Below the pieces are notes generated by a model that had not been told where the DNA came from, did no database searches, and saw only the letters and a list, made by a program, of their open reading frames with translations. A program made the translations under genes and the position numbers. Positions 1-64,000 of a stretch of 64,000 nt of DNA are shown piece by piece. Position 1 is the first letter of the stretch; each line of letters opens with the position of its first letter. The DNA comes from Sphingobium sp. 15-1 (GTDB taxonomy: Bacteria > Pseudomonadota > Alphaproteobacteria > Sphingomonadales > Sphingomonadaceae), in assembly GCF_013375535.1 (NCBI RefSeq), contig NZ_JABXJG010000001.1, positions 2,770,001-2,834,000 on the forward strand, in the 5' to 3' direction.

Positions 1-1028
1 TCGCCTGGCCCTTTGTCCGGCCGCGCTTCCATGACGGCGGTATGGCGCGCGCGCAGGAGGTCAAGAAAGGATGGGAAACTGGTGGGCAGCGTCTTCATCG
101 CCTGCTGATCCGAGACGATGCGGAACGTGCCGAGAATGTCGTGCGCGTCTTCGGGGCGCTCGGCGGGGATCATGCCATCGAAGACGATTTCGGCGGCCTC
201 CTCGACGCTGAACTCCGTCCCCTCAATGAAATTGGAAAAATAGGCATCAAAAAAGGAAAGGTTCGCGTTCTGGTCGGCAGTGCGCACCGGCGCTTGCCGC
301 TCCTCGGCAATTGTCTCGCGCAAGGCGGAAAAGAGGGTCTCGAACAGCCTGATGCGATCGGGATCAAATGGTTGTCCGGCCGCACGGGCTAAACCCGCCT
401 TGCTCGTGAGCGGGGCCTCTCGAGTGCCGAGCAGCGCGCCAATGATGGCATCCAGTTCCTTTGCTTCTGTTTCATAGCCGAGTTTCGGCGCCACCGCTCG
501 CACTTCGTCCCGAAGGCGATTGGTCGCTGCTTCGCCCTGACGGCGGACGAGAGCCTCCAGCCGTTCTTCGATTTCCCTGCGCGAGACCGTTCGCGCAATC
601 CGGCCACCTCGCTCACGCGAGGGCCGCATATTTTCTAGATAAGCTCGTGCTGTCGATGCCAGGCGTGCGCTGCCTATAAAGGGCCTGTCGCTTTCCAGCG
701 GTCCCGCACCAGTTCGTGGCCGGAACACGATTCCCGGCAGGGCAGTCTCGCGCTTCTTTTGGGAGATGAGGAAGACCGAGCCATCGTCGGCCGGCTTGTT
801 CTCCAGCGCCGTTCGGTCGGCGATCAGCGCGTCCGGATAGTAGGCGGTGACGAGATAATACCAGTTGCGCCGCACCAGCCGTTCCGGATTCTCATCCAGG
901 TTCCGGGTGTAGAGCCGCGAACCGAGCTTGCGCAACTGGCCGCGCTCCACGGCCTCGTAGACGGCCTTGGAGATCGAGGCGTCCGAGACGAACACTTCTG
1001 GCAGGGCTGCAATGGAAAATTCGGGCAT
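1..1028 (-). CDS. Fic-family protein with N-terminal AbiEi-like domain, 3' end cut by the window edge
   Basis: The minus frame is open from ATG at 1028 to the window edge (342 codons). Residues 1-120 resemble an AbiEi-type winged-helix/antitoxin region: a short helix-turn-helix, then LGSRLYTRN and LIADRTALE. From about residue 240 the protein reads as a Fic domain. It carries SNFIEG, which fits the inhibitory (S/T)xxxE(G/N) motif, and the last visible residues MEARPDKGPG match the approach to the Fic core. The catalytic HPFxxGNGR motif would lie outside the window and cannot be checked. Fic enzymes usually transfer AMP to protein hydroxyl groups; an inhibitory helix in the same chain suggests a self-restrained enzyme. 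Fusion to an AbiEi-like domain suggests autoregulation. The family call is firm; the target is unknown. Confidence 0.85.
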   Translation of the reverse strand, partial: MPEFSIAALPEVFVSDASISKAVYEAVERGQLRKLGSRLYTRNLDENPERLVRRNWYYLVTAYYPDALIADRTALENKPADDGSVFLISQKKRETALPGIVFRPRTGAGPLESDRPFIGSARLASTARAYLENMRPSRERGGRIARTVSRREIEERLEALVRRQGEAATNRLRDEVRAVAPKLGYETEAKELDAIIGALLGTREAPLTSKAGLARAAGQPFDPDRIRLFETLFSALRETIAEERQAPVRTADQNANLSFFDAYFSNFIEGTEFSVEEAAEIVFDGMIPAERPEDAHDILGTFRIVSDQQAMKTLPTSFPSFLDLLRARHTAVMEARPDKGPG

Positions 1029-1155
1029 TAGCAGATCCTTCAATGCATCGAATGCCGAATTTTCGGGGGTTTGTCATCTATTTTTCCGAAAAAAACGAGG
1101 ATTATTGGCAAAAATCGGATCAGTGCGGCCAGTTCGGCAATTCATCTCTGACTTT

Positions 1156-1200
1156 TCGGATTTTATCATGGAGAAAGTCCGAATAATCGGAGTTTATCAT
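1156..1200. promoter_or_regulatory. Direct repeats upstream of the Fic gene, candidate operator
   Basis: TCGGA[T/G]TTTATCAT occurs at 1156-1169 and again at 1187-1200, 31 bp apart (about three helical turns). Between them CCGAATAATCGG (1179-1190) has short inverted ends. The block lies 130-170 bp upstream of the Fic start, between it and an AbiEi-like fragment. Binding by the AbiEi-like domain is inference. Confidence 0.4.
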
Positions 1201-1210
1201 CGAATAATCG

Positions 1211-1504
1211 CTAAAAGGGTGTGAGGCGACAATCAAGGAGGCCGGCGTGTTGCCTCTCCGCCGATTTCTCGCCCGAGATGCGCGCGCTCGATCGATTGTT
1301 CGGGGAAACCGCCTCACTGCCATTTCGCTGACCGAGCATATAGGTTGCCCGCTTGAGACGGATCAGCGAACCGTCCTTCAGCGCCCTGTTGACCAGAGCA
1401 TAACGGCGAGCATCGCCGCCGCCCAACAGGTCACCAAGCTGGCCCTCGCTGAAGATTCGTTCAGCGAGGTTCGATTGTGCAACTTGATCTGCAAGCCTGC
1501 TCAT
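1211..1504 (-). pseudogene. Truncated AbiEi-like antitoxin fragment
   Basis: The first ~58 residues, from MSRLADQVAQSNLAERIF to RATYMLG, look like the N-terminal winged helix of type IV antitoxins of the AbiEi family. After YMLG the reading frame turns into low-complexity sequence (SPNNRSSARISG) and stops after 97 codons, whereas AbiEi proteins usually run to about 200 residues or more. I read this as a frameshifted or deleted remnant upstream of the Fic gene. It could still make a small DNA-binding protein, since the helix-turn-helix part is intact. Confidence 0.5.
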
Positions 1505-1522
1505 AAAATTCCATATACTTCC

Positions 1523-1539
1523 GAAAACTGAAAGTTTTC
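1523..1539. promoter_or_regulatory. Inverted repeat upstream of the AbiEi-like fragment
   Basis: GAAAACT-gaa-AGTTTTC is a perfect 7-bp inverted repeat with a 3-nt spacer, 19 bp before the ATG at 1504. Size and place suit an autoregulatory operator; no binding evidence. Confidence 0.4.
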
Positions 1540-1996
1540 AGAATTTCCTGAATGGACGTTTGCCGCCGCTCTCTCTCCAACGCAGCTTGTCGAATCATCT
1601 GCGGACACCGACGATTTCGGAGGTTTCAGAACTTAAACCGTCCGACGAAAATCCTAGGATCTCGGGCAGGATATTGGCGCCCAAGGCCACGTAACTGCAC
1701 GCGATGATAATCTCTTGCCGACACGTGCTCATGAGGATGACATTCATCCCTCCCTGTTCCCAGCGCTAGTAACGTCATCACCATGCGCTCCGATCACCCG
1801 CTGGCCACGTTTCGTGGAATCTAGGCGAGGGGAATTATGGGAGCCGCAGGCCAGAATTTAACGGCAGGTGAGATGTATACGGACCAGCGCGATGATCATT
1901 ACCCGCGATGTCGCCGAAGTTGACGGGTGGCCGAGTTTCTGGCGATCTCCGACTGAGCCCGGTGCAAGTGGGTGTGTACAAAAAATGATCTTCTCT
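1540..1996. other. Intergenic stretch with no gene seen
   Basis: No open frame here has recognisable protein features and no tRNA or array-like repeat is visible. The right end leads into the toxin-antitoxin promoter. Confidence 0.5.
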
Positions 1997-2000
1997 TGAT

Positions 2001-2025
2001 CCTATGTACAGATATCATACATAGG
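2001..2025. promoter_or_regulatory. Palindromic operator/promoter of the Xre-RES pair
   Basis: CCTATGTA (2001-2008) and TACATAGG (2018-2025) form a perfect 8-bp inverted repeat with a 9-nt spacer, 22 bp upstream of the antitoxin ATG. A loose promoter (TTGATC at 1996 and TACATA at 2018) overlaps it, so binding would block transcription, as is usual for autoregulated toxin-antitoxin operons. Confidence 0.6.
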
Positions 2026-2047
2026 CAAAGATAGAAGGAGATGGTCA

Positions 2048-2446
2048 ATGGCCACAGTTGCCCATGTCGGCGCGCCTGCCAAAGCGCCCAGCCGCAAGGA
2101 TCTGACCGGTCCGGCGTTGCGCACCTTTTTCCGCATTGCCGACGCCTGGGGTCTGAAGGAAGCCGAGCAGATGAAGCTTCTCGGGCTCGACAGCCGCTCG
2201 ACCTTCCAGACCTGGAAGCGCGGCACTGTCGCGGCGATTCCCAAGGACGCGCTCGAGCGGATCTCCTATGTCATGGGGATCTACAAGGGGCTGAAGATGC
2301 TTCTGCCCCGTACCGCCGACGAATGGGTACGCAAACCCAATGAGGCGCCGCTATTCGCCGGACGCCCGGCGATCGAGCGCATGACCTCGGGCAATGTCGC
2401 CGATCTCTATGTGGTGCGCCAATATATCGACGCGCAGCGCGGCTGA
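2048..2446 (+). CDS. Antitoxin, Xre/MbcA/ParS toxin-binding family
   Basis: A 132-residue protein with an Xre-type helix-turn-helix in the first ~75 residues (AWGLKEAEQMKLLGLDSRSTFQ) and the C-terminal toxin-binding region that ends MTSGNVADLYVVRQYIDAQRG-like, typical of the MbcA/ParS group. The start at 2048 is chosen over an ATG at 2041 because AAGGAG at 2035-2040 is correctly spaced for it and because the frame holds the family match. Its TGA overlaps the ATG of the RES toxin by one base (TGATG), so the two are translationally coupled. It should neutralise the RES enzyme and repress the operon through the palindrome just upstream. Confidence 0.88.
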   Translation: MATVAHVGAPAKAPSRKDLTGPALRTFFRIADAWGLKEAEQMKLLGLDSRSTFQTWKRGTVAAIPKDALERISYVMGIYKGLKMLLPRTADEWVRKPNEAPLFAGRPAIERMTSGNVADLYVVRQYIDAQRG

Positions 2447-3129
2447 TGGAGGCCATTCCGACGGCGCAGGTGCGCTGGCAACCATGCTATCGGATCGTCG
2501 CAAGCCGTTTCCCGCCTATATCGCTGTTCGAGGACGTTGCCGACCCGGCCGATCTTGAAGCGGTCTACGCGATCGAGGCGATGACCAACGACCGGCTGCG
2601 CGACGAGGTCGGTGATCTCGCGCTCGTGCCGCCGGAAGACCGTGTCTCGGGACCCGGCAGTTCCGCGATCATGGCCGCCTTCACCCACCTCAATCCTGAT
2701 GGCAGCCGGTTTTCCGACGGCAGCTTCGGGCTATTCTATGCTGCCAACACGATTGAAACGGTGGTTGCCGAAACGAGCCATCACCGAACCCGCTTCATGG
2801 CGTTCACCCACGAACCGGCTCAGGAACTCGATATGCGCGTCTACGCAGCCGATCTGGACGCCAGGCTGCATGACATTCGAGGCCTGCGCGAAGAGCGCCC
2901 AGTTCTCTCTGCCACAGACGACTACGCCGCCGGACAGGCGCTTGGGCGAGAGCTGCGTGGCCAAGGCTCGGACGGCATCGCCTACCAGAGCGTGCGGCAC
3001 GCCGGCGGCGAATGTGCCGCTGTGTTCCGTCCTCGCCGCCTCGCCAACTGCCGGCAAGAGCGGCATCTGTGTTATGTTTGGGATGGCCGCGCGATCATCA
3101 CCGTCTACGAGAAGAAGGCTTTTGGCTGA
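2446..3129 (+). CDS. RES-domain toxin
   Basis: A 227-residue RES-family protein. The three residues that name the family can be seen: Arg in CYRIVASRF near the N-terminus, Glu in VVAETSHHR in the middle, and Ser in IAYQSVRHAGGE near the C-terminus. Known RES toxins consume NAD+ (MbcT) or ADP-ribosylate a host enzyme (ParT). The start overlaps the antitoxin stop by one base. Length and motifs are complete, so the toxin is probably active. The pair lies next to an integrase and probably helps keep the surrounding mobile DNA. Confidence 0.9.
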   Translation: MEAIPTAQVRWQPCYRIVASRFPPISLFEDVADPADLEAVYAIEAMTNDRLRDEVGDLALVPPEDRVSGPGSSAIMAAFTHLNPDGSRFSDGSFGLFYAANTIETVVAETSHHRTRFMAFTHEPAQELDMRVYAADLDARLHDIRGLREERPVLSATDDYAAGQALGRELRGQGSDGIAYQSVRHAGGECAAVFRPRRLANCRQERHLCYVWDGRAIITVYEKKAFG

Positions 3130-3510
3130 ACCGTCGCGAGCTGCGGCGTAACATCTTCTATGCCCCATGACAATCCAGCAGCGCTTTCAATGCTGACTCG
3201 GTTACGACCCGTGTGACCGCCTGCATGCGGAAGCAAGGCGACACCATGAGGGCTGTACGGGTAGGGAAAAAATAGCCGAGGTTGGGGAGGGTGGTTACCC
3301 ACGCTACTCGACCAGTTGATGGTCGGGCGACGAGATCACGCAGGATTGGCGATGTGTGTCGAGGGGACGGAATGTCATGGTCTCGGCCGGTTGACGTCAA
3401 GATCTCCAATACCGTCCATGCTTGTTGGCCGCTGTCTGAATTGCACTAAGTAATTGATTATAAGTGATAAGTATAGACGGGCATGGGACGGACGTGATAG
3501 AATTCGTCTT
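3130..3510. other. Intergenic region between the RES toxin and the integrase
   Basis: No gene recognised. AT-rich sequence at 3450-3475 precedes the integrase and probably holds its promoter. P4-like integrases often lie beside their attachment site, but I found no tRNA or tmRNA end and no repeat to define one. Confidence 0.4.
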
Positions 3511-4896
3511 ATGGCGACGCGCGAAAAGACCACCCTCACTGATGCGGTAGCAACCAATGTGCTGCCCGGTGAGAAGCGGACGTTCCTCTGGGACAAGAAG
3601 CTTGCAGGCTTCGGGTTGCGCATCGAACCGTCGGGAGTCCGCTCCTGGATCGTGAAATACCGCGCCCAGGGAGGTGGACGCGCGGCTCCTGTGCGCTGGC
3701 TCACCGTTGGCCCCTATCCGACCATCAGGGCGAAGGATGCGCGGGATCATGCCGCCAAGGCATTGGCGTCCGTCCGCCTGGGTTCCGATCCCGCTGGCGA
3801 TCTTGTTTCGAAGCGCCGCGAGATGACGATGGCGCAGCTGGTCGACCTTTATATCAAGGATGGCCTCATTGTCCTCAAGGGCGTCCGACGCGGCGAGCCG
3901 ATGCGGCCCGAAACGGCCGCCTATACAACGGCGCGCCTCAAGAACCACGTTGTCCCGCTGCTGGGCAAGAGGCGGGTAAGCGAGATCACGCCTGGCGATA
4001 TCGTCAAGTTCGTCAAAGACGTGGCGATCGGCAAGTCGGCCAAAAATGAGAAACTGGGTCATCGCCGGCGGAGCATCGTAAGGGGTGGCGAGGGAGCCGC
4101 GCGTAAGGTGGTGCGCGATGTCTCCGTGCTGTTCACCTTCGCCATGCAGCACCGTATCGTGACAGAAAATCCCGTCGCGACGGCGGCCGTTCGCAAGATC
4201 GACAACAAGCGCGAGCGGTATTTGTCCCTTTCGGAGATGGAACGATTGGGCGCGGCGTTGATGGAACTGGAAGCGGAAGGCATGAATGCCAAGGCAGCGG
4301 ACATCATAAGGCTTTGGGCGATTACCGGCTGCAGGCGGAACGAGATCTGTGCCCTCAAATGGTCCGAGGTCGACCTGACGCGTGGATTGCTGGTCCTTGA
4401 GGAGTCGAAAACCGGCCGATCCGTCCGGCCGCTCGGATCAGCGGCCGCTGCTCTTCTCACGGAGCTTCGTCAGAAAGCGGAGGAGGATGCGATCTATGTC
4501 TTCCCGGCGGAGAGCGGCGACAGCTTCTTCCAGGGAATGAAGAGCATCTGGCCCAGGGTGATCATGCGAGCGGGGCTGCCTGGGATCAGCCCTCATACAT
4601 TGCGGCACAGTGTAGGCAGCAATGCGGCGTCACAGGGCGAACCGCTGCTGCTGATCGGGGCGATATTGGGGCATGCCAATCCCCGTTCCACCGCGATCTA
4701 CGCACATGTCGATTATGATCCTGCCAGGCGGGCCGCTGATCGCGCCACGGAAGCTATCGCCGCTGCCTTAGCGCGGGGCAGCCTTCCGCCGATGTGGCAG
4801 AAACCCATTGATGTTGTTGCCATTGCCGCCGCTATAACTGAAGGTCGCGTCCCGAACGAGTTGATGAAGTCGCTGGCCGCAGTGCTTCGGGATTAA
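3511..4896 (+). CDS. Tyrosine recombinase/integrase, P4-like (DUF4102 arm-binding type)
   Basis: The N-terminal ~90 residues (LWDKKLAGFGLRIEPSG, RWLTVGPYPTIRAKDAR) are the arm-type DNA-binding domain of P4-like integrases. The catalytic domain has all expected residues: Arg275 (TGCRRNEIC), His362 and Arg365 (HTLRHS), His388 (LGHANP) and nucleophile Tyr397. The frame is open 19 codons further upstream to an ATG at 3454; I prefer the ATG at 3511 because family similarity begins there. About 461 residues, slightly longer than usual because of a C-terminal tail. It probably integrated the island that includes the neighbouring toxin-antitoxin genes. An IS66 copy sits 81 bp downstream. Confidence 0.88.
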   Translation: MATREKTTLTDAVATNVLPGEKRTFLWDKKLAGFGLRIEPSGVRSWIVKYRAQGGGRAAPVRWLTVGPYPTIRAKDARDHAAKALASVRLGSDPAGDLVSKRREMTMAQLVDLYIKDGLIVLKGVRRGEPMRPETAAYTTARLKNHVVPLLGKRRVSEITPGDIVKFVKDVAIGKSAKNEKLGHRRRSIVRGGEGAARKVVRDVSVLFTFAMQHRIVTENPVATAAVRKIDNKRERYLSLSEMERLGAALMELEAEGMNAKAADIIRLWAITGCRRNEICALKWSEVDLTRGLLVLEESKTGRSVRPLGSAAAALLTELRQKAEEDAIYVFPAESGDSFFQGMKSIWPRVIMRAGLPGISPHTLRHSVGSNAASQGEPLLLIGAILGHANPRSTAIYAHVDYDPARRAADRATEAIAAALARGSLPPMWQKPIDVVAIAAAITEGRVPNELMKSLAAVLRD

Positions 4897-4969
4897 TTCA
4901 CGCAACCTTCTGCGACATCCGTGAATGTGTCGGACGCTAATCTGACAAGGTCCTATGCGCTCGAAGGCA

Positions 4970-4998
4970 TGGTTCCGGTAATTGCTCACGGGGTTGGC
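4970..4998. repeat. Left target duplication and left inverted repeat of the IS66 element
   Basis: TGGTTCCG (4970-4977) is the target duplication; the 21-bp inverted repeat starts GTAATTGCTCAC at 4978 and ends at 4998. Confidence 0.92.
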
Positions 4999-6427
4999 AA
5001 AAAGGGGTTGCGTATAACCGCACGCTCTGATTCATCCTGTACATGGCGACGCCACCGCGCATAGGGCTGAGTGAGGCCGAGAAGGACGCCCTGCTGGTGC
5101 AACAGCAGAAGATGATTGAGCGTCTGGTTTCGCGGATATCGGAGCTCGAGGCGCTGGTAGGCAAGCCGCGCAAGACATCGTCCAACTCGCATATTCCGCC
5201 TTCGAAGGATGGCTTTGGTAAGAAGAAGTCGCGCAAGCGCACAACGGGCAGGCGTCCGTCGCGGGAAGGCAAAGCGCGGCCGCTTGCCGAGACGCCGGAC
5301 AAGACCGAGCGGGTCATCGCCGCCGCCTGCGGCCATTGCGGAACGGACGTATCTGGTCAGGCGCAGCGATGCCGCCATCGCTACGATCATATCGATCTGC
5401 CGCCGATCCGCCCGATCGTGACGCGCGTAGAACTGTTCGGCGGCCGTTGCGGGGGATGTGGCAAGCGCTATCGAGCCGCAGCCCCGGCAGGCATGGAGCC
5501 GGGGACGCCATTCGGCCCCGGCATTCGTTCCTTGCTGACCTATCTGCATCATAGCCATCATGTCGGTTTCGAGCGCCTGTCGCGTATCTCTGCGGAGTTG
5601 TTCGGCCTGACCATCTCCGAAGGCGCCATCGCCAATATCTTCAGGCGCATGGGCCAGAGCATGGCCGCGGCTACCGGGGCGATCCGGGACAAGCTGCTCT
5701 CGGGCACGGTCATCGCATCGGACGAGACCACTACCCGCACCAATGGCGTCACTCAGTGGCAATGGGTGTTCATCTCGGACCAGGCAGTGCTTCACAAGAT
5801 CGCCCCGCGCCGGGCCCGCAGCGTTGCCGAAGAGGTGCTGGGAGACCACCAGCCCAAGGTGTGGGTGTCGGATCGCTATGCCGGCCAGCAGGAACTGGGC
5901 AAAGAGCATCAGGTCTGCCTCGCCCATGTCCTGCGCGACGTTCAATACGCCATCGACTGCGGCGATACGATCTTTGCACCGAAGATCCGCGATCACCTGC
6001 GATGGGCGATCCGGGTCGGAAAACGACGACACGAACTGAAGGACACGACCCTGGCGACATACGCCGCCAAGGCCGATCACAAGCTGACCACCCTCATGCG
6101 GGCGCCTGTCGCGCACCCTGCCGGCAAGACCCTTCTCAAGCAGATCAAGGCGTGGCGGGCGAAGTTCTTCGTCTTCCTCACCAACCGCAGCGTCCCGGCA
6201 ACCAACAACATATCCGAGCGTGAAATCCGTTCCTCCGTCGTGTTCCGCAAGGTCACCAACGGCTTCCGATCAGACTGGGGCGCTCAGATCCATGCCGGAT
6301 ATCGATCCGTCACCGGCACCGCTCGCCTCAACGGAAAATCAGCACTCGCTGCAATCCGCGAGCTCGTCGACGGAACATTCGCCGTCGCCTGAGCAGCCCT
6401 CCACCGGCCAACCCGGTGAGCAATTAC
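4978..6427 (+). mobile_element. IS66-family insertion sequence, single-ORF form
   Basis: The element is 1450 bp, bounded by 21-bp inverted repeats (4978-4998 and 6407-6427) that match at 20 of 21 positions, and flanked by a perfect 8-bp duplication, the size known for IS66. It holds only the large transposase and no tnpA/tnpB accessory genes, like the ISBst12 group. Intact ends and perfect duplication indicate a recent insertion. Confidence 0.93.
5043..6392 (+). CDS. IS66-family transposase
   Basis: A 449-residue transposase. After a coiled-coil leader (VQQQKMIERLVSRISELEAL) comes the basic KPRKTSSNSHIPPSKD region, then a zinc-binding segment with CGHC and CGGCG pairs (about residues 96-140), then the DDE domain. 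Acidic residues are visible in VIASDETTT and WVSDRYAG, and the final Glu in NNISEREIRSS. The frame is uninterrupted and should be functional. It starts 45 bp inside the left inverted repeat and stops 14 bp before the right one. Confidence 0.95.
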   Translation: MATPPRIGLSEAEKDALLVQQQKMIERLVSRISELEALVGKPRKTSSNSHIPPSKDGFGKKKSRKRTTGRRPSREGKARPLAETPDKTERVIAAACGHCGTDVSGQAQRCRHRYDHIDLPPIRPIVTRVELFGGRCGGCGKRYRAAAPAGMEPGTPFGPGIRSLLTYLHHSHHVGFERLSRISAELFGLTISEGAIANIFRRMGQSMAAATGAIRDKLLSGTVIASDETTTRTNGVTQWQWVFISDQAVLHKIAPRRARSVAEEVLGDHQPKVWVSDRYAGQQELGKEHQVCLAHVLRDVQYAIDCGDTIFAPKIRDHLRWAIRVGKRRHELKDTTLATYAAKADHKLTTLMRAPVAHPAGKTLLKQIKAWRAKFFVFLTNRSVPATNNISEREIRSSVVFRKVTNGFRSDWGAQIHAGYRSVTGTARLNGKSALAAIRELVDGTFAVA

Positions 6428-6435
6428 TGGTTCCG
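6407..6435. repeat. Right inverted repeat and right target duplication of the IS66 element
   Basis: The right inverted repeat (6407-6427, ending GAGCAATTAC) is followed by TGGTTCCG (6428-6435), identical to the left duplication. Confidence 0.92.
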
Positions 6436-6628
6436 GGCGTTCGGCTAGGTCGATGTGGCGTACCATCCGCGCTATGCCCTCGTTCCGGCATAATAGTCCA
6501 TGGCTGTTCTTCTTATGATGTTTGAGGCCGATCGCTCGGACCTCGTTCCAAACATCATCATTCCGAGGGATAGCTACCCAACTGGCTATCGTTGAGACGC
6601 CGGCCCATTCCGGCATCTAGAAAATGCT

Positions 6629-7522
6629 CTAGCTCGGTTTCCTTGCGATGCAGGTCAGGAAATCAAGGGCGTGGTCGAACCAGACACCGACGGTTTCGAG
6701 GCCCAGATCCCGGCATAATGCGCGGGCCGATGCTTCCGTGAAAAACGTGTAATGCACGTTCACGAGATAATCCTTACGCAACATAGGAACCTGAAAAAAC
6801 AGCGATCCACCGGGGTTCATCCGCTCGACCAGAGTGTCGACTATGTCGCGCATGTTCGGAAGATGCTCCAGCACATGCATGGACGCGATTGCATCGAAGC
6901 CGTCTTTTATGCCCAGATAATCGTCGGTCGTGACGATCCTGTCCCTCCCCGGCATGACGGCATGCACCTTGCGAAGGACATTCAGGCTGAGTTCGGCCGC
7001 ATAGACCTTGTCGAAATCTTTGGCGGCAGCGCCGGAAAGTATGCCTCTCCCCGCGCCAAAGTCCAGGAATACGCTCCGTGATTGCTCAGGATAGGCGGAA
7101 AGGAGGAAGTCGATGAACCCGCAAGCGTCGATCGCGTCGGGAACCGCGGCGAGATAGGCGTCGTCGACGGCATAGAATTCATCCGATGAATCGGACTGCC
7201 ACGACCGAAAGTCGGCACCTTGACGGATCGCCCGCAAATGCGTGGCATTGAGGATGGCGAGGCAATTGAGGCAGATCCACAGGTCGTAGACGGTCCCGTG
7301 TCGATCGGCACGCTGCTCGAACGGTGCGAGCGCATATTCCTCCCGACAGGCCGTGCAGGCGAAATCGCCGCTGCCTCTGGCTTCGTGGAGGGAGAGGCAT
7401 TGCAGGCCCGCAATCGTCTTCTGGCGAACAATGTCCCTTCCAAGAGTTGCTGCCTTGCCGTAAAATCGACGAACGAGGGGAATTCGCCGAGCAAGTGACA
7501 AAACCAATCTGGATTTAGGCAT
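6629..7522 (-). CDS. Class I SAM-dependent methyltransferase with N-terminal zinc ribbon
   Basis: 297 residues. Cysteine pairs CTAC and CLNC (about residues 56-86) form a likely zinc ribbon. The methyltransferase fold follows: motif I VFLDFGAGRGILSG, a post-I acidic residue in VYAAEL, and SMHVLEHLPN, typical of the Methyltransf_23 family found in polysaccharide and lipid loci. The gene is transcribed leftward, apart from the exporter genes. Its place at the left border of the polysaccharide locus suggests that it methylates a glycan residue, but the substrate cannot be read from sequence. The 177-bp AT-rich gap to the divergent acetyltransferase should hold promoters for both. Confidence 0.75.
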   Translation of the reverse strand: MPKSRLVLSLARRIPLVRRFYGKAATLGRDIVRQKTIAGLQCLSLHEARGSGDFACTACREEYALAPFEQRADRHGTVYDLWICLNCLAILNATHLRAIRQGADFRSWQSDSSDEFYAVDDAYLAAVPDAIDACGFIDFLLSAYPEQSRSVFLDFGAGRGILSGAAAKDFDKVYAAELSLNVLRKVHAVMPGRDRIVTTDDYLGIKDGFDAIASMHVLEHLPNMRDIVDTLVERMNPGGSLFFQVPMLRKDYLVNVHYTFFTEASARALCRDLGLETVGVWFDHALDFLTCIARKPS

Positions 7523-7699
7523 AGTGTTTCCAATGAAGGTGCAATATACTTAAAAATCATATTATGTAGATTCGCTATATATTTAGAATATATCTCTCAT
7601 GAATAACGATATTCTTTATAATTATCGTATCCGGATGATCGAATGTGTTTCGTGGATTTGGCCGGATCATATGTTAAAGAATAAATACGGAGTTAAATA

Positions 7700-8425
7700 T
7701 TGAATAACGAATCGGTAAAAGACCTCGTGTCTATCGGATGTCAAGCGTTGATTAGTAGTTTTTCTCCGCCGTGTGAATTTGAATCACCTGTAAAGGTTGA
7801 CGGTTTTTTGGGGAAAACTACGCTTGGTGCTTTTACATATATTCAAAAGGGATCTTTTTTTATCGATACTGATGTTGGTCGATTCTGTTCGATTGCAATG
7901 AATGTTTCCACCGGAGCGGGTGAACATCCTGTCGATTGGTTGTCAAGTCATCCTTTTGTTAATGACCCGAATGATGTGGCAGCTGGATTGTCGAATTGCT
8001 ATCCCGAATACCGGGAATGGCTCACTGGGGCGCCTACGAGAGTCACCAATCGTGGCGGCGAGCGCGTTACGATAGGCAATGATGTGTGGATAGGGGAGGG
8101 GGCTTTCGTTCGGCGCGGTGTGACGATCGGAACTGGCGCCATCGTTGCTGCCCACGCTGTCGTGACTAAAGACGTAGCGCCATTTTCAATCGTGGGAGGA
8201 AATCCGGCCAAGCATATTCGATATCGAATTGCAGAAGGCTTGATCGATGAGGTTCTCCAGTCGCAATGGTGGGAATTCGATCTTCGGCCGATCATCGCAG
8301 GTATAGATTTCTCCGACGTGCGAGCATCGGTTGCGAAAATAAATGAAGCCCGCGCGGATGGACGGATCGAGCGTTTTCTCCCGTCGCGTTATCGTGTTGG
8401 TCATGATGGGGCTAAATTAATGTAG
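7700..8425 (+). CDS. Hexapeptide-repeat acetyltransferase (CatB/xenobiotic acyltransferase type)
   Basis: 241 residues with the left-handed beta-helix of hexapeptide acyltransferases: VTIGNDVWIGEGAFVRRGVTIGTGAIVAAHAVVTKDVAP, then IVGGNPAKHIRYR, the classical end of the CatB-like group. It probably O-acetylates a sugar or a nucleotide-sugar precursor. The start is an unusual TTG at 7700, supported by ACGGAG at 7687-7692. The first half is clearly more AT-rich than neighbouring genes, a sign of separate acquisition. Confidence 0.78.
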   Translation: MNNESVKDLVSIGCQALISSFSPPCEFESPVKVDGFLGKTTLGAFTYIQKGSFFIDTDVGRFCSIAMNVSTGAGEHPVDWLSSHPFVNDPNDVAAGLSNCYPEYREWLTGAPTRVTNRGGERVTIGNDVWIGEGAFVRRGVTIGTGAIVAAHAVVTKDVAPFSIVGGNPAKHIRYRIAEGLIDEVLQSQWWEFDLRPIIAGIDFSDVRASVAKINEARADGRIERFLPSRYRVGHDGAKLM

Positions 8426-8476
8426 CAACCGGTCCGTTGGAAAGAGCGTTTCGACTATGGCGTGTGTGGAAGGTGA

Positions 8477-8555
8477 TGGAGCGGGTGAGGGGAAGCGCTC
8501 CCCCTCCCCGGTAGTCAGTTGGGAAGCTGCTGCTCTACCATTGAGCTACACCCAC
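8477..8555 (-). pseudogene. tRNA-Gly(CCC)-like pseudogene
   Basis: On the minus strand the acceptor stem (GTGGGTG with CACCCGC), the D arm (GCTC...GAGC), a CCC anticodon loop (TTCCCAA) and a terminal TCCA all look like tRNA-Gly. A base is missing on the 3' side of the anticodon stem and the T arm has no TTCGA loop, so the molecule would fold badly. I read it as a decayed copy, possibly left by recombination at a tRNA gene. The rest of the 8426-8865 gap shows no gene. Confidence 0.5.
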
Positions 8556-8865
8556 AACGGCTTGAAAAGGCTTATTTATTCTTGACTTCGCGAAAGGCTC
8601 TCAGCGCGAGAATTAAAAGCCCGTTTCGGATTGACCCGCGATAGGCATCTGACGCCCGGCGGGTTTTTCGTCAATCAACGGGCCCGCATCAAGGTCCAGC
8701 CCAGTACTTTCCGATGCTCGCCCTGTTCGCGCCAGGCGCCCACGATCGGGTCGCTCGCCTCATCGAAGCGCTATGGTCACCTGGATTTGTGCGTTGCAAA
8801 TGGCAGGTCGAGGGGGCATGAGGGCGGCTTAATACCCTTTGAGATGTGCCTTTTCCGGAGATCTG

Positions 8866-10047
8866 ATGTTACATAATATAGACCAGTTTGGTGATGGTCA
8901 GGGGCACACCGCGAATGTTGCGGGAGGGCCGAAATCCTGGCCCCATACGGTATTGAAGAGGGTGCGCGGGTTGAGCGCGCTGTTCATATTCACGGTGCTG
9001 ATCCCCATGGCCGTGGCAGTGTTGTATTTCGGTTTCCTGGCATCCGACGTCTATGTTTCAGAATCTCGGTTCGTCGTCCGATCTCCCGACAAACCAGCCT
9101 CCTCCGGCATAGGGATATTGCTCAAAAGCGCAGGGTTCACCAATGCGGGGGATGAGGTCTATGCGGCGAAGGACTACGTCGTCTCCCGTGACGCGCTCTC
9201 CGCGCTGAACCAGGGTGATGCCTTTCGGAAAGCCAGTTCCCAGAACTCGATCTTTTATTTTGATCGCTTCGGGACGCTGTTTTCCGGATCTACGTTCGAG
9301 GATTTGTACAAATATTTCCAGAATAGGGTTCGCGTCGATCATGTCGCGAGTTCCAGCATCACAACTTTGACGGTTCGGGCATATACGCCGCAAGACGCGC
9401 AGCGTTTCAACGAGCGGTTGCTCGAAATGGCGGAAGCCACCGTCAACCGGCTCAACGAACGGGGGCGGAAGGACCTCATCCGCTTTGCGGAAACGGAAGT
9501 CGAGGATGCCAAGCGGGCCGCCCGCACGGCGGCGCTGGCGCTTTCGGCTTACCGGAACCAGGAAGGCGTGGTCGATCCCGAAAAGCAGGCTGCCGTCCAG
9601 CTTCAGATGATTTCCAAATTGCAGGACGAACTGATCGCCGCCCGCACTCAGTTGGTGACGTTGCGCCAGTTCACGCCGCGCAATCCCCAAATCGAGGTGC
9701 TCCAGTCGCGCATCAGGGAACTCGGCCGGGAAGTGGACGTGCAACTAGGTAAGGTCGCTGGGGATCGCGGATCGCTGGCCGCCACGGCTGCCCAGTATCA
9801 GCGGCTCGCGCTGGAAAGCCAGTTCGCGGACAAACAACTGGCGGCCTCCATGGCGTCGCTCGAAGATGCGCGGAACGAGGCGCGGCGCAAGCAGGCCTAT
9901 GTCGAACGGATCGTCGCGCCCAATCTGCCCGACGACGCGCTGGAGCCGCGGCGCATGCGCGGGTTGATCTCGACGCTGGCGTTTAGCCTGATCGTCTGGA
10001 GCGTGCTCCAGATGCTGTTCGCCGCCATACGCGAGCACAAGCAGTGA
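8866..10047 (+). CDS. kpsE: Capsule polysaccharide export inner-membrane protein, KpsE/CtrB type
   Basis: A 393-residue polysaccharide copolymerase-type protein. It has an N-terminal membrane segment (about residues 36-58), a Wzz-like periplasmic start (VYVSESRFVVRSPDK), a long periplasmic helical region (AETEVEDAKRAARTAALALSAYRNQEG) and a C-terminal membrane segment (LAFSLIVWSVLQMLFA). The ATG at 8866 is preferred to one at 8839 because GGAG lies 7-9 bases before it. The protein should span the periplasm and link the KpsM/KpsT transporter to the outer-membrane KpsD protein. Its stop overlaps the GTG start of KpsM by 4 bases. Confidence 0.9.
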   Translation: MLHNIDQFGDGQGHTANVAGGPKSWPHTVLKRVRGLSALFIFTVLIPMAVAVLYFGFLASDVYVSESRFVVRSPDKPASSGIGILLKSAGFTNAGDEVYAAKDYVVSRDALSALNQGDAFRKASSQNSIFYFDRFGTLFSGSTFEDLYKYFQNRVRVDHVASSSITTLTVRAYTPQDAQRFNERLLEMAEATVNRLNERGRKDLIRFAETEVEDAKRAARTAALALSAYRNQEGVVDPEKQAAVQLQMISKLQDELIAARTQLVTLRQFTPRNPQIEVLQSRIRELGREVDVQLGKVAGDRGSLAATAAQYQRLALESQFADKQLAASMASLEDARNEARRKQAYVERIVAPNLPDDALEPRRMRGLISTLAFSLIVWSVLQMLFAAIREHKQ

Positions 10048-10847
10048 GCGGGCAAGCTCGGGCTGACGGTTCGTTTCTGCAGTCGCTGAGCATCCAGAGC
10101 AGGGTTGTTGGCGCCCTGCTGATGCGGGAGATCATCACGCGCTACGGGCGCCATAATATCGGCTTCTTATGGCTGTTTGTGGAACCGATGATGTTCACAC
10201 TAGCGGTCACATTGCTGTGGAGCGGCCTCGGCCTCAATCACACCAGTACGCTGCCCATCACGGCGTTCGCCGTCACGGGATATTCGAGCATCCTGTTATG
10301 GCGTAACATGCCGGGGCGGTTGATCGCCTCAGTGACTCCCAATCTGGCGCTGATGTATCACCGAAACGTCAAGGTCATCGACGTTTTCGCGGCACGCCTG
10401 ATCCTGGAGTTCGTCGGAGCCACTATCTCCTTCATAGTCCTGACCATCGGCTTCGCGGCTTATGGCTGGCTGGATTTGCCGGAGGATCTGCTGAAGGTCA
10501 TAGGGGGGTGGCTGTTGATCGCGTGGTTCGGGGCAGGACTTGCACTCGTGCTGGGTTCGCTGTCCGAGGATTCTGAGCTCGTCGAGAAGCTCTGGCATCC
10601 GGCCGCCTATATGATCATGCCGCTTTCGGGCGCGGGTTTTGTTGTCAGTTCGTTGCCGCAGGCGATGCAGGAAATCGTCCTGTATATCCCCGTCATCCAC
10701 GCCACCGAATATCTTCGGGAGGGATATTTCGGGTCGCTGATGGACGCGCGATATGACCTTGGCTATGTCGTCGGGTGTAATCTCATGCTCACTTTGTTGG
10801 GCATCGCGCGCATGACGAAGGTGAGCAGGGAAGTCCAGCCCGAATGA
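10044..10847 (+). CDS. kpsM: Capsule polysaccharide ABC transporter permease, KpsM type
   Basis: A 267-residue ABC-2 permease with about six hydrophobic segments and the N-terminal MREIITRYGRHNIGFLW motif that marks the KpsM/CtrC family. Translation starts at GTG 10044 inside the last codons of kpsE (GTGA overlap), and the stop overlaps kpsT (ATGA), so kpsE-kpsM-kpsT are translated as a unit. It forms the inner-membrane channel that exports the finished polysaccharide. Confidence 0.92.
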   Translation: MSGQARADGSFLQSLSIQSRVVGALLMREIITRYGRHNIGFLWLFVEPMMFTLAVTLLWSGLGLNHTSTLPITAFAVTGYSSILLWRNMPGRLIASVTPNLALMYHRNVKVIDVFAARLILEFVGATISFIVLTIGFAAYGWLDLPEDLLKVIGGWLLIAWFGAGLALVLGSLSEDSELVEKLWHPAAYMIMPLSGAGFVVSSLPQAMQEIVLYIPVIHATEYLREGYFGSLMDARYDLGYVVGCNLMLTLLGIARMTKVSREVQPE

Positions 10848-11500
10848 TCCGGCTTGTCGATCTGAACAAAAGCTATCGGACATCGCAAGGCCTTTCGCCG
10901 GTTTTGCGCAACGTCAATCTCACCATTGGACGGGGAGAGAAGGTCGGCATATTGGGCCGTAACGGTGCTGGTAAATCGACGATGATCCGCATTCTGAGCG
11001 GTGCGGAGAATCCGACCTCCGGGTATGTTGAACGGCAGATGTCGGTGTCGTGGCCACTTGCCTTTGGCGGGGCGTTTCAAACGTCCCTGACCGGACTGGA
11101 TAACCTGCGCTTTGTCTGCCGAATCTATAATGTAGATCCCCAAGAAAAAATCGAGTTTATCGAGCAATTTTCGGAACTTGGAAAGTATTTCCGGGAGCCT
11201 CTGCGTGTATATTCATCGGGCATGAGGGCGCGGCTTGCCTTTGCCTTATCCATGGTGATCGAATTCGACTGCTTCCTGATCGACGAGGTCGTGGCCGTAG
11301 GCGATGCGCGCTTCCACGAAAAATGCCATCATGAGTTGTTCGAGAAGCGCGCGGATCGTGCCCTTGTGATCGTATCCCACGATGCAGGCTATGTCCGCGA
11401 GCATTGCTCGAAAATATGCGTGCTGTCGGAAGGCCAGTTGTCCGTGTTCGACGATGTTCAGGAAGCTTATGACTTCTACCACCGGGCTATCCATCTCTAA
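10844..11500 (+). CDS. kpsT: Capsule polysaccharide ABC transporter ATPase, KpsT type
   Basis: A 218-residue ATPase with a Walker A motif GRNGAGKST (residues 38-46), signature YSSGMRARL, Walker B CFLIDEVVAVGD and an H-loop in VSHDAGYV. The short length and absence of a C-terminal carbohydrate-binding domain place it with KpsT of capsule systems rather than with Wzt of O-antigen systems, so chain length is probably set by other means. The ATG overlaps the kpsM stop by four bases. Confidence 0.92.
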   Translation: MIRLVDLNKSYRTSQGLSPVLRNVNLTIGRGEKVGILGRNGAGKSTMIRILSGAENPTSGYVERQMSVSWPLAFGGAFQTSLTGLDNLRFVCRIYNVDPQEKIEFIEQFSELGKYFREPLRVYSSGMRARLAFALSMVIEFDCFLIDEVVAVGDARFHEKCHHELFEKRADRALVIVSHDAGYVREHCSKICVLSEGQLSVFDDVQEAYDFYHRAIHL

Positions 11501-13493
11501 GACAGACCTGACGTCAGACGGTCGTATTCCACGCGGATCGGCGCCGTTGGCCCTGCTGCCCCGCTTGTTCAGGGCGTGGCTGACGCTTGAGCCTGCACAC
11601 TGGTTGAGAGCCGCAGAATCCTGGTTGGCGTGGATGGCGCTGTTCCCGAGGCGTGGGTCAGCATGGCTTATCGCCGGGCGACTGTTGAAGGCGGCGGAGC
11701 GGTATGACGAGGCTCGGCTGATGCTCGCCGGGGGTAGGGCGCTCTCGCCCGATGATGCGCGCATCCCTTTGGTCGCGGGCCGTGTGTTGAGGGCTTTAGG
11801 GGAGCGAGCGGAGGCCATTGAGGCTCTCGCCGACGCCTGGCGCATGGGCTTGCGGGCAGAGGCTGGCGCGGAGTTGTGCCGTTATGGTGCGCGCGACCGT
11901 GTTCCGGGTTTGGTCGGAACAATCTACGCCAATCGGGACTACGCCGATTTCATCGCGGCCAACCCAGTCGCGTCGCCGCCGGCGAGCGACGGAAGTCCGA
12001 CATATTTCCATGTGCTTGTCGACGAAACAGGTGCGGCACCGGGGGATGTGGAAAGGACGCTGGCGAGCCTGCTGTGCCAAACGTGCCTACCTGCTTCAAT
12101 CTGGATGCGCAAGGACGGGGGGGCACCCGTGAGAATTGCTATGCCGGAGGCAGCAGTGGACGATGTCGCGTGGCAGATCATTCTCGCTGCAGGCGTGTCG
12201 CTCCATCCTCAGGCTTTGGCTTGGCTGAGCTTTGCGATCCATCATGTTGATTGTGGCACGGTCTATGCGGACAGTGATCATGGCATCGTCATGAGTGATG
12301 GGCGCGAGAGTCGAACCGATCCCGTCCTCCATCCCATGACTGATGATCTGTGGTTTGGGGAGCGAAGCATCTGGCCGGTCCTGATGGCGTCGAGATGTCT
12401 GGTTCAGCCTTTTGTGGAAGGGTACCTCTTGGTGCCGACCTCTTGGGCAGAATTGCCCAAACCGGTCGCGCATGTGCCTCGGATTCTAGCCACAAGCTTC
12501 GTTCCTTCGTCCAGCGAAAGGGCGGGACCGATGGCGGCCGCCGTAAAAGACGGTCAGGGACGACTGTCCGTGATCATACCGACGCGGGATAATCCAGACC
12601 TTCTGGCAGCATGCATAGAGTCGTTGCACGCAATGGCTTTCGAACCCAGTCGTCTCGACATCCATGTGGTCGACAATGGCAGCGTGCGCCAAGAAACAAA
12701 GCAACTCCTTGCCGCTTTGGAGCTATCCGGCAAGGTAGCGGAAATCATCCCCTTCGATGAACCATTCAACTGGTCGCGCGCGAATAATATCGCCGCGAGG
12801 CGTTGTTCCGGGGAGGGTCTGCTGTTTCTGAATGACGATACGGAGATGTTAGCGCGCGGGTGGGATGGTCACATCCTGTCGCTCATGACGGGCCGGAGTA
12901 TCGGCGTCATTGGCGCGCGCATGCTTTACCCCGACCGAACCGTGCAGCATGCGGGCTTCATCTTTGGCATGGATAGCGGCCCACAGCATGAAGGGCGCTG
13001 GATGGAGGAGAGTAACACAGGACCGGATCAGCGCTGGTGCCGGGCGCGGCAAACGGTCGCCGTCACCGGGGCGTTCATGGCCATTCCCCGCTCCGTCTTC
13101 GAGCACCTTGGGTCATTTGACGAAACCGACCTGGCTATCGATTTCAGCGATATTGATTTGTGTCTGCGTGCGCGGGCGGCTGGACTTAAGATTCTGTATT
13201 CGCCAGAACTCTTGCTATTGCACCATGAATCGATATCGCGCGGCTTCAACCGTAGCAGGAAGAAGCGGCGGCGGGTTCGCAGAGAGGCTGCAATATTGCG
13301 GGCGCGCTGGGGTGCTGCACTGGATAGGGATCCGGGCTATAATCCGCAACGAACCCGGCGGGGTGCGCCCTTCGACGGCTTGCGAGAGCCGACGATGGAT
13401 GAAATTTTGGATCACATCGTCTGGAGCGGAGCGAGCGATCCTTGGGTTAGCGTATCAAATATGTTCGAAGAGGAAAAGTTAGGAAAATGCTGA
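11469..13493 (+). CDS. Family 2 glycosyltransferase with long N-terminal extension
   Basis: About 674 residues. The C-terminal ~300 residues form a GT2 domain: LSVIIPTRDNPDLLAACI, HVVDNGS, LLFLNDDTEML as the metal-binding acidic motif, then AIDFSDIDLCLRARAAG. The N-terminal ~300 residues contain TPR-like helices (GRLLKAAERYDEARLMLAGG) and a poorly conserved second domain, also seen in large O-antigen and capsule transferases. The start at ATG 11469, with AGGA just upstream, overlaps kpsT by 32 bases. It probably adds a sugar to the exported polysaccharide; donor and acceptor are unknown. Confidence 0.82.
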   Translation: MTSTTGLSISKTDLTSDGRIPRGSAPLALLPRLFRAWLTLEPAHWLRAAESWLAWMALFPRRGSAWLIAGRLLKAAERYDEARLMLAGGRALSPDDARIPLVAGRVLRALGERAEAIEALADAWRMGLRAEAGAELCRYGARDRVPGLVGTIYANRDYADFIAANPVASPPASDGSPTYFHVLVDETGAAPGDVERTLASLLCQTCLPASIWMRKDGGAPVRIAMPEAAVDDVAWQIILAAGVSLHPQALAWLSFAIHHVDCGTVYADSDHGIVMSDGRESRTDPVLHPMTDDLWFGERSIWPVLMASRCLVQPFVEGYLLVPTSWAELPKPVAHVPRILATSFVPSSSERAGPMAAAVKDGQGRLSVIIPTRDNPDLLAACIESLHAMAFEPSRLDIHVVDNGSVRQETKQLLAALELSGKVAEIIPFDEPFNWSRANNIAARRCSGEGLLFLNDDTEMLARGWDGHILSLMTGRSIGVIGARMLYPDRTVQHAGFIFGMDSGPQHEGRWMEESNTGPDQRWCRARQTVAVTGAFMAIPRSVFEHLGSFDETDLAIDFSDIDLCLRARAAGLKILYSPELLLLHHESISRGFNRSRKKRRRVRREAAILRARWGAALDRDPGYNPQRTRRGAPFDGLREPTMDEILDHIVWSGASDPWVSVSNMFEEEKLGKC

Positions 13494-14272
13494 CAGACAA
13501 GGTTATCGTCGCGACGATTACCCATCAGCGTTCGGGATCGAAATGGTTCGGTTCGATACTTCGCAGTGGCCTGTCGATAGGGTCGCTAGGGGAGATATTT
13601 AATCCCGATGACACGTCCTTGTTGTCCTTCCGGGCTTATGTGCAGAATGTCGGTTTCGACAAAGTCGTAAGAAAAAGTCAATATGAAGTTCTTGACGATT
13701 ATTTTAACAGCATTGGCGTATTTTTTGGTAAAATATTCAATTTTGATATAATGTTCAATCAAATGGACTGGATTACGCTCGGCTGGAACGGAAATACCAA
13801 ATTCATCTATGAATATCTGCGTTCTCGAAATGCAGTTGTGATCGGGCTGGTCCGCGATCCTGTTGATATCTTCTGCTCAATGAAGGCGCTAGATATCTCG
13901 AAGCGTCCTCACGTATCCGAACTCGATTCTGATCAAAGGGGATCTATCGGAATCGCGTGTCAGCAATTGGATGGGCAGAAAGTGTCGCTCTCTGTCGACG
14001 AATTTTATAAATTTCGTGAGAATCTTAACGAAAATTGGCGATCTGTGCGAAAATATTTCGATGGGCACCATGGTTTTGTCGAAATATGCTATGAAGATCT
14101 AGTAAATAATGTCGATCTTACGAGTGTGATAGAGAAGATCACAGCATGTGGGCGATATTTAAAATTGTTTGAGGACGGCATCATTAATGCCTTCCCACGA
14201 TTGTTGAAAGTCAGTGATGATTATGAACGCGTATTCGACAATATTGACGATTTGCGTGCTATAAGCTATTGA
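13487..14272 (+). CDS. Stf0-type sulfotransferase
   Basis: 261 residues. HQRSGSKWF (residues 13-21) is the loop that binds the 5'-phosphosulfate of PAPS, and LVRDPVDIFCSM in the middle fits the 3'-phosphate loop; both fit the Stf0 family. It would sulfate a sugar hydroxyl of the exported polysaccharide. The ATG overlaps the end of the upstream glycosyltransferase, so it belongs to the kps operon. It is much more AT-rich than its neighbours, which suggests independent acquisition. A hairpin terminator follows 5 bases later. Confidence 0.8.
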   Translation: MLTDKVIVATITHQRSGSKWFGSILRSGLSIGSLGEIFNPDDTSLLSFRAYVQNVGFDKVVRKSQYEVLDDYFNSIGVFFGKIFNFDIMFNQMDWITLGWNGNTKFIYEYLRSRNAVVIGLVRDPVDIFCSMKALDISKRPHVSELDSDQRGSIGIACQQLDGQKVSLSVDEFYKFRENLNENWRSVRKYFDGHHGFVEICYEDLVNNVDLTSVIEKITACGRYLKLFEDGIINAFPRLLKVSDDYERVFDNIDDLRAISY

Positions 14273-14277
14273 TACGT

Positions 14278-14313
14278 ACAGGGTGGGAAGGATTTAACCC
14301 TCTTCCACCCTGT
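14278..14313. terminator. Bidirectional stem-loop between convergent genes
   Basis: ACAGGGTGG (14278-14286) and CCACCCTGT (14305-14313) pair perfectly, and the stem can extend inward with one bulge. It lies between the sulfotransferase and the convergent coiled-coil gene. There is no long T run on either side. Confidence 0.7.
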
Positions 14314-14327
14314 GCAAGAGCCGGTTA

Positions 14328-15659
14328 TTAACCTTTAAATGGTCGTCCCAATGCGCGCAGACGCTTGGCCCAGCGCCAGGATGCGGAATTCCGGATCGTC
14401 ATTATCTGTTCGTGCCAATCGGATGCGAAGGCCTCTGCTTGCTCCGCGCGCGCCTTTTGCGTATCCAGCTCTTCCTGAAGCGTAGAGATTTGTTCTCGCA
14501 GACGGATCATTTCCTCTTCTGTACGCATACGGGTCGATTCGGAGTGTGAGCCTCCGGCAGCAGCGCGCGCGTCGAGCAGTTCCAATGCCATGCGGGATAC
14601 GCGTTCCACTTGGGGATCGCGTGCGATGTATCGGGTAGCCTCGGTACCCGGAAACAGCCGCGCCATAGATTCGACGATATCCCGGTGCCGATGCTCGACA
14701 ATCGGGGAAAGGGACTCGCGAGGAGAATCCAGCGCTTCTGCCAGGTCGCGCTTTAGCGTTTCCAACTCGCGGCGCAAGCCATAGGCTGTGTCACTGGAAA
14801 TTCTTGCGAATTCATAGGCCTCCAGGCGCCGGGCCTCCGCGTCTGACGTTCGGGCGGTAAGTGCCGAGATTGTTTCCCTAAAGGAATCGCATTCGCGGGA
14901 CAAACGTTCAATCTCCATCGTTTTCTGTTCCATTTCAGACTTTAAAACTTCAATTTGGGATAGCATCTGCTCATGCTCCAACCGGTACAGATTTTCTGCC
15001 GCGCGAGCGCTTTCGCGGACCGTGAGAATTTCTTGCGAAAGAATGTCATTCTGTTCTAAAAAATGTTTGATCTCTGCTTTGTGATTGTCCGACTGCCGGG
15101 CGATAATGTCCCTGTGTTCCTCGGACAGCAGCGCGATATTTTCCCGATGAGTCGCTTTCAGGATCGTCATTGTCTCTTCGCGATCTTCAATCAGGGCGGT
15201 CAGCTTTTCGATCGCACCGCTACGCTCGTTAGCTTCGTCCGTCAGGCGCTTCGTCTCGCGATCCCAATGCTCAACGTTGGTGATCAAGCGGTCGCGTTCT
15301 GCCGTCATCGCCTCGATTTCAGCAGTTTGTTCACCGACCCGCGTCTGCAGTTCCCTGTTTTTGACAGAAAGGACTGCAAGTTCACCATTCTTCGTGTCGA
15401 TCGCGAGCAGCATAGGGTTTAGCTGGGATGCCTTGGCCTCGGCCTCCTGCGCACGCGCTGAAAGCAGCGACAATTTGCTCTGCATGGCCTGCTGCTCGGT
15501 GAGGAGCCTTTCTATTTCCGAGTTCTTCGAAGCAAGTTGGCGGTCGAGAAGTTCTTGCGTCTCGGCCAATTCCCCGCGCAGCTTGTTTTCCTCTGAGAGC
15601 AATGTGTTCTCCCTTTGTTCCAGCATGGTGATGTCAGCCCTGTTATTAAGAATGAACAC
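14328..15659 (-). CDS. Long coiled-coil protein of the polysaccharide locus
   Basis: 443 residues, almost all heptad-rich coiled coil (ELAETQELLDRQ, AEIEAMTAERDR, MEIERLSRECDSF). No signal peptide or catalytic domain is visible. The C-terminus NSASWRWAKRLRALGRPF is a short motif that also ends the coiled-coil protein at 26385-27017 and is common at the ends of glycosyltransferase-associated proteins. The listed start is GTG at 15659; an ATG at 15626 is an alternative, and neither has a strong ribosome site. Likely a scaffold or chain-length ruler for polysaccharide assembly (inference). Confidence 0.65.
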   Translation of the reverse strand: MFILNNRADITMLEQRENTLLSEENKLRGELAETQELLDRQLASKNSEIERLLTEQQAMQSKLSLLSARAQEAEAKASQLNPMLLAIDTKNGELAVLSVKNRELQTRVGEQTAEIEAMTAERDRLITNVEHWDRETKRLTDEANERSGAIEKLTALIEDREETMTILKATHRENIALLSEEHRDIIARQSDNHKAEIKHFLEQNDILSQEILTVRESARAAENLYRLEHEQMLSQIEVLKSEMEQKTMEIERLSRECDSFRETISALTARTSDAEARRLEAYEFARISSDTAYGLRRELETLKRDLAEALDSPRESLSPIVEHRHRDIVESMARLFPGTEATRYIARDPQVERVSRMALELLDARAAAGGSHSESTRMRTEEEMIRLREQISTLQEELDTQKARAEQAEAFASDWHEQIMTIRNSASWRWAKRLRALGRPFKG

Positions 15660-15897
15660 AGAACGGAATGTGTGAACGCTGTTTTGGAGGGAGCCTCGGC
15701 ACCGCTTTTACTGCCTCTTATGTTAAGGTGATGAAACGCTTCGAGCAAATTTCTGCGATTAGTTATCACCGGGAACAGCGCTCGCCAACACGATTCGGGA
15801 TATCTCGCCACATCCGCTCGGATATATATGGACGCAGCGACGGGTGAGAGGCATGGGTTTCTGTCCGCTCCTCGCGGGTGATGAATTTAGAGGTTGG

Positions 15898-16998
15898 ATG
15901 GTGGACATCGACTATTTGCTTACAGGTGGCGCAGGATTTATCGGTTGCGCGCTGTCGGCCAGCTTGCTTCGCGGGGAGGGCGGAAAGACGCTGCCGTCGA
16001 TAATCGCGGTCGATAGCTTGCACCCTCAGGTCCATCTGGTCGGTAACCGCCCCGCAAGCCTGCCCGATGCCGTTGATCTGCGTATCATGGACATCTGCGA
16101 CGCCGCTGCCTGGGATGCGCTGTTCAAAGAGGTTCGCCCGCGCACGATCATCCACCTTGCTGCGGAAACGGGTACGGGGCAGTCGCTGGATTTGCCGGTT
16201 CGACATACTCATACCAACCTTACGGGTACTGCGGAGATGCTTGAGGCGCTGCATCGCGCGGGACAGGTGCCGGATCACATCGTACTCAGTTCTAGCCGCG
16301 CAGTTTATGGCGAGGGAGCCTGGACGGACCCCGCCGATGGCCGGATCTTCCAACCGGGTCGGCGTGAGAGTGCGGCGCTAGAGCGGGGCGATTTCGCAGT
16401 GGCCGCGCCTTCTGGGCTGCTGGCGACCCCGGTCACGCTACATCATGCACGCGTTCAACCGGCGCCGTCGAGTATCTATGGTGTGACTAAACTGGCGCAA
16501 GAACAAATTCTGTCGAACTGGTGTGCGGCCCGCAACGTTTCGTTGACGACGCTCCGCCTTCAGAATGTTTATGGGGTAGGGCAGTCGCCGCATAACCCCT
16601 ATACCGGGATTATCGTGCTTTTCCATCGCCTCGCGGCCGCAGGGAAGCGCATCGAGGTTTACGAGGATGGCGAGATGGGGCGGGACTTCATCTACATTGA
16701 CGATGTCGTGCAAACGATGACCAAGGCAATCGAACGTCCTCCGGAGGTGTCGAGAACGATGGATATCGGGAGCGGCGCTGTAAAAACGATTTTGGAAGCG
16801 GCGCAACAGATTGCATGCCTTTACGGTGCCCCCGAACCGGAAATCACCGGGGTCTTTCGTTATGGTGACATACGGTGGGCGGTGTGCGACCCTGCGGACA
16901 TGCAGGAACAATTCGAAGTAACGCCGACGGTCGATTTCCTCGAAGGGAATGAACGGTTGTCGCAATGGTTATGCGAAACGGACATTATTGCGGCCTAG
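15898..16998 (+). CDS. NAD-dependent sugar epimerase/dehydratase (extended SDR)
   Basis: 366 residues from ATG 15898, with a nucleotide-binding GGAGFIG motif near the N-terminus, the HLAAETGTGQS segment, VLSSSRAVYGEG, and the SIYGVTKLAQE catalytic Tyr/Lys pair. The long insertion between the Ser and Tyr motifs resembles the dTDP-L-rhamnose/UDP-glucuronate epimerase-like group. It should interconvert a nucleotide sugar for the glycan made here. The upstream in-frame ATG at 15844 is less likely because family similarity begins at 15898, which has AGAGG in front. Confidence 0.82.
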   Translation: MVDIDYLLTGGAGFIGCALSASLLRGEGGKTLPSIIAVDSLHPQVHLVGNRPASLPDAVDLRIMDICDAAAWDALFKEVRPRTIIHLAAETGTGQSLDLPVRHTHTNLTGTAEMLEALHRAGQVPDHIVLSSSRAVYGEGAWTDPADGRIFQPGRRESAALERGDFAVAAPSGLLATPVTLHHARVQPAPSSIYGVTKLAQEQILSNWCAARNVSLTTLRLQNVYGVGQSPHNPYTGIIVLFHRLAAAGKRIEVYEDGEMGRDFIYIDDVVQTMTKAIERPPEVSRTMDIGSGAVKTILEAAQQIACLYGAPEPEITGVFRYGDIRWAVCDPADMQEQFEVTPTVDFLEGNERLSQWLCETDIIAA

Positions 16999-17113
16999 GC
17001 GGCTTGTCGTAAACCTTTGACCTTGGGGTTGCTTCGCCTGCGGGGATTGTGGTTAAAGCCTTTGGGGGCATGTGGTTGCCCCTTGTTCTGCCTTACTAAA
17101 CTGAGTTCCCGTA

Positions 17114-17947
17114 ATGACAAAGATACTGGTGACGGGCGCGGGTGGATATATCGGCACCCATGTCGTTCGTGCCTTGGCTGACCGGGGCACCGAGGTGCTC
17201 GCCCTTCACCGCGGCAATGCGCAAATCGATAGTCGCGCCCGCGAAATAGTCAGCGATTTTGCATTACTGGATGTCGGAAAACTGGTCGCTGAGGAAGGGC
17301 TGGAATGTGTCGTGCATCTCGCCTGGAGCGATGGTTTTAGCCATGATTCTCCGGCCCATATCGATAATTTGCCCGACCATGTGCGTTTCGTCCGTGCGCT
17401 TGTCGATGCGGGCGTTCGGCATTTTGTCGGTCTCGGTACGATGCATGAGGTCGGTTATTGGGAGGGCATGATTACGGAGGCGTCGCCCAATGCACCCCGA
17501 TCTCTATACGGCATCGCCAAAAATGCGCTCAGGGAAGCCGCAAGGCTGGAGATCGTGAAGGCTGGCGGGGTGTTTCAATGGCTGCGCGTCTATTATATTT
17601 TGGGCGACGACCAGAGGAACAAGTCGCTCTTTTCCAAGATTATTGGCTGGGAAGCGGAAGGCAAGGAGAGCTTTCCATTCACAATGGGCCTCAGCAAACA
17701 CGATTTCATTCAAGTCGATGATTTGGCCGATCAAATCGCTCAGGCCGCGCTTCAGTCGGCTGTGACGGGAGTGATCGATTGTTGTTCGGGTGAACCAGTC
17801 GCGTTGAGAGACAAGGTCGAGCAGTTCATCGCCGGCCAGGGTCTCGCGATCCGTCCGCAATATGGCGCTTTCCCAGACCGAGCCTACGACTCTCCTGCCG
17901 TTTGGGGCAGCAGGGAGAAAATCGACCTGATCCTGTCGGGAACCTGA
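17114..17947 (+). CDS. NAD(P)-dependent sugar epimerase/reductase (extended SDR)
   Basis: 277 residues beginning with the TGAGGYIGTHV dinucleotide-binding motif and holding the SLYGIAKNALRE Tyr/Lys pair. It is shorter than the preceding epimerase and resembles RmlD-like or deoxysugar 4-reductases in size. No rmlD accompanies rmlA/B/C in the window, so this gene is a candidate for that last step, but the match is only at superfamily level. It lies between another epimerase and a two-domain glycosyltransferase in the same direction. Confidence 0.7.
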   Translation: MTKILVTGAGGYIGTHVVRALADRGTEVLALHRGNAQIDSRAREIVSDFALLDVGKLVAEEGLECVVHLAWSDGFSHDSPAHIDNLPDHVRFVRALVDAGVRHFVGLGTMHEVGYWEGMITEASPNAPRSLYGIAKNALREAARLEIVKAGGVFQWLRVYYILGDDQRNKSLFSKIIGWEAEGKESFPFTMGLSKHDFIQVDDLADQIAQAALQSAVTGVIDCCSGEPVALRDKVEQFIAGQGLAIRPQYGAFPDRAYDSPAVWGSREKIDLILSGT

Positions 17948-18044
17948 TCGGACTGCCTTCGCTGTTGTGAGCAAGGTCCGTGTTTCAGCAATTGATGTGG
18001 AGCAAACCTCGTTATAGGAACGGGCAGCGCTTGGGGGGTAAGAT

Positions 18045-20276
18045 TTGTCTGATTTGTTTCACCGTTCGGAGGCAGCCCAGAAAATGCGGGTTCTGTTCAT
18101 TTTGGGCTGCAATGAGGGGCCCAGCGCGCGCTATCGGGTGTTCAATCACATCGAAGCGCTTCAGGCGATGGGCGTCGGTGCCGAATGGCTTTGGGACATT
18201 CATTCCGAAGCGATGGAGGAGACGTATCTGCGGCAATTCTCGATTGTCGTGAACTTCCGGGGCGGGCACAGCGACCGTGTGGATCGGATGTTCGCGATTC
18301 TCAAGCGATTGGGGATCCCCACCGTCTATGACATTGACGACCTGGTGTTCGATCCCTCGATGGCGAGCCAGATCGATGCCTATCGGAAGATGAACGCCGC
18401 TGGCCAACGGGACTATATGGAGGGCATGCGCAGCATGGAGCGCGTCATGCTGGCCTCTGATTATGTGACGGTATCCACGTCTTTTCTCGCCGAGCAAGCA
18501 GAGAGGGTCAGTGGCAAGCGGAGCTGGATCATACCCTTCGGCGTGAACGACCGTCAGGTCGAGATCGCGAGCATCGTGCGACCCTATGAAGGCGGCGTCC
18601 GGTTCATCACCTATTTGAGCGGTACCAAGACCCATGAGCAGGATTTCGCAGAAGCCGTCGTGGCGCTGCGCCGCATTCTGACCGAATATGACGATGTTTA
18701 CCTCAAGCTCGTGGGCTATCTCGACGTGGATACCCACTTGCCGGGGCTGCAGCACAAGGTGATCCGGGTTCCGCATATGGACTGGAAGAATCTGGTGATA
18801 GAGACGGCGAGCGCCTATGTGAACATCGCGCCGTTCGAGCCTGCCAGCCCATTTTGCCAGTCCAAGAGCGACCTGAAATATGTCGAGCCGGCGCTGTCGG
18901 CCGTGCCGACGATCGCCTCGCCTATCCGATCCTTTCAGGATAGCATTGAGCATGGCGTCAATGGCCTGATTGCGGAGAGCGCCGACGAATGGTACGCGGC
19001 GTTTAAGCTTTTGCTCGACGACCGCAAACTGCGCGATCGCCTCGGCAGCGCAGCGCGCGAAGATGTGGGCCGTGAACGCTATCCGGCTCAGATCGGCCGC
19101 AAGCTGCACGATGTCTATTCGGAGATCATCGGCTTGCACCGCCTGGAAAATCGTCCGACGGACCGAATGGCGGCGACCCCGCTGACGGGACGCAAAGGGG
19201 CCGGGTTGCGCATTGCCTGGGTCATTCCGCAGCCGTTCGAGGCATCGGGCGGGCATCGCAATATCTTCCGCGCCATTCGGTATCTTGCGGAATTTGGCCA
19301 CTCTTGCTCGCTGCACGTCCTGCCTGACAACCATCGTTTCAGCCACGGTGATGAAATCCGGGATTTCATCACAAAGGAGTTCTTCGACCTGAAGACGGAA
19401 TCCGTCCATCACGGCGTCAACGACATTCCGGAATGCGACGTGTTGGTCTGCACCTATTGGACGACCGCTTATATCGTGAAGGAAAATGCGCATAAAGCGC
19501 CGCTCCACGTCTATTTCCTGCAGGATTATGAGCCGATGTTTTTCCCCATGGGGACGGATTATGTGCGCGCCTGCGAAACCTATCGTTTCGGCTTTTACCC
19601 GATCACCTCCGGCCCTTGGCCGCTCCGTATGCTGGAGAAGGAGTGGGGAATAGAGAAGGGGTCTTTCTTCCGCTTCCCGCTCGACCGAGATATCTATTAT
19701 CCGCCTGCCGAGCGTCGTTATGATGGGCCTGGTCGCATCGCCTATTTCGCACGGCCTGACATGCCGCGTCGCTGCTATCCTCTGGGCGTTTCAGCGCTGG
19801 AACTGGTCAAGCGTGAGCGCCCGGACGTCGAAATCCTGTTCTACGGTGATCATTCGGACAAGTTTCAGCATGTGCCGTTCCCGTTCACCAATATCGGGAT
19901 GACGCCGCAGATCGAAGATCTGGGTGACCTTTATCGCTCTGTCGATGTGGGGGTTTGCTTCTCCACCACCAACCCATCTCTTGTTCCTTTTGAGATGATG
20001 GCGTGTGGACTGCCAGTGGTCGATCTCGACGTTAACGGCAATGAGGTTAGCTATGGTGGCCGCGACAATTGCATGCTGGCGGCGGCTAGCCCGCGAGACA
20101 TTGCGGACAAGATTTACGCGGTTCTGGACAATCGCGCGAAGGCCGCTGACCTTAGTCGTCGCGGCATTGAATATGCGACCGAATTCCCCACCGAGGTGGA
20201 GATGGTGCGCCTCATCGAGGGCTATATGGTCGCAGAATTCGATGCCGTGACCGGGGGTCGAAAGAAAATCGCCTGA
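18045..20276 (+). CDS. Two-domain glycosyltransferase, WsaF-like
   Basis: 743 residues made of two GT4-like halves. The N-terminal half holds ILGCNEGPSARYRVFN and VYDIDDLVFDP; the C-terminal half holds WVIPQPFEASGGHRNIFRA, YFLQDYEPMFFPMG, PITSGPWP and CFSTTNPSLVPFEMMACGLP. The C-terminal half resembles rhamnosyltransferase WsaF. The likely start is TTG 18045 behind GGGGG at 18034-18038; ATG 18084 is possible. It shares its whole architecture with the protein at 24193-26385. Its stop abuts the stop of the convergent gmhA with no base between. Confidence 0.85.
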   Translation: MSDLFHRSEAAQKMRVLFILGCNEGPSARYRVFNHIEALQAMGVGAEWLWDIHSEAMEETYLRQFSIVVNFRGGHSDRVDRMFAILKRLGIPTVYDIDDLVFDPSMASQIDAYRKMNAAGQRDYMEGMRSMERVMLASDYVTVSTSFLAEQAERVSGKRSWIIPFGVNDRQVEIASIVRPYEGGVRFITYLSGTKTHEQDFAEAVVALRRILTEYDDVYLKLVGYLDVDTHLPGLQHKVIRVPHMDWKNLVIETASAYVNIAPFEPASPFCQSKSDLKYVEPALSAVPTIASPIRSFQDSIEHGVNGLIAESADEWYAAFKLLLDDRKLRDRLGSAAREDVGRERYPAQIGRKLHDVYSEIIGLHRLENRPTDRMAATPLTGRKGAGLRIAWVIPQPFEASGGHRNIFRAIRYLAEFGHSCSLHVLPDNHRFSHGDEIRDFITKEFFDLKTESVHHGVNDIPECDVLVCTYWTTAYIVKENAHKAPLHVYFLQDYEPMFFPMGTDYVRACETYRFGFYPITSGPWPLRMLEKEWGIEKGSFFRFPLDRDIYYPPAERRYDGPGRIAYFARPDMPRRCYPLGVSALELVKRERPDVEILFYGDHSDKFQHVPFPFTNIGMTPQIEDLGDLYRSVDVGVCFSTTNPSLVPFEMMACGLPVVDLDVNGNEVSYGGRDNCMLAAASPRDIADKIYAVLDNRAKAADLSRRGIEYATEFPTEVEMVRLIEGYMVAEFDAVTGGRKKIA

Positions 20277-20903
20277 TTAAAACTTGACCTGGCCGAGCTT
20301 GGCCGGGTCATCGATTTCGCGATGGCGGCAATATTGTGCCAGGATGTGCATCAGCGACTGGTGGACATCCTCGACAATGCCGTAATTTTCGCACTCGACA
20401 TGCAGGCTGACGTCCGCAATCTGGGCCGATTGTCCGCCGGTAAAGCCGGTCATGGCGATGGTCCGCACGCCCATGGTGCGGGCCAGTTCCAGTACCCGGA
20501 TGATATTGGGCGACGAGCCGGATGAACTGATCGCAATCAGCAGGTCGCCTGTCTCTGCCATGGACGACAGCTGGAAAGAAAACATCTCCTCGCTGCCGAT
20601 ATCGTTGACGATGGCAGTGATCAGTTCGACCGTGGTCGAGAAGCTGTGCACCTTCGGCCGCAATGCGGTGTCGCTACGGATGCCTTTCAAACAGTCGCAG
20701 ACGAGGTGGTTGGCGATGGCAGCCGAGCCGCCATTGCCGCAGGAGTAGATGCGCTTGCCCGCCTTGGTCGTGTCGAGGATCAGTTTTGCGGCGGCGTTCA
20801 GGGAATCGGGGTTGATGGTGGCGGAGGCAGCATTGAGGCGTGCGAAATATTCGCTCGCATAAGGCGCTGCTTCGGGGAAAATGCGATCGGGGAAATACGT
20901 CAC
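20277..20903 (-). CDS. gmhA: Sedoheptulose-7-phosphate isomerase
   Basis: 208 residues of a single SIS domain with the GmhA motifs YSCGNGGSAAIANHLVCD and ISSSGSSPNIIRVLELA. It turns sedoheptulose 7-phosphate into D-glycero-D-manno-heptose 7-phosphate. It is the last gene of a seven-gene leftward operon that also holds the next three enzymes of the GDP-heptose route, so this heptose is probably for the polysaccharide rather than for lipid A core. Confidence 0.92.
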   Translation of the reverse strand: MTYFPDRIFPEAAPYASEYFARLNAASATINPDSLNAAAKLILDTTKAGKRIYSCGNGGSAAIANHLVCDCLKGIRSDTALRPKVHSFSTTVELITAIVNDIGSEEMFSFQLSSMAETGDLLIAISSSGSSPNIIRVLELARTMGVRTIAMTGFTGGQSAQIADVSLHVECENYGIVEDVHQSLMHILAQYCRHREIDDPAKLGQVKF

Positions 20904-20918
20904 TTTGGCTCCAGCTAT

Positions 20919-21902
20919 TTATAAGGGGTTATAGAATAGAATACGGCTGCCAAGCGGCTCGAATCCGAACCGTACCTGACGAAGGCCGACCGCGTTGGCA
21001 ATGTCTTCATGACGTTCGCGCGGCGCGTAGAACATCATGAACCCGCCTTGGCCGGCACCCAGCAGCTTTCCGCCCAACGCACCGGCGCCCATGCCCTGCG
21101 CATACCACTCGTCGATCGCGGGCGTCGAAATACCCGAGGTCAGCGTCTTCTTGAGCGACCAGTTTTCGTGCAGGATATGACCGAAGCTGTCGACATGGCC
21201 CTGCGACAGTTCGTCGCGCATCACATAGACAAGTTCAACCATGCGTTTGAGCGCGGCCTGCTTGTCATTATCGCTGCCGGATTCCACCGATTGTGCGCTT
21301 AGGATTGCGGAGGCGCTGCGCGTAATGCCCGTATAGAAGACGATGATCCGCTGCTCCAGAAGGTCGCGAATGTCCCGGCGCATGATGATCGGACTGACGC
21401 TGACGCTGTCGTCGGGGTTGAATTCGATGACGTTGAAACCGCCAAAGGCAGCGGCATATTGGTCCTGCTTGCCGATGGGCTGGTGACAGCGCTCGATCTC
21501 CACCTCGCATGCGCGGGCCGCGAGATCCGCAGCTGATGCATGGACTCCACTATAGGCCGCTATGGCATTGAGCAGTCCGACGGAGAAGGTGGAGGAGGAA
21601 CCAAGGCCCGTACCACGCGACGGAATGTCGGCGGTGGTTGTGATCTCGACGCCGCCGCGCATCCCGGTCATTTCAAATGCGGCGCGAAGCAATTCGTGCT
21701 CGATATCCTCCAGCCGGGTGACTTCCTCGGTCTTGGAATAGGCGAGCCGGATACCACCGTCGAATTTTCGGTTGATGCTGATGTACACATATTTGTCGAT
21801 CGCGGTGCTGAGCACTGCGCCGCCATACTTGCGATAATAGGAAGGGAGGTCGCTGCCTCCTCCAACGAAGCTCATGCGAAGAGGGGTTCGGCTGATGATC
21901 AC
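20919..21902 (-). CDS. hddA: D-glycero-alpha-D-manno-heptose-7-phosphate kinase
   Basis: 327 residues of a GHMP kinase. SRTPLRMSFVGGGSDLPSYY is the HddA N-terminus, and PSRGTGLGSSSTFSVGLL is the GHMP phosphate-binding motif. The C-terminal glycine motif GGKLLGAGQGGFMMF is also present. HddA makes heptose 1,7-bisphosphate in the alpha configuration, which leads to GDP-heptose (HldE makes the beta form for ADP-heptose). Sixteen bases separate it from gmhA. Confidence 0.92.
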   Translation of the reverse strand: MIISRTPLRMSFVGGGSDLPSYYRKYGGAVLSTAIDKYVYISINRKFDGGIRLAYSKTEEVTRLEDIEHELLRAAFEMTGMRGGVEITTTADIPSRGTGLGSSSTFSVGLLNAIAAYSGVHASAADLAARACEVEIERCHQPIGKQDQYAAAFGGFNVIEFNPDDSVSVSPIIMRRDIRDLLEQRIIVFYTGITRSASAILSAQSVESGSDNDKQAALKRMVELVYVMRDELSQGHVDSFGHILHENWSLKKTLTSGISTPAIDEWYAQGMGAGALGGKLLGAGQGGFMMFYAPRERHEDIANAVGLRQVRFGFEPLGSRILFYNPL

Positions 21903-21932
21903 AGTGGCTGTTCCGTTTGTTAAAGCGCGGCT

Positions 21933-23231
21933 TCAGTGTGAAAGGATGATGTTGACGGCTTGCACAATGTCCTGCGCAATCGCGGTCGGTTCGGCAGGCC
22001 ATTTGCCGTCCCGGCCGCCTTCGCCGGTCTCGACCAATATGCAGCGCAGATTTGCACGATTGGCCATGGCAATGTCTGCCGTGCTGTCTCCGATCATCCA
22101 CGACGCGGACAAGTCGAGGTTCATGGCGGCCGCAGCCTGTTCGATCATCGCGGTCCCCGGCTTGCGACAGGTGCAGCCGATCTTCAGTTCCGGCACCTCG
22201 CCTGCGTAGCCGCTGTGGGGATGGTGGGGGCAGACATAGGTGGCGTCGAGATAGGCGCCCGCCCGTCCCAGTTCGCTTTCCAGCTTGGCGTGAATGCGGT
22301 TCAGGCCCGGCCAGTCGCACTCGCCCCTCGCCAGAACCGGTTGGTTCGTGACGACAACGACGCGATATTCGGCATCGTTGAGGCGCTTCAGTGCCTGGCC
22401 CGCGCCGGTGAAGACTTCCAGGTCATCGGGTTTGCGCACGTAATCGCGCAGGGCGTTCAACGTGCCGTCGCGGTCCACGAAAACCGCTTTTTGCGGCGTT
22501 TCGCGGCGCGCTCGTGCGACCACACCCGTTTGCAGGTGCCGTTCCGCCTTGTCCAGCCGGGTCGGCGTGCCGATGTCCTTGATATACTCGAACGAAATAT
22601 ATCCCGCCAGTTTCTGCCCGGACGCGACCATTGCGGGGAACAGGTCCTTTGCAAAATCGCCGACCGGAAAGCGGTCGATCCATGATGCCAGCGGGGCTTT
22701 ATTCACGACATAGAGAGCCGCGTTCACCAGATTATGGAGGTATGCCCCGTCGGGATGGGGGTAGGAATGAAAGGCGGTGATAACCTTGTTTGCATCCAGT
22801 TCGACAAGATCGGAATCCGCCGGATGATCGTTCGGATGAAGCAATAGAGTGGCCACCGCGGAAGACCGGTCGTGGACATCGATCATATGCCGAATATCGA
22901 CATCGAACAGTGTGTCGCCGTAGATAACGATAAAGCGGTCCTGAAGCTGGTCGAAGCATGCGAGTGTGGCGCCCGCCGTGCCGCGTGGCTCGCCGTCGTC
23001 GATCAGCGTTATCCGGGCAGAAAACTGGTTCTCGTCCACGAATGCCTGAATCTGATCGGCCGCGTGATTGACCAGAATGACGACGTCGTCGATGCCGTTC
23101 AGGATCAGGCTGTCGATCTGTCGCTTGAGCAGAGGCTCGCCATCGACGTCGATCAACGGCTTCGGTTTGCCGTTGAGCCGGCTCGCGAGGCGCGTGCCCT
23201 TGCCTCCGGCGAGGATGACGGCCTGTGTCAT
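21933..23231 (-). CDS. hddC-gmhB: Fused heptose-1-phosphate guanylyltransferase and heptose-bisphosphate phosphatase
   Basis: 432 residues in two domains. Residues 1-235 are a nucleotidyltransferase with LAGGKGTRL (7-15), KPKPLIDVDG and VIYGDTLFD. Residues 247-432 are a HAD phosphatase of the GmhB family: DRDGTLN (253-259), VVTNQPVLARGE, a zinc site CPHH...CTCRKPG, and MIGDSTADI. The fusion joins the last two reactions: removal of the 7-phosphate and transfer of GMP to heptose 1-phosphate. The start at 23231 overlaps the upstream epimerase stop by four bases. An in-frame ATG at 23306 lies inside that epimerase and is unlikely. Confidence 0.92.
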   Translation of the reverse strand: MTQAVILAGGKGTRLASRLNGKPKPLIDVDGEPLLKRQIDSLILNGIDDVVILVNHAADQIQAFVDENQFSARITLIDDGEPRGTAGATLACFDQLQDRFIVIYGDTLFDVDIRHMIDVHDRSSAVATLLLHPNDHPADSDLVELDANKVITAFHSYPHPDGAYLHNLVNAALYVVNKAPLASWIDRFPVGDFAKDLFPAMVASGQKLAGYISFEYIKDIGTPTRLDKAERHLQTGVVARARRETPQKAVFVDRDGTLNALRDYVRKPDDLEVFTGAGQALKRLNDAEYRVVVVTNQPVLARGECDWPGLNRIHAKLESELGRAGAYLDATYVCPHHPHSGYAGEVPELKIGCTCRKPGTAMIEQAAAAMNLDLSASWMIGDSTADIAMANRANLRCILVETGEGGRDGKWPAEPTAIAQDIVQAVNIILSH

Positions 23232-24181
23232 GCGCTGGCTTCCTGCGCGATGATCTCGTCGACCGAGCGGTGCATGGCCGCCTCGGAACTCATCGTCGGC
23301 GCCCATCCGCTCGCCATCAGCCGTTCGACAGAATAGCGGAAACGGGGAACGTCGCCGACCCAGCCGCGATTGCCTTGGCCGAAGTGCAATTCTGCCTTGC
23401 CCCCGGTCTGATCGCGGACCCGCTCGGCTATGGAGCGCACGGTGATGCCGTCGTCGGTCGGGCCGATGTTGAATACGGCGTAAGGGATATTCAGGTCGCG
23501 GATGTGCAGCATGGCCGCCACCAGGTCCAGAACGTGCAGATACGCTTTTTGCTGCGTTCCGTCGCCCAGAACCTCAAGCCGACCGGCGTCCCGTTTCAGC
23601 TTCTGGATGAAATCCAGGATCACGCCATGCGTTGCGGGGATGCCGATGACATTGGGAAAGCGGAAGATGCTTACCTTTGCGACAAAGGCTTCGTGCGCTG
23701 CGCGTATCTGCGCTTCGGATGCAAGCTTCATCGCGCCATAGTTGGAGATCGGCTGGAGCGGGCCGATATCCTCGTGTATCTTCTGATCGCCCAGATCGCC
23801 GTAAATGGCGGAACTGGAGGCGAAGTGGAGCATGCCGATATTCCGGCGCCTCATGACATCGAGGATCGCGACCGTCGTCAGGAAGGTCTGGCGCAGGTCC
23901 ACCCGGTAGTCGGCGACCCCAGCCGGAATGTCAGAATTAGCGGCCATATGCCAGATTTCGTCGATCTCCAACGTGTCGAGGGCCGTATCGAGGATATCGG
24001 GATCGCTGCAATCCGCCTTGATGAAAGAGAAGTCCGGGTTCGTCAGCAGATCCTTCATCGTCTCGCGCCTGCCACGCGACAGATCGTCCAGCGCGACCAC
24101 GCGGAAGCCGCGATCCAAAAGGGCCTTGGCTAGATTGACGCCGATGAAGCCTGCACCACCCGTGATAAGATGAACTGACAT
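23228..24181 (-). CDS. NAD-dependent nucleotide-sugar epimerase
   Basis: 317 residues of an extended SDR with [17 protein letters not shown] at the N-terminus, HMAANSDI, HFASSSAIYGD and a SNYGAMKLASE Tyr/Lys pair. It belongs to the UDP-glucose 4-epimerase-like group. In the GDP-heptose operon it may modify the heptose further, for example by epimerisation at C4 or C6, or may act on a different sugar; the sequence does not decide. It overlaps hddC-gmhB by four bases. Confidence 0.85.
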   Translation of the reverse strand: MSVHLITGGAGFIGVNLAKALLDRGFRVVALDDLSRGRRETMKDLLTNPDFSFIKADCSDPDILDTALDTLEIDEIWHMAANSDIPAGVADYRVDLRQTFLTTVAILDVMRRRNIGMLHFASSSAIYGDLGDQKIHEDIGPLQPISNYGAMKLASEAQIRAAHEAFVAKVSIFRFPNVIGIPATHGVILDFIQKLKRDAGRLEVLGDGTQQKAYLHVLDLVAAMLHIRDLNIPYAVFNIGPTDDGITVRSIAERVRDQTGGKAELHFGQGNRGWVGDVPRFRYSVERLMASGWAPTMSSEAAMHRSVDEIIAQEASA

Positions 24182-24192
24182 ATTGGCCCTTT

Positions 24193-26385
24193 TTAGTTAG
24201 AATTTGGGATGGAAGAGGATGATGCCTGACGTTCCGACAGCATTTTGAGTCTGCTGGTCAAAAGCTGCTCGATACGCTCGGCCATCTCGCGCTCACTGGG
24301 GAAGGTCGATGCGAAATTCAGCCCTGCCGCGCTTCGCGACGCAAGTTGTACGGGGTCGTCTAGCAGGTTTGCGATGGCTTGCGCCATGCGTGAAGGATCT
24401 GCATCGGTCAGCAGTGCGATGTCGCGTCGATTGTCGTAATTGACCTCATTGCCAGGCCGATCGAGATCCACGACAGGCAGTCCACAGGCCATCATCTCAT
24501 AGGGAACGAGGCTGGGGTTGGTCGTCGAAAAGACGAGGCCAGCCGTCGATGTGGCATAGAGTTGAGCTAGATCCTCCAGGGTAGGGACGACGTCCAGATA
24601 GGTGACGGGATAGTCCTGTCGATGGTTTTTTGCGCCGCTCGATCCGAAGAACAGGATTTCATAGTCGGGCCGGAGGCGATGGAAATGGTGCAGGGCCATT
24701 CTGCCGATTTCGAAGCATCGACGTTCCATTTCGGGCTTCGCGAAGAAGATCAGTCGCTTGGCGCGCTCCTGTCCCTTGCCTGCTGTCCGATTGTAAATCG
24801 ACTCATCGACCGGAAATTGGAAGGAGTCCGCCTCCATCCCATAGTCACGACGCAGTATCTGCGCGCACCAGGGACCGGAGGTGATGGCGTAGAGGTTTTT
24901 GCGATAGGTGTTTTCCGCGAGGATATATTCCGACCCCATGGGGTAGAAGGCCGGTTCGAAATCCTGCACGAAATAGAAGATTTGGCCGACAGACGAGCGG
25001 ACGGATTCCGCCAGACCGACTGTCGACCAGTGGGTCGCCATCAACACGTCTTCGCCATTGGCCTGGCCGGTGAACCGCCGGACCCGCCCCTCGAACGGGT
25101 AGAAATGCTCCTGTACCCCGCGACGCAGTTCCGTATCGCTGAGAGAGGTGTCGGAGAAATACAGCCTGACGTCGTGGCCGAACTGTTCCAGATGATAGGC
25201 CGCGCGCAGGATGTTGCGATGTCCGCCGCCGCCAATAATGAGGCCGGGCACGATCCAGCCGATTTTAAGCCGGTCCTTTAAGTGATGCGCTGCGGCCGGT
25301 GTTGGCGCGGGAAGATCGTAAGCGATGATCGCCTTGCGCGCTGCCGTTTCCGTTGAAAATGCCTCAAGCGCGTGTTTGCGGGCAGCTTTGCCGATCTGGG
25401 CGCGAAGTTCGGCGGAACGGATGAGGTCGTCAAGTTTGTCTTCCCACTCCGACAGGCTTGATGCGAGACAGCCGGTCACGCCATCCTCTATCGCGGCCTT
25501 GAAAGGTCCGGTGCGGCTGGCAACTGTCGGCAGTTCCACGAGCGCGGCTTCAAAGAATTTCAGTTCGCTTTTGCCTTCGCAAAAGACGTCACCTTCTTCG
25601 AGCGGCGCGATATTGATGGCGCACTCCGCCATGTTTTGTAGCATGTCGAGCGCAGGCATGAAGCCCCTTCGCTCAATTCTTTCCGCAAAGGGAACCCAGC
25701 TTTCATCAAGGTCCAGCATGCCGACGAGGCGAAAGATGATATTCGGGTGGCGGCGCAACAGGCCCTGCAAGGCGGCGGCGCATTGCTGGAAATCCCGCCC
25801 ATGGGTGTTCGAGCCGGAAAAATAACATATCCGTATTTTGCCATCGCAGGGCGGTGGCGCAGCCAATATGGCTTCCGATAAGGACAATTGCGCGGCGTTG
25901 AAGCTGTTTGGCACCACATGCGCGTCCCGGCCGAGTTCGCGCATACGTTCGGCCAGAAAAGGCGTGGTGGTCGTACCCTTGCCGCAGGAAAACAGGAGTG
26001 AGCGATAGGCGCGCACGCCCCATTCATAGTCCCGCCGCTGGTCAGCGTTCAATGCTGCGACACCAGCTATGCTTTCGATGATACCAGGTTCGAAGACATA
26101 ATCATCGACGTCGAAGACTGTGTCGATGCGATGGACGCGGCAATATTCGAGTAGCTCGACGACCCGTTTGGACGGATCGAAAGGGGACCGGAAAAAGATG
26201 ATGACCTTCGGGCAGATATTCCGGTCGACAATATCGCCGCCGCGGTTGAAATCCATGACTTCCGTGTTATATCCTAGGGAATTCAATCCCTCGGCGATAT
26301 TGTACACCCGATAGCGTTTCGACTCTCCTTCCCAGCAGCCGATCAGGAAGAGTATGTCGACGCTGCGATCCATGGCGTTGGACAT
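24193..26385 (-). CDS. Two-domain glycosyltransferase, WsaF-like (paralogue of 18045-20276)
   Basis: About 730 residues with the same plan as the protein at 18045-20276: an N-terminal GT4-like half (LIGCWEGESKRYRVYN, VFDVDDYVFEPG), then GWIVPGLIIGGGGHRNILRA, FVQDFEPAFYPMGS, AITSGPWC and FSTTNPSLVPYEMMACGLPV. I place the start at ATG 26385, which overlaps the stop of the upstream coiled-coil gene (TGATG); an ORF start at 26502 would lie inside that gene. It probably adds rhamnose or heptose to the repeat unit. Confidence 0.85.
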   Translation of the reverse strand: MSNAMDRSVDILFLIGCWEGESKRYRVYNIAEGLNSLGYNTEVMDFNRGGDIVDRNICPKVIIFFRSPFDPSKRVVELLEYCRVHRIDTVFDVDDYVFEPGIIESIAGVAALNADQRRDYEWGVRAYRSLLFSCGKGTTTTPFLAERMRELGRDAHVVPNSFNAAQLSLSEAILAAPPPCDGKIRICYFSGSNTHGRDFQQCAAALQGLLRRHPNIIFRLVGMLDLDESWVPFAERIERRGFMPALDMLQNMAECAINIAPLEEGDVFCEGKSELKFFEAALVELPTVASRTGPFKAAIEDGVTGCLASSLSEWEDKLDDLIRSAELRAQIGKAARKHALEAFSTETAARKAIIAYDLPAPTPAAAHHLKDRLKIGWIVPGLIIGGGGHRNILRAAYHLEQFGHDVRLYFSDTSLSDTELRRGVQEHFYPFEGRVRRFTGQANGEDVLMATHWSTVGLAESVRSSVGQIFYFVQDFEPAFYPMGSEYILAENTYRKNLYAITSGPWCAQILRRDYGMEADSFQFPVDESIYNRTAGKGQERAKRLIFFAKPEMERRCFEIGRMALHHFHRLRPDYEILFFGSSGAKNHRQDYPVTYLDVVPTLEDLAQLYATSTAGLVFSTTNPSLVPYEMMACGLPVVDLDRPGNEVNYDNRRDIALLTDADPSRMAQAIANLLDDPVQLASRSAAGLNFASTFPSEREMAERIEQLLTSRLKMLSERQASSSSIPNSN

Positions 26386-27017
26386 CAGCGGCGGCCCCGA
26401 TTGAATTTGCCATATCGGTTCCCGATCCAGCGCAGAGGCTTGGTCACGTGCCAACTCACCGAATTCCGCAGGCGGACTATGGCGCTTTCCGCCTGCTCGC
26501 ATCGATAGCGCAGGGCATTGATCTCGTTAGTCAATTCGTCTGCGCGTCCGCTGTTCGCGCGCAACCACTCCGCTTCACTGTCCTGCTGGTGAAGGCGCGT
26601 TTCAGCCTGTGCCAGCTTCTGGGCGGTTGCCGCCAGAAGTTGCCTGACCTGTCCCAGCAGGTCTTCGGCGTCCCTCTGGCGCGAGCGGGCCTCCTCGACC
26701 TGGGCCGATGCGTCATTTGCTCTTGCTACCGCATGCTCGATAGCAGTCAGACGTTCGTTGACGGAAAGCGGCTGACGCTTGTTCGATTTCATGCGCGCAA
26801 GGGTGAGTTTCAGTTCGGTGAGCTCGCACCGAATATTCTTCAACTCCTGGGCAATGATCGGGGGAGAATCATCAGCCGACGGCTCGTCACCACCCGGTGC
26901 AGGCCGATCGGCATTGCCCCCGATGGTCTTCGCTCCCAAAATACTACTCCAGAATTGCGCGGTTGCGTGTGCGCTGCTGCGCCGATAGGCAATGACGGAA
27001 TCCCCCCGGCTTCGCAA
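26385..27017 (-). CDS. Coiled-coil protein of the heptose operon
   Basis: 210 residues. After a disordered N-terminus (residues 35-55, Pro/Asp-rich) there are about 120 residues of coiled coil (LTAIEHAVARANDASAQVEEA, LAATAQKLAQAETRL). The protein ends with NSVSWHVTKPLRWIGNRYG, the same Ser-Trp-x-x-x-Lys-x-Leu-Arg type of tail as the protein at 14328-15659. No catalytic motif is seen. It lies six bases after the three-domain glycosyltransferase and overlaps the next one, so it may hold the two transferases together (inference). Confidence 0.65.
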   Translation of the reverse strand: MRSRGDSVIAYRRSSAHATAQFWSSILGAKTIGGNADRPAPGGDEPSADDSPPIIAQELKNIRCELTELKLTLARMKSNKRQPLSVNERLTAIEHAVARANDASAQVEEARSRQRDAEDLLGQVRQLLAATAQKLAQAETRLHQQDSEAEWLRANSGRADELTNEINALRYRCEQAESAIVRLRNSVSWHVTKPLRWIGNRYGKFNRGRR

Positions 27018-27023
27018 GACCGT

Positions 27024-29999
27024 TCAGTCCTGTTTTTGCAAGAGAGATGCCTCGATCAGGGCCGAGGCAAAGGCCGAAACCATACTTTGGTAATCGCCGA
27101 TTTCCGACAACAGAGCGTGGCCCCGCTGGCCGAGGAGGGTGCGTTCTGCCGATGCATGGACAAGGCATTCGATTCGTGCCGCCAGTTGATCGGTCTGACC
27201 GGGATCGTAGAATAGGCAGTTCCAATCCTGCCGGACGATTTCCGGAATGCCATCGACGGCCGTGCTGATGATCGGCAGCCGAAAAGCCATGGCCTCCATC
27301 AGCACGCGCGGCGCGCTTTCCTGCCGCGAGCAGCAGACAAAAAGATCTGCCGCCGCGTAAAAAAGCGTCACGTCTTCCACTGCACCCGTGATGGTGATGC
27401 GTGCACGGACGGGATGCGCGAGTTTCGCGAGTTCGGCGTTCAGGCGATTAAGATACGGTGATTCGACGGGCGCTCCCACGATGAAAATGCGAACGCGGGC
27501 GAGGCTGTCTTCCTGGAGCGATGTGACGGCGCGGATGAGATCCTCTTGTCCCTTGCGCGCGCAAAGGCTGCCGACGGCCAGAATGAGGATGTCGGTTTCT
27601 TCCACCGCCAGCTCCGCGCGTGCATCAGCGCGATGCCATCGTCCGGTTTCGGTAGACAGGCGGGCAGGGGGAATGGCGTGGCGGATGACGTGAAAATTCT
27701 GCCGGGTGGACACGGGCATCCATGCCCTGCGGGTGGCCTCTGCGACGAAGATCACCCTATAGGCTTGGGCGAAGGCGGCATAGGCTAATGCACGCACGCG
27801 CAGGGGTGCGCGGCGGAAATAGCGGTGCCAAATACCCGCTTCATGGTGCCACCACAGCACGCCGATGCCCGCCAGAGATGCCGCATGAACAGCAATGTGC
27901 ATATCCAGCGTGTTCGCCAGCACGACCTCCGCTTCCAGATGCTCCAGCAGTTCGCGCAGCCTGTTGCAATCGGTCCAGTAGCGGTCGGGCGACGCGCGTC
28001 TTGGCGGCTTGTCGAACATATGGACGGCAATTCCGAGCGCACGAAAGTCCGCGGCGAGCGGGCCGTCATTCGGTGCGATGACCGTGCAGCGGAACGACCC
28101 TTGCGACTGGAGGCCGGTTATGAGGTCGAACAGCGTGATCTGCGCGCCTTCGCGGTTCAGGCTGTGCGAGACGAAGACGACATGGATGGGGGTCGCAGGG
28201 GCATCGAGGGCGACGCGGCGCGCTGCGGGTCGGAAAAGCGGTTGGCTGTTGCCTAGATTGGGGTTGTAGAAGCTGTCGGATAGCGCGTCGGTGCCCATGG
28301 GAGGGAGGCAGGGGCGGGCGGAGGCCGCTTGCTTCGGATCGAGCGTCAATTCGGCCGCTGCACACAGCAACGTCGTCTTGCCTTTACGCGTGAGAGTCGC
28401 GCAATAGTGCAGGCCGCAGGCATCCGCAGAGCCAAGCCCAGAAGGAAAGCCGCCCGTCGCTATAAAAATATCCTTGGGAACGAGCAGGCAGGTCGCGCTG
28501 ACTGCCGCACATTCGCGCGTTACCCTGGCGAGATACATATAGCCGGGCTGGGTCGCGTGCAGGCCTCGAAAACTCGGCAAGACCGTGGGGGCGCCATCGG
28601 CGGCGCAGAAGCCGGAATGATCGACGCGTTCATCGTCCGAAAGGATGCGGGCGCCGACCGCGCCAGCATCGGCCGCCTTGCAATATCCGGCCATGTTTGC
28701 CAGCCAATTTTCGCGCATTGGATGTGAGGGTTGGGACAGGAACAGAATATAGTCGCCGCGCGCGGCTTGCGCGCCGAAATTCAGCAGGCTGGCCAGATCA
28801 TCTGCCGGGCAGGGCGCTTTGCAGTGGTGAATCGGGGCGAAGCCCGCCAGTGTATCCAGTGCCGCGTTATCGAGAGAATCCGGTGAGCAGAGAATGATTT
28901 CGGCCACCTGTGTCCCTCCGGTCCTGAGCGGGGAGAGGAGAGCACTGAGGTTGGTCTCCCGGGATGGGACGGGAATCACCACGCTGATCGAACTTGTGGG
29001 GGGGGCGAAAGCGAGTTCGAACAGGCCGAGATGGGCGTCGCGCGCCCAGCCCGGCTGTTCTGCGGTCGCACGCAATCCCCGGCGAGCCAAGGCGTCGGTC
29101 ACCGCGAGCCGCCCCGCCTCAATGCTTTGCGGCTTCGCGTTCCCGGATAGGGCGGTCGATCCCGGACTTTCCCGCCAGTGATAGAGTATCTGCGGAATAT
29201 GATCGATGCGCCGTGCGATCTCGGACGCGCGCAGGGCGAAGTCGAAATCCTGGCTGCCGTCATATTCGGACCGGATGCCCCCCAGCGTCTCGAACAGCTC
29301 TCGCCTAACCGCCATCGCATGACTGAAGTACATGTAGGACAGCAGCAAGGTCGACGACCAGCCGGGTTTGAACGTCGGTGACTTGCGCTGACCGTCCGGT
29401 GCCAGTTTGTCGCTATCGGAATAGGCGAGGTCGCACTCGGGAAAGTCGCTGAAATGAATCGCGAACCGGGCGATGCAGTCCGGGGACAGGAGGTCGTCCT
29501 GATCGAGGAACAGCAGTATCTGTCCGTCAGCCAACGCGGCTGCGCTGTTCGTGGCGGCGCCGATGCCCTGATTGCTGGGATGGGTGGCAACGCGGATCCG
29601 CCGATCGCTCTTGGCGAGGTTGGCGAGATAGGTCGCAAGCTCCGGGTCCCTGCTCCCGTCATCGACGATGCAGAGTTGCCAATCCTCGAAGACCTGCTCT
29701 CTGACGGAGCCTATGGCGGCGGTCAGCATGTCCATCGCCGGGCGATAGACGGGCATCACCACCGATAGGCTTGGCAGGCGGGCGCTTCGAGCGGTCATCG
29801 CGGCGATCAGGTTTTCGTCGGCGCGCCGGCTTGCGCCGTTGACGGACAGCCAGGCATCGAAAGGCGGGGGCGTTTCCAGCCAATGCCGATGATCTCTGGG
29901 CAGCCATTGCTTCAGCCAAACCAATCTCAGGGCCGCGCGCAGGCCGTGTCCCGCGATCCAGTGATCGATCCGGCGCGGCGGCGGGTTCATCCGTATCAT
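27024..29999 (-). CDS. Three-domain glycosyltransferase (GT2-GT2-GT4)
   Basis: 991 residues. The first GT2 domain (about 70-310) has LSVVMPVYRPAMDMLTAAI, CIVDDGSRDPELA and LLFLDQDDLLSPD. A second GT2-like domain (about 340-580) has SVVIPVPSRETNL and a weaker acidic motif, so it may be inactive. The C-terminal GT4 domain (about 620-990) has LARKGQ-like and SRQESAPRVLMEAMAFRLPIIS motifs. Such proteins can build two or three linkages of one repeat unit. It is the first gene of a seven-gene leftward operon. Confidence 0.85.
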   Translation of the reverse strand: MIRMNPPPRRIDHWIAGHGLRAALRLVWLKQWLPRDHRHWLETPPPFDAWLSVNGASRRADENLIAAMTARSARLPSLSVVMPVYRPAMDMLTAAIGSVREQVFEDWQLCIVDDGSRDPELATYLANLAKSDRRIRVATHPSNQGIGAATNSAAALADGQILLFLDQDDLLSPDCIARFAIHFSDFPECDLAYSDSDKLAPDGQRKSPTFKPGWSSTLLLSYMYFSHAMAVRRELFETLGGIRSEYDGSQDFDFALRASEIARRIDHIPQILYHWRESPGSTALSGNAKPQSIEAGRLAVTDALARRGLRATAEQPGWARDAHLGLFELAFAPPTSSISVVIPVPSRETNLSALLSPLRTGGTQVAEIILCSPDSLDNAALDTLAGFAPIHHCKAPCPADDLASLLNFGAQAARGDYILFLSQPSHPMRENWLANMAGYCKAADAGAVGARILSDDERVDHSGFCAADGAPTVLPSFRGLHATQPGYMYLARVTRECAAVSATCLLVPKDIFIATGGFPSGLGSADACGLHYCATLTRKGKTTLLCAAAELTLDPKQAASARPCLPPMGTDALSDSFYNPNLGNSQPLFRPAARRVALDAPATPIHVVFVSHSLNREGAQITLFDLITGLQSQGSFRCTVIAPNDGPLAADFRALGIAVHMFDKPPRRASPDRYWTDCNRLRELLEHLEAEVVLANTLDMHIAVHAASLAGIGVLWWHHEAGIWHRYFRRAPLRVRALAYAAFAQAYRVIFVAEATRRAWMPVSTRQNFHVIRHAIPPARLSTETGRWHRADARAELAVEETDILILAVGSLCARKGQEDLIRAVTSLQEDSLARVRIFIVGAPVESPYLNRLNAELAKLAHPVRARITITGAVEDVTLFYAAADLFVCCSRQESAPRVLMEAMAFRLPIISTAVDGIPEIVRQDWNCLFYDPGQTDQLAARIECLVHASAERTLLGQRGHALLSEIGDYQSMVSAFASALIEASLLQKQD

Positions 30000-30263
30000 T
30001 GTCCTGATGTGTAGACTGACGTCACAAAGGAGGGGTCGCTGCTCCTGCTTTCACGACCGTATCTATCGCCAGCAAAGGGTGTAGGAAGTCTTCCAGATCT
30101 GCAAGTCAAAGCGCGCTCGGTCCGTCACACAGGGCTTTGGCCGGATCGGAATGCGTTCCGAGCCATGCATGATTTGCGATACCGGCATCAATCGGAAGCC
30201 GATCACACCGCCGAGATGCAGGATACGAATATGATCGCGGGAAATGCCGCGCAAATCCATGAC

Positions 30264-30290
30264 TGCCAGTGCCAGTGCCAGTGCCAGTGC
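30264..30290. repeat. Hexanucleotide tandem repeat (TGCCAG, 4.5 copies)
   Basis: Four exact TGCCAG units and a partial fifth lie in the kpsF remnant and encode an Ala-Leu run on the minus strand, the look of slippage in sequence no longer under selection. Confidence 0.85.
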
Positions 30291-30358
30291 ATCGCCCAGA
30301 GCCAATTGCACGGTGGTCGATGTGATGTCGACCGTGCATGCCTCCCTGATCTGAAGCA

Positions 30359-30384
30359 GGACCTGGCGGACGTCCGCCAGGTCC
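30359..30384. repeat. Perfect 26-bp palindrome
   Basis: GGACCTGGCGGAC at 30359-30371 is followed without spacer by its exact reverse complement (30372-30384). It lies where the kpsF remnant lost its central part. Confidence 0.9.
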
Positions 30385-30555
30385 ATGCCCACGGCTACTG
30401 CAATGGAGGATGCCATGGCAGGCGATTATAAATTGTTCGTTCAGGGATCGGGCAAGAGAGTCGAGCGCGTGGGCTTCCAACTCGATGACTTCATGGTCAT
30501 GGGCCATAATTTGTTCACTGGAATTATGGTCCAACTCAATCAGATGTTTTGCCAA

Positions 30556-30855
30556 GTACGCCTCTACAATAGTATTCCAGTATTTCTAGCATTCATCTAG
30601 TAATATTCAAAAAATATTACGTTGTGATTGATGTCATTAAAGCATGAAATCTGGATGTTCGTGCCGGACAGAATAACTCCGCGATGGATCGGTTTCAACA
30701 GCTTTTGTGTCAACGCTTCTTCTCGACATAGCGCGAGACAAGAGGGGTGGAAGCGGAATTTGGGGAACCGGGGTAGAATTCGGCGAGGGGTTCTTCAGCG
30801 GGATGGAAAGTGGCATGAGAGTGGGCTAAGGCTAGCGCGAATATAGTCCCGGAGT
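30556..30855. other. Intergenic region upstream of kpsD
   Basis: No gene seen. An AT-rich part (30590-30640) is the most likely place for the kpsD promoter. Confidence 0.4.
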
Positions 30856-32064
30856 ATGATGTTGATCTCCTTTTTCCTTGGCGCTGCCCGGTCGCGGGCG
30901 CTGCGCGGTGCGTGTCTCTCGGCCATGTTGGTATCGCTCGGTGGCTGCGGAATGATGCCAGCGGTCGGACCGTCGTCGCGAACCATTGTACGGGCGGAAG
31001 GTCATACTGTCGCTAACGCTGACATAAAGGTCATCGACGTCACCGACGGCGTTGCGCGCCAGATGGTTGCCGGCAGCCGGGCCGCGCTTTTCTCGGAAGT
31101 GCTGGGTCAGGGTGCACCGGACAGCACGGTGGTGGGGCGAGGGGATATTCTCGACATCGTGATTTGGGAGGCTCCCCCGGCGGCGCTGTTCGGCGGAACC
31201 ATCGGCGGCGCGACAGAGGTCAATCCCGCCAATAGTCAGGTGGCGAAAAGTACGAATATGCCGGAGCAGATGGTCGGTACAGACGGCCGCGTGACCGTTC
31301 CCTTTGCAGGATCGGTTCTGGCGGCTGGCCGGACGCCGCAGGACATTGCGCGGGATATTGTCGGGCGCCTTTCCGGGAAAGCCCATGATCCGCAGGTCAT
31401 TGTCCGCCTTGTCCGTAACGCGACCCGCGAAGTGACGGTCGTGGGCGACGTGGTGACCAATACCCGGTTGCCCCTTACGGCGAAGGGCGAGCGCGTCCTC
31501 GACGCTTTGGCGGGCGCGGGTGGCGCCAAGCAACCCGTCGGCAAGATGACCATACAGGTGAGCCGCGGCACGCGCACAACGTCTCTGGCCCTTTCGACGA
31601 TTATCGCCGATCCCGCCCAGAACGTGTATCTGCAACCTGGCGATGTCGTGACGGCACTCTATCAGCCGTTCAGCTTCACTGCACTTGGAGCGATGGGCGG
31701 CAACGGCGAAATTCCGTTTGAGGGTAATGGTATCACCCTGGCTCAGGCTCTTGGCCGGGTGGGAGGATTGCGCGACGACCGGGCGGATGTGCGCGGCGTT
31801 TTCATTTTCCGGCTTGAAACGCCGGCGGCGCTCGATCCTGCCATGGCAGCAGGCGCGCGCATGACCCCGGATGGCAAGGTGCCGGTCATCTATCGCATCG
31901 ACATGAAGGACCCGGCGACCTTCTTCATCGCGCAGAGCCTGCCCATTCGCGACAAGGACGTGCTGTACGTTTCCAACGCGCCGATCGCGGACCTTCAGAA
32001 ATTCGTGAATATCCTGTCGTCACTGATCTTCCCGGCTATCACGATCCAGAATGCAAACCTATAG
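30856..32064 (+). CDS. kpsD: Outer-membrane polysaccharide export lipoprotein, KpsD/Wza family
   Basis: 402 residues with a lipoprotein signal (lipobox LVSLGGCG, lipidated Cys near residue 31). A polysaccharide export domain follows (VVGRGDILDIVIWEAPP, VGTDGRVTVPFAGSVLAAGRTP), then SLBB-like segments (EVTVVGDVVTNTRLPL, ITLAQALGRVGGL). It would form the outer-membrane channel that works with KpsE and KpsM/KpsT 20 kb upstream. ATG 30856 and 30859 are both possible. A hairpin follows the stop. Confidence 0.9.
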   Translation: MMLISFFLGAARSRALRGACLSAMLVSLGGCGMMPAVGPSSRTIVRAEGHTVANADIKVIDVTDGVARQMVAGSRAALFSEVLGQGAPDSTVVGRGDILDIVIWEAPPAALFGGTIGGATEVNPANSQVAKSTNMPEQMVGTDGRVTVPFAGSVLAAGRTPQDIARDIVGRLSGKAHDPQVIVRLVRNATREVTVVGDVVTNTRLPLTAKGERVLDALAGAGGAKQPVGKMTIQVSRGTRTTSLALSTIIADPAQNVYLQPGDVVTALYQPFSFTALGAMGGNGEIPFEGNGITLAQALGRVGGLRDDRADVRGVFIFRLETPAALDPAMAAGARMTPDGKVPVIYRIDMKDPATFFIAQSLPIRDKDVLYVSNAPIADLQKFVNILSSLIFPAITIQNANL

Positions 32065-32080
32065 GGTGAAGTGTTAGGAG

Positions 32081-32102
32081 CTTGCCTGATGGTTCAGGCA
32101 AG
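32081..32102. terminator. Stem-loop between convergent kpsD and rmlA
   Basis: CTTGCCTGA (32081-32089) pairs perfectly with TCAGGCAAG (32094-32102), and AGGA/TCCT outside can extend the stem. It overlaps the rmlA stop codon. Confidence 0.7.
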
Positions 32103-32954
32103 TCCTCTCAGATACGCGCCATAGGCCGACTTGCCCAAGTCTGCGGCCAGACGCTGTAGTTGGGTATCGTCGATGAAGCCCATTCGCCACGCAATTTCTT
32201 CCGGGCTGGCGATCTTGAAGCCCTGGCGCTTTTCAAGGACACGCACGAATTCCGCCGCTTCGATCAGGCTGTCCGGTGTTCCGGTGTCCAGCCAGGCGTA
32301 ACCGCGCCCCATGACCTCGACCGACAACTCGCCACGTTCGAGATAGGCGCGGTTTATGTCGGTGATTTCCAGTTCGCCTCGCGGCGATGGCTTCAGATCC
32401 GCGGCTATATCGACGACTTGCTCATCGTAGAAATACAGACCCGTCACCGCCCAGTTCGATCTGGGGTTTGCCGGTTTCTCGTCAATCGACAAAGCCCGTG
32501 CCTGTTCGTCGAACTCGACCACGCCATAACGTTCGGGGTCGGTGACATGATAGGCAAAGACGGTCGCGCCATTCGTCTTGGTCAAAGCCTTGCCGAACAT
32601 CTCGTTCATGCCGTGACCGTAGAAGATGTTGTCACCCAGAATGAGCGCCGATGGTCCGCCCCGCACGAAGTCCGCGCCGATGATATAGGCTTGGGCGAGA
32701 CCATCGGGGCTTGGCTGCTCGGCATATTGGATGTCCAGACCCCATTGACTGCCATCGCCCAGTAAGGCCCGAAACGCTGGAATGTCGCGGGGGGTGGAGA
32801 TCAGCAATATCTCCTTGATCCCTGCCAGCATCAGAGTGGACAGTGGATAGTAGATCATCGGCTTGTCGTAGACAGGCATGAGTTGCTTGGAGGTCACCAG
32901 TGTCATCGGATGCAGCCGGCTTCCTGTGCCGCCTGCCAGAATGATCCCCTTCAT
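32094..32954 (-). CDS. rmlA: Glucose-1-phosphate thymidylyltransferase
   Basis: 286 residues with [16 protein letters not shown] at the N-terminus, [30 protein letters not shown] and [17 protein letters not shown], all diagnostic for RmlA. It makes dTDP-glucose, the first step of dTDP-L-rhamnose synthesis. It is the last gene of the leftward rmlC-rmlB-rmlA group. Confidence 0.96.
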
Positions 32955-33007
32955 GTTTCAGTCCATACTCTCTGATTAAGGTTAGTTCAGGCCAGGGTGG
33001 TCGACTG

Positions 33008-34069
33008 TCAGCCGACCTTTTCGAGGCCCAGCCGCTCCGTGGTGTAGCGTTGGTCCAAGATGTCCTGCCACCATGACCTGTTGTCGAGATACCAACGGGT
33101 CGTGGCCTCTATGCCCTGCTCAAAGGTGACGGACGGTTGCCAGCCGAGTTGATCACGTATCTTGCTCGCGTTTATCGCATAACGTTGGTCATGACCCGGC
33201 CGGTCCGCGACGAAATGAATTTGCTCACTATAGGAACGGCCATCGTCGCGGGGGAGGAGGCGGTCCATGATGGCGCAAATGCTGTTCACGACATCGATGT
33301 TGCGCCGTTCGGAATTGCCGCCGACATTATAGGTCTCGCCCGGCTTGCCCCGTTCGAAGACCGTTCGCAAGGCACGGGCGTGATCCTCCACGAACAGCCA
33401 GTCCCGTACATTGCTGCCATTGCCATAGACCGGGAGTTGCGCGCCCGTCAGCGCACGGATGATAATGAGCGGAATCAGCTTTTCGGGGAAATGATAGGGG
33501 CCGTAATTGTTCGAGCAATTGGTTATCAGGACGGGTAAATCATAGGTATGGCCCCACGCCCGGACGAGATGATCCGATGCCGCCTTTGACGAGGAATAGG
33601 GCGAGCGTGGATCATAGGCCGTCGTCTCGGTAAAATAGCCCGTCTCGCCCAGAGATCCGAACACCTCGTCGGTCGAGATATGATGGAAGCGGAATGCGGC
33701 CTGCGCGGTGCTATCCAGGCTGCGGAAATAGCCTAGCGTCTGCTGGAGCATCGTATAGGTGCCGACGATATTGGTCTGAATGAACTCGCCCGGGCCGTCG
33801 ATGGAGCGATCGACATGGCTTTCCGCAGCGAGGTGAGCAATCACCTGAGGCTGGAATTCTGTCAGCAGACGTGTCAGGAGCGGCGCATCGCAGATATCAC
33901 CCTGCACGAAACGGTAACGGGGATCTGCGGCAACGGGAGCAAGCGACGATAGCACGCCCGCATAGGTGAGCTTGTCGAGGTTCAGTATCTCATGGTCGCT
34001 ATCCGCGATTAGATGGCGGATGAGCGCCGAGCCGATGAAACCGGCTCCCCCGGTGACCAATATGCGCAT
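33008..34069 (-). CDS. rmlB: dTDP-glucose 4,6-dehydratase
   Basis: 353 residues from ATG 34069: [47 protein letters not shown] and the catalytic [17 protein letters not shown] Tyr/Lys pair, with [17 protein letters not shown]. These are RmlB signatures. An ORF extends upstream to 34129 but this part has no family similarity. It forms dTDP-4-keto-6-deoxyglucose for rmlC. Confidence 0.96.
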
Positions 34070-34100
34070 TATGACCCCTCGTATTGGGCGTGAATCCAGT

Positions 34101-34682
34101 TCACCGCTCGATAGAAGCGAGCGGCTCACCTGTATATTGGAAAGGGCTATCGAATTCGGCCAGAGTCGGGAGCGTCTCGTCCTTGGCCGACAGGACCGGG
34201 CCGGAGGCCGGCAAAGGCCAGTGGATATTGATGTCTGGGCAATTCCACCGCACGCCGCCGTCGCAATCTGGCGCGTAATAGTCCGAAACCTTGTAGATGA
34301 CCTCCGTATCGGGATCGAGGGTCACGAAAGCGTGCCCGAAACCGACCGGTATAAAAAGCTGGTGGCCGTTTTCCGCGCTGAGTTCGGCGGAAACATGCTG
34401 GCCATAGGTTGGCGAGCCAGCGCGCAGATCGACTGCATAGTCGAGTATCCGGCCGCGGATGCACCGAACCAGCTTGGCCTGCGCGTGCGGTGGCTTCTGG
34501 AAATGAATGCCTCTTATGGTCCCCGTGGGTGCGGAATAGCTATGGTTGTCCTGCACCAGCCGGACATCGACCCCGGCCTCCGCCCAGCGCGTGTCGACAT
34601 AGGTCTCAGAAAACCAGCCCCTGTCATCGGAAAAGCGGCGAGGTTTGATCAGCTTGATAGGATTTGTCACGGTCCGCGCCAT
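34101..34682 (-). CDS. rmlC: dTDP-4-dehydrorhamnose 3,5-epimerase
   Basis: 193 residues of a cupin-type epimerase with [49 protein letters not shown] and [12 protein letters not shown]; the RGIHFQ and GFGHAF motifs carry active-site residues of RmlC. It is the first gene of the rmlCBA group. No rmlD follows; the last step must be done by a gene elsewhere or by one of the short-chain reductases at 15898-17947. Confidence 0.95.
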
Positions 34683-34807
34683 AGTGAAGATTCCGAACTG
34701 CTAGCCGCAGCAAGAGAGATTGCAAAGGGCTATTCGGATTTCGCTGCAATAAGCCGATGGCGCTGGGCGCGATGGACGAGATCGTGATCCTGCCGTGATG
34801 CAATGGA

Positions 34808-34841
34808 GAGCGGCGCTACGCCGATCAGGCGAGCGCCGCTC
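34808..34841 (-). terminator. Stem-loop after the hslU stub
   Basis: GAGCGGCGCT (34808-34817) pairs perfectly with AGCGCCGCTC (34832-34841). It lies just downstream, on the minus strand, of the hslU stop codon and is probably the terminator of the former hslU gene. Confidence 0.6.
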
Positions 34842-34846
34842 CCGAA

Positions 34847-34914
34847 TCACAGCACATATTTACTCAGGTCATTATTCCGCGCGATGCTCGCCAGCTTCTT
34901 GTCCACATATGTCC
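34847..34914 (-). pseudogene. hslU: 3' stub of hslU (ATP-dependent protease ATPase)
   Basis: On the minus strand TYVDKKLASIARNNDLSKYVL-like sequence ends at a TGA (34847-34849). This is the typical C-terminus of HslU (VDxxLxxIAxxxDLSRYIL). Only about 22 residues are left; upstream codons do not continue the HslU family. The 72-codon ORF around it is not a gene. Confidence 0.7.
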
Positions 34915-34942
34915 CTGGGCCGGAATCGGCTACGCGACTTCG

Positions 34943-35310
34943 ATGGACAGGGAAGCGCCCAACGTGGACAGGCCCTTGCTCATCCTCGAGCTGGATGAAA
35001 TGCTGATGCATGCATGGGAGTAAGCGCTCGACCGGGCCGCAGATTTTTAGGTTTTCGGTTACCATGTCTAGTGGCGGCCATATCTTGCCGATTTCCTCAA
35101 GAGCGTTCGGGCTGATTTTGATCTGGCCGTTTGGTCTTCCGCTTCCGAGACTATGCCGCTGCCGCGGTCAGCCATCTTTTCGGCGTCGACTTTCCGCTTC
35201 GTTTCGTATGGGGGCGGATCCGCGCGACGTTGATGCGGCTCATGCGGGACGAATATGGCTATTCCTACGATCCCTGGGATCATCGCCGTTCTCAAGAAGA
35301 TGAAGCGGAT
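34943..35310 (+). pseudogene. Decayed NIF/HAD-type phosphatase
   Basis: RPLLILELDEMLMHAWE (stop at 35021-35023) is a damaged form of the RPLLxLDLDETLVHA motif of NLI-interacting-factor/HAD phosphatases. After frame changes, LIWPFG- and RDYAAAAVSHLFGVDFPLRFVWGR recall the family's LAVWSSAS.DYAxxVxxxLFxxxxPLRFVWxRxR segment. The nucleophile Asp motif has Glu-Met in place of Glu-Thr, and at least two frameshifts occur. Confidence 0.6.
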
Positions 35311-35530
35311 CGGATGGCGTCGGGAGCTGATGCTGAGCGCGTGGTGCAGATCATCTTCGAGGAATTCGGGGACGCCAACAATCTTGCGACCGGCAAGCGT
35401 AAGGCGGGCCGCATCCACAAGATCATCCTCTATGGCAGCTACGCGCTGCGGCTGGGTGGACGAGCCCCACACCGCTAGCCGCATCTTACACCGGCTTCTG
35501 CGCGGGGACCGTCCAACCCACCACGTCACG
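35311..35530 (+). pseudogene. Decayed nucleotidyltransferase (MNT-type) fragment
   Basis: ERVVQIIFEEFGDANNLATGKRK and RIHKIILYGSYA match the start of MNT-type nucleotidyltransferases fused or paired with HEPN domains; GWVDEPHTA, the usual continuation after GSYARGD, follows in another frame. The catalytic DxD pair is absent. This is a remnant joined to the phosphatase remnant. Confidence 0.5.
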
Positions 35531-35537
35531 TCCTCCA

Positions 35538-38500
35538 CTAGAAGGTGAGCCTCAATCCAGCCATTGCGCTTTGACCACTGGCTTTGGCACCGAATTCCGT
35601 TCGGCCGCTCAGGCTCAATGTTAGATGGTCAAGAACATCCAGAGCGGCGCCACCGCTGACTGTCGCCAACGTTCTATCGCGGCTTGCACCTGTCACCGTG
35701 AATGTCTCGCTATTGCCCATGAACGCCCCGATGGCGGTACCAACCCGTCCGCTGAGCTGGTGGCGAATGCCTACGGAGAGCCAAGGCCGCACGCGCTTGA
35801 CCGCATCAGCGCCGAGATAAAGGTCGCCGCTGATGAAATTTGCCTTGAGCGTTTTGCCGGTGACCTCGAGGAGGAAGGGCTCATTTCCAGCCTCGCTGAG
35901 GGCTGCCCGTCTGCTCTCTATATGCGTGAAGCCAATTTGCGGTTTCAGGGAAAGGCCGTCGCCAACCGGGAAGCGATAGGCCGCCGCGAAGTCTGTGGTC
36001 CATGTCCGTAGCTTGTAGCGCGAATTAGCATCCATCGCGTTCATGATGCTGCGCTTCGTATCCGTCTTGCTGTCATCATAGGTCATGGCAAGACTCAGAT
36101 CGAAATTCCCACTTCTGGCTTTGACCATCGCGCCGGCCACGATGCCGTCCGCATCGTTCGAGGCGCCGATAGCTCTCATATTCTGCCGCGCATCAACATG
36201 CCCGACAAAGACACCAAAGCTCATATCTTGCGTGCCATAGCCGATGCCGCCAAACAGCCCGCTTGTCCTGACGTTCGCTGTTGAGACGCCGGTTAAGGAA
36301 TAACCGGGCAAACGCCGCCAAGCACCGAAGGCTTGACCGAAGCCGAACCAATTGGAATTCTCCGCCGGAGCGGCAAATGCCGTAGACCGCAGTGCAACGC
36401 TGAGCGCCAGGCCATTTTCCACACCAGTCTGGAGCACGGAGGCGTAGGCTTCGGGATTAAGACGGGCAAAGAGTTGAGGATTGGCGGCTCCGTTGCCATC
36501 GATCATGGTGGGGGCGGCATCAAGCAGACCCGTGCTGGCGGTTCCTGCAACCAGCAGCCCGTTTACATAATCCACTGTCCTTGCGACTTGGGCATTGGCG
36601 CCCACCGGAAGCTGGAATTGTCCCAAAAGCTGGATGGCCGTATCGGTTTGGCGAATGAACCCGAGGACGCTCGTTGCCTTGTCGATAGTGGTGAATTGGC
36701 CACTGATACCATCCGAAGCCGTGATCAGATCATAGACGATCCCGGGCGTGAGCGGCCGCTCGCCCGTCAGTTGGAAGGTTGAACCGCTGCCGATGGCGAG
36801 CTTGCCGTTGATTACGACCGCATCGCTGACCGTCGGGGTCATCTCGAACATCGTGATAGAGCCAGCATTCAACGCGACATTGCCGTTGATCGTCATCGTG
36901 CCGGGCGATGCGCCTGGTGACAGGACCCCATTGACACTGATTGCGCCGTTCACGGTTCCTGCACTGCCGAAGGTGGCGCCGTTTGCCACGGTGACGCCGT
37001 TACTCGCGGAGATCGTGGAACCGGGGAGGCCGATCAGGCGACCGGCATTCACGTCGATATGATCGAAACTGATATTGCCCGCCAGGGTGCCGATGCCGCC
37101 TTCCAGCGTAAGCCGCTGGAACTGCTGATAAGGGCTAAGGTCTATGGCCTGTCTCGTACCGTCGTTATTATAATAGAGAGAGAGCTGATTGGCACCCGTA
37201 CCGCCCGAAACGATCCCGCTGACCGACGATCCCTGATAGAAATCGAAACGATCGTCGCCATCGCCAAGATCGACGTCGCCGATGATGGTGCCGTGGTTGA
37301 TGAGATGATCGGGGCCGGTGCTGCCGGTCACTGCAACCGGTCCCAGTGTCTGCAATGTCGAACCGGCCTGCAGTTCGAACTGCCCGTCCAGTTGCAGTGT
37401 GTCGATCTGCAATAGGCCTTGCGTCGCGATGGGGCCGGAACCGGTCACGCCGAAATGCTCGAATTCCACGAACTTCTCGAATGAGGTGGCATCCAGCGTA
37501 CCGCCTGCGTCCATGTCGAGCAGAACCGTATCGTTCCCGCTTCCACCATAGATCGAGCCGTTGATCTGCGCGGAAAGCTTCTGGATGAAGCGTTCGTCGC
37601 CGCTGCTCAGGCGGACGTCGCCGTTGATCGTCCCCTCGTTTCGAGCCGTCGCATCTTCCAGGCCGAGATCGACCGACCCGTTGATCATACCCTTGTTGCT
37701 GAAGGAGTGAACGACCCCGGTGAAGCCGCCATCCAACCTGCCTTCATTGATGAAGGAGGATAGGACGCCGATGCCATCGGCCGCCATGCTTGCATCGTAA
37801 GTAGCCACCAGCAGGCCACCAATGATGGCCCTGTTGACGATCTGACCGTCTCCAGCGACCCGCAGGCCACGACCGCCATCGGCACCGGTCAGCGTCACCA
37901 CGCTGTTTGGACCGATGGATTCAACCAGCTCTCCTTCAAAGCTGGTGGGAAGGGCGCCGCCGATCGTCGTGGATGCATTTGCGGTGTAAAAGCGGCCGAA
38001 AAGATCGAATCCGTCGCCCGCATCGATAGTGCCGCTCACCCCCGTCATGCCCTCTCGGGTGAGCAGGACATCCCACGTCGATCCGAAACGAAGGTCTCCG
38101 TTCAATGTGCCGCCATTGGCGACATAGGTGCTGCGGCTGCCGTACCAGCCATAGGGCGAACCGAGGACGACATCGCCTTCGATCGTCCCGGCATTGACGA
38201 CCGACATCCCGGATTCGCCGGTGATAGCCATGGTCTGACCCCGGATCATACCCGAAGCCTGATTGACGATCGAGGTATAGCTCGAACTGATCGCGATATC
38301 CGCGCGGCTTTCGATCAGGCCGCTATTGTCAATCTTGGGAGCCGAAGAAAAGAAGCCGTAGCCGGCGATCGCCGTCCCATCGACGCTGATGGTTCCATTG
38401 TTCACAATCGACGATACGCCGATGATGGCGGAGGACGATCGGGCGTCGCTTTCCTGTCTGACGGTGCCGTTATTGATCAATCGGGTTGTGCCGGAAATGC

Positions 38501-40934
38501 CGGTCGCGCCGTCCAGCGCTATGCTTCCGCTGTTGGTGACCAGCTTGCCGCCCATGATCGCATAGGGCTGATACCAGTCCCCGGAACCTGTCACGCTGAT
38601 CGTCCCCGCATTTTCGAAGGTGGCGGTTCCGGCATTCACCGCGGCCAGCCCATAAGCATAACCGTTGTTCGACGTCACGGAGATGTTCCCCTTGCTGGTG
38701 ACGGTGAGTTCATTGCGCAGCATGCTGCCGTCCCCCACCAACTGGGCTGTCGTCACAGGAGCAAGGTCGAGCACGACATGGTCGGTTTGGCTGAGATCGG
38801 CGTTGATGGTCGCCTTGCCCTTGCCGCCGATAGACAGCGCGAGATCCTGAAATGCCGCTGATTGGAGGTCAAGCGTGTGACTGTCCGCAAGCTCGAAGCC
38901 AACCGCTTCGAAGCCGGTGGGAGCGATCAGTGTCGTTGTGACGTCGCTATTCACGCGATAGCGGATGGTGTCAAAGCCGGTACCGGCATCGATGGTCCCC
39001 GTCACGCCGGCCAAATTGCCTTGTCGGTTGAAATCCGTGATCAGATAGTCGTCGCCACCGCCCAGCAGCAGATTGCCGTTCACCGTTCCGCCATTATCGA
39101 TGAAGATATCGTTGGCGCTGTCATAGCCGCCATTGCTGATCAGGCGCACATCGCCGTTGATGGTGCCCGCGTTGCGCACTACCGTCTGATAGGCATAGCC
39201 CGAAACGCCAATGGCGGCGGTCGTTCCCGTCACGATGCCACCTGCACGATTGTCGAACCGGGCATTATAGCCCAGATCGACGCCTAGGCCGGACGAAGCG
39301 CTGATCGTGCCGCTGTTGACGAAACTGGCGCTGTCGATGCGGACGCCGGCGGTCTTGCCTTCGATATTCCCGCTGTTCGACGAGTCGCTGCCTGCTGTCG
39401 TATAGCTGTTGATTACCGCGATGCCGCCATTGGAACGGATGGTGCCGGTGTTGGTGAGTGTGCCCGCCATGGAAACGGCCGTGCCGTCCGCCACGATCGT
39501 CCCCTTATTGGTAAAGCCGCTATTGCTGTTGCCATAAGATGTCGACAGCAGCAGGCCGGCGCCGCCGACGGAAGTGATGGTGCCGTTATTCTCGCCAAGG
39601 CCCAGATTGCTCAAGCTGATGGCATAGGTGCTTGCGTTCGCCATATTGGCGGTAAGATTGCCGTTGTTGATCAGGCCGATCGTCGAGGGATAGCCATAGA
39701 TCCCCGTTACAAGAGATCCTTCGCTCGTGGCGTCGCGATTGATGACGAGGGTGCCTGTTCCGCCAAGGCCGACGCCATGATCCAGATTGAACCCGTCGTT
39801 CAGTTCGACCCGCGCATCATTGCCGAGCGTGAATTGGAACCGCTCGAAATTGAGCGGCATGTTCGCGCCGTTCAGCCTGGCGTTCTGGGTGAGGGTTAGA
39901 GCGACAGTGTCAATACCTGCGCCCCCATCGACCGTACCGCTTACATTGGCGAAGCGGCCAAGCGTCGGATCATAAGCGCCGCCATAGAAGAGGTCGTCGC
40001 CCCCGTCAAAGACGATGTCGCCTGAAACTGTGCCTTGAGAAGTGTCGATGGTCGACGTTTGGCTGCCCGAAATGCGGATGGAACCGACAATGTCCCCTCG
40101 ATTGTCGAGATATAGCCCGCTCGACGCTTGGATGGCGCTGCCCGAGCCGTAATTTGCGATCAGCCCGGTATTGCTGATCGAGCTATATTGTAGCGAAAGC
40201 GTGGCGTTCCCGGATGTAGACCGGATCGTGCCCAGGTTCGTGATCGGGCCGTTGCCCATGTTCTGAATGGCCGATCCTGCGCCGCCGTCGATGATCCCAT
40301 CGTTGATCAGGGACCCGACATTGCCGGAAATGCCCCCAATCACGCCCGTCGCGTAATTGCGCATATAATTTATGCTGGTGCCGGCCTGCAGCACAAGCGC
40401 CGGACCGGCGGTACCGGTCAGCGTGCCTGAATTGTCCAGCGTGAGCAGGATGCTTCCTTGGCTGTTGTCCGGCCGCTGGGCCAGCCTGATCGCGGAGCTT
40501 CCTGAAATGGTGGCGCCGGCATCGACCATGATCGAAGCGACAGCCCCGGGATAGATCCATCCCCATTGTCCATAGCTGGGGGAGGCCCCGGCATAGGGAT
40601 CCAACATCCCCCAATAGGGCGCGGTATTCGTGACCAGCACGCCATTGACGCCATTGCCATCAACAGTGCCTGAAACGCGCAGCGAATTGATGCTGGCGAG
40701 AGTGATGCTCGCGCTGCCGCTGCCCGGCAGCACCAAGGCGCCAGATTGAACGAGGACATTGGTTGTGGTCATCACCGACAGGCCGTCGCTGTCGGTTCCG
40801 CTACAGATGGTCTGGGCAGCGGGGATCGTGGGATCCGGTGAGCAGGCTCCATAGGCGTTGGCGGAAACCGCACTCATCGCTACGATGCTGGAAGTCAGAA
40901 ATGCACGATTACGCATGCGCCGATAGAGCGACAT
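35538..40934 (-). CDS. Giant type V autotransporter
   Basis: 1798 residues. Residues 1-28 are a signal peptide. The passenger is a Gly/Asn/Thr-rich beta-helix with many repeats of the NxGTIxGDVxL and LxNxGTIxS kind. A passenger-associated repeat (NGVLSPGASPGTMTINGNVAL) follows at about 1390-1440. The last ~280 residues form an autotransporter beta-barrel that ends in Arg-Leu-Thr-Phe, with the C-terminal aromatic needed for outer-membrane assembly. It is probably a surface adhesin or biofilm protein. No protease motif was seen, so the passenger may stay attached. It stands between gene remnants and the lasso locus. Confidence 0.88.
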   Translation of the reverse strand: MSLYRRMRNRAFLTSSIVAMSAVSANAYGACSPDPTIPAAQTICSGTDSDGLSVMTTTNVLVQSGALVLPGSGSASITLASINSLRVSGTVDGNGVNGVLVTNTAPYWGMLDPYAGASPSYGQWGWIYPGAVASIMVDAGATISGSSAIRLAQRPDNSQGSILLTLDNSGTLTGTAGPALVLQAGTSINYMRNYATGVIGGISGNVGSLINDGIIDGGAGSAIQNMGNGPITNLGTIRSTSGNATLSLQYSSISNTGLIANYGSGSAIQASSGLYLDNRGDIVGSIRISGSQTSTIDTSQGTVSGDIVFDGGDDLFYGGAYDPTLGRFANVSGTVDGGAGIDTVALTLTQNARLNGANMPLNFERFQFTLGNDARVELNDGFNLDHGVGLGGTGTLVINRDATSEGSLVTGIYGYPSTIGLINNGNLTANMANASTYAISLSNLGLGENNGTITSVGGAGLLLSTSYGNSNSGFTNKGTIVADGTAVSMAGTLTNTGTIRSNGGIAVINSYTTAGSDSSNSGNIEGKTAGVRIDSASFVNSGTISASSGLGVDLGYNARFDNRAGGIVTGTTAAIGVSGYAYQTVVRNAGTINGDVRLISNGGYDSANDIFIDNGGTVNGNLLLGGGDDYLITDFNRQGNLAGVTGTIDAGTGFDTIRYRVNSDVTTTLIAPTGFEAVGFELADSHTLDLQSAAFQDLALSIGGKGKATINADLSQTDHVVLDLAPVTTAQLVGDGSMLRNELTVTSKGNISVTSNNGYAYGLAAVNAGTATFENAGTISVTGSGDWYQPYAIMGGKLVTNSGSIALDGATGISGTTRLINNGTVRQESDARSSSAIIGVSSIVNNGTISVDGTAIAGYGFFSSAPKIDNSGLIESRADIAISSSYTSIVNQASGMIRGQTMAITGESGMSVVNAGTIEGDVVLGSPYGWYGSRSTYVANGGTLNGDLRFGSTWDVLLTREGMTGVSGTIDAGDGFDLFGRFYTANASTTIGGALPTSFEGELVESIGPNSVVTLTGADGGRGLRVAGDGQIVNRAIIGGLLVATYDASMAADGIGVLSSFINEGRLDGGFTGVVHSFSNKGMINGSVDLGLEDATARNEGTINGDVRLSSGDERFIQKLSAQINGSIYGGSGNDTVLLDMDAGGTLDATSFEKFVEFEHFGVTGSGPIATQGLLQIDTLQLDGQFELQAGSTLQTLGPVAVTGSTGPDHLINHGTIIGDVDLGDGDDRFDFYQGSSVSGIVSGGTGANQLSLYYNNDGTRQAIDLSPYQQFQRLTLEGGIGTLAGNISFDHIDVNAGRLIGLPGSTISASNGVTVANGATFGSAGTVNGAISVNGVLSPGASPGTMTINGNVALNAGSITMFEMTPTVSDAVVINGKLAIGSGSTFQLTGERPLTPGIVYDLITASDGISGQFTTIDKATSVLGFIRQTDTAIQLLGQFQLPVGANAQVARTVDYVNGLLVAGTASTGLLDAAPTMIDGNGAANPQLFARLNPEAYASVLQTGVENGLALSVALRSTAFAAPAENSNWFGFGQAFGAWRRLPGYSLTGVSTANVRTSGLFGGIGYGTQDMSFGVFVGHVDARQNMRAIGASNDADGIVAGAMVKARSGNFDLSLAMTYDDSKTDTKRSIMNAMDANSRYKLRTWTTDFAAAYRFPVGDGLSLKPQIGFTHIESRRAALSEAGNEPFLLEVTGKTLKANFISGDLYLGADAVKRVRPWLSVGIRHQLSGRVGTAIGAFMGNSETFTVTGASRDRTLATVSGGAALDVLDHLTLSLSGRTEFGAKASGQSAMAGLRLTF

Positions 40935-41573
40935 GATGCCCCACTTTATTGCCCCTGTTAATCAGGGACTTAGAGGCATCTGAGCTGCTGTCAATCAATG
41001 GTAAGAGCGGGACGCTTTATTTTCCAATTTGACGGCAATTCCTTCTGGTATGACTTGTTGATGGATTGGACGAGGCTTCCCGGCTGGGTTCGCCGAGTGG
41101 GCTGCTGACAGGCTAAAGATCGGCTTTACAGCCTTTCCTTTGACGCTGCGTTGTACGGGTAGGCCTATCCTGTTACGCTGTCCCCGGCGCCGCGAATGGA
41201 CCGGACTTGAATGCCGGGAGGGGTGTGGCAGCGCTTGGGCGTGTCCGGCCAGTATCGGGCTTCTTGCATAGGAGGTTCCAACGCCCGCCCCTTCCTCGCG
41301 TCTGCCATCGGCAGCGTAAGGCACGCATGTCAAGTTGTGCTTGTCAGGCCTGTGCGAATAAGACAGTTTCTTCCTACCGCAGGGAGGCCTGCGGCAGGGG
41401 CGTGGAACCCCCTATGCAGAGAAAAGCGCTTCAGCGGGATAACCGTTGGAGCCTTTGTGGCTGTCATGGCCGCCTGGATCGTTGCGCCATTGCAGGCGCC
41501 ACGCCGACGCCCGCGCATGGGTGTTCCACTTTACGCATTATCGCGCCCCTTTGTTCGCAAGGAGGTCGGCGCG
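40935..41573. other. Intergenic region upstream of the FecI-type sigma factor
   Basis: Promoters of the divergent autotransporter and sigma genes must lie here. CCGCAGG (41378-41384) and CCTGCGG (41389-41395) form a hairpin with a 4-nt loop. The sigma frame stays open to 41211, but the upstream part has no sigma-family sequence. Confidence 0.5.
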
Positions 41574-42107
41574 ATGGCGAAACCCGTCATCAAGATTGGA
41601 AGCGGTCGGGACAAGGGGGCGGAGGAGGAAGATTCGCTCCGCGCCTGGCACGCGTCCCATTCTTCCTGGCTGCATGCCTTCCTGCGGCGTTCGCTCCATA
41701 TCCCGGCATCGGAAGCCGACGATATCGTGCAGGATACCTGGCTGCGGATCATCCGCACATCCCTTGCGGAGGTCGAGCACCCGCGTGCCTTCCTGTCCCG
41801 GATCGCGCTCAATCTCTTTCGCGACCGCCGCCGCCGCGATGTCGTGCGAAACGCGCATCACCATCTTGTTCTCGCGAGCGATCGGGATCGGGTCGACGCG
41901 CAGGCGCTGACGGAACAGGAAGCGCAAAGGGAATTGGAGCAGGCGATTCTGGATTTGCCCCAGAACATCCGTGATGTATTTGTGCTCAGCCGGTTCCGTC
42001 ACATGACGAACAGGGAGATCGCGGCGCATCTGGGCATTTCCATCAAGACGGTGGAGTGGCGAATAGGCAAGGCGATCCAATTGTGCGCAAACAGGTTGCG
42101 GAGCTAG
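41574..42107 (+). CDS. fecI: FecI-type ECF sigma factor
   Basis: 177 residues with sigma region 2 (DIVQDTWLRIIRTSLAEVEHPRAFL) and region 4 (VFVLSRFRHMTNREIAAHLGISIKTVEWRI), the FecI group pattern. ATG 41574 is chosen because AAGGAGG sits eight bases upstream and similarity begins just after it. It should be held and activated by the FecR protein encoded nine bases downstream and direct transcription of the receptor and lasso genes. Confidence 0.92.
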   Translation: MAKPVIKIGSGRDKGAEEEDSLRAWHASHSSWLHAFLRRSLHIPASEADDIVQDTWLRIIRTSLAEVEHPRAFLSRIALNLFRDRRRRDVVRNAHHHLVLASDRDRVDAQALTEQEAQRELEQAILDLPQNIRDVFVLSRFRHMTNREIAAHLGISIKTVEWRIGKAIQLCANRLRS

Positions 42108-42116
42108 ACGCGGCGG

Positions 42117-43103
42117 ATGGACGACGAGGATATCGCGACAGAAAGGCGGCGTGCAGAAGCGGCGCAGTGGTTCGCGCGCTTGAAAACCCTGCCGGTCTCC
42201 GAGAACACGTTGAAGGAATTCTTCGCGTGGCGCCGGTTCAAGCCGAATGCGGAGGCCTTCGAGGAGGCGGAACGCTTCTGGACGGAAGCGGGGAAAGCGG
42301 GTGATCGCCCCTCGATCCTGAGGGCTGTCGAGGAAGCCGCCGCTCGCAGCCGCAGCCGGCGGCGCTTTCGGCCCGCGATCCTGATTCCAGCGATAGCCGT
42401 TCTTGCCGCGGCGGTAACGGCCGGCATCCACTATATGTCCCTGGCGGGTTCCACTTTCCAGACCGAACCCGGTGCCCAGCGAACGGTCGCGCTGGAGGAT
42501 GGCTCGCGCCTTCGCCTCAATACCGACACGAGCTTGCGTGTGCGCTATGGTGCAGGCCAGCGGAAACTCGTTCTCGAAAGGGGCGAAGCCCTGTTCAACG
42601 TGGCGCACGACGCCGCACGCCCCTTTGTCGTGGCGGCGGGGGAGGTGAGGGTGACGGCGATCGGCACCCAGTTTGACGTGGCTCGCTGGGACGACCGGAT
42701 TTCCGTCACCCTCGTCGAGGGCCGTGTCAGCATTGTCGCCCCGGACGGAAACGCATTTCAGCTAAAGCCCGGCGAGCAATGGCGCTGGCCCCCGCAGAGC
42801 CGGCAAGTCCAGACGGTCAGCGCCGCCAATGTCGTCGCCTGGACACAGGGCCGGATCGTTTTCGACAACAGGACGCTGGACGACGCGATCGCCGAGGTCA
42901 ATCGCTATGGCGGCAAGCCGATCATATTGGACGCTCCGGCAATGGCTAGGAAACGCATCAGCGGTACATTCGAGGCGGGCGACAAGCAGAGCTTCGTCAA
43001 GGCGGTGACCGCTTTCCTGCCGTTGCGCGAAAGTGCGGCTGGCGGCCAGGACATCCGTCTCGTTGTCGACGAAGGGCGACAAGAAAAAATTTCGCTGCCT
43101 TAG
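42117..43103 (+). CDS. fecR: FecR-type anti-sigma/signal transducer
   Basis: 328 residues. The N-terminal cytoplasmic DUF4880 helix bundle (residues 10-60) holds WFARLKTLPVSENTLKEFFAW and should bind the sigma factor; one membrane segment lies at about 86-107. The periplasmic FecR domain has RTVALEDGSRLRLNTDT and VVAAGEVRVTAIGTQFDV, and a C-terminal secretin/TonB short-like DUF4974 region holds FDNRTLDDAIAEVNRYG. It would carry the signal from the receptor's N-terminal domain to FecI. Confidence 0.92.
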   Translation: MDDEDIATERRRAEAAQWFARLKTLPVSENTLKEFFAWRRFKPNAEAFEEAERFWTEAGKAGDRPSILRAVEEAAARSRSRRRFRPAILIPAIAVLAAAVTAGIHYMSLAGSTFQTEPGAQRTVALEDGSRLRLNTDTSLRVRYGAGQRKLVLERGEALFNVAHDAARPFVVAAGEVRVTAIGTQFDVARWDDRISVTLVEGRVSIVAPDGNAFQLKPGEQWRWPPQSRQVQTVSAANVVAWTQGRIVFDNRTLDDAIAEVNRYGGKPIILDAPAMARKRISGTFEAGDKQSFVKAVTAFLPLRESAAGGQDIRLVVDEGRQEKISLP

Positions 43104-43204
43104 GGTAGGCCGCCAGTTGCCGCGTCTCATTCCCGAACGCGCTTGAATGCCGATACCGAAAAGCTTGTCGGATCAGCATTTTAAGCCAAAAAAGGGGAAT
43201 GACG

Positions 43205-46200
43205 ATGGCGATGGGGGCTCTACGAAATATCCTTCGGCACATGGCGACATCTGCCGCGATGCTTGTTCTGGCGGGATCAGGCACGACTGGAGAAGCGCTG
43301 GCGCAGATCACAATGCCGCAGGACTTCGCGTTGGACATCCCCGCCGGCTCGTTGCAGTCGGCCCTGACAATCTTTGGCCGCCAGACCGGATTGCAACTCA
43401 TCTATGCCCCGGAGGCCGTTTCCGGGCGGCAGGTCGAGCGCCTGCGCGGGCGGTTCACGCCCCGTGACGCTCTGCAGAGGTTGATCTCCGGAACTGGCCT
43501 TCGCATTCGCGCGGTCGGTGCGAAAGTGATCGTGCTCGAAGGGCCTTCCTCCTCCCATGTGGGGGGAGAGGCGCGGCCGTCCAATGTCGTTCCCGGAACG
43601 GCCGAGGCGCGGCGGCCATCGCCGGCATCGGACGGCGCGGATGGGGCAGGCCGCCCGGCCAGCTTGCCCGAAATCATCGTGACCGGCTCCAACATCCGCG
43701 GACAGGCGCCGGTAGGCTCGAGCGTCAGGACGATCAGCCGCGCGCAGATGGAGGAAAATGGCTATCGCTCGGTCGCCCAGGCGCTCCAGGCGCTGCCCGG
43801 CAATTTCGGCGGGGTCGCCAATGAACAGGCTTCGCTTTCCTTCGTCGACCGCACCGGCACCAACGCCACCCTCTCGAGCGGCGTCAATCTGCGCGGGCTG
43901 GGCGCGGCTGCCACCCTCGTGCTCGTCAATGGGCGGCGTCTGGCGGGGGCCGGTAATCTCGGGGACTTTGCCGATGTGTCCAACATACCGATGAGCGTGG
44001 TCGACCGCATCGAGGTGCTGATGGACGGCGCCTCGGCCATCTACGGATCGGACGCCGTGGGAGGGGTGGTCAACATCATCATGAAGGACCGGTTCGAGGG
44101 TCTCGAAAGCGGAGCGCGCTTCGGGACGGTGACAAAGGGCGGCATGCACGAATTCCAGGCCTATCAGACCGTGGGGACCGAGTGGGGCACCGGCGGCGCG
44201 CTCCTCTCCTACGAATATTATGACCGCCGGCCGCTGATGGCGCGGGACCGGCGCTTTTCCCGCACTGCCGACTCCCGCCCGTTGGGTGGCACGGACCACC
44301 GCAATATCTACAGCCTGCCCGGGAACATCCTAGGCTTCGATCCCGTGACAGGCGGGCTGGGCGCGCTCTATGCGATACCGGGGGGCCAGAACGGAACGGC
44401 GCTTGGGCCCGAGGATTTCCTCGCCGGAGAGGCCAATGCCGGGGATCCGCTCGCAGGCGCTCAGCTCATCCCTGCTCAGACCCGACACAGCATCTATGCG
44501 GCAGCGAACCAGGATCTGGGCGGCGGCATCCACCTGTCGCTCGAGGGCCGCTTCACCCGGCGCGATTTCGAAGCGCTGGGCGGCGGCTACATCACCATCC
44601 TCACCGTGACCCCGAACAATCCCTGGTTTGTCTCGCCGACCGGGCAATCGGCCGATCTTATCGGCTATGATTTCGGGACGGAGATCGGTGCGAGCCGCGA
44701 CGGCGGCTGGTCTCAGTCCCTCGGCCTGACGGGCGCTCTCGACATCGATCTTGGCGGCGACTGGAAACTGGCGACCTATGCCGCCTATGCGCGCTCGAAG
44801 GAACGGCATCTGACCGACCAGATCGCGAACGAGGCGCTGCTCGCCGAGGCCCTGGGCACGATCGGTGACGATCCCGCGACGGCCTATAGCCCGTCGCGCG
44901 ATGGCTATTTCAACCCTTATGGCGATGGGTCGGCCAATTCGCCAGCCGTCCTGGCGGCGGTCGGAAGCGGCTTCCTCGATGCGCGCAACGTCATGCATGT
45001 CGCGACCGGCAATCTGCAGGCGGATGGTACCCTCACCGATCTTCCCGCCGGCCCGCTGGGGATTGCCCTGGGCGCCAATGTCCGGCGCGAGCTTTTCCGG
45101 AGCGACTATACTTCCTTCTACGCCACCGGCACGCCTTCGGTAGATGACCCCATCCGCCATGCCCGGACCATCTTCGCCGCCTTTGCCGAGGCGCGCATCC
45201 CGATATTTGGCGAGCAAAATGCGCGGCCGGGTTTGCGCCGTCTCGACCTGTCGATCGCCGGACGCATCGAGCGCTATCCCGATTTCGGAACGACGGCCAA
45301 TCCCAAATTCGGCTTGAACTGGTCGCCTTTGAAGGGACTGGCGATCCGGGGAACCTATGGCACGTCGTTCCGGGCGCCGAACCTCGCGCAACTGCGCGAC
45401 CGGGTGAGCACCGTCTTCACGAATCTGGTGAACGCGCGCGGCGCGGCCGTTCCCATCCTCTTTCTGGGCGGCGGGAACCCCGATCTCGAGCCGGAACGCG
45501 CACGAAGCTGGACGGTCGGCGCGGACCTCGAGCCGTCGGCCGTGCCGGGGCTGCGCATCAACGGCACGCTGTTCCGGACCATTTTCGATCGACGGATCGA
45601 CCGGCCAGCGGCGCGCGACCTGCGCAATGCGCTGATCAATCCCGATCTCGCGCCGTTCGTGCGCCATGTTTCGCCCACCACGAACACGGCCGACCGCGAT
45701 TATGTCCTTGCGCTGGTCGAGCGGTTCGGCGGCGCCGGAACGACCTTCCCGGTGGACCGTATCGCGGCTGTCGTCGACGCGCGCTATGTCAACACCGCCT
45801 CGACCGATGTGCGGGGGCTGGACATGGCGATCGGCTATACGGCGCGCCACGGGCGGAACAGTTTCTCGATCGACGCCAATGCGAGCTATCTTCTCGCCTG
45901 GCGCCAGCGGACCACGCCGACATCTGTCCGCATCGACCAGCGCAATCTTTCCGGACAACCCGTTGATTTCCGGGGTCGATTGAGCGCATCCTGGCGCCGC
46001 GACGCTTTCGACGCGCTTGTCGGCGTGAATTATGTCGATCATTATCGCAGCGCGGTCACCGGCATCCCCATCCATAGCTGGACCACGGTTGACGCGCGCC
46101 TCGCCTGGACGGCGCCCAGCGACAGTTCGGTAAAGGGGCTGACCGTCGCACTGGCGGCGCAGAATCTCTTCGACCGGGACCCGCCCTTCTATGATTCCTC

Positions 46201-46279
46201 CTCGGGTGTCGGCTATGACGCGGCGAATAGCGACGCGACCGGCCGGTTCGTCTCCCTCCAGATCACCAAGCGCTGGTAA
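43205..46279 (+). CDS. TonB-dependent receptor with signalling (STN) domain, probable lasso peptide receptor
   Basis: About 1024 residues. A signal peptide is followed by an STN domain (DIPAGSLQSALTIFGRQTG, AVSGRQVERLRGRFTPRDAL), which contacts FecR. The plug begins at PEIIVTGSNIRG and includes LVLVNGRRL, VDRIEVLMDGASAIYGSDA and GGVVNIIM. A large beta-barrel ends in Lys-Arg-Trp. ATG 43205 has AAGGGG at the right distance; ATG 43199 is too close. Its place before a lasso isopeptidase and after fecI/fecR suggests that the mature lasso peptide is its ligand, as in other proteobacterial isopeptidase clusters. Confidence 0.88.
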   Translation: MAMGALRNILRHMATSAAMLVLAGSGTTGEALAQITMPQDFALDIPAGSLQSALTIFGRQTGLQLIYAPEAVSGRQVERLRGRFTPRDALQRLISGTGLRIRAVGAKVIVLEGPSSSHVGGEARPSNVVPGTAEARRPSPASDGADGAGRPASLPEIIVTGSNIRGQAPVGSSVRTISRAQMEENGYRSVAQALQALPGNFGGVANEQASLSFVDRTGTNATLSSGVNLRGLGAAATLVLVNGRRLAGAGNLGDFADVSNIPMSVVDRIEVLMDGASAIYGSDAVGGVVNIIMKDRFEGLESGARFGTVTKGGMHEFQAYQTVGTEWGTGGALLSYEYYDRRPLMARDRRFSRTADSRPLGGTDHRNIYSLPGNILGFDPVTGGLGALYAIPGGQNGTALGPEDFLAGEANAGDPLAGAQLIPAQTRHSIYAAANQDLGGGIHLSLEGRFTRRDFEALGGGYITILTVTPNNPWFVSPTGQSADLIGYDFGTEIGASRDGGWSQSLGLTGALDIDLGGDWKLATYAAYARSKERHLTDQIANEALLAEALGTIGDDPATAYSPSRDGYFNPYGDGSANSPAVLAAVGSGFLDARNVMHVATGNLQADGTLTDLPAGPLGIALGANVRRELFRSDYTSFYATGTPSVDDPIRHARTIFAAFAEARIPIFGEQNARPGLRRLDLSIAGRIERYPDFGTTANPKFGLNWSPLKGLAIRGTYGTSFRAPNLAQLRDRVSTVFTNLVNARGAAVPILFLGGGNPDLEPERARSWTVGADLEPSAVPGLRINGTLFRTIFDRRIDRPAARDLRNALINPDLAPFVRHVSPTTNTADRDYVLALVERFGGAGTTFPVDRIAAVVDARYVNTASTDVRGLDMAIGYTARHGRNSFSIDANASYLLAWRQRTTPTSVRIDQRNLSGQPVDFRGRLSASWRRDAFDALVGVNYVDHYRSAVTGIPIHSWTTVDARLAWTAPSDSSVKGLTVALAAQNLFDRDPPFYDSSSGVGYDAANSDATGRFVSLQITKRW

Positions 46280-46284
46280 TCGCG

Positions 46285-48687
46285 ATGAGCCGTTGGCGGA
46301 CTTTTTGGGCCGCTGCCCTGCTCATCCTGAGCGGGGCGGCCTGGGCCAGGACCTATACGGTCGACGATCTCTTGCGGACCGAGGATTTCGGCGCGCTGGT
46401 CTTCGACCCTCAGGACCGCTGGCTGGTCTTCGAGCGGCGGGAATCCTTCCTCGACATGGGTCGGTTCGATATGCTGGCACGTGCCGTCGTCCTGCGGTCG
46501 CGGCTTTACCGCGTCGATCTGCGGGTGCCATTTCGAGCCACGCCGCTGCTGCCGGATGCGCAGCCCGGCACGATCCTCTACGGCTTCTCCTCAGGCGGCA
46601 CGCATCTCGCCATTGGCCGCCTCATGGGCGACCGCTGGCAGCTCGGTGTCGTGACGATGGCCACAGGAGCGGTGCGCTGGTTCGATCTTTCGCCCGACTA
46701 TAACCCCTTTCACGTCACACTGCGCTGGATATCGGACGAACGGCTGGCGGTGATCGCCGATCCAGCCGGCCAGCGCCCCTGGTGGCTGCGCATCGACAGT
46801 CTGCCCGCCGACCGCCTTCCGGCGCGCTGGGCGGCGACACGATCGGGGGCCTCCGCGGCCGTCACCACGGTCGGCAGCGGGCGCTTCAGGGGGGCAGGGG
46901 ACAGGCTGCCCGACAATCGGCTGGTGTTGGTGGAGGCATCGACCGGCGCCACGACCGTTCTGGCGACGGGACATTTCCTCGCCATGGCGGTCGCGCCCGA
47001 TCGGGACCATCTCGCCCTGATCGAACAGGGGGAAGCGACGCCCTTGCCGCAGGATCGTGCCGTGAGTCTGATCGACATGCCGTTCCGCCGGATACTGTCC
47101 CTCTACGATCTCCGCGCCCGGGCCGCTTGGCATCCCTGCCCGGATTGCGACGTCCAGGGCATGATCCAATGGTCGGTGGACGGCAGCGGCCTTGCCTTTG
47201 TGGCGCGGCGCGGCGGCGAGGACTGGGCGGCGGCGAGCGCTTTTGAACTGAACATCGCCCCGCGTTCGCTTGCCAGGCTTGAGGGGCATGGTGTCGTTCC
47301 CGCCATCGCGGAATTCCCCGACGGTTCGGTCAGGATGCCCTTCGCCTGGCGCGGCAAGGATATCCTGCTCTTGGGCCAGTCTGCTTCCGGACCGAACCGG
47401 CGGACGGACTGGTACAGGCTGCGGGTCCGGGGCGCGCCACAGCCGCTTACAGCGAACCTCTCCCACGTCGGTACTGATCTCTCCCGGATCGGTCGGTGCG
47501 CGGCGGCGATGAGAACGGCCGATGGCCCATGGTGCCTTGACGGCACGAAGCCGCAGCGGATGCAGCAACCCGGCACGGGACTCATCGGCAACATCGCCCA
47601 TATGCGCGACGTCGCGGGCGCCAGTGGCAGGTCTGACCGGACGGAGCGGGTCGAGATTTCCCCGAGCGGCAAAGCGAAGGCGGTCCAGATCCTTGCTTCC
47701 GACGGAACGAAAACCCTGCTTGTGATATCCGCGAGCGGGACCGCGATCGTCGATCGCGTCAATCTCCATTTGCGTGATGTCCAGCCCGCCGATCCCCGGC
47801 GGCTCACCTACCGGCTGCCTGGCGGCGGCCTTGCGACGGGATGGCTCTATCTTCCGCCGGGTGCTCCTGCCGGGCGCAGTCATCCGCTCGTCGTCATTCC
47901 CTATCCGGGGCAGAGCTATGGCAAGGAGCCGCCCGACGGGCAGGGACCGGCCAGCGCGCGCTTTCACGCCAATGCGCAGATATTGGCGGGCGGCGGTTAT
48001 GCGGTGCTGCTTCCAAGCCTGCCGTCGGGCGCCGCCGCTTCGGACAAGGGGTCGGGATTTGTCGAGGAAGTGGACCTGGCCGTGGACGCGGCGATCAAGA
48101 CCGGAACCGTCGATCCGCGTCGCATCGCGCTTTGGGGGCACAGCTATGGTGGCTATGCGGCGGCGGCGATCGCTTCGCGTTCATGCCGCTATGCTTCCAT
48201 CATCGCCTCGGCGGGGGTCTATGATCTTGGCGCGGTTCCCGGCATTTTCGGGCCGACGCTTCGCCTGGCGCCCGAACTGGCCCTGCCTATCGGATCGCAA
48301 TTCGCCTGGGCCGAAACCGGTCAGGCCCGATTGGGCGTGCCGCCCTGGATCGATCCGGCCGCTTATGTGGCGGCCAGTCCCTTCTATCGTGCCGGCCATA
48401 TCGCCACGCCGATGTTGATCGTCGCGGCGGACCGCGATCCATCCCCGATGCAGCAGGCCGAACAGCTTTTCTCGGCCCTCTACCGCCAGAACAAGGATGC
48501 CCAGTTGCTGACCTATTGGGGCGAGGGGCATGTCATCGGCAGTCCCGCCAATGTGCGCGATCTCTACGCCCGGGTCTTCGCCTGGCTTGATGACACTATG
48601 AACCGGCCGCGAGCGGGGCCTTGCGCCCCGCGCGGATCGCCTCCACCCGGCCTTGCCAGACGCGCGCCCAATGCTCCATCAGGATGA
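46285..48687 (+). CDS. Lasso peptide isopeptidase (prolyl-oligopeptidase fold, AtxE type)
   Basis: 800 residues with a signal peptide (1-21, ending Ala-Trp-Ala), a seven-bladed propeller-like part (about 25-520) and an S9 hydrolase domain. The catalytic Ser is 620 in GHSYGGYA, the acid Asp716 or Asp718 in AADRDPSP, and His749 in WGEGHVIGS. It starts six bases after the TonB receptor and faces the lasso cyclase. In this context it most likely cleaves the isopeptide bond of the imported lasso peptide rather than being a general peptidase. The last ~30 residues, rich in Arg and Pro, overlap the cyclase gene antiparallel. Confidence 0.88.
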   Translation: MSRWRTFWAAALLILSGAAWARTYTVDDLLRTEDFGALVFDPQDRWLVFERRESFLDMGRFDMLARAVVLRSRLYRVDLRVPFRATPLLPDAQPGTILYGFSSGGTHLAIGRLMGDRWQLGVVTMATGAVRWFDLSPDYNPFHVTLRWISDERLAVIADPAGQRPWWLRIDSLPADRLPARWAATRSGASAAVTTVGSGRFRGAGDRLPDNRLVLVEASTGATTVLATGHFLAMAVAPDRDHLALIEQGEATPLPQDRAVSLIDMPFRRILSLYDLRARAAWHPCPDCDVQGMIQWSVDGSGLAFVARRGGEDWAAASAFELNIAPRSLARLEGHGVVPAIAEFPDGSVRMPFAWRGKDILLLGQSASGPNRRTDWYRLRVRGAPQPLTANLSHVGTDLSRIGRCAAAMRTADGPWCLDGTKPQRMQQPGTGLIGNIAHMRDVAGASGRSDRTERVEISPSGKAKAVQILASDGTKTLLVISASGTAIVDRVNLHLRDVQPADPRRLTYRLPGGGLATGWLYLPPGAPAGRSHPLVVIPYPGQSYGKEPPDGQGPASARFHANAQILAGGGYAVLLPSLPSGAAASDKGSGFVEEVDLAVDAAIKTGTVDPRRIALWGHSYGGYAAAAIASRSCRYASIIASAGVYDLGAVPGIFGPTLRLAPELALPIGSQFAWAETGQARLGVPPWIDPAAYVAASPFYRAGHIATPMLIVAADRDPSPMQQAEQLFSALYRQNKDAQLLTYWGEGHVIGSPANVRDLYARVFAWLDDTMNRPRAGPCAPRGSPPPGLARRAPNAPSG

Positions 48688-50377
48688 CCGAGCGCAGCTT
48701 CGCATAGCAGTCGAAGCGCATGAGGAAATCCTCGTCCAGCATCGGCTCGAGGCGCTTGCCGTCGAGGACGCCGTTTCGAACGAGCAAACCGTCGAGCAGA
48801 AACGCGCGCAGGAAGGGGACGCTCGCGCAAAGGCAACGGCCGAAATATTGGGCCAATACCCCCTTGCCCATGCGCTCGACGACGCTCGCCGGAAGCCGCC
48901 CGGCAAAGGCCTGGCGCGCCAGCGCGCGGTCTCTTCGGCCCAGGGTCAGCCGATAGGCATCCGCGGCGATCGTCCACTCCACCAGCGGTTGGGAGAGCAG
49001 GGGATGGATCACCGTCAGCGACCGGCTTCGCCATGACGGACCGATCACACTGCGGTCCGTCGCGATCGCCGTGATCTGCACCCGCTTGGCCGGCGGAAGA
49101 GAATTGAGCTCGCCTGCCCATTGCGATGCAGGCGCAGGGGTGTCGACATGGATCGGAAGGCCGGCGAGCGCCTCGTCGGCCAGCCCGGCGGTCCTGTGCG
49201 GGATCGGGAAGTGGAAAGCGTGACGGGCCACGGTCCAGACCGATTCCCTGCTCCATTTGGCCAATGCCGCATGGGCCTGGATGTCGAAGCGCGGAAAGCT
49301 TGGATCGCCCGCGATGAGAGGCGTCGGATGCTGGAAGAAGAGCGCATCGCCGCCGTGCCCCGTGAACAGCGCCGTGGCGCCACGATCCAGCGCGATCTTC
49401 GTCAGCGCCCGCTCGTGAAAGAGCGACGCGCTGCTAAGGCCTGGCCGCGCATCGACGGGAAGACCCTCCAGATCCTCTTGCCCAAGCCGTCCGACCGGCA
49501 TGAAGACCTCGTCCAGCTTTATGCCGGTCTGCGCGCTGATGTCGCGCGCGAACCGCCGTTCATCGCCCGAAAGCTGGCCGGTGAAGAAATTGATTCCCCA
49601 TCTTATGCCGGCGCCACCGTTCGTCCCTGCGGCCGCCACCACCGCCGAATCGAGGCCGCCCGAGATTTCCAGCATGGTCTGCGCATAGGTTCCGGTCCAT
49701 GCCTGAACGCAGCGCTGTACGGTTTCGCGCAATTGCGCCGCGTCGGCTTTTCCTGCCTGTTTCCGGTCATAGAAGATGGAAGGCTGCCAGAGCCGTCGCG
49801 CTGCCATCTTGCCGCGCCGGATGTCGAGAACCGATCCGGCGGGGATCGTCCCGACGCCCGTCAAGGCTGTCGCCTCTGCCAGCGTGGCCGAATCGACCAG
49901 CAATTGTGCGGTCCGTCGCCAATCGATGGCGAGCCCGGAGGGCGCGCAGATCTCCAGCCAGGGCATCACATTCGAAGCGGCGATGCTCAGGCCCTCCTCC
50001 TGCCAGATCAGGCCATCGAGCATGCCTATTGGATCGCGGAACAGTGACATCTCGCCATCGCGCCCCAGGCGCACCGCGAGATAGGCGCCCCAATGGTCGC
50101 GGATAAGGCGGTCGCACAGGTCCGGGAAAGCAGTGCCCACTTCCGACAGGCCACTGTTTCCGCTGTCCGGACGGCGCGCAAAGAGGTTCCCGATGATGAA
50201 GGTTGAAGCCTCCTCGGGACCGATCGTCTTTGCAAAGCTGTCGCCGCCGATCGCTATGAAGCGGCCGGGCCGGTCGATAAGCCGGCGCCAGTTGGAGCAG
50301 AGCGGCCGCAAATGGCGCACCAGCGCTTCCGCCCTTGCATCGCCTTCCTTCCAAGACAGGATCAGATAGGGTGTCAT
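48596..50377 (-). CDS. Lasso peptide macrolactam synthetase (C protein, asparagine synthetase-like)
   Basis: 593 residues from ATG 50377, which overlaps the stop of the B gene by three bases (ATGA). The N-terminal ~200 residues resemble the glutaminase half of asparagine synthetase B but start MTPYLIL, without Cys2, so the glutaminase is inactive as usual for lasso C proteins. The synthetase half has the PP-loop LEISGGLDSAVV (SGGLDS at 239-244), which adenylates the ring Asp/Glu of the core peptide. It closes the macrolactam after leader removal. Confidence 0.92.
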   Translation of the reverse strand: MTPYLILSWKEGDARAEALVRHLRPLCSNWRRLIDRPGRFIAIGGDSFAKTIGPEEASTFIIGNLFARRPDSGNSGLSEVGTAFPDLCDRLIRDHWGAYLAVRLGRDGEMSLFRDPIGMLDGLIWQEEGLSIAASNVMPWLEICAPSGLAIDWRRTAQLLVDSATLAEATALTGVGTIPAGSVLDIRRGKMAARRLWQPSIFYDRKQAGKADAAQLRETVQRCVQAWTGTYAQTMLEISGGLDSAVVAAAGTNGGAGIRWGINFFTGQLSGDERRFARDISAQTGIKLDEVFMPVGRLGQEDLEGLPVDARPGLSSASLFHERALTKIALDRGATALFTGHGGDALFFQHPTPLIAGDPSFPRFDIQAHAALAKWSRESVWTVARHAFHFPIPHRTAGLADEALAGLPIHVDTPAPASQWAGELNSLPPAKRVQITAIATDRSVIGPSWRSRSLTVIHPLLSQPLVEWTIAADAYRLTLGRRDRALARQAFAGRLPASVVERMGKGVLAQYFGRCLCASVPFLRAFLLDGLLVRNGVLDGKRLEPMLDEDFLMRFDCYAKLRSVILMEHWARVWQGRVEAIRAGRKAPLAAGS

Positions 50378-50976
50378 GGGCGCTGCGGCGAAACCGTCCA
50401 GATGATGGCATAATCCTCGATGCAGTGCCGCAGCTCGTTGAGCAGAAGGTCGCCCGACGCCACCCAGCAATGAGCGCGAAAGGGGAAGAGCTGTACACCG
50501 AAGATCCAGTCGGCGCGGAGGCCATGGGCATCGAGGAAATGAAGCAGGGCATAGGAGCCAAACAGGCATTTGGGTGTGAACGGCGTGAAGGAAAGCAGAT
50601 AGCGGAACAGGTTGGACGCCTGTTCGGGTGTGATCGGCTGTGGTCTGTCCCTTGCCTCGAACCGCTGCACGCGCGTCGCCAGTTCCGCCACCGATCGGCC
50701 GGGGAATCCGATGGCGGCCCTGATGAGGGCGGCAAGGAAACGCATGAGATGGGCGAGGGTCGGGCGCGGAAAATTTGAGGGTTGAAGGTCCGTCCAGCGG
50801 GACGTCAGCATCGGCCGCGTCGGGTCCGGGTCAGCGCCGCTGGCTAAAGCCATGCGCTGGGCATAAGCGGCGACTGGCTCTTCGGGATCGTAGCGGCAGG
50901 CATAATCATCATGCTCAAGGTCGAGGAAGACGATTCCATCGCCCGATCTTACGGCCAGACCCATATTTCTTTCCAA
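50374..50976 (-). CDS. Lasso peptide B protein (leader-binding domain fused to leader peptidase)
   Basis: 200 residues. Residues 1-45 resemble the PqqD-like leader-binding (B1) domain (GLAVRSGDGIVFLDLE). Residues 75-200 are the transglutaminase-like protease (B2): catalytic Cys137 in PKCLFGSYALLHF, His169 in PFRAHCWVASGD and Asp176. A TTG at 50976 is the probable start because a full AGGAGG sits eight bases upstream (50985-50990); ATG 50964 lies too far from it. It should bind the precursor's leader and cut it after the conserved Thr-containing site. Confidence 0.9.
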   Translation of the reverse strand: MERNMGLAVRSGDGIVFLDLEHDDYACRYDPEEPVAAYAQRMALASGADPDPTRPMLTSRWTDLQPSNFPRPTLAHLMRFLAALIRAAIGFPGRSVAELATRVQRFEARDRPQPITPEQASNLFRYLLSFTPFTPKCLFGSYALLHFLDAHGLRADWIFGVQLFPFRAHCWVASGDLLLNELRHCIEDYAIIWTVSPQRP

Positions 50977-50999
50977 GGATAGGACCTCCTGTCAGGAGC

Positions 51000-51031
51000 G
51001 GGGACGCGGCATCTATCGCTGTCGCGTCCCC
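51000..51031 (-). promoter_or_regulatory. Stem-loop between lasso precursor and B gene
   Basis: GGGGACGCG (51000-51008) and CGCGTCCCC (51023-51031) form a perfect 9-bp stem just after the precursor stop. No U run follows, so it is more likely a partial terminator or an mRNA 3'-end stabiliser. It would let precursor mRNA exceed mRNA for B and C. CTCC-TGACA-GGAG just beyond (minus strand) can also fold over the ribosome site of the B gene. Confidence 0.7.
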
Positions 51032-51042
51032 GTCTTTCGATA

Positions 51043-51186
51043 TCAGCCGCCGAAGCGCTGCGTTTTGTCGCCGACCAGTTCCGGGGCGATTTCATTCATC
51101 GATGCCCGCGTCTGGTGCCGCGCTTTGCCGAGTTTCACGAGGGACCGGCCGGGTCCACGGCCGGATTTGACATCCTGGATATGCAT
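51043..51186 (-). CDS. Lasso peptide precursor (A gene)
   Basis: 47 residues. The leader (1-27) ends with RSLVKLGKARHQTR, which fits the LxxLGxAxxxT motif of proteobacterial lasso leaders and places Thr at position -2. The predicted core is ASMNEIAPELVGDKTQRFGG: Ala1 would be joined to Glu9, giving a 9-residue ring with Pro8-Glu9, as in the caulonodin VI type as I recall it. AGGAG lies correctly before the ATG. It is the first gene of the leftward A-B-C set. No ABC exporter gene is present, as usual for isopeptidase clusters. The ring and cut site are inferred from motifs. Confidence 0.88.
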   Translation of the reverse strand: MHIQDVKSGRGPGRSLVKLGKARHQTRASMNEIAPELVGDKTQRFGG

Positions 51187-51260
51187 GACTGACTCCTGGT
51201 TTGAAGCGACGTCGTTCGTCGCAGGCTCATTAAGGCATGGCTGGGCCAGAAGACGAAGTC

Positions 51261-51279
51261 ATATTGTAGAATATATTGT
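51261..51279. promoter_or_regulatory. Direct repeat in the lasso precursor promoter region
   Basis: ATATTGT at 51261-51267 recurs at 51273-51279, 12 bp apart, in a short AT-rich window between the GntR stop and the precursor start. The place suits a promoter and regulator site. Confidence 0.35.
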
Positions 51280-51288
51280 TGAACTTCT

Positions 51289-51870
51289 TCATCGATCCGA
51301 AGAAATCGTCCAGATATCTCTTGATTCCTTCTGGCATGTCTCGTGATATTTGCTGATGATGCTGCGCGCTTTTCTGACTTCTCCTTTGTTCAGGGTGTCA
51401 GCGATATTCCACTTCAGACCCGTGACTGAGAAATGGATTTCCTCCGCCTTGCGAAACAGGGCGAGCCTTCCGGAGAGATAAAGCTGCATTCCTACAAGCG
51501 CGGCGTCCCCGCTCTGTTTCGCGATCGCGGCGAAAAGCTGCCATCGATTGCGCGGGCGATTCGGCAGAAGCCTGCCCTCCGCGCAGCGCTGGAGGGCAAG
51601 GTCGACGATGAGGCCGTGCGCGGCGTAAAGCTGGTGCAATGTCGCGCTGGTCATCGGCGCGATGAAAAACCCCCTGTTATGGCGTTCCACCAATATGTCC
51701 CGGCCTACCAGGTGGCAAAGCGCTTCGCGCACGGGAATGGCGCTGCTTCCCAGATCGCGGGCGATTACCCCTGGGATGATCCTCTCTCCGGGGCGATATC
51801 TGCCATTTTCGATTCGGCGCATGATCTTGCGCGCTATTTCGGGACCTGACGATCTTGTACCGTGCTTCAT
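51289..51870 (-). CDS. GntR-family transcriptional regulator
   Basis: 193 residues. The N-terminal winged helix-turn-helix (IARKIMRRIENGRYRPGERI, SSAIPVREALCHLVGRDIL) is typical of the GntR family, and the C-terminal ~120 helical residues resemble the FadR-type (FCD) ligand domain, although the metal ligands are not obvious. It lies just upstream of the precursor gene in the same direction. GntR genes recur in this type of lasso cluster, so it is a likely regulator of precursor transcription. Confidence 0.82.
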   Translation of the reverse strand: MKHGTRSSGPEIARKIMRRIENGRYRPGERIIPGVIARDLGSSAIPVREALCHLVGRDILVERHNRGFFIAPMTSATLHQLYAAHGLIVDLALQRCAEGRLLPNRPRNRWQLFAAIAKQSGDAALVGMQLYLSGRLALFRKAEEIHFSVTGLKWNIADTLNKGEVRKARSIISKYHETCQKESRDIWTISSDR

Positions 51871-52168
51871 TCCATCCCTCGAGAAGAACTTGACTGCTCA
51901 TGAGGCGAACGGCTTTGACGGCTTTTGTCGAGCCGGGGTCCGCTATTTCATGGGCGCGCAGTGGGCGGCTGGACCGATTTACGCGTTCGGCTCGCAAGGC
52001 CTTGCGGCCAATCCGCAATTTCCCTGCATGTTTTTACGAATGCGATTGCGGTGTCGGGCCGCGACGGGAGAGGAGATAGGTGGGTAGGGCCGATTCCCGT
52101 TTCGAATCGGAATTCAATTTGTCATAAATCTGCCATGGAGAGGCCGTTCGCTCGCAAAGGGTGCAAGA
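51871..52168. other. Divergent promoter region between GntR and Xre-type genes
   Basis: No gene recognised. The region must contain promoters for both flanking regulators. Confidence 0.4.
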
Positions 52169-52675
52169 ATGCTGCTTTCGTCCATCGACTGTCCAGGCGG
52201 CCGCGATGTCCTCGCCCAGGTAACGCGCGGCATCAGGCGCAAACGAGATCTTAAAACAAGCCAAGTGGCCGAGCGTATGGGCCTGCCGCTGCGGACCTAT
52301 GAACTGTTCGAGGCGGGCGGCGGGCGTCTCAGCCTCGACCGGATCAGGAAATTTGCCGAGGCGACGGACAGCGACCCCTTCGCGATCATCCTGTCGGTTG
52401 CCTTCGAGGATGCCGGGTTCGCCATCGCCTGTGCCGATACCAAGATGGCGCTTATTCTCGCCATGCATCTGCAGGGCTTTTACGAGGATCGGGGAGCGGA
52501 CATTGCCTTCCTCGAGCCGCCCAACATCATCGGCGCGTTCGAGCGCATCTTCAAGGAACTGGGGGCGAAACTCGACGATAATGAAGCCTTTTTGCGCCGC
52601 TGGTTCGACGGCCGGACTGGGTCTATCAGCCTGGGTTCGCTTTCGGTGCGCGGGGTCCGCCGGCGCAAGGCCTGA
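52169..52675 (+). CDS. Xre-type helix-turn-helix protein
   Basis: 168 residues. Residues 12-75 form an Xre/Cro helix-turn-helix (ITRGIRRKRDLKTSQVAERMGLP-like, LPLRTYELFEAGGGRLSLDRI). The remaining ~90 residues are a helical domain of unknown function with a basic end. It lies divergent from the GntR gene at the border of the lasso locus. Its target may be either the lasso locus or the mobile-element backbone to its right. Confidence 0.72.
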   Translation: MLLSSIDCPGGRDVLAQVTRGIRRKRDLKTSQVAERMGLPLRTYELFEAGGGRLSLDRIRKFAEATDSDPFAIILSVAFEDAGFAIACADTKMALILAMHLQGFYEDRGADIAFLEPPNIIGAFERIFKELGAKLDDNEAFLRRWFDGRTGSISLGSLSVRGVRRRKA

Positions 52676-52682
52676 TGCGCGT

Positions 52683-53469
52683 TCAGCCGACCAGATCGAG
52701 ATAGCCCCCCGCGGCCAATTGCCTGGCTTTGGTCATTAATCGCCTTGTGGCCATGCGGAGATAGTCGGAAGCATGGGCCCAGTCGGCATCGACTTTCTGT
52801 GTGCCGTATAGTTCGCTTGCCACGGCGCGCACCCGCCTATGATCCGCCAGCGCATTGAGCGTTCGCAGGATCAGGTCGCTCCGGACCGCGTTGCGCGGCT
52901 TGCCCAGGAGTGCATGCGGAACTCGTCCGAGCCGCAGCAGCGCGTCGAACTGGCGCAAGGCGAGCAGGCGGCGCTGGAGCAATCTTCGTCCGCCCATGCG
53001 AAAATCGAGCATGACGGGACCAGCGAGCAATGTTCCCGCTTCGATGCAGAGCCTGATCGTCAGTCGACCGCAACGGATAGCGAGTTCTTCTCCGGCGGCA
53101 TCCTTGAGGATCGATGCCGGCATTTTCAGCCTCCCGATATCGAAGGCGTCGGGATGTCCACTCGGGCAGGGCCGCGCCGCGGCGCGGATTGTCATCGGAT
53201 CGCGGTCGGCGTGCCAGAACAGGCGGGCATTGTCCGCCGGCCGTTCAGGGTCTTCGGCGAAAACGCAGCCCCCATCGGTCGGGCATGTCTGCCGGACGGA
53301 CCAGTTCAATCAGAGCTGACTGGCCGATCCGTTCCACCGTCGCGGGAGTCGCGCGATAGTCGGCCCGTCGGCGCACGATCTCCCAGGCAAAGGCGCGCGG
53401 GTCGCAAAGAGCGCCCGAGTCGGGATGGGATCGCCGGATCAACGCAGGATATGGCGGCATCACTTGCAT
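52683..53469 (-). pseudogene. DUF6499/DUF2285 regulator gene broken by one extra base
   Basis: The N-terminal frame (from ATG 53469) has the DUF6499 motif AFAWEIVRRRADYRA and runs to WGLRF, then stops. The next frame continues at once with AEDPERPADNARLFW and the DUF2285 domain to 52683. Removing one base from the A4 run at 53260-53263 joins them as WGLRFAEDPERPADNARLFW, the normal order for this ~260-residue protein family of alphaproteobacterial integrative elements. It is either a real frameshift mutation or a sequencing error in a homopolymer. Confidence 0.75.
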
Positions 53470-54270
53470 CAACATCGTCCCTTTCATGTGGAAGGAATGA
53501 TGTTCAGCGATGATGTGGACGATCCCGCACAAGACGGCCGATCATCATGCGTCAGGACGCATTTTTATCCTTGATTCGCAATGCCTTTGCGGCATTCCGC
53601 AAGATGCTCCGCCGGGTAACTCAATATTGTGGGATATATTCGCGGATTCGCGGGAGCACGATAGAAGGGCCATGTCGGGGATAAGGGGGCGGGCGTTGGA
53701 ACTTCCTGCAGAGGGAGCCCGCTGCTTTGCGACATGCCCGTGCGCCGATTGCCCCCGGCTGTCGGCATCCCGCTATCTCGCGGCACCCGCATGGGCTGAC
53801 TAACCCCGCCCGTTGTTCCTGACAAGGTGCGCGAGAGTGACGAGAGGGCATTGGCGATCGCGCCAGAGAGCCTTTCGCTTCGTGAGCGGCTTGGCTTTCT
53901 CGCACCGGACGCATCCTTCTGACCCGTTCTGCCGTGCCACTGCCGGCACAGCATGGCCTGAAGGCGGGACACGCGTCCCGCTCGACAGACGCTTCACCGG
54001 GGCGCATGCGCCCGGGCCAGTTGCCCGGCGCGCCTTCGTCGCGCCGGCGTCGTTGGTGGGCAACCCCTTGGGCGCGGAGGGTGGTCGGCGCGCCCTGATA
54101 GGCCCGCGGCGCCGGCCGGCAAGCCTCGCTGCGCTTCGGCTGCTCCACTTCGTTCCGCCCCCTTGGGTGCCGCCCCGCGCCCTTGCGGGCCTGTCCGGTC
54201 GCTCCTGCCGCCCACCCCCCACGCCCGGCGGGTTTGCGGTCGGTTTTTGGGCAGCATCAGGAGGCCAGCC
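53470..54270. promoter_or_regulatory. GC-rich gene-free region with ArdC leader copy A
   Basis: 800 bp without a convincing gene. The last 190 bp, from GGTCGGCGCGCC (54083-54094) to the ardC ribosome site, are related to a block at 61690-61868 before another ArdC-type start (shared TAGGCCCGC and TTTTGGGCAG segments). Conservation upstream of antirestriction genes suggests a structured promoter or a transfer-linked signal. Confidence 0.5.
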
Positions 54271-55065
54271 ATGGCCATTTCCGGCACGCGCCGCGCGCGG
54301 GGGGAGGGACGCAACAAGGCGGCGCGCTCCCGCCTCAATCTCTATGACGAGGTGACTACCAAGATCATCGCGCAACTCGACGCGGGCCGCTTTCCTTGGG
54401 TGCAACCGTGGGACAGCAGCGCCTGCGCCGGTCCCGGCCTGCCGAGGAACGCGCTCACCGCCCGACGATATTCCGGTATCAATGTGCTGCTTTTATGGAG
54501 CGCGGCCATCGCGGGCGGCTATCCCACGCAATGCTGGCTGACCTTCCGGCAGGCGCTCGAGGCAGGCGGCAACGTCCGCAAGGGCGAACAGGGCGTGGCC
54601 GTTGTCTATGCCGACCGCTTCACTCCCGAAACCGAGCGGGAACGCGCGCGCGAAACGGGCGAGCATGCCAAGGCCGTTCCCTTCCTCAAGCGCTTCACGC
54701 TCTTCAATATCGCGCAATGCGAAGGGCTGCGCGAGGGACTCGCAGGTGATCCCGCGCCGCCGCCCGAACGCGAGATCGTCCCGCGCGCCGAGGCCCTTAT
54801 CGCCGCGAGCGGGGCGGACTTCCGCATCGGCGGGGACAAGGCCTATTATTCGCCCTCCGGCGACTATGTGCAGGTGCCGCCGCAAACCGCGTTCCGCGAC
54901 CAGATCAACTTTTATCGCACCGCCTTTCATGAGCTTTCCCATCATGCCGGCGCAGCCCACCGGCTGAACCGCGATCTTTCCGGTCCGTTCGGCTCGAAAT
55001 CCTACGCACGCGAAGAACTGGTGGCGTTATCTGGACAGTCTGCGCCGGATGCAACCGTGCGGTAA
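54271..55065 (+). pseudogene. ardC: 5' part of ardC (antirestriction ssDNA-binding protein), split by the RIT element
   Basis: The ArdC-family N-terminal domain (RSRLNLYDEVTTKIIAQL, ARRYSGINVLLLW, RKGEQGVAVVY) is followed by the metallopeptidase-like part with the zinc motif HELSHHAGAAHRL. GGAGG precedes ATG 54271. The family sequence continues to REELVA at 55026, then 13 foreign codons lead to a stop at 55065. The missing C-terminus (AEISAAFLCAALGIVPT) is found at 61917-62120. Rejoined, the gene would code for 317 residues. ArdC protects incoming single-stranded DNA from restriction. Confidence 0.9.
55028..55040 (+). repeat. Left terminal inverted repeat of the RIT element
   Basis: TATCTGGACAGTC, two bases inside the interrupted ardC sequence. 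A shorter copy, GTTATCTGG, recurs at about 55095. Confidence 0.8.
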
Positions 55066-55166
55066 AATCCGCAATGTACATCGACGGCGGGCAGTTATCT
55101 GGCTGGCCGTAGCGCTGACCCAAGAGCTGGCGGAGGCCAGCCTGATGACTGCCGAGTCAACCACGC

Positions 55167-56567
55167 ATGGGCCGGTCCACCTTCCGGGAGGGGGGGCAGG
55201 GGGAGGGTTTCACGTCGGTGTCTGTCATCGTCGTTTCCGAGGGGCGGGAGATCTCTGGCCTCGATGCGCATGTGCCGCGGATCCTTCGAGATGGCGCGCT
55301 CTATGACGCTGACCTCGACCGCTTCTTTCTCGACCTACCGTTGTCGGGTGTCCGTTCGCGCCATTCGCTGCGCGCCTACGCCTATGATGTTGCGGTCTGG
55401 CTCCGCTTTCTCGATGCCTGCGGCAAGACGATGTGGACCGCGGAGCGCGATGACGTGACCGCCTATCATCGTGCGCGTCGACGCGACGAAGCCGCCCAGC
55501 GGATCAGCGCTGCAAGCTGGAACAGGGCGGTCGCGAGCCTCGATCGTCTCTACCGTTGGGGTGAGCAACAGGGACTGATCGCCGAGGCGCCGTTCAGTCG
55601 GCGTGCTGTATGGCGCCCGGCGCATGGCGGCGGTCGCGGCATGATCGCGGCGCGCAACGATGCCTATGAACGTGTCGCCAGGCGATCGGATGTGCGGTTC
55701 GTCACGATGGACGACTACCGCATTTTCCGCGAGGTCGGCCTGCGCGGGCTCACCCCTGACGGCACCGAACGCCCCGGCGCTCGCGACCGTAACGGGCTGC
55801 GCAACGCACTGTTCGCCGATCTTCTCGTCACCACCGGCCTGCGCCTCGAAGAGGCGTCGGGCTTGCTCACCGCCGAGCTCGCGGCGATCGACCGCGCGGA
55901 CGGCGATGCCCGACAACTTTGGCTGCCTCTCCCGCCGCCGCTCACCAAGGGCGACCGGGGACGTAGCGTTCTGCTCCCGCGTCGGCTGCTTCGCCAGATC
56001 GCCGCCTATGTCGCCGTCGAGCGAGCAGCGGGCGTGGCCAAGTTCGCCGCGCGCGATGGGGCGGCCAGCTTCGAGCGACCGATCCCTGTCCCCCGCGCCG
56101 GTCTCGACCGTATGCGCGATGTCTGCACCCCGGAGGAACGATGCCGCCTGATCCTGTGCGACGAGGATGCAACGCCCCGCGAGCCGGCGGCGCTATGGCT
56201 GACCGAGGTCGGGCAGCCTGTCCGCCCCAACTCGTGGGAGGTGATCTTCACCCGTGCCTGCAACCGGTGCGAGGAGAACGGCTTCCCGCTGTCGATCAGC
56301 CCGCACCAGCTTCGCCACACCTTCGCAGTCCATATGCTCGCCTTGCTGATCCAGCAGCGGCTGCGCGAAGCAGCATTGCCGGCGGGACCGGTGGAGAGCT
56401 ATCGGCTGATCCTCGGCGACCCGCTGCAACAGGTGCAACGCCTGCTCGGCCACGCCAGCCTCGCCACCACCTATATCTACCTCGACCATATCGCGACCCG
56501 CGCCGATACGGTGGACGCAGCCGTTGAGGAACTGCTGGCGTTGCTGCCGGGGCCGCAAAGCGTATGA
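55167..56567 (+). CDS. RIT tyrosine recombinase 1
   Basis: 466 residues with an N-terminal SAM-like core-binding domain (SRHSLRAYAYDVAVWLRFLD) and a catalytic domain with Arg in TTGLRLEEA, His/Arg in SPHQLRHTFAVHML, His in LLGHASLATT and Tyr in YIYLDH. All catalytic residues are visible. Its stop overlaps the next start (ATGA), as usual in RIT trios. The true start may be downstream of 55167, since the first ~20 residues are low complexity. Confidence 0.9.
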   Translation: MGRSTFREGGQGEGFTSVSVIVVSEGREISGLDAHVPRILRDGALYDADLDRFFLDLPLSGVRSRHSLRAYAYDVAVWLRFLDACGKTMWTAERDDVTAYHRARRRDEAAQRISAASWNRAVASLDRLYRWGEQQGLIAEAPFSRRAVWRPAHGGGRGMIAARNDAYERVARRSDVRFVTMDDYRIFREVGLRGLTPDGTERPGARDRNGLRNALFADLLVTTGLRLEEASGLLTAELAAIDRADGDARQLWLPLPPPLTKGDRGRSVLLPRRLLRQIAAYVAVERAAGVAKFAARDGAASFERPIPVPRAGLDRMRDVCTPEERCRLILCDEDATPREPAALWLTEVGQPVRPNSWEVIFTRACNRCEENGFPLSISPHQLRHTFAVHMLALLIQQRLREAALPAGPVESYRLILGDPLQQVQRLLGHASLATTYIYLDHIATRADTVDAAVEELLALLPGPQSV

Positions 56568-58351
56568 GCGGTCATCCCCGTAAGGGCCGGCCTGTCGCCT
56601 TCGCGCCGATCACGCCGGAGCCGCAGAAGCCCGATCCGGTGCTCGGCCTCAAGTTCACCATCGAGGCCCGGCATGGCGGAACGGTCCAGGTTGATATGGC
56701 CGCACTCGATCCTCGCCCGCTCGCTATCGCCTTCGCCGGCGCGCTGCGTCGATCAGCAGCGCTCGGCGGCCCCATCGGTGCGGCCAGCGTCATCAAGCAG
56801 TATGTGCAGGTCTATCGTCACTTCTTCGCCTGGCTTGGCGATGGTGCGCCCGAGGTGACCGGCGTCAGCGATCTGCGCGCAGTCCATATCGATGGGTTCG
56901 CCTCCGCGCTCGAACAGCGCGGGATGGGCGCGATCCACCGGCACATATCGGTCGGCAAGATCGTCAACACATTGCGCGCGATCGAGGCAGACCGGCCCGA
57001 TCGGATCGCGCCCGACCTGCATGAGAGGGTGCGCTACACGCTGGCCACATCGGCGGGCCGCTCGACCCCGCGCGATGCTTATAGCCCCTTCGTCGCCCGC
57101 GCGTTGCGCGACGCCGCGAGGACCGATGTCGAGGCGATGTTCCGCCGTCTCGGCGCCGACGACCGCACCGATGAGGGCGATCCGGTCATCGCCAGGGCGC
57201 GCGCCGATGCCGAAGCGATCATCGCGCGGCAGGGCTTTATCGTTGCAGACCATCCGGCGCTGAAGAGCCTCTATTTCATGCGCATGCGGCGCGGTCTGCC
57301 GATCAGCACGCTGGTCGATGACCTCCATGGCCGGCACCATCTGCTCGCGAGCGACCTGCCGGCACTGCTCGTGCTGCTCACGCTCGATACCGGCCTCGAG
57401 CCCGAGTGCCTGAAGGCGCTGACCATAGATTGTCTCACCAACCCGCATGCCGGCACGGTGGAGCTGCGCTATCTCAAGCGCCGCGCCCGCGGCGCCGAGC
57501 ACAAGAGCATGCGCATCCGCGACGGCGGGGGCGGCACGCCTGGCGGTCTTATTCGTCGCCTGATCGAGGTCACGGCGACTACCCGCAAGCATCTGAACGA
57601 CGATCGTCTTTGGGCTTATCACAACGCTGGCGCCCTGCGGGCAGGTATCCGCCACCCGACGGAACGGATCGATGCCTGGGTAGCTCAGCACGATATTGTC
57701 GATGACGACGGCAAGCCCCTCCACCTGCTGCTCTCCCGGCTCCGCAAGACCCACAAGGCGCTATGGTACATCAAGACCGAGGGGCATATGACCCGCTTCG
57801 CGGTCGGCCACTCGCGCGAGGTGGCGGCGCGCCACTACGCCGATCTGCCGTCGCTCCGGCCCCTGCACGAGATGGCCGTCGCCGATGCTTTTCGCGCAGC
57901 AGTCGCCGCCGCGATACCGACCGTGCTTCCGCCCACCGCCGAGCAGGCGCTGCGCGAAGCACCCGAACAGGCCGCGCCGTTGCTGCCGCCCGATACCGTG
58001 GGTCCGTTGCTCGACGGCGAACAGGATGTCTGGCTCGCCGCCTGCGCGGGCTTCCACAACAGTCCCTTCGCCGAGGCCGGATCACCCTGCGCGCAGCCCT
58101 TCTGGGGTTGCCTTGATTGTTCCAACGCCGTCATCACCGTGCGCAAGCTCCCCGCGATCCTCGCCTTCCTCGCATTCGTCGAAGAGCAGCGGTTGAGTCT
58201 GTCCGCGACCGACTGGGCGGCCAAGTTCGGCCGCGTCCATGCTCGCATCACCGCCCAGGTCGTGCCGGCCTTCTCCGATGCCGTCATTGCCGATGCGCGC
58301 CGGCAGATGGAGAGCGAGCGGCTTTATCTGCCGCCGGAGGTCCGCGCATGA
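56564..58351 (+). CDS. RIT tyrosine recombinase 2, with altered catalytic box
   Basis: 595 residues. The catalytic part has SRLRKTHKALW, FAVGHSREVAARHYAD (His and Tyr), but where box I should read TGLRxxE it reads TGLEPECLKAL, so the first catalytic Arg appears to be Glu. The protein also holds a Cys-rich tail (CAQPFWGCLDCSNAV), seen in other RIT recombinases. It overlaps both neighbours by four bases. It may act as an accessory subunit. Confidence 0.85.
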   Translation: MSGHPRKGRPVAFAPITPEPQKPDPVLGLKFTIEARHGGTVQVDMAALDPRPLAIAFAGALRRSAALGGPIGAASVIKQYVQVYRHFFAWLGDGAPEVTGVSDLRAVHIDGFASALEQRGMGAIHRHISVGKIVNTLRAIEADRPDRIAPDLHERVRYTLATSAGRSTPRDAYSPFVARALRDAARTDVEAMFRRLGADDRTDEGDPVIARARADAEAIIARQGFIVADHPALKSLYFMRMRRGLPISTLVDDLHGRHHLLASDLPALLVLLTLDTGLEPECLKALTIDCLTNPHAGTVELRYLKRRARGAEHKSMRIRDGGGGTPGGLIRRLIEVTATTRKHLNDDRLWAYHNAGALRAGIRHPTERIDAWVAQHDIVDDDGKPLHLLLSRLRKTHKALWYIKTEGHMTRFAVGHSREVAARHYADLPSLRPLHEMAVADAFRAAVAAAIPTVLPPTAEQALREAPEQAAPLLPPDTVGPLLDGEQDVWLAACAGFHNSPFAEAGSPCAQPFWGCLDCSNAVITVRKLPAILAFLAFVEEQRLSLSATDWAAKFGRVHARITAQVVPAFSDAVIADARRQMESERLYLPPEVRA

Positions 58352-60510
58352 CCATGCCCGCCCATGCCCAGGCACCGGCCTTCGACGATCGCCCCGTGCT
58401 GGCGAGCGCGCCGCTCAAGGAAGGCCATATCCGTGAGGAGCTATCACGCGTCGGCGACCCGAGCTGGGATCTCGGTCCCGCCGTCTTCCGCGAGAACGCC
58501 CGGCGCTGCCACGTCACCGTGCATTTCGACGTGCTCGAACATGCCGATGTGCAGGCGGCGATGCGCGCCTATCTCTACGCGCGCCTCAACGTCGATCTTC
58601 CGGGCTATCGAACGAAGTTACCACCGGCGAGCATCCGCCAAGTATTCAACCGTGCCCGCCGGTTCCTCGCCTTCGCCCGTGAGCGGCTCGGACGGCTCGA
58701 CGTTTGCCGTATCGATCAGGCATTGGTCGATGCCTATGCCCGTCATCTTCGTGACGATCCTGCCCGACGACCCGTCATCGTCGGCCACCTCCTCGAAGTG
58801 GTTTCCGATCTCTATTACTATCGTGACCACCTCGCTGGCGGAGGCCTTGCATTCGAGCCTTGGGCCGGACAGGCGCCCGCCCGCGTTGCGGGCTACCGCC
58901 ATGTCCTGGAGAACCGCACGCCGCGCTTCCCGGAAGAGGTCATCGCCGCGCTACTCGCTTGGTCGTTGCGCTATGTCACCATGTTCGCAGACGATATTCT
59001 GGCCGCCCGCCGCGAGCTTGCGCGGCTCGAAGCGCGCCGGGATCGCCTTGCCGCCGCCGACGCCGGCCTTCCGGACGCTGATCGCCGGCAACGTCGCCGC
59101 ACCCGCCTGAAGGCCTATTTCGGTCGCCGACGCCGCGAGGGGCGCGGCGCACCGATCTGGGGCACCGCTCATAACGGCAAGCTGCGCATCGACCCCAACA
59201 CCGGCGCCGTGACCCCACCGATCAACGCCCATCTCCTGCATCTCCATGCCGGGATCGACGTGCAGGCCGAACCAGGCGCGCATTTCATGCTGACCGGCGG
59301 TGAAGCGAGGTTGATCGACGCAGTGGCGGCCGAGCTGGGGGTGGAGGTCGGCGGCATGGACACGCCGATCTCGATCGATCCCGAGAGCGGTCAGCCATGG
59401 CGCGCACGTTTCGATGCGAAGACCCTCGCACATGAGGAACGGATGCTCCAGGCGGCCGCCTATATCGTGTGTGCCTACCTGACCGGCATGCGCGACTGCG
59501 AGGTGCAGGCGATGCAGCGCGGGTGCCTCTCGATTGTGCGCAGTGAGAATGGCCTGATCGAGCGGCATCGCATCCGGTCGACCATATACAAGCGCCGGGC
59601 GGCCATGGGCGAGGCGGCGAGCTGGGTGACGATCGAGCCGGTCGCAGCCGCGATCGCGGTGCTCGAACGCCTGTCGGCACGACCGGCGCGCGCGAGCGGC
59701 AGCGATACGCTCTGGCCGGTGCTGCGCACGAGCGCCGTCACCAAGACGCATCTGTCGAGCGAGGTGGTGCGCCAGCTCAACGCTTTCCGCGATCACCTCA
59801 ACACCGCCTTCGGCAGTCCCGATGCGCCGGTCATCCCACCCGGACCCGATGGCGAGCCGTGGCGCATCACGACGCGGCAGTTTCGGCGCACGATCGCGTG
59901 GCACATCGCCAACCGACCGTTCGGCACCATCGCCGGCATGATCCAGTACAAGCATGCGTCCGTCGCCGCGTTCGAGGGCTATGCCGGGACCAGCGCATCG
60001 GGGTTCCGCGCCGAGGTCGAGGCGCAGCGCCGGCTCGGTCAGATTGACGACCTGCTGGACTATTTCGACCGGCGGCAGGGCGGCGCATCGCTCGGCGGTC
60101 CGGCGGGACCGCGTATCGCGCGGACGCTCGACGATGCCGCCGTCAGACAAGGGCCTTTGCCCGCCATGATCGCCGATCGCGCCCGCCTGCGCGTCATGCT
60201 CGCCAGCGTCGCGCGCACCTTCCATGTCGGCCCGCTCGCGGATTGCTTCTTCGATCCCGCGACCGCGCTCTGCCTCAAGCGCGTGACGACCCCCGATCCC
60301 GCGCAGCCGCTCACTGCCCTGTGCGAGCCGACCCGCTGTCCCAACGCCTGCATCACCGCTCGCCACAGGCCGGCCTGGGACCGCGCGGCTGCCGATGCCA
60401 GGGCGCATTTACGCGAACGGCGCATTTCCGATCTCCAGCGTCAGGCGCTCCAGGGCGAGCTGGATCGTCTGACCGCGGTGATTGCCGGGATCGATCCTCC
60501 CGCGCCGTAG
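58348..60510 (+). CDS. RIT tyrosine recombinase 3
   Basis: 720 residues from ATG 58348 (an ORF start at 58117 lies inside the previous gene). The catalytic residues are Arg in LTGMRDCEVQAM, Arg in TTRQFRRTIAWHIA, His in QYKHASVAAF and Tyr in FEGYAG. A Cys-containing tail (ALCEPTRCPNACI) follows. It is the largest of the trio. Overlap with the second recombinase means the three are translated together. Confidence 0.9.
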   Translation: MTMPAHAQAPAFDDRPVLASAPLKEGHIREELSRVGDPSWDLGPAVFRENARRCHVTVHFDVLEHADVQAAMRAYLYARLNVDLPGYRTKLPPASIRQVFNRARRFLAFARERLGRLDVCRIDQALVDAYARHLRDDPARRPVIVGHLLEVVSDLYYYRDHLAGGGLAFEPWAGQAPARVAGYRHVLENRTPRFPEEVIAALLAWSLRYVTMFADDILAARRELARLEARRDRLAAADAGLPDADRRQRRRTRLKAYFGRRRREGRGAPIWGTAHNGKLRIDPNTGAVTPPINAHLLHLHAGIDVQAEPGAHFMLTGGEARLIDAVAAELGVEVGGMDTPISIDPESGQPWRARFDAKTLAHEERMLQAAAYIVCAYLTGMRDCEVQAMQRGCLSIVRSENGLIERHRIRSTIYKRRAAMGEAASWVTIEPVAAAIAVLERLSARPARASGSDTLWPVLRTSAVTKTHLSSEVVRQLNAFRDHLNTAFGSPDAPVIPPGPDGEPWRITTRQFRRTIAWHIANRPFGTIAGMIQYKHASVAAFEGYAGTSASGFRAEVEAQRRLGQIDDLLDYFDRRQGGASLGGPAGPRIARTLDDAAVRQGPLPAMIADRARLRVMLASVARTFHVGPLADCFFDPATALCLKRVTTPDPAQPLTALCEPTRCPNACITARHRPAWDRAAADARAHLRERRISDLQRQALQGELDRLTAVIAGIDPPAP

Positions 60511-60541
60511 ACCACCCCGGCTGTTGGCGGAGTCCTGCGCC

Positions 60542-60679
60542 GGTCGGCGCGCCCGCGCAATGGCTTCGCCGTCCTTCGCTTCGCTGCGGCCCTGACGGGT
60601 GCGCGAGCCCCCCTGTGCCCGGCGCGAACAGGCCTCCGCCGCCGGGGATGGTCCCCGGCGCGAGAACGGAGAACAGATC
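60542..60679 (+). promoter_or_regulatory. Leader of the cargo ArdC gene, with a shared 12-mer
   Basis: GGTCGGCGCGCC (60542-60553), identical to 54083-54094, begins a GC-rich 138-bp leader before the ATG at 60680. Beyond the 12-mer similarity to the other two leaders is weak. Confidence 0.35.
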
Positions 60680-61543
60680 ATGTCAGCCTCACCACGTGTC
60701 GACATCTACGCTCGCGTCACGCAAGCGATCGTCGATGCCATCGAAGCCGGCACCGGCACTTGGCGCATGCCGTGGCATCATTCCGGCGCCGACGTCACCC
60801 GCCCGACCAACATCGCCAGCGGCAAGCCTTATCGCGGCATAAATACGGTCTCGCTCTGGGCCGCCGCCTATGGCAGCGGCTATGCGAGCGGCGTCTGGGG
60901 CACTTATCGCCAGTGGCAGGCGCTCGGCGCGCAGGTCCGCAAGGGCGAGCACGCCAGCCTCGGCGTCCTCTGGAAGGAGTTTCGCGCGAAGAGCGACGAC
61001 GCCGGCGACGATGACGAACACCGACGGCTTTTCGCCAAGGTGTTCAGCCTGTTCAACGCCGACCAGGTCGATGGCTATGCGCCCGAACCGGGGCCGGATC
61101 TGCCCGAGAGCGAACGCCTCGCCGCCGCCGAAGCCTTCATCGCCGCCCTCGGCATCGATACCGTCTACGGCTCGGCCAGCGCCTATTATCATATCGCCGA
61201 AGACCACATCCACATGCCGGATTTCAGCGCCTTCCACGATGCCCACGGCTTCTACGCCACCCATATTCATGAGGCAGCCCACGCCAGTGGCGCAGCCCAT
61301 CGGCTCGACCGGGATTTCAGCGCCAAGTGGACCAGGCACGCGCTCGCCATGGAGGAAGCGACCGCCGAGTTGACCGCATCGTTCCTGCTCGCCGATCTCG
61401 GGATCGCGCACGAACCGCGACCCGATCACGCGGCCTATATCGCTTCCTGGCTGCAACTGCTCAAGGACGAGCCCCGGGCGATCTTCACCGCGGCGAGCAA
61501 GGCGCAAGCGGCAGCCGACTGGATGCACGCCCAGCAGCCATGA
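60680..61543 (+). CDS. ArdC-family antirestriction protein carried by the RIT element
   Basis: 287 residues with the ArdC N-terminal domain (VDIYARVTQAIVDAIEAG, KPYRGINTVSLW, RKGEHASLGVLW) and zinc motif HEAAHASGAAHRLDRD in the metallopeptidase-like half. It is complete, unlike the host ardC, to which it is only distantly similar. GGAG lies upstream of ATG 60680. It lies between the third recombinase and the right end of the element and so travels with it. It may supply the antirestriction function lost by the insertion. Confidence 0.85.
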   Translation: MSASPRVDIYARVTQAIVDAIEAGTGTWRMPWHHSGADVTRPTNIASGKPYRGINTVSLWAAAYGSGYASGVWGTYRQWQALGAQVRKGEHASLGVLWKEFRAKSDDAGDDDEHRRLFAKVFSLFNADQVDGYAPEPGPDLPESERLAAAEAFIAALGIDTVYGSASAYYHIAEDHIHMPDFSAFHDAHGFYATHIHEAAHASGAAHRLDRDFSAKWTRHALAMEEATAELTASFLLADLGIAHEPRPDHAAYIASWLQLLKDEPRAIFTAASKAQAAADWMHAQQP

Positions 61544-61868
61544 TCCAGCAGCGACCAAGGCTGAGCGGCCGATCCCTCGCGGGCTCGGCCGCTTCGTCGC
61601 GCATGCCGATGCGCGGGCTTCGCCCGCTCACCAGCGGACGCCGCTGGCGCGGCGGCGCTGATTTCTTTGGCCTCCCTCGATGCGGGTCTGGTCGGCGCTC
61701 CCTGCTAGGCCCGCCACGGCGCGCCGCAAGCCCGGCTTCGCCGAACTGCTCCATTTCATTTCGCCCCTCCGGGTGCGGCCCGCCGCTTGCGCGGGCCTCT
61801 CCGGTCGTTCTCGCCGCCAACCCCGCCTCGGGGGAGCCATGGGGTTTTGGGCAGTGCTGGAGGCACCG
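61544..61868 (+). promoter_or_regulatory. Gene-free right end of the RIT element with ArdC leader copy B
   Basis: No gene. From GGTCGGCGCTCC (61690-61701) to the ribosome site (CTGGAGG) and ATG 61869 this region resembles the leader before the split ardC (54083-54270) over about 180 bp. Confidence 0.5.
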
Positions 61869-62120
61869 ATGGTTTTTACCTTCCAACCGCCATTTTTGGC
61901 TGGACTGTCAGGATATGTAGCGGAAATCTCCGCCGCCTTCCTCTGCGCGGCGCTGGGGATCGTGCCCACCGTCCGGCACGCCGATTATGTCGGCGCGTGG
62001 CTGGCCGTGCTGCGCGAGGATAATCGCGCCATCTTCCGCGCCGCCAGTCAGGCGAGCAAGGCCGCCGACTATATCCTCGCCTTCGAAGCGGCTGACGATC
62101 AGGGGAGGCAGGCAGCATGA
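61869..62120 (+). pseudogene. ardC: 3' part of ardC, now fused to a start codon in the RIT element
   Basis: From 61917 the frame reads VAEISAAFLCAALGIVP and on to the ArdC C-terminus with the DYVGAWLAVLREDNRAIF motif. The RIT end supplies a ribosome site and ATG at 61869, which adds 16 foreign residues (MVFTFQPPFLAGLSGY) and gives an 83-residue open frame. It lacks the DNA-binding domain and the zinc motif, so ArdC activity is unlikely. The stop overlaps the next gene's ATG. Confidence 0.85.
61903..61915 (-). repeat. Right terminal inverted repeat of the RIT element
   Basis: GACTGTCAGGATA is the reverse complement of TATCCTGACAGTC and matches the left end at 11 of 13 positions. Confidence 0.8.
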
Positions 62121-62548
62121 TCCTGCTCCCCGATGACCTTCGCGCGCGCCTGCTGGCGAACGGCGAAAACCGTGGCCCCGACCATGTACCGGTCCTCAAA
62201 CTGTTCAACCCCATTGGCGCGGCGACGTGGCTGGCTTCGGAACTTCATGAGGATGGCGATACATTGTTCGGGTTGGCCGACCTTGGTTTCGGCTGCCCGG
62301 AAATGGGCGCGTTCAGCCTGAGCGAAATCGCCAGAGTCCGTCTTCCCTTTGGGCTGCGGATCGAACGCGACCTCGCATTTACCGCCCGCTTCGGCATCAC
62401 CGTCTATGCCGACGCCGCGCGCCTTGCGGGTCGTATTACCGAGGACGAACGCTGGCTGGCGATGGCGGCGCGGGCACGCGCGCTTTCGCGCGATCCGGAC
62501 CGCAATGACCCCACCGACGACGAGATTCCGCGCAACCCGCACGGATGA
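62117..62548 (+). CDS. DUF2958 protein
   Basis: 143 residues that match the DUF2958 family of mobile-element backbones: MILLPDDLRARLLANG, VLKLFNPIGAATWLASEL, LFGLADLGFGCPEMGAFSL and LPFGLRIERDLAF. The function is unknown. GGAGG precedes the ATG, which overlaps the ardC stop (ATGA), so it was co-translated with ardC before the RIT insertion. Confidence 0.9.
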   Translation: MILLPDDLRARLLANGENRGPDHVPVLKLFNPIGAATWLASELHEDGDTLFGLADLGFGCPEMGAFSLSEIARVRLPFGLRIERDLAFTARFGITVYADAARLAGRITEDERWLAMAARARALSRDPDRNDPTDDEIPRNPHG

Positions 62549-62577
62549 GCCGCGCGGACTCTTCTTTCCGCGCCTAT

Positions 62578-62621
62578 CCGGCTCCGTCCGCCGCAATTGC
62601 CATGACAGGGAACGGAGCCGG
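62578..62621. promoter_or_regulatory. Inverted repeat upstream of the ParB-like gene
   Basis: CCGGCTCCGT (62578-62587) and ACGGAGCCGG (62612-62621) are perfect 10-bp arms around a 24-nt loop, 25 bp before the ATG. It could be an operator or an mRNA hairpin. Confidence 0.45.
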
Positions 62622-62646
62622 TCCACCCAAGATGGAGTGAAGACCC

Positions 62647-64000
62647 ATGGAACTGGCAAATATCGAAATTGGCAAGCTGTTCGTCAGCCGGACCAACATG
62701 CGCCATGCCGACAAGGCCCCCGACGTGTCCGACATTCTCCCCACCGTCAAGGCGCGCGGCGTCATCGTGCCGCTGATCGTCCGCCCCGGCGAGGCTGAGG
62801 GGGCGCCCGGTATGTTCGGCATCGTCGCGGGCGCGCGGCGCTTCCGTGCCGCCATCCTTGCCGCGCAGGAAACCGGCGAGGCCGAACCGCTGCCCTGCGC
62901 GATCATGGGGCCGGGCGACGATGCCGCCGCGCTCGAAGCCTCGCTCATCGAGAATATCGGCAGGTTGGACCCGGATGAGGTGACGCAATGGGAGACCTTC
63001 ACCCGCCTCATCCAGAAGGAAGGGCGCAGCGTCGAGCAGATCGGCCAGACCTTCGGCCTTACCGACCTCTATGTGCGGCGCATCCTTGCCTTGGGCAATC
63101 TCCTGCCGCGCATCCGCGCCCTCTATCGCGATGGCGAGATCAACGTGGCGAGCGTGCGCCATCTCACCCTTGCGACCAAGGCGCAGCAAAAGGCTTGGCT
63201 CGCCCTGTTCGACAGTGAAGAATATTGCCCCACCGGCCAGCAACTCAAATCATGGCTGTTCAGCGGCGCGGCCATTTCCACCAGCCACGCGATCTTTCCG
63301 CTCGAAAGCTACAAGGGGAAGATCGTCGCGGACCTGTTCGGGGAGGATGGCGTCTTTGCCGACGCTGCTTCTTTCTGGCGCGCGCAGAATGAGGCCATCG
63401 CCGCCAAACGCGACGAACTTCTTGCCGCTGGCTGGGCCGATGTGGAGATTATGGAGCCGGGACGCTATTTCCATAGTTGGGAATATGAAAGGACGCCCAA
63501 GACCAAGGGCGGCAAGGTGTTCATCACCGTCACCCATCAGGGCGAAGTCGAACTGCATGAGGGCTGGCTGTCCGGCAAGGAAGCAAGGCAAGCGCGCGCG
63601 CAGGAGGCCAAGGCGAGCGGCACGCAGGCCGACAAACAGGCCGCGCAGGCGTTGCGCAGCGAGACGACGAGCAGTTTGCAGACCTATGTCGACCTCCACC
63701 GTCATGCCGCCGCCCGGGCCGTGCTGACCGATCATCCCGGCGTCGCGCTGCGTCTGTTGGTTGCCCATGCCATTGTCGGGTCTCCGCTCTGGACCGTGCG
63801 GGTCGAGACGCAGGCCTGCCGTAATGAGGCGATTGCCGAGAGCGTCGAAACCGGCATGGCCGAAACCCGGTTCGACGAAAAGCGCCGCGCGGTTCTGGCG
63901 CTGCTCGACTTCTCGCCGGAAGAGCCGACCGTCGCTGGCGGCCATGGCAAGGATGAGGGCATCGCCGCGATCTTCGCCCGGCTGATCGGCCTTGGCGACG
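62647..64000 (+). CDS. ParB/RepB/Spo0J-like protein, cut by the window edge
   Basis: The frame is open from ATG 62647 to the end of the window (451 codons) and has no stop. The N-terminal ParB box is seen (LFVSRTNMRHADKAPDV, VIVPLIVRPGE, GIVAGARRFRAAIL, EASLIENIGRLDPDEVTQWETF), followed by the helix-turn-helix EQIGQTFGLTDLYVRRILALGNLLPRI. The long C-terminal region is typical of the ParB-like proteins of alphaproteobacterial integrative elements and plasmids, where the role is thought to be regulation or partition. GGAG lies before the start. Confidence 0.9.
   Translation, partial: MELANIEIGKLFVSRTNMRHADKAPDVSDILPTVKARGVIVPLIVRPGEAEGAPGMFGIVAGARRFRAAILAAQETGEAEPLPCAIMGPGDDAAALEASLIENIGRLDPDEVTQWETFTRLIQKEGRSVEQIGQTFGLTDLYVRRILALGNLLPRIRALYRDGEINVASVRHLTLATKAQQKAWLALFDSEEYCPTGQQLKSWLFSGAAISTSHAIFPLESYKGKIVADLFGEDGVFADAASFWRAQNEAIAAKRDELLAAGWADVEIMEPGRYFHSWEYERTPKTKGGKVFITVTHQGEVELHEGWLSGKEARQARAQEAKASGTQADKQAAQALRSETTSSLQTYVDLHRHAAARAVLTDHPGVALRLLVAHAIVGSPLWTVRVETQACRNEAIAESVETGMAETRFDEKRRAVLALLDFSPEEPTVAGGHGKDEGIAAIFARLIGLGD

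Follow-up and report, generated by a model that had tools for sequence, protein, structure and literature searches.

Lasso peptides are matured in two steps, leader cleavage by the B protein and ring closure by the C protein, and in caulonodin VI the ring joins Ala1 to Glu9. The first residues seen experimentally in lasso peptides include Gly, Cys, Ser and Ala (PMC12670498), and PMC11006600 places the ring acceptors at position 7, 8 or 9. Caulonodin VI has been produced in E. coli (PMC7549694), and its core is given as AGTGVLLPETNQIKRYDPA in the table of PMC12427821. For lasso peptides of the isopeptidase type, PMC9266682 calls the cluster architecture almost constant and terms the role of the peptides enigmatic. 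The integrative conjugative element ICEMlSymR7A is described in PMC10359603, where FseA activates excision of the element after a +1 ribosomal frameshift.

We analysed a stretch of 64 kb (the window), which holds a complete isopeptidase-type lasso gene set around the core ASMNEIAPELVGDKTQRFGG: FecI, FecR, a TonB-dependent receptor and an S9 peptidase on the plus strand, and C, B, A and GntR on the minus strand (Table 1). The set resembles the clusters of the astexins, sphingopyxin I and benenodin-1 as described in PMC9266682, and that of sphingocin in PMC11006600, in having GntR before A-B-C, an isopeptidase, a TonB receptor and a sigma/anti-sigma pair. It differs from these in its Ala1 core and in its divergent S9 enzyme, which lies below the family cut-off. 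A conserved HTH gene with an adjoining FseA is also present here, whereas the cluster descriptions in PMC9266682 do not mention an HTH gene.

The core is similar to caulonodins IV–VII as tabulated in PMC12427821, which start with Ala1 (VI) or Ser1, carry Glu at position 9 and, in VI and VII, share Pro8-Glu9. The loop and tail differ, reading LVGDKTQRFGG in ASMNEIAPELVGDKTQRFGG and TNQIKRYDPA in caulonodin VI. We found an identical caulonodin VI core at the locus L068, beside related B, C, isopeptidase-like, TonB, HTH and GntR genes. The C protein of that locus is ∼30 percent identical to the one in the window, and L068 has two precursors vs. the one found here.

A new lasso core alone is commonplace in genome mining; the linkage to conjugation genes, which the original prediction did not cover, is the more unusual feature. 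We are highly confident that the gene encodes a class II lasso precursor of an isopeptidase-type cluster, carried as cargo on a Trb-type integrative conjugative element (ICE) beside an fseA-type gene.

The lasso gene cluster and its relatives

Table 1. Positions of the lasso, regulatory and transfer-related features in the window.
Feature	Position	Strand	Matches and remarks
FecI-type ECF sigma factor	41211..42107	+	PF08281, PF04542, matching from residue 149
FecR-type anti-sigma regulator	42117..43103	+	PF04773
TonB-dependent receptor with STN signalling domain	43199..46279	+	PF00593, PF07715, PF07660
S9 peptidase, putative lasso isopeptidase	46285..48687	+	PF00326
C, asparagine-synthetase-like lasso cyclase	48596..50377	-	PF00733 6.9e-17
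B, B2-type leader peptidase	50374..50976	-	NF033537 58.1 bits (cut-off 33), PF13471 48.6 bits (cut-off 26)
Lasso precursor gene A	51043..51186	-	47 aa (47 codons + stop)
Core ASMNEIAPELVGDKTQRFGG	51046..51105	-	predicted ring Ala1-Glu9; leader Thr at -2
GntR-family regulator	51289..51870	-	PF00392; homologue in 73/80 loci
Xre/HTH_3-type regulator	52169..52675	+	divergent from GntR; PF01381 22.5 bits, just under cut-off 23
FseA C-terminal half, DUF2285	52683..53309	-	+1 frame; PF10074 46.2 bits; TGGGG...TTTCG site
FseA N-terminal half, DUF6499	53245..53532	-	PF20109 37.7 bits; motif AWEIVRRR
ArdC-type antirestriction gene	54163..55065	+	PF08401; PF18818 at positions 2-82 of 126 only; 3′ part displaced by recombinase trio
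ParB-like gene	62647..64000	+	PF02195; runs off window

The B gene starts at a TTG codon preceded by AGGAGG, and its product scores above the cut-off of the lasso B2 leader peptidase model NF033537; its N-terminal part is probably the leader-binding RRE. The start of C overlaps the stop of B (ATGA). C combines an Asn synthetase domain with an SGGLDS loop that is invariant across five sequences, and its profile matches the beta-lactam synthetase 1jgt at 4.9e-10. As it reached 31.9 bits against the NCBIfam lasso cyclase model NF033535, for which the cut-off is 525, we name it a lasso cyclase by context and domain only.

The S9 enzyme has the S9 fold with a Ser-Asp-His triad, which was assigned by motif and conservation: across 26 sequences there is no variation at Ser620 or His749 and hardly any at Asp718. 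Its predicted model (mean pLDDT 85.5) gave other S9 peptidases as the best structural matches, with SpI-IsoP and AtxE2 at ranks 41–50. The S9 profile A2 matched AtxE2 (5txc) at 1.7e-10, and a single-sequence search with the enzyme at 0.001 did not find AtxE2. Since the score against NF033523 (lasso_peptidase) was 66.9 bits, below the cut-off of 400, we go no further than calling the enzyme isopeptidase-like, on the grounds of its position and a distant homology. The true start of FecI is probably downstream of the annotated one. Directly before FecI, at 35538–40934 on the minus strand, we recognised by eye a 1798-aa autotransporter-like protein.

In the pathway that we propose, B would bind the leader and cut after Arg27, and C would activate Glu9 and join it to the amine of Ala1 while the tail threads, giving a ring of nine residues. 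The TonB receptor, FecI/FecR and the S9 enzyme would probably re-import, sense and linearise the peptide, and the GntR and HTH proteins probably control expression.

Matches to B were found in 56 of 298 family genomes, at 77 loci, and the nearest relatives (41–44 percent identity) are in the genomes G217, G287 (two loci) and G294. Scanning named genomes with a profile of C, we obtained 73 loci that carry a related C; they belong to Sphingobium, Sphingomonas, Brevundimonas, Phenylobacterium and Caulobacter, among others. The nearest clade comprises 12 loci (the window, L034–L037, L040–L045 and L047); we first chose it from the matches to C and B, when the DUF2285 pattern described below had already been seen, and then checked it with trees. 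The 12 loci form one group with a support of 1.0 both in the C tree (79 tips) and in the B tree (77 tips), which include the loci whose C or B domain was of sufficient length. A genus search of 94 genomes gave no further near-clade locus, and viral contigs, scanned with a close-relative pattern, yielded no confirmed relative of B. In a plasmid collection B had matches in six records, all with less than 60 percent identity.

The HTH gene has a homologue in 63 of the 80 loci. When we searched the 298 genomes with an HTH profile, scoring at most 12 first-look candidates per genome, 15 of the matches listed were strong (at least 186 bits, the next having 46.5), and 14 of these 15 lay 1–2 kb from a lasso B. 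The HTH gene accompanies at least 14 of the 77 B loci. It appears from these matches to be nearly confined to such lasso clusters and to mark one kind of cluster only. There is one exception to the stricter rule that lasso genes always accompany the HTH gene: in the genome G257 the HTH gene was found together with FseA on a contig with no lasso gene. That 11.9-kb contig (L137; G257:C41) carries the HTH gene paired with a single-frame FseA and is perhaps the remnant of a lost cluster.

The fseA-type gene and its linkage to conjugation genes

Two overlapping frames on the minus strand, DUF6499 and then DUF2285, with a +1 frameshift site, run convergently to the HTH gene. The overlapping frames, the +1 frameshift, the WGL/TGGGGG context and an AWEFLRRN-like motif are all found in FseA of ICEMlSymR7A (PMC10359603). 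The gene in the window adjoins a lasso cluster, whereas the word lasso is absent from PMC10359603. Among 24 lasso-adjacent FseA loci examined, the halves are in +1 frames in 20 and in one frame in four (L130, L131, L133, L135), and 15 of the 24, the window included, have the TGGGG...TTTCG..G site.

HTH, DUF2285 and DUF6499 occur together beside the lasso GntR gene in all 12 nearest-clade loci. DUF2285 was seen in two of the 68 remaining loci (L055 and L095), a count made on flanks of ∼7 kb or less, which would overlook any FseA located on the other side of the cluster. With a deeper profile search, DUF6499 was found in 14 of the 80 loci.

To quantify the linkage we turned to the 56 lasso-positive Sphingomonadaceae genomes. 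Of the 77 B loci, 35 have a DUF2285 locus no farther than 15 kb away, where random placement predicts 0.94; these 35 loci span 31 genomes and 22 genera but are partly non-independent, as several share one arrangement, and shared descent inflates the linkage numbers. DUF6499 is carried by 48 of the 56 lasso-positive genomes vs. 55 of the 242 others (Fisher p 1.5e-18). A TraG match of at least 200 bits occurs no more than 60 kb from 21 of the 35 FseA-adjacent loci, against an expectation of 2.31, and from six of the 42 B loci without an adjacent FseA, against 2.04. For the other 14 FseA-adjacent loci no such TraG lies on the contig within this distance; some contigs end before 60 kb.

Besides the ArdC-type and ParB-like genes of Table 1, an S26 peptidase, a relaxase/DUF3363, TraG, TrbE, TrbL and further trb-like genes follow downstream of the window; TrbF, TrbG, TrbI and TrbJ were named by eye. 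The genes expected of a Trb-type ICE, namely relaxase, coupling protein, T4SS genes and integrase, are all present. Integrases with an Arm-DNA-bind_3 domain flank the region (3511–4896 of the window and L115:1287-2636). No attachment repeats were found close to either integrase or to the left of FecI, nor was a tRNA found, so the ends of the element were not located.

Three large consecutive frames at 55167–60510 resemble a recombinase trio, presumably RIT-like, and interrupt ArdC near 55.06 kb; the Pfam integrase match is in the first frame only. A second ArdC follows the trio at ∼60.6–61.5 kb. Downstream of the transfer genes, in L113–L116 joined, a six-frame set is repeated in the same order (50897–59120 and 61582–72603), with extra frames inside the second copy. 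The genome has a second FseA homologue (G000:C1:2926036-2926791), which is encoded in a single frame; it lies ∼6 kb from a second TraG, which suggests another conjugative element nearby.

The FseA-type gene might instead be tied to the lasso genes themselves. Its constant place beside them in the nearest clade fits such a tie, as do G217 and both G287 loci, where FseA is present and the relaxase, TraG, trb, ArdC and ParB genes of the window had no match in the 40 kb beyond it. At L034 one weak integrase match was found in the 40 kb beyond FseA, and G217 has a TraG ∼21 kb away on the opposite side. We nevertheless consider the tie unlikely. Besides the proximity of TraG to 21 of the FseA-adjacent loci, 48 of the 83 DUF2285 loci in the lasso-positive genomes (merged from 106 matches) have no lasso B within 15 kb, the remaining 35 being those near a lasso B. 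FseA lies on either flank of the lasso cluster and at several distances, which points to several separate lasso–FseA associations.

Co-divergence of FseA with the lasso genes gave r 0.80–0.91 over 11 loci (L043, a near-copy of L041, was dropped), but these values leaned on close relatives. With eight divergent loci (the test being run without L043, L044, L045, L047 and IsoP), r was 0.18 for C, 0.22 for GntR, 0.22 for HTH and 0.58 for B. As only B stays significant, we do not claim deep co-evolution. Searching for an inverted repeat shared by the lasso and fseA promoters, we found the repeats in 51000–54200 to be few and unconvincing, and promoter-like matches were at chance level. No DUF2285 gene occurs on the contigs of the two additional lasso loci in the same genome.

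Most likely, the lasso cluster is cargo of a conjugative element, in which it would sit beside the fseA-type activator gene of a Trb-type ICE. That these clusters recur next to a conjugation activator in 22 genera suggests that isopeptidase-type lasso peptides are often maintained within mobile elements. The linkage matters more than the new peptide, being a fresh clue to the purpose of this type of lasso peptide, and it makes testable whether the peptide affects transfer of its own element or gives an advantage to carriers. We found no publication in the open literature searched that pairs a lasso peptide with DUF2285, DUF6499 or RovC. Judged by title and the start of the abstract, none of the papers listed for lasso peptides with integrative and conjugative elements, or with conjugation in sphingomonads, treats this linkage.

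ICEBs1 is restrained by a peptide. By analogy, the lasso peptide could be an element-encoded signal that tunes conjugation: it would be secreted, TonB/FecR/FecI would report its level outside, the S9 enzyme would destroy it after uptake, and GntR, HTH and FseA would translate the level into excision and transfer. We regard this bolder alternative to the cargo reading as speculative and improbable. If true, it would provide a Gram-negative counterpart of the ICEBs1 peptide and explain both the usual lack of antibiotic activity in isopeptidase-type lasso peptides and their travelling with fseA.

The precursor and its predicted ring

The original prediction, which was made from the DNA letters, proposed a 47-codon minus-strand frame between B and GntR as the precursor gene, and its coordinates, strand, length and sequence proved exact. 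The leader of 27 aa carries LVKLGKARHQT, an instance of the predicted motif LxxLGxAxxxT, which in its strict form occurs only here in the six frames of the window. The core starts where it had been placed and contains Pro8-Glu9. With Thr at -2 of the leader and a gene adjoining B and C, the precursor has the features of class II lasso precursors, and the core has those of class II lasso peptides: a small Ala1, an acidic Glu9 (within 7–9) and no Cys. We computed 2101.0262 Da for the lasso form of ASMNEIAPELVGDKTQRFGG (2+ 1051.5204; 3+ 701.3494), in good agreement with the earlier hand calculation of 2101.03 Da and m/z 1051.52 (2+), and 2119.0368 Da for the linear form.

The core had been noted as unfamiliar, and this holds for the literature and the plasmid collection searched. 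The open literature gave no hit for ASMNEIAPELVGDKTQRFGG, whereas the caulonodin VI core, used as a control, was found. The main text of PMC12427821 does not contain the core, despite its lasso peptide table, and a search of the plasmid collection at E up to 1 gave no match to precursor A. ASMNEIAPELVGDKTQRFGG is a new sequence within the known lasso peptide family.

It is very improbable that the frame is a chance ORF or a dead precursor, in a cluster that no longer makes a lasso peptide. The frame is short and precursor A has no match in Pfam or NCBIfam, but the sole strict motif match of the window falls at the expected position. Upstream of the ATG is a ribosome-binding-like (Shine-Dalgarno-like) AGGAG, Thr-2 and Glu9 are in place, the frame has counterparts in relatives, and B, C, the S9 enzyme, the receptor and the regulators are all open reading frames.

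A pattern search yielded 83 precursor candidates from 57 of the 73 C loci. Asp or Glu is at core position 9 in 78 of them (17 of these also have it at 8 and 11 also at 7) and only at 8 in the other five; as the pattern itself demanded Asp or Glu at 7–9, only the preference for position 9 is informative, and many of the 83 cores are near-copies. The first residue is Ala in 57 candidates, Gly in 17, Ser in seven, Asp in one and Arg in one. In the nearest clade, for which the precursors of L040 and L041 were missed by the pattern and read by eye, all 12 cores have Glu9, six of them starting with Ala1 and the other six with Gly1. Closest-looking among them are ASFSGGQPEMILDREYTVGG from L041 (Sphingobium lactosutens) and ASFSGIRAELVSNRQYTLGA from L040 (Sphingobium sp.).

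With Glu9 conserved in this way and caulonodin VI as a precedent, the predicted Ala1-Glu9 ring, with Glu9 as the likely acceptor, is well supported; it is well founded and not unprecedented. Closure of the ring elsewhere, or a leader cut at another site, is very improbable: the core also holds a Glu5 and tail processing is unpredictable from sequence, but Glu5 would give a ring of five residues, which counts against it given acceptors at 7, 8 or 9 (PMC11006600), and position 9 is the acceptor common to the clade. Threading, production and tail trimming of ASMNEIAPELVGDKTQRFGG are likewise predicted.

The same genome holds two further lasso clusters. One, at ∼322.8 kb of G000:C3 (L038), has two precursors with the predicted cores AIVQTGEQEEFIPVLSYA and AITQMGDSEEFMPVLCWP, and the other, at ∼701.7 kb of G000:C2 (L039), has the predicted core GIEGKARDVDQSPLTGMGILDE.
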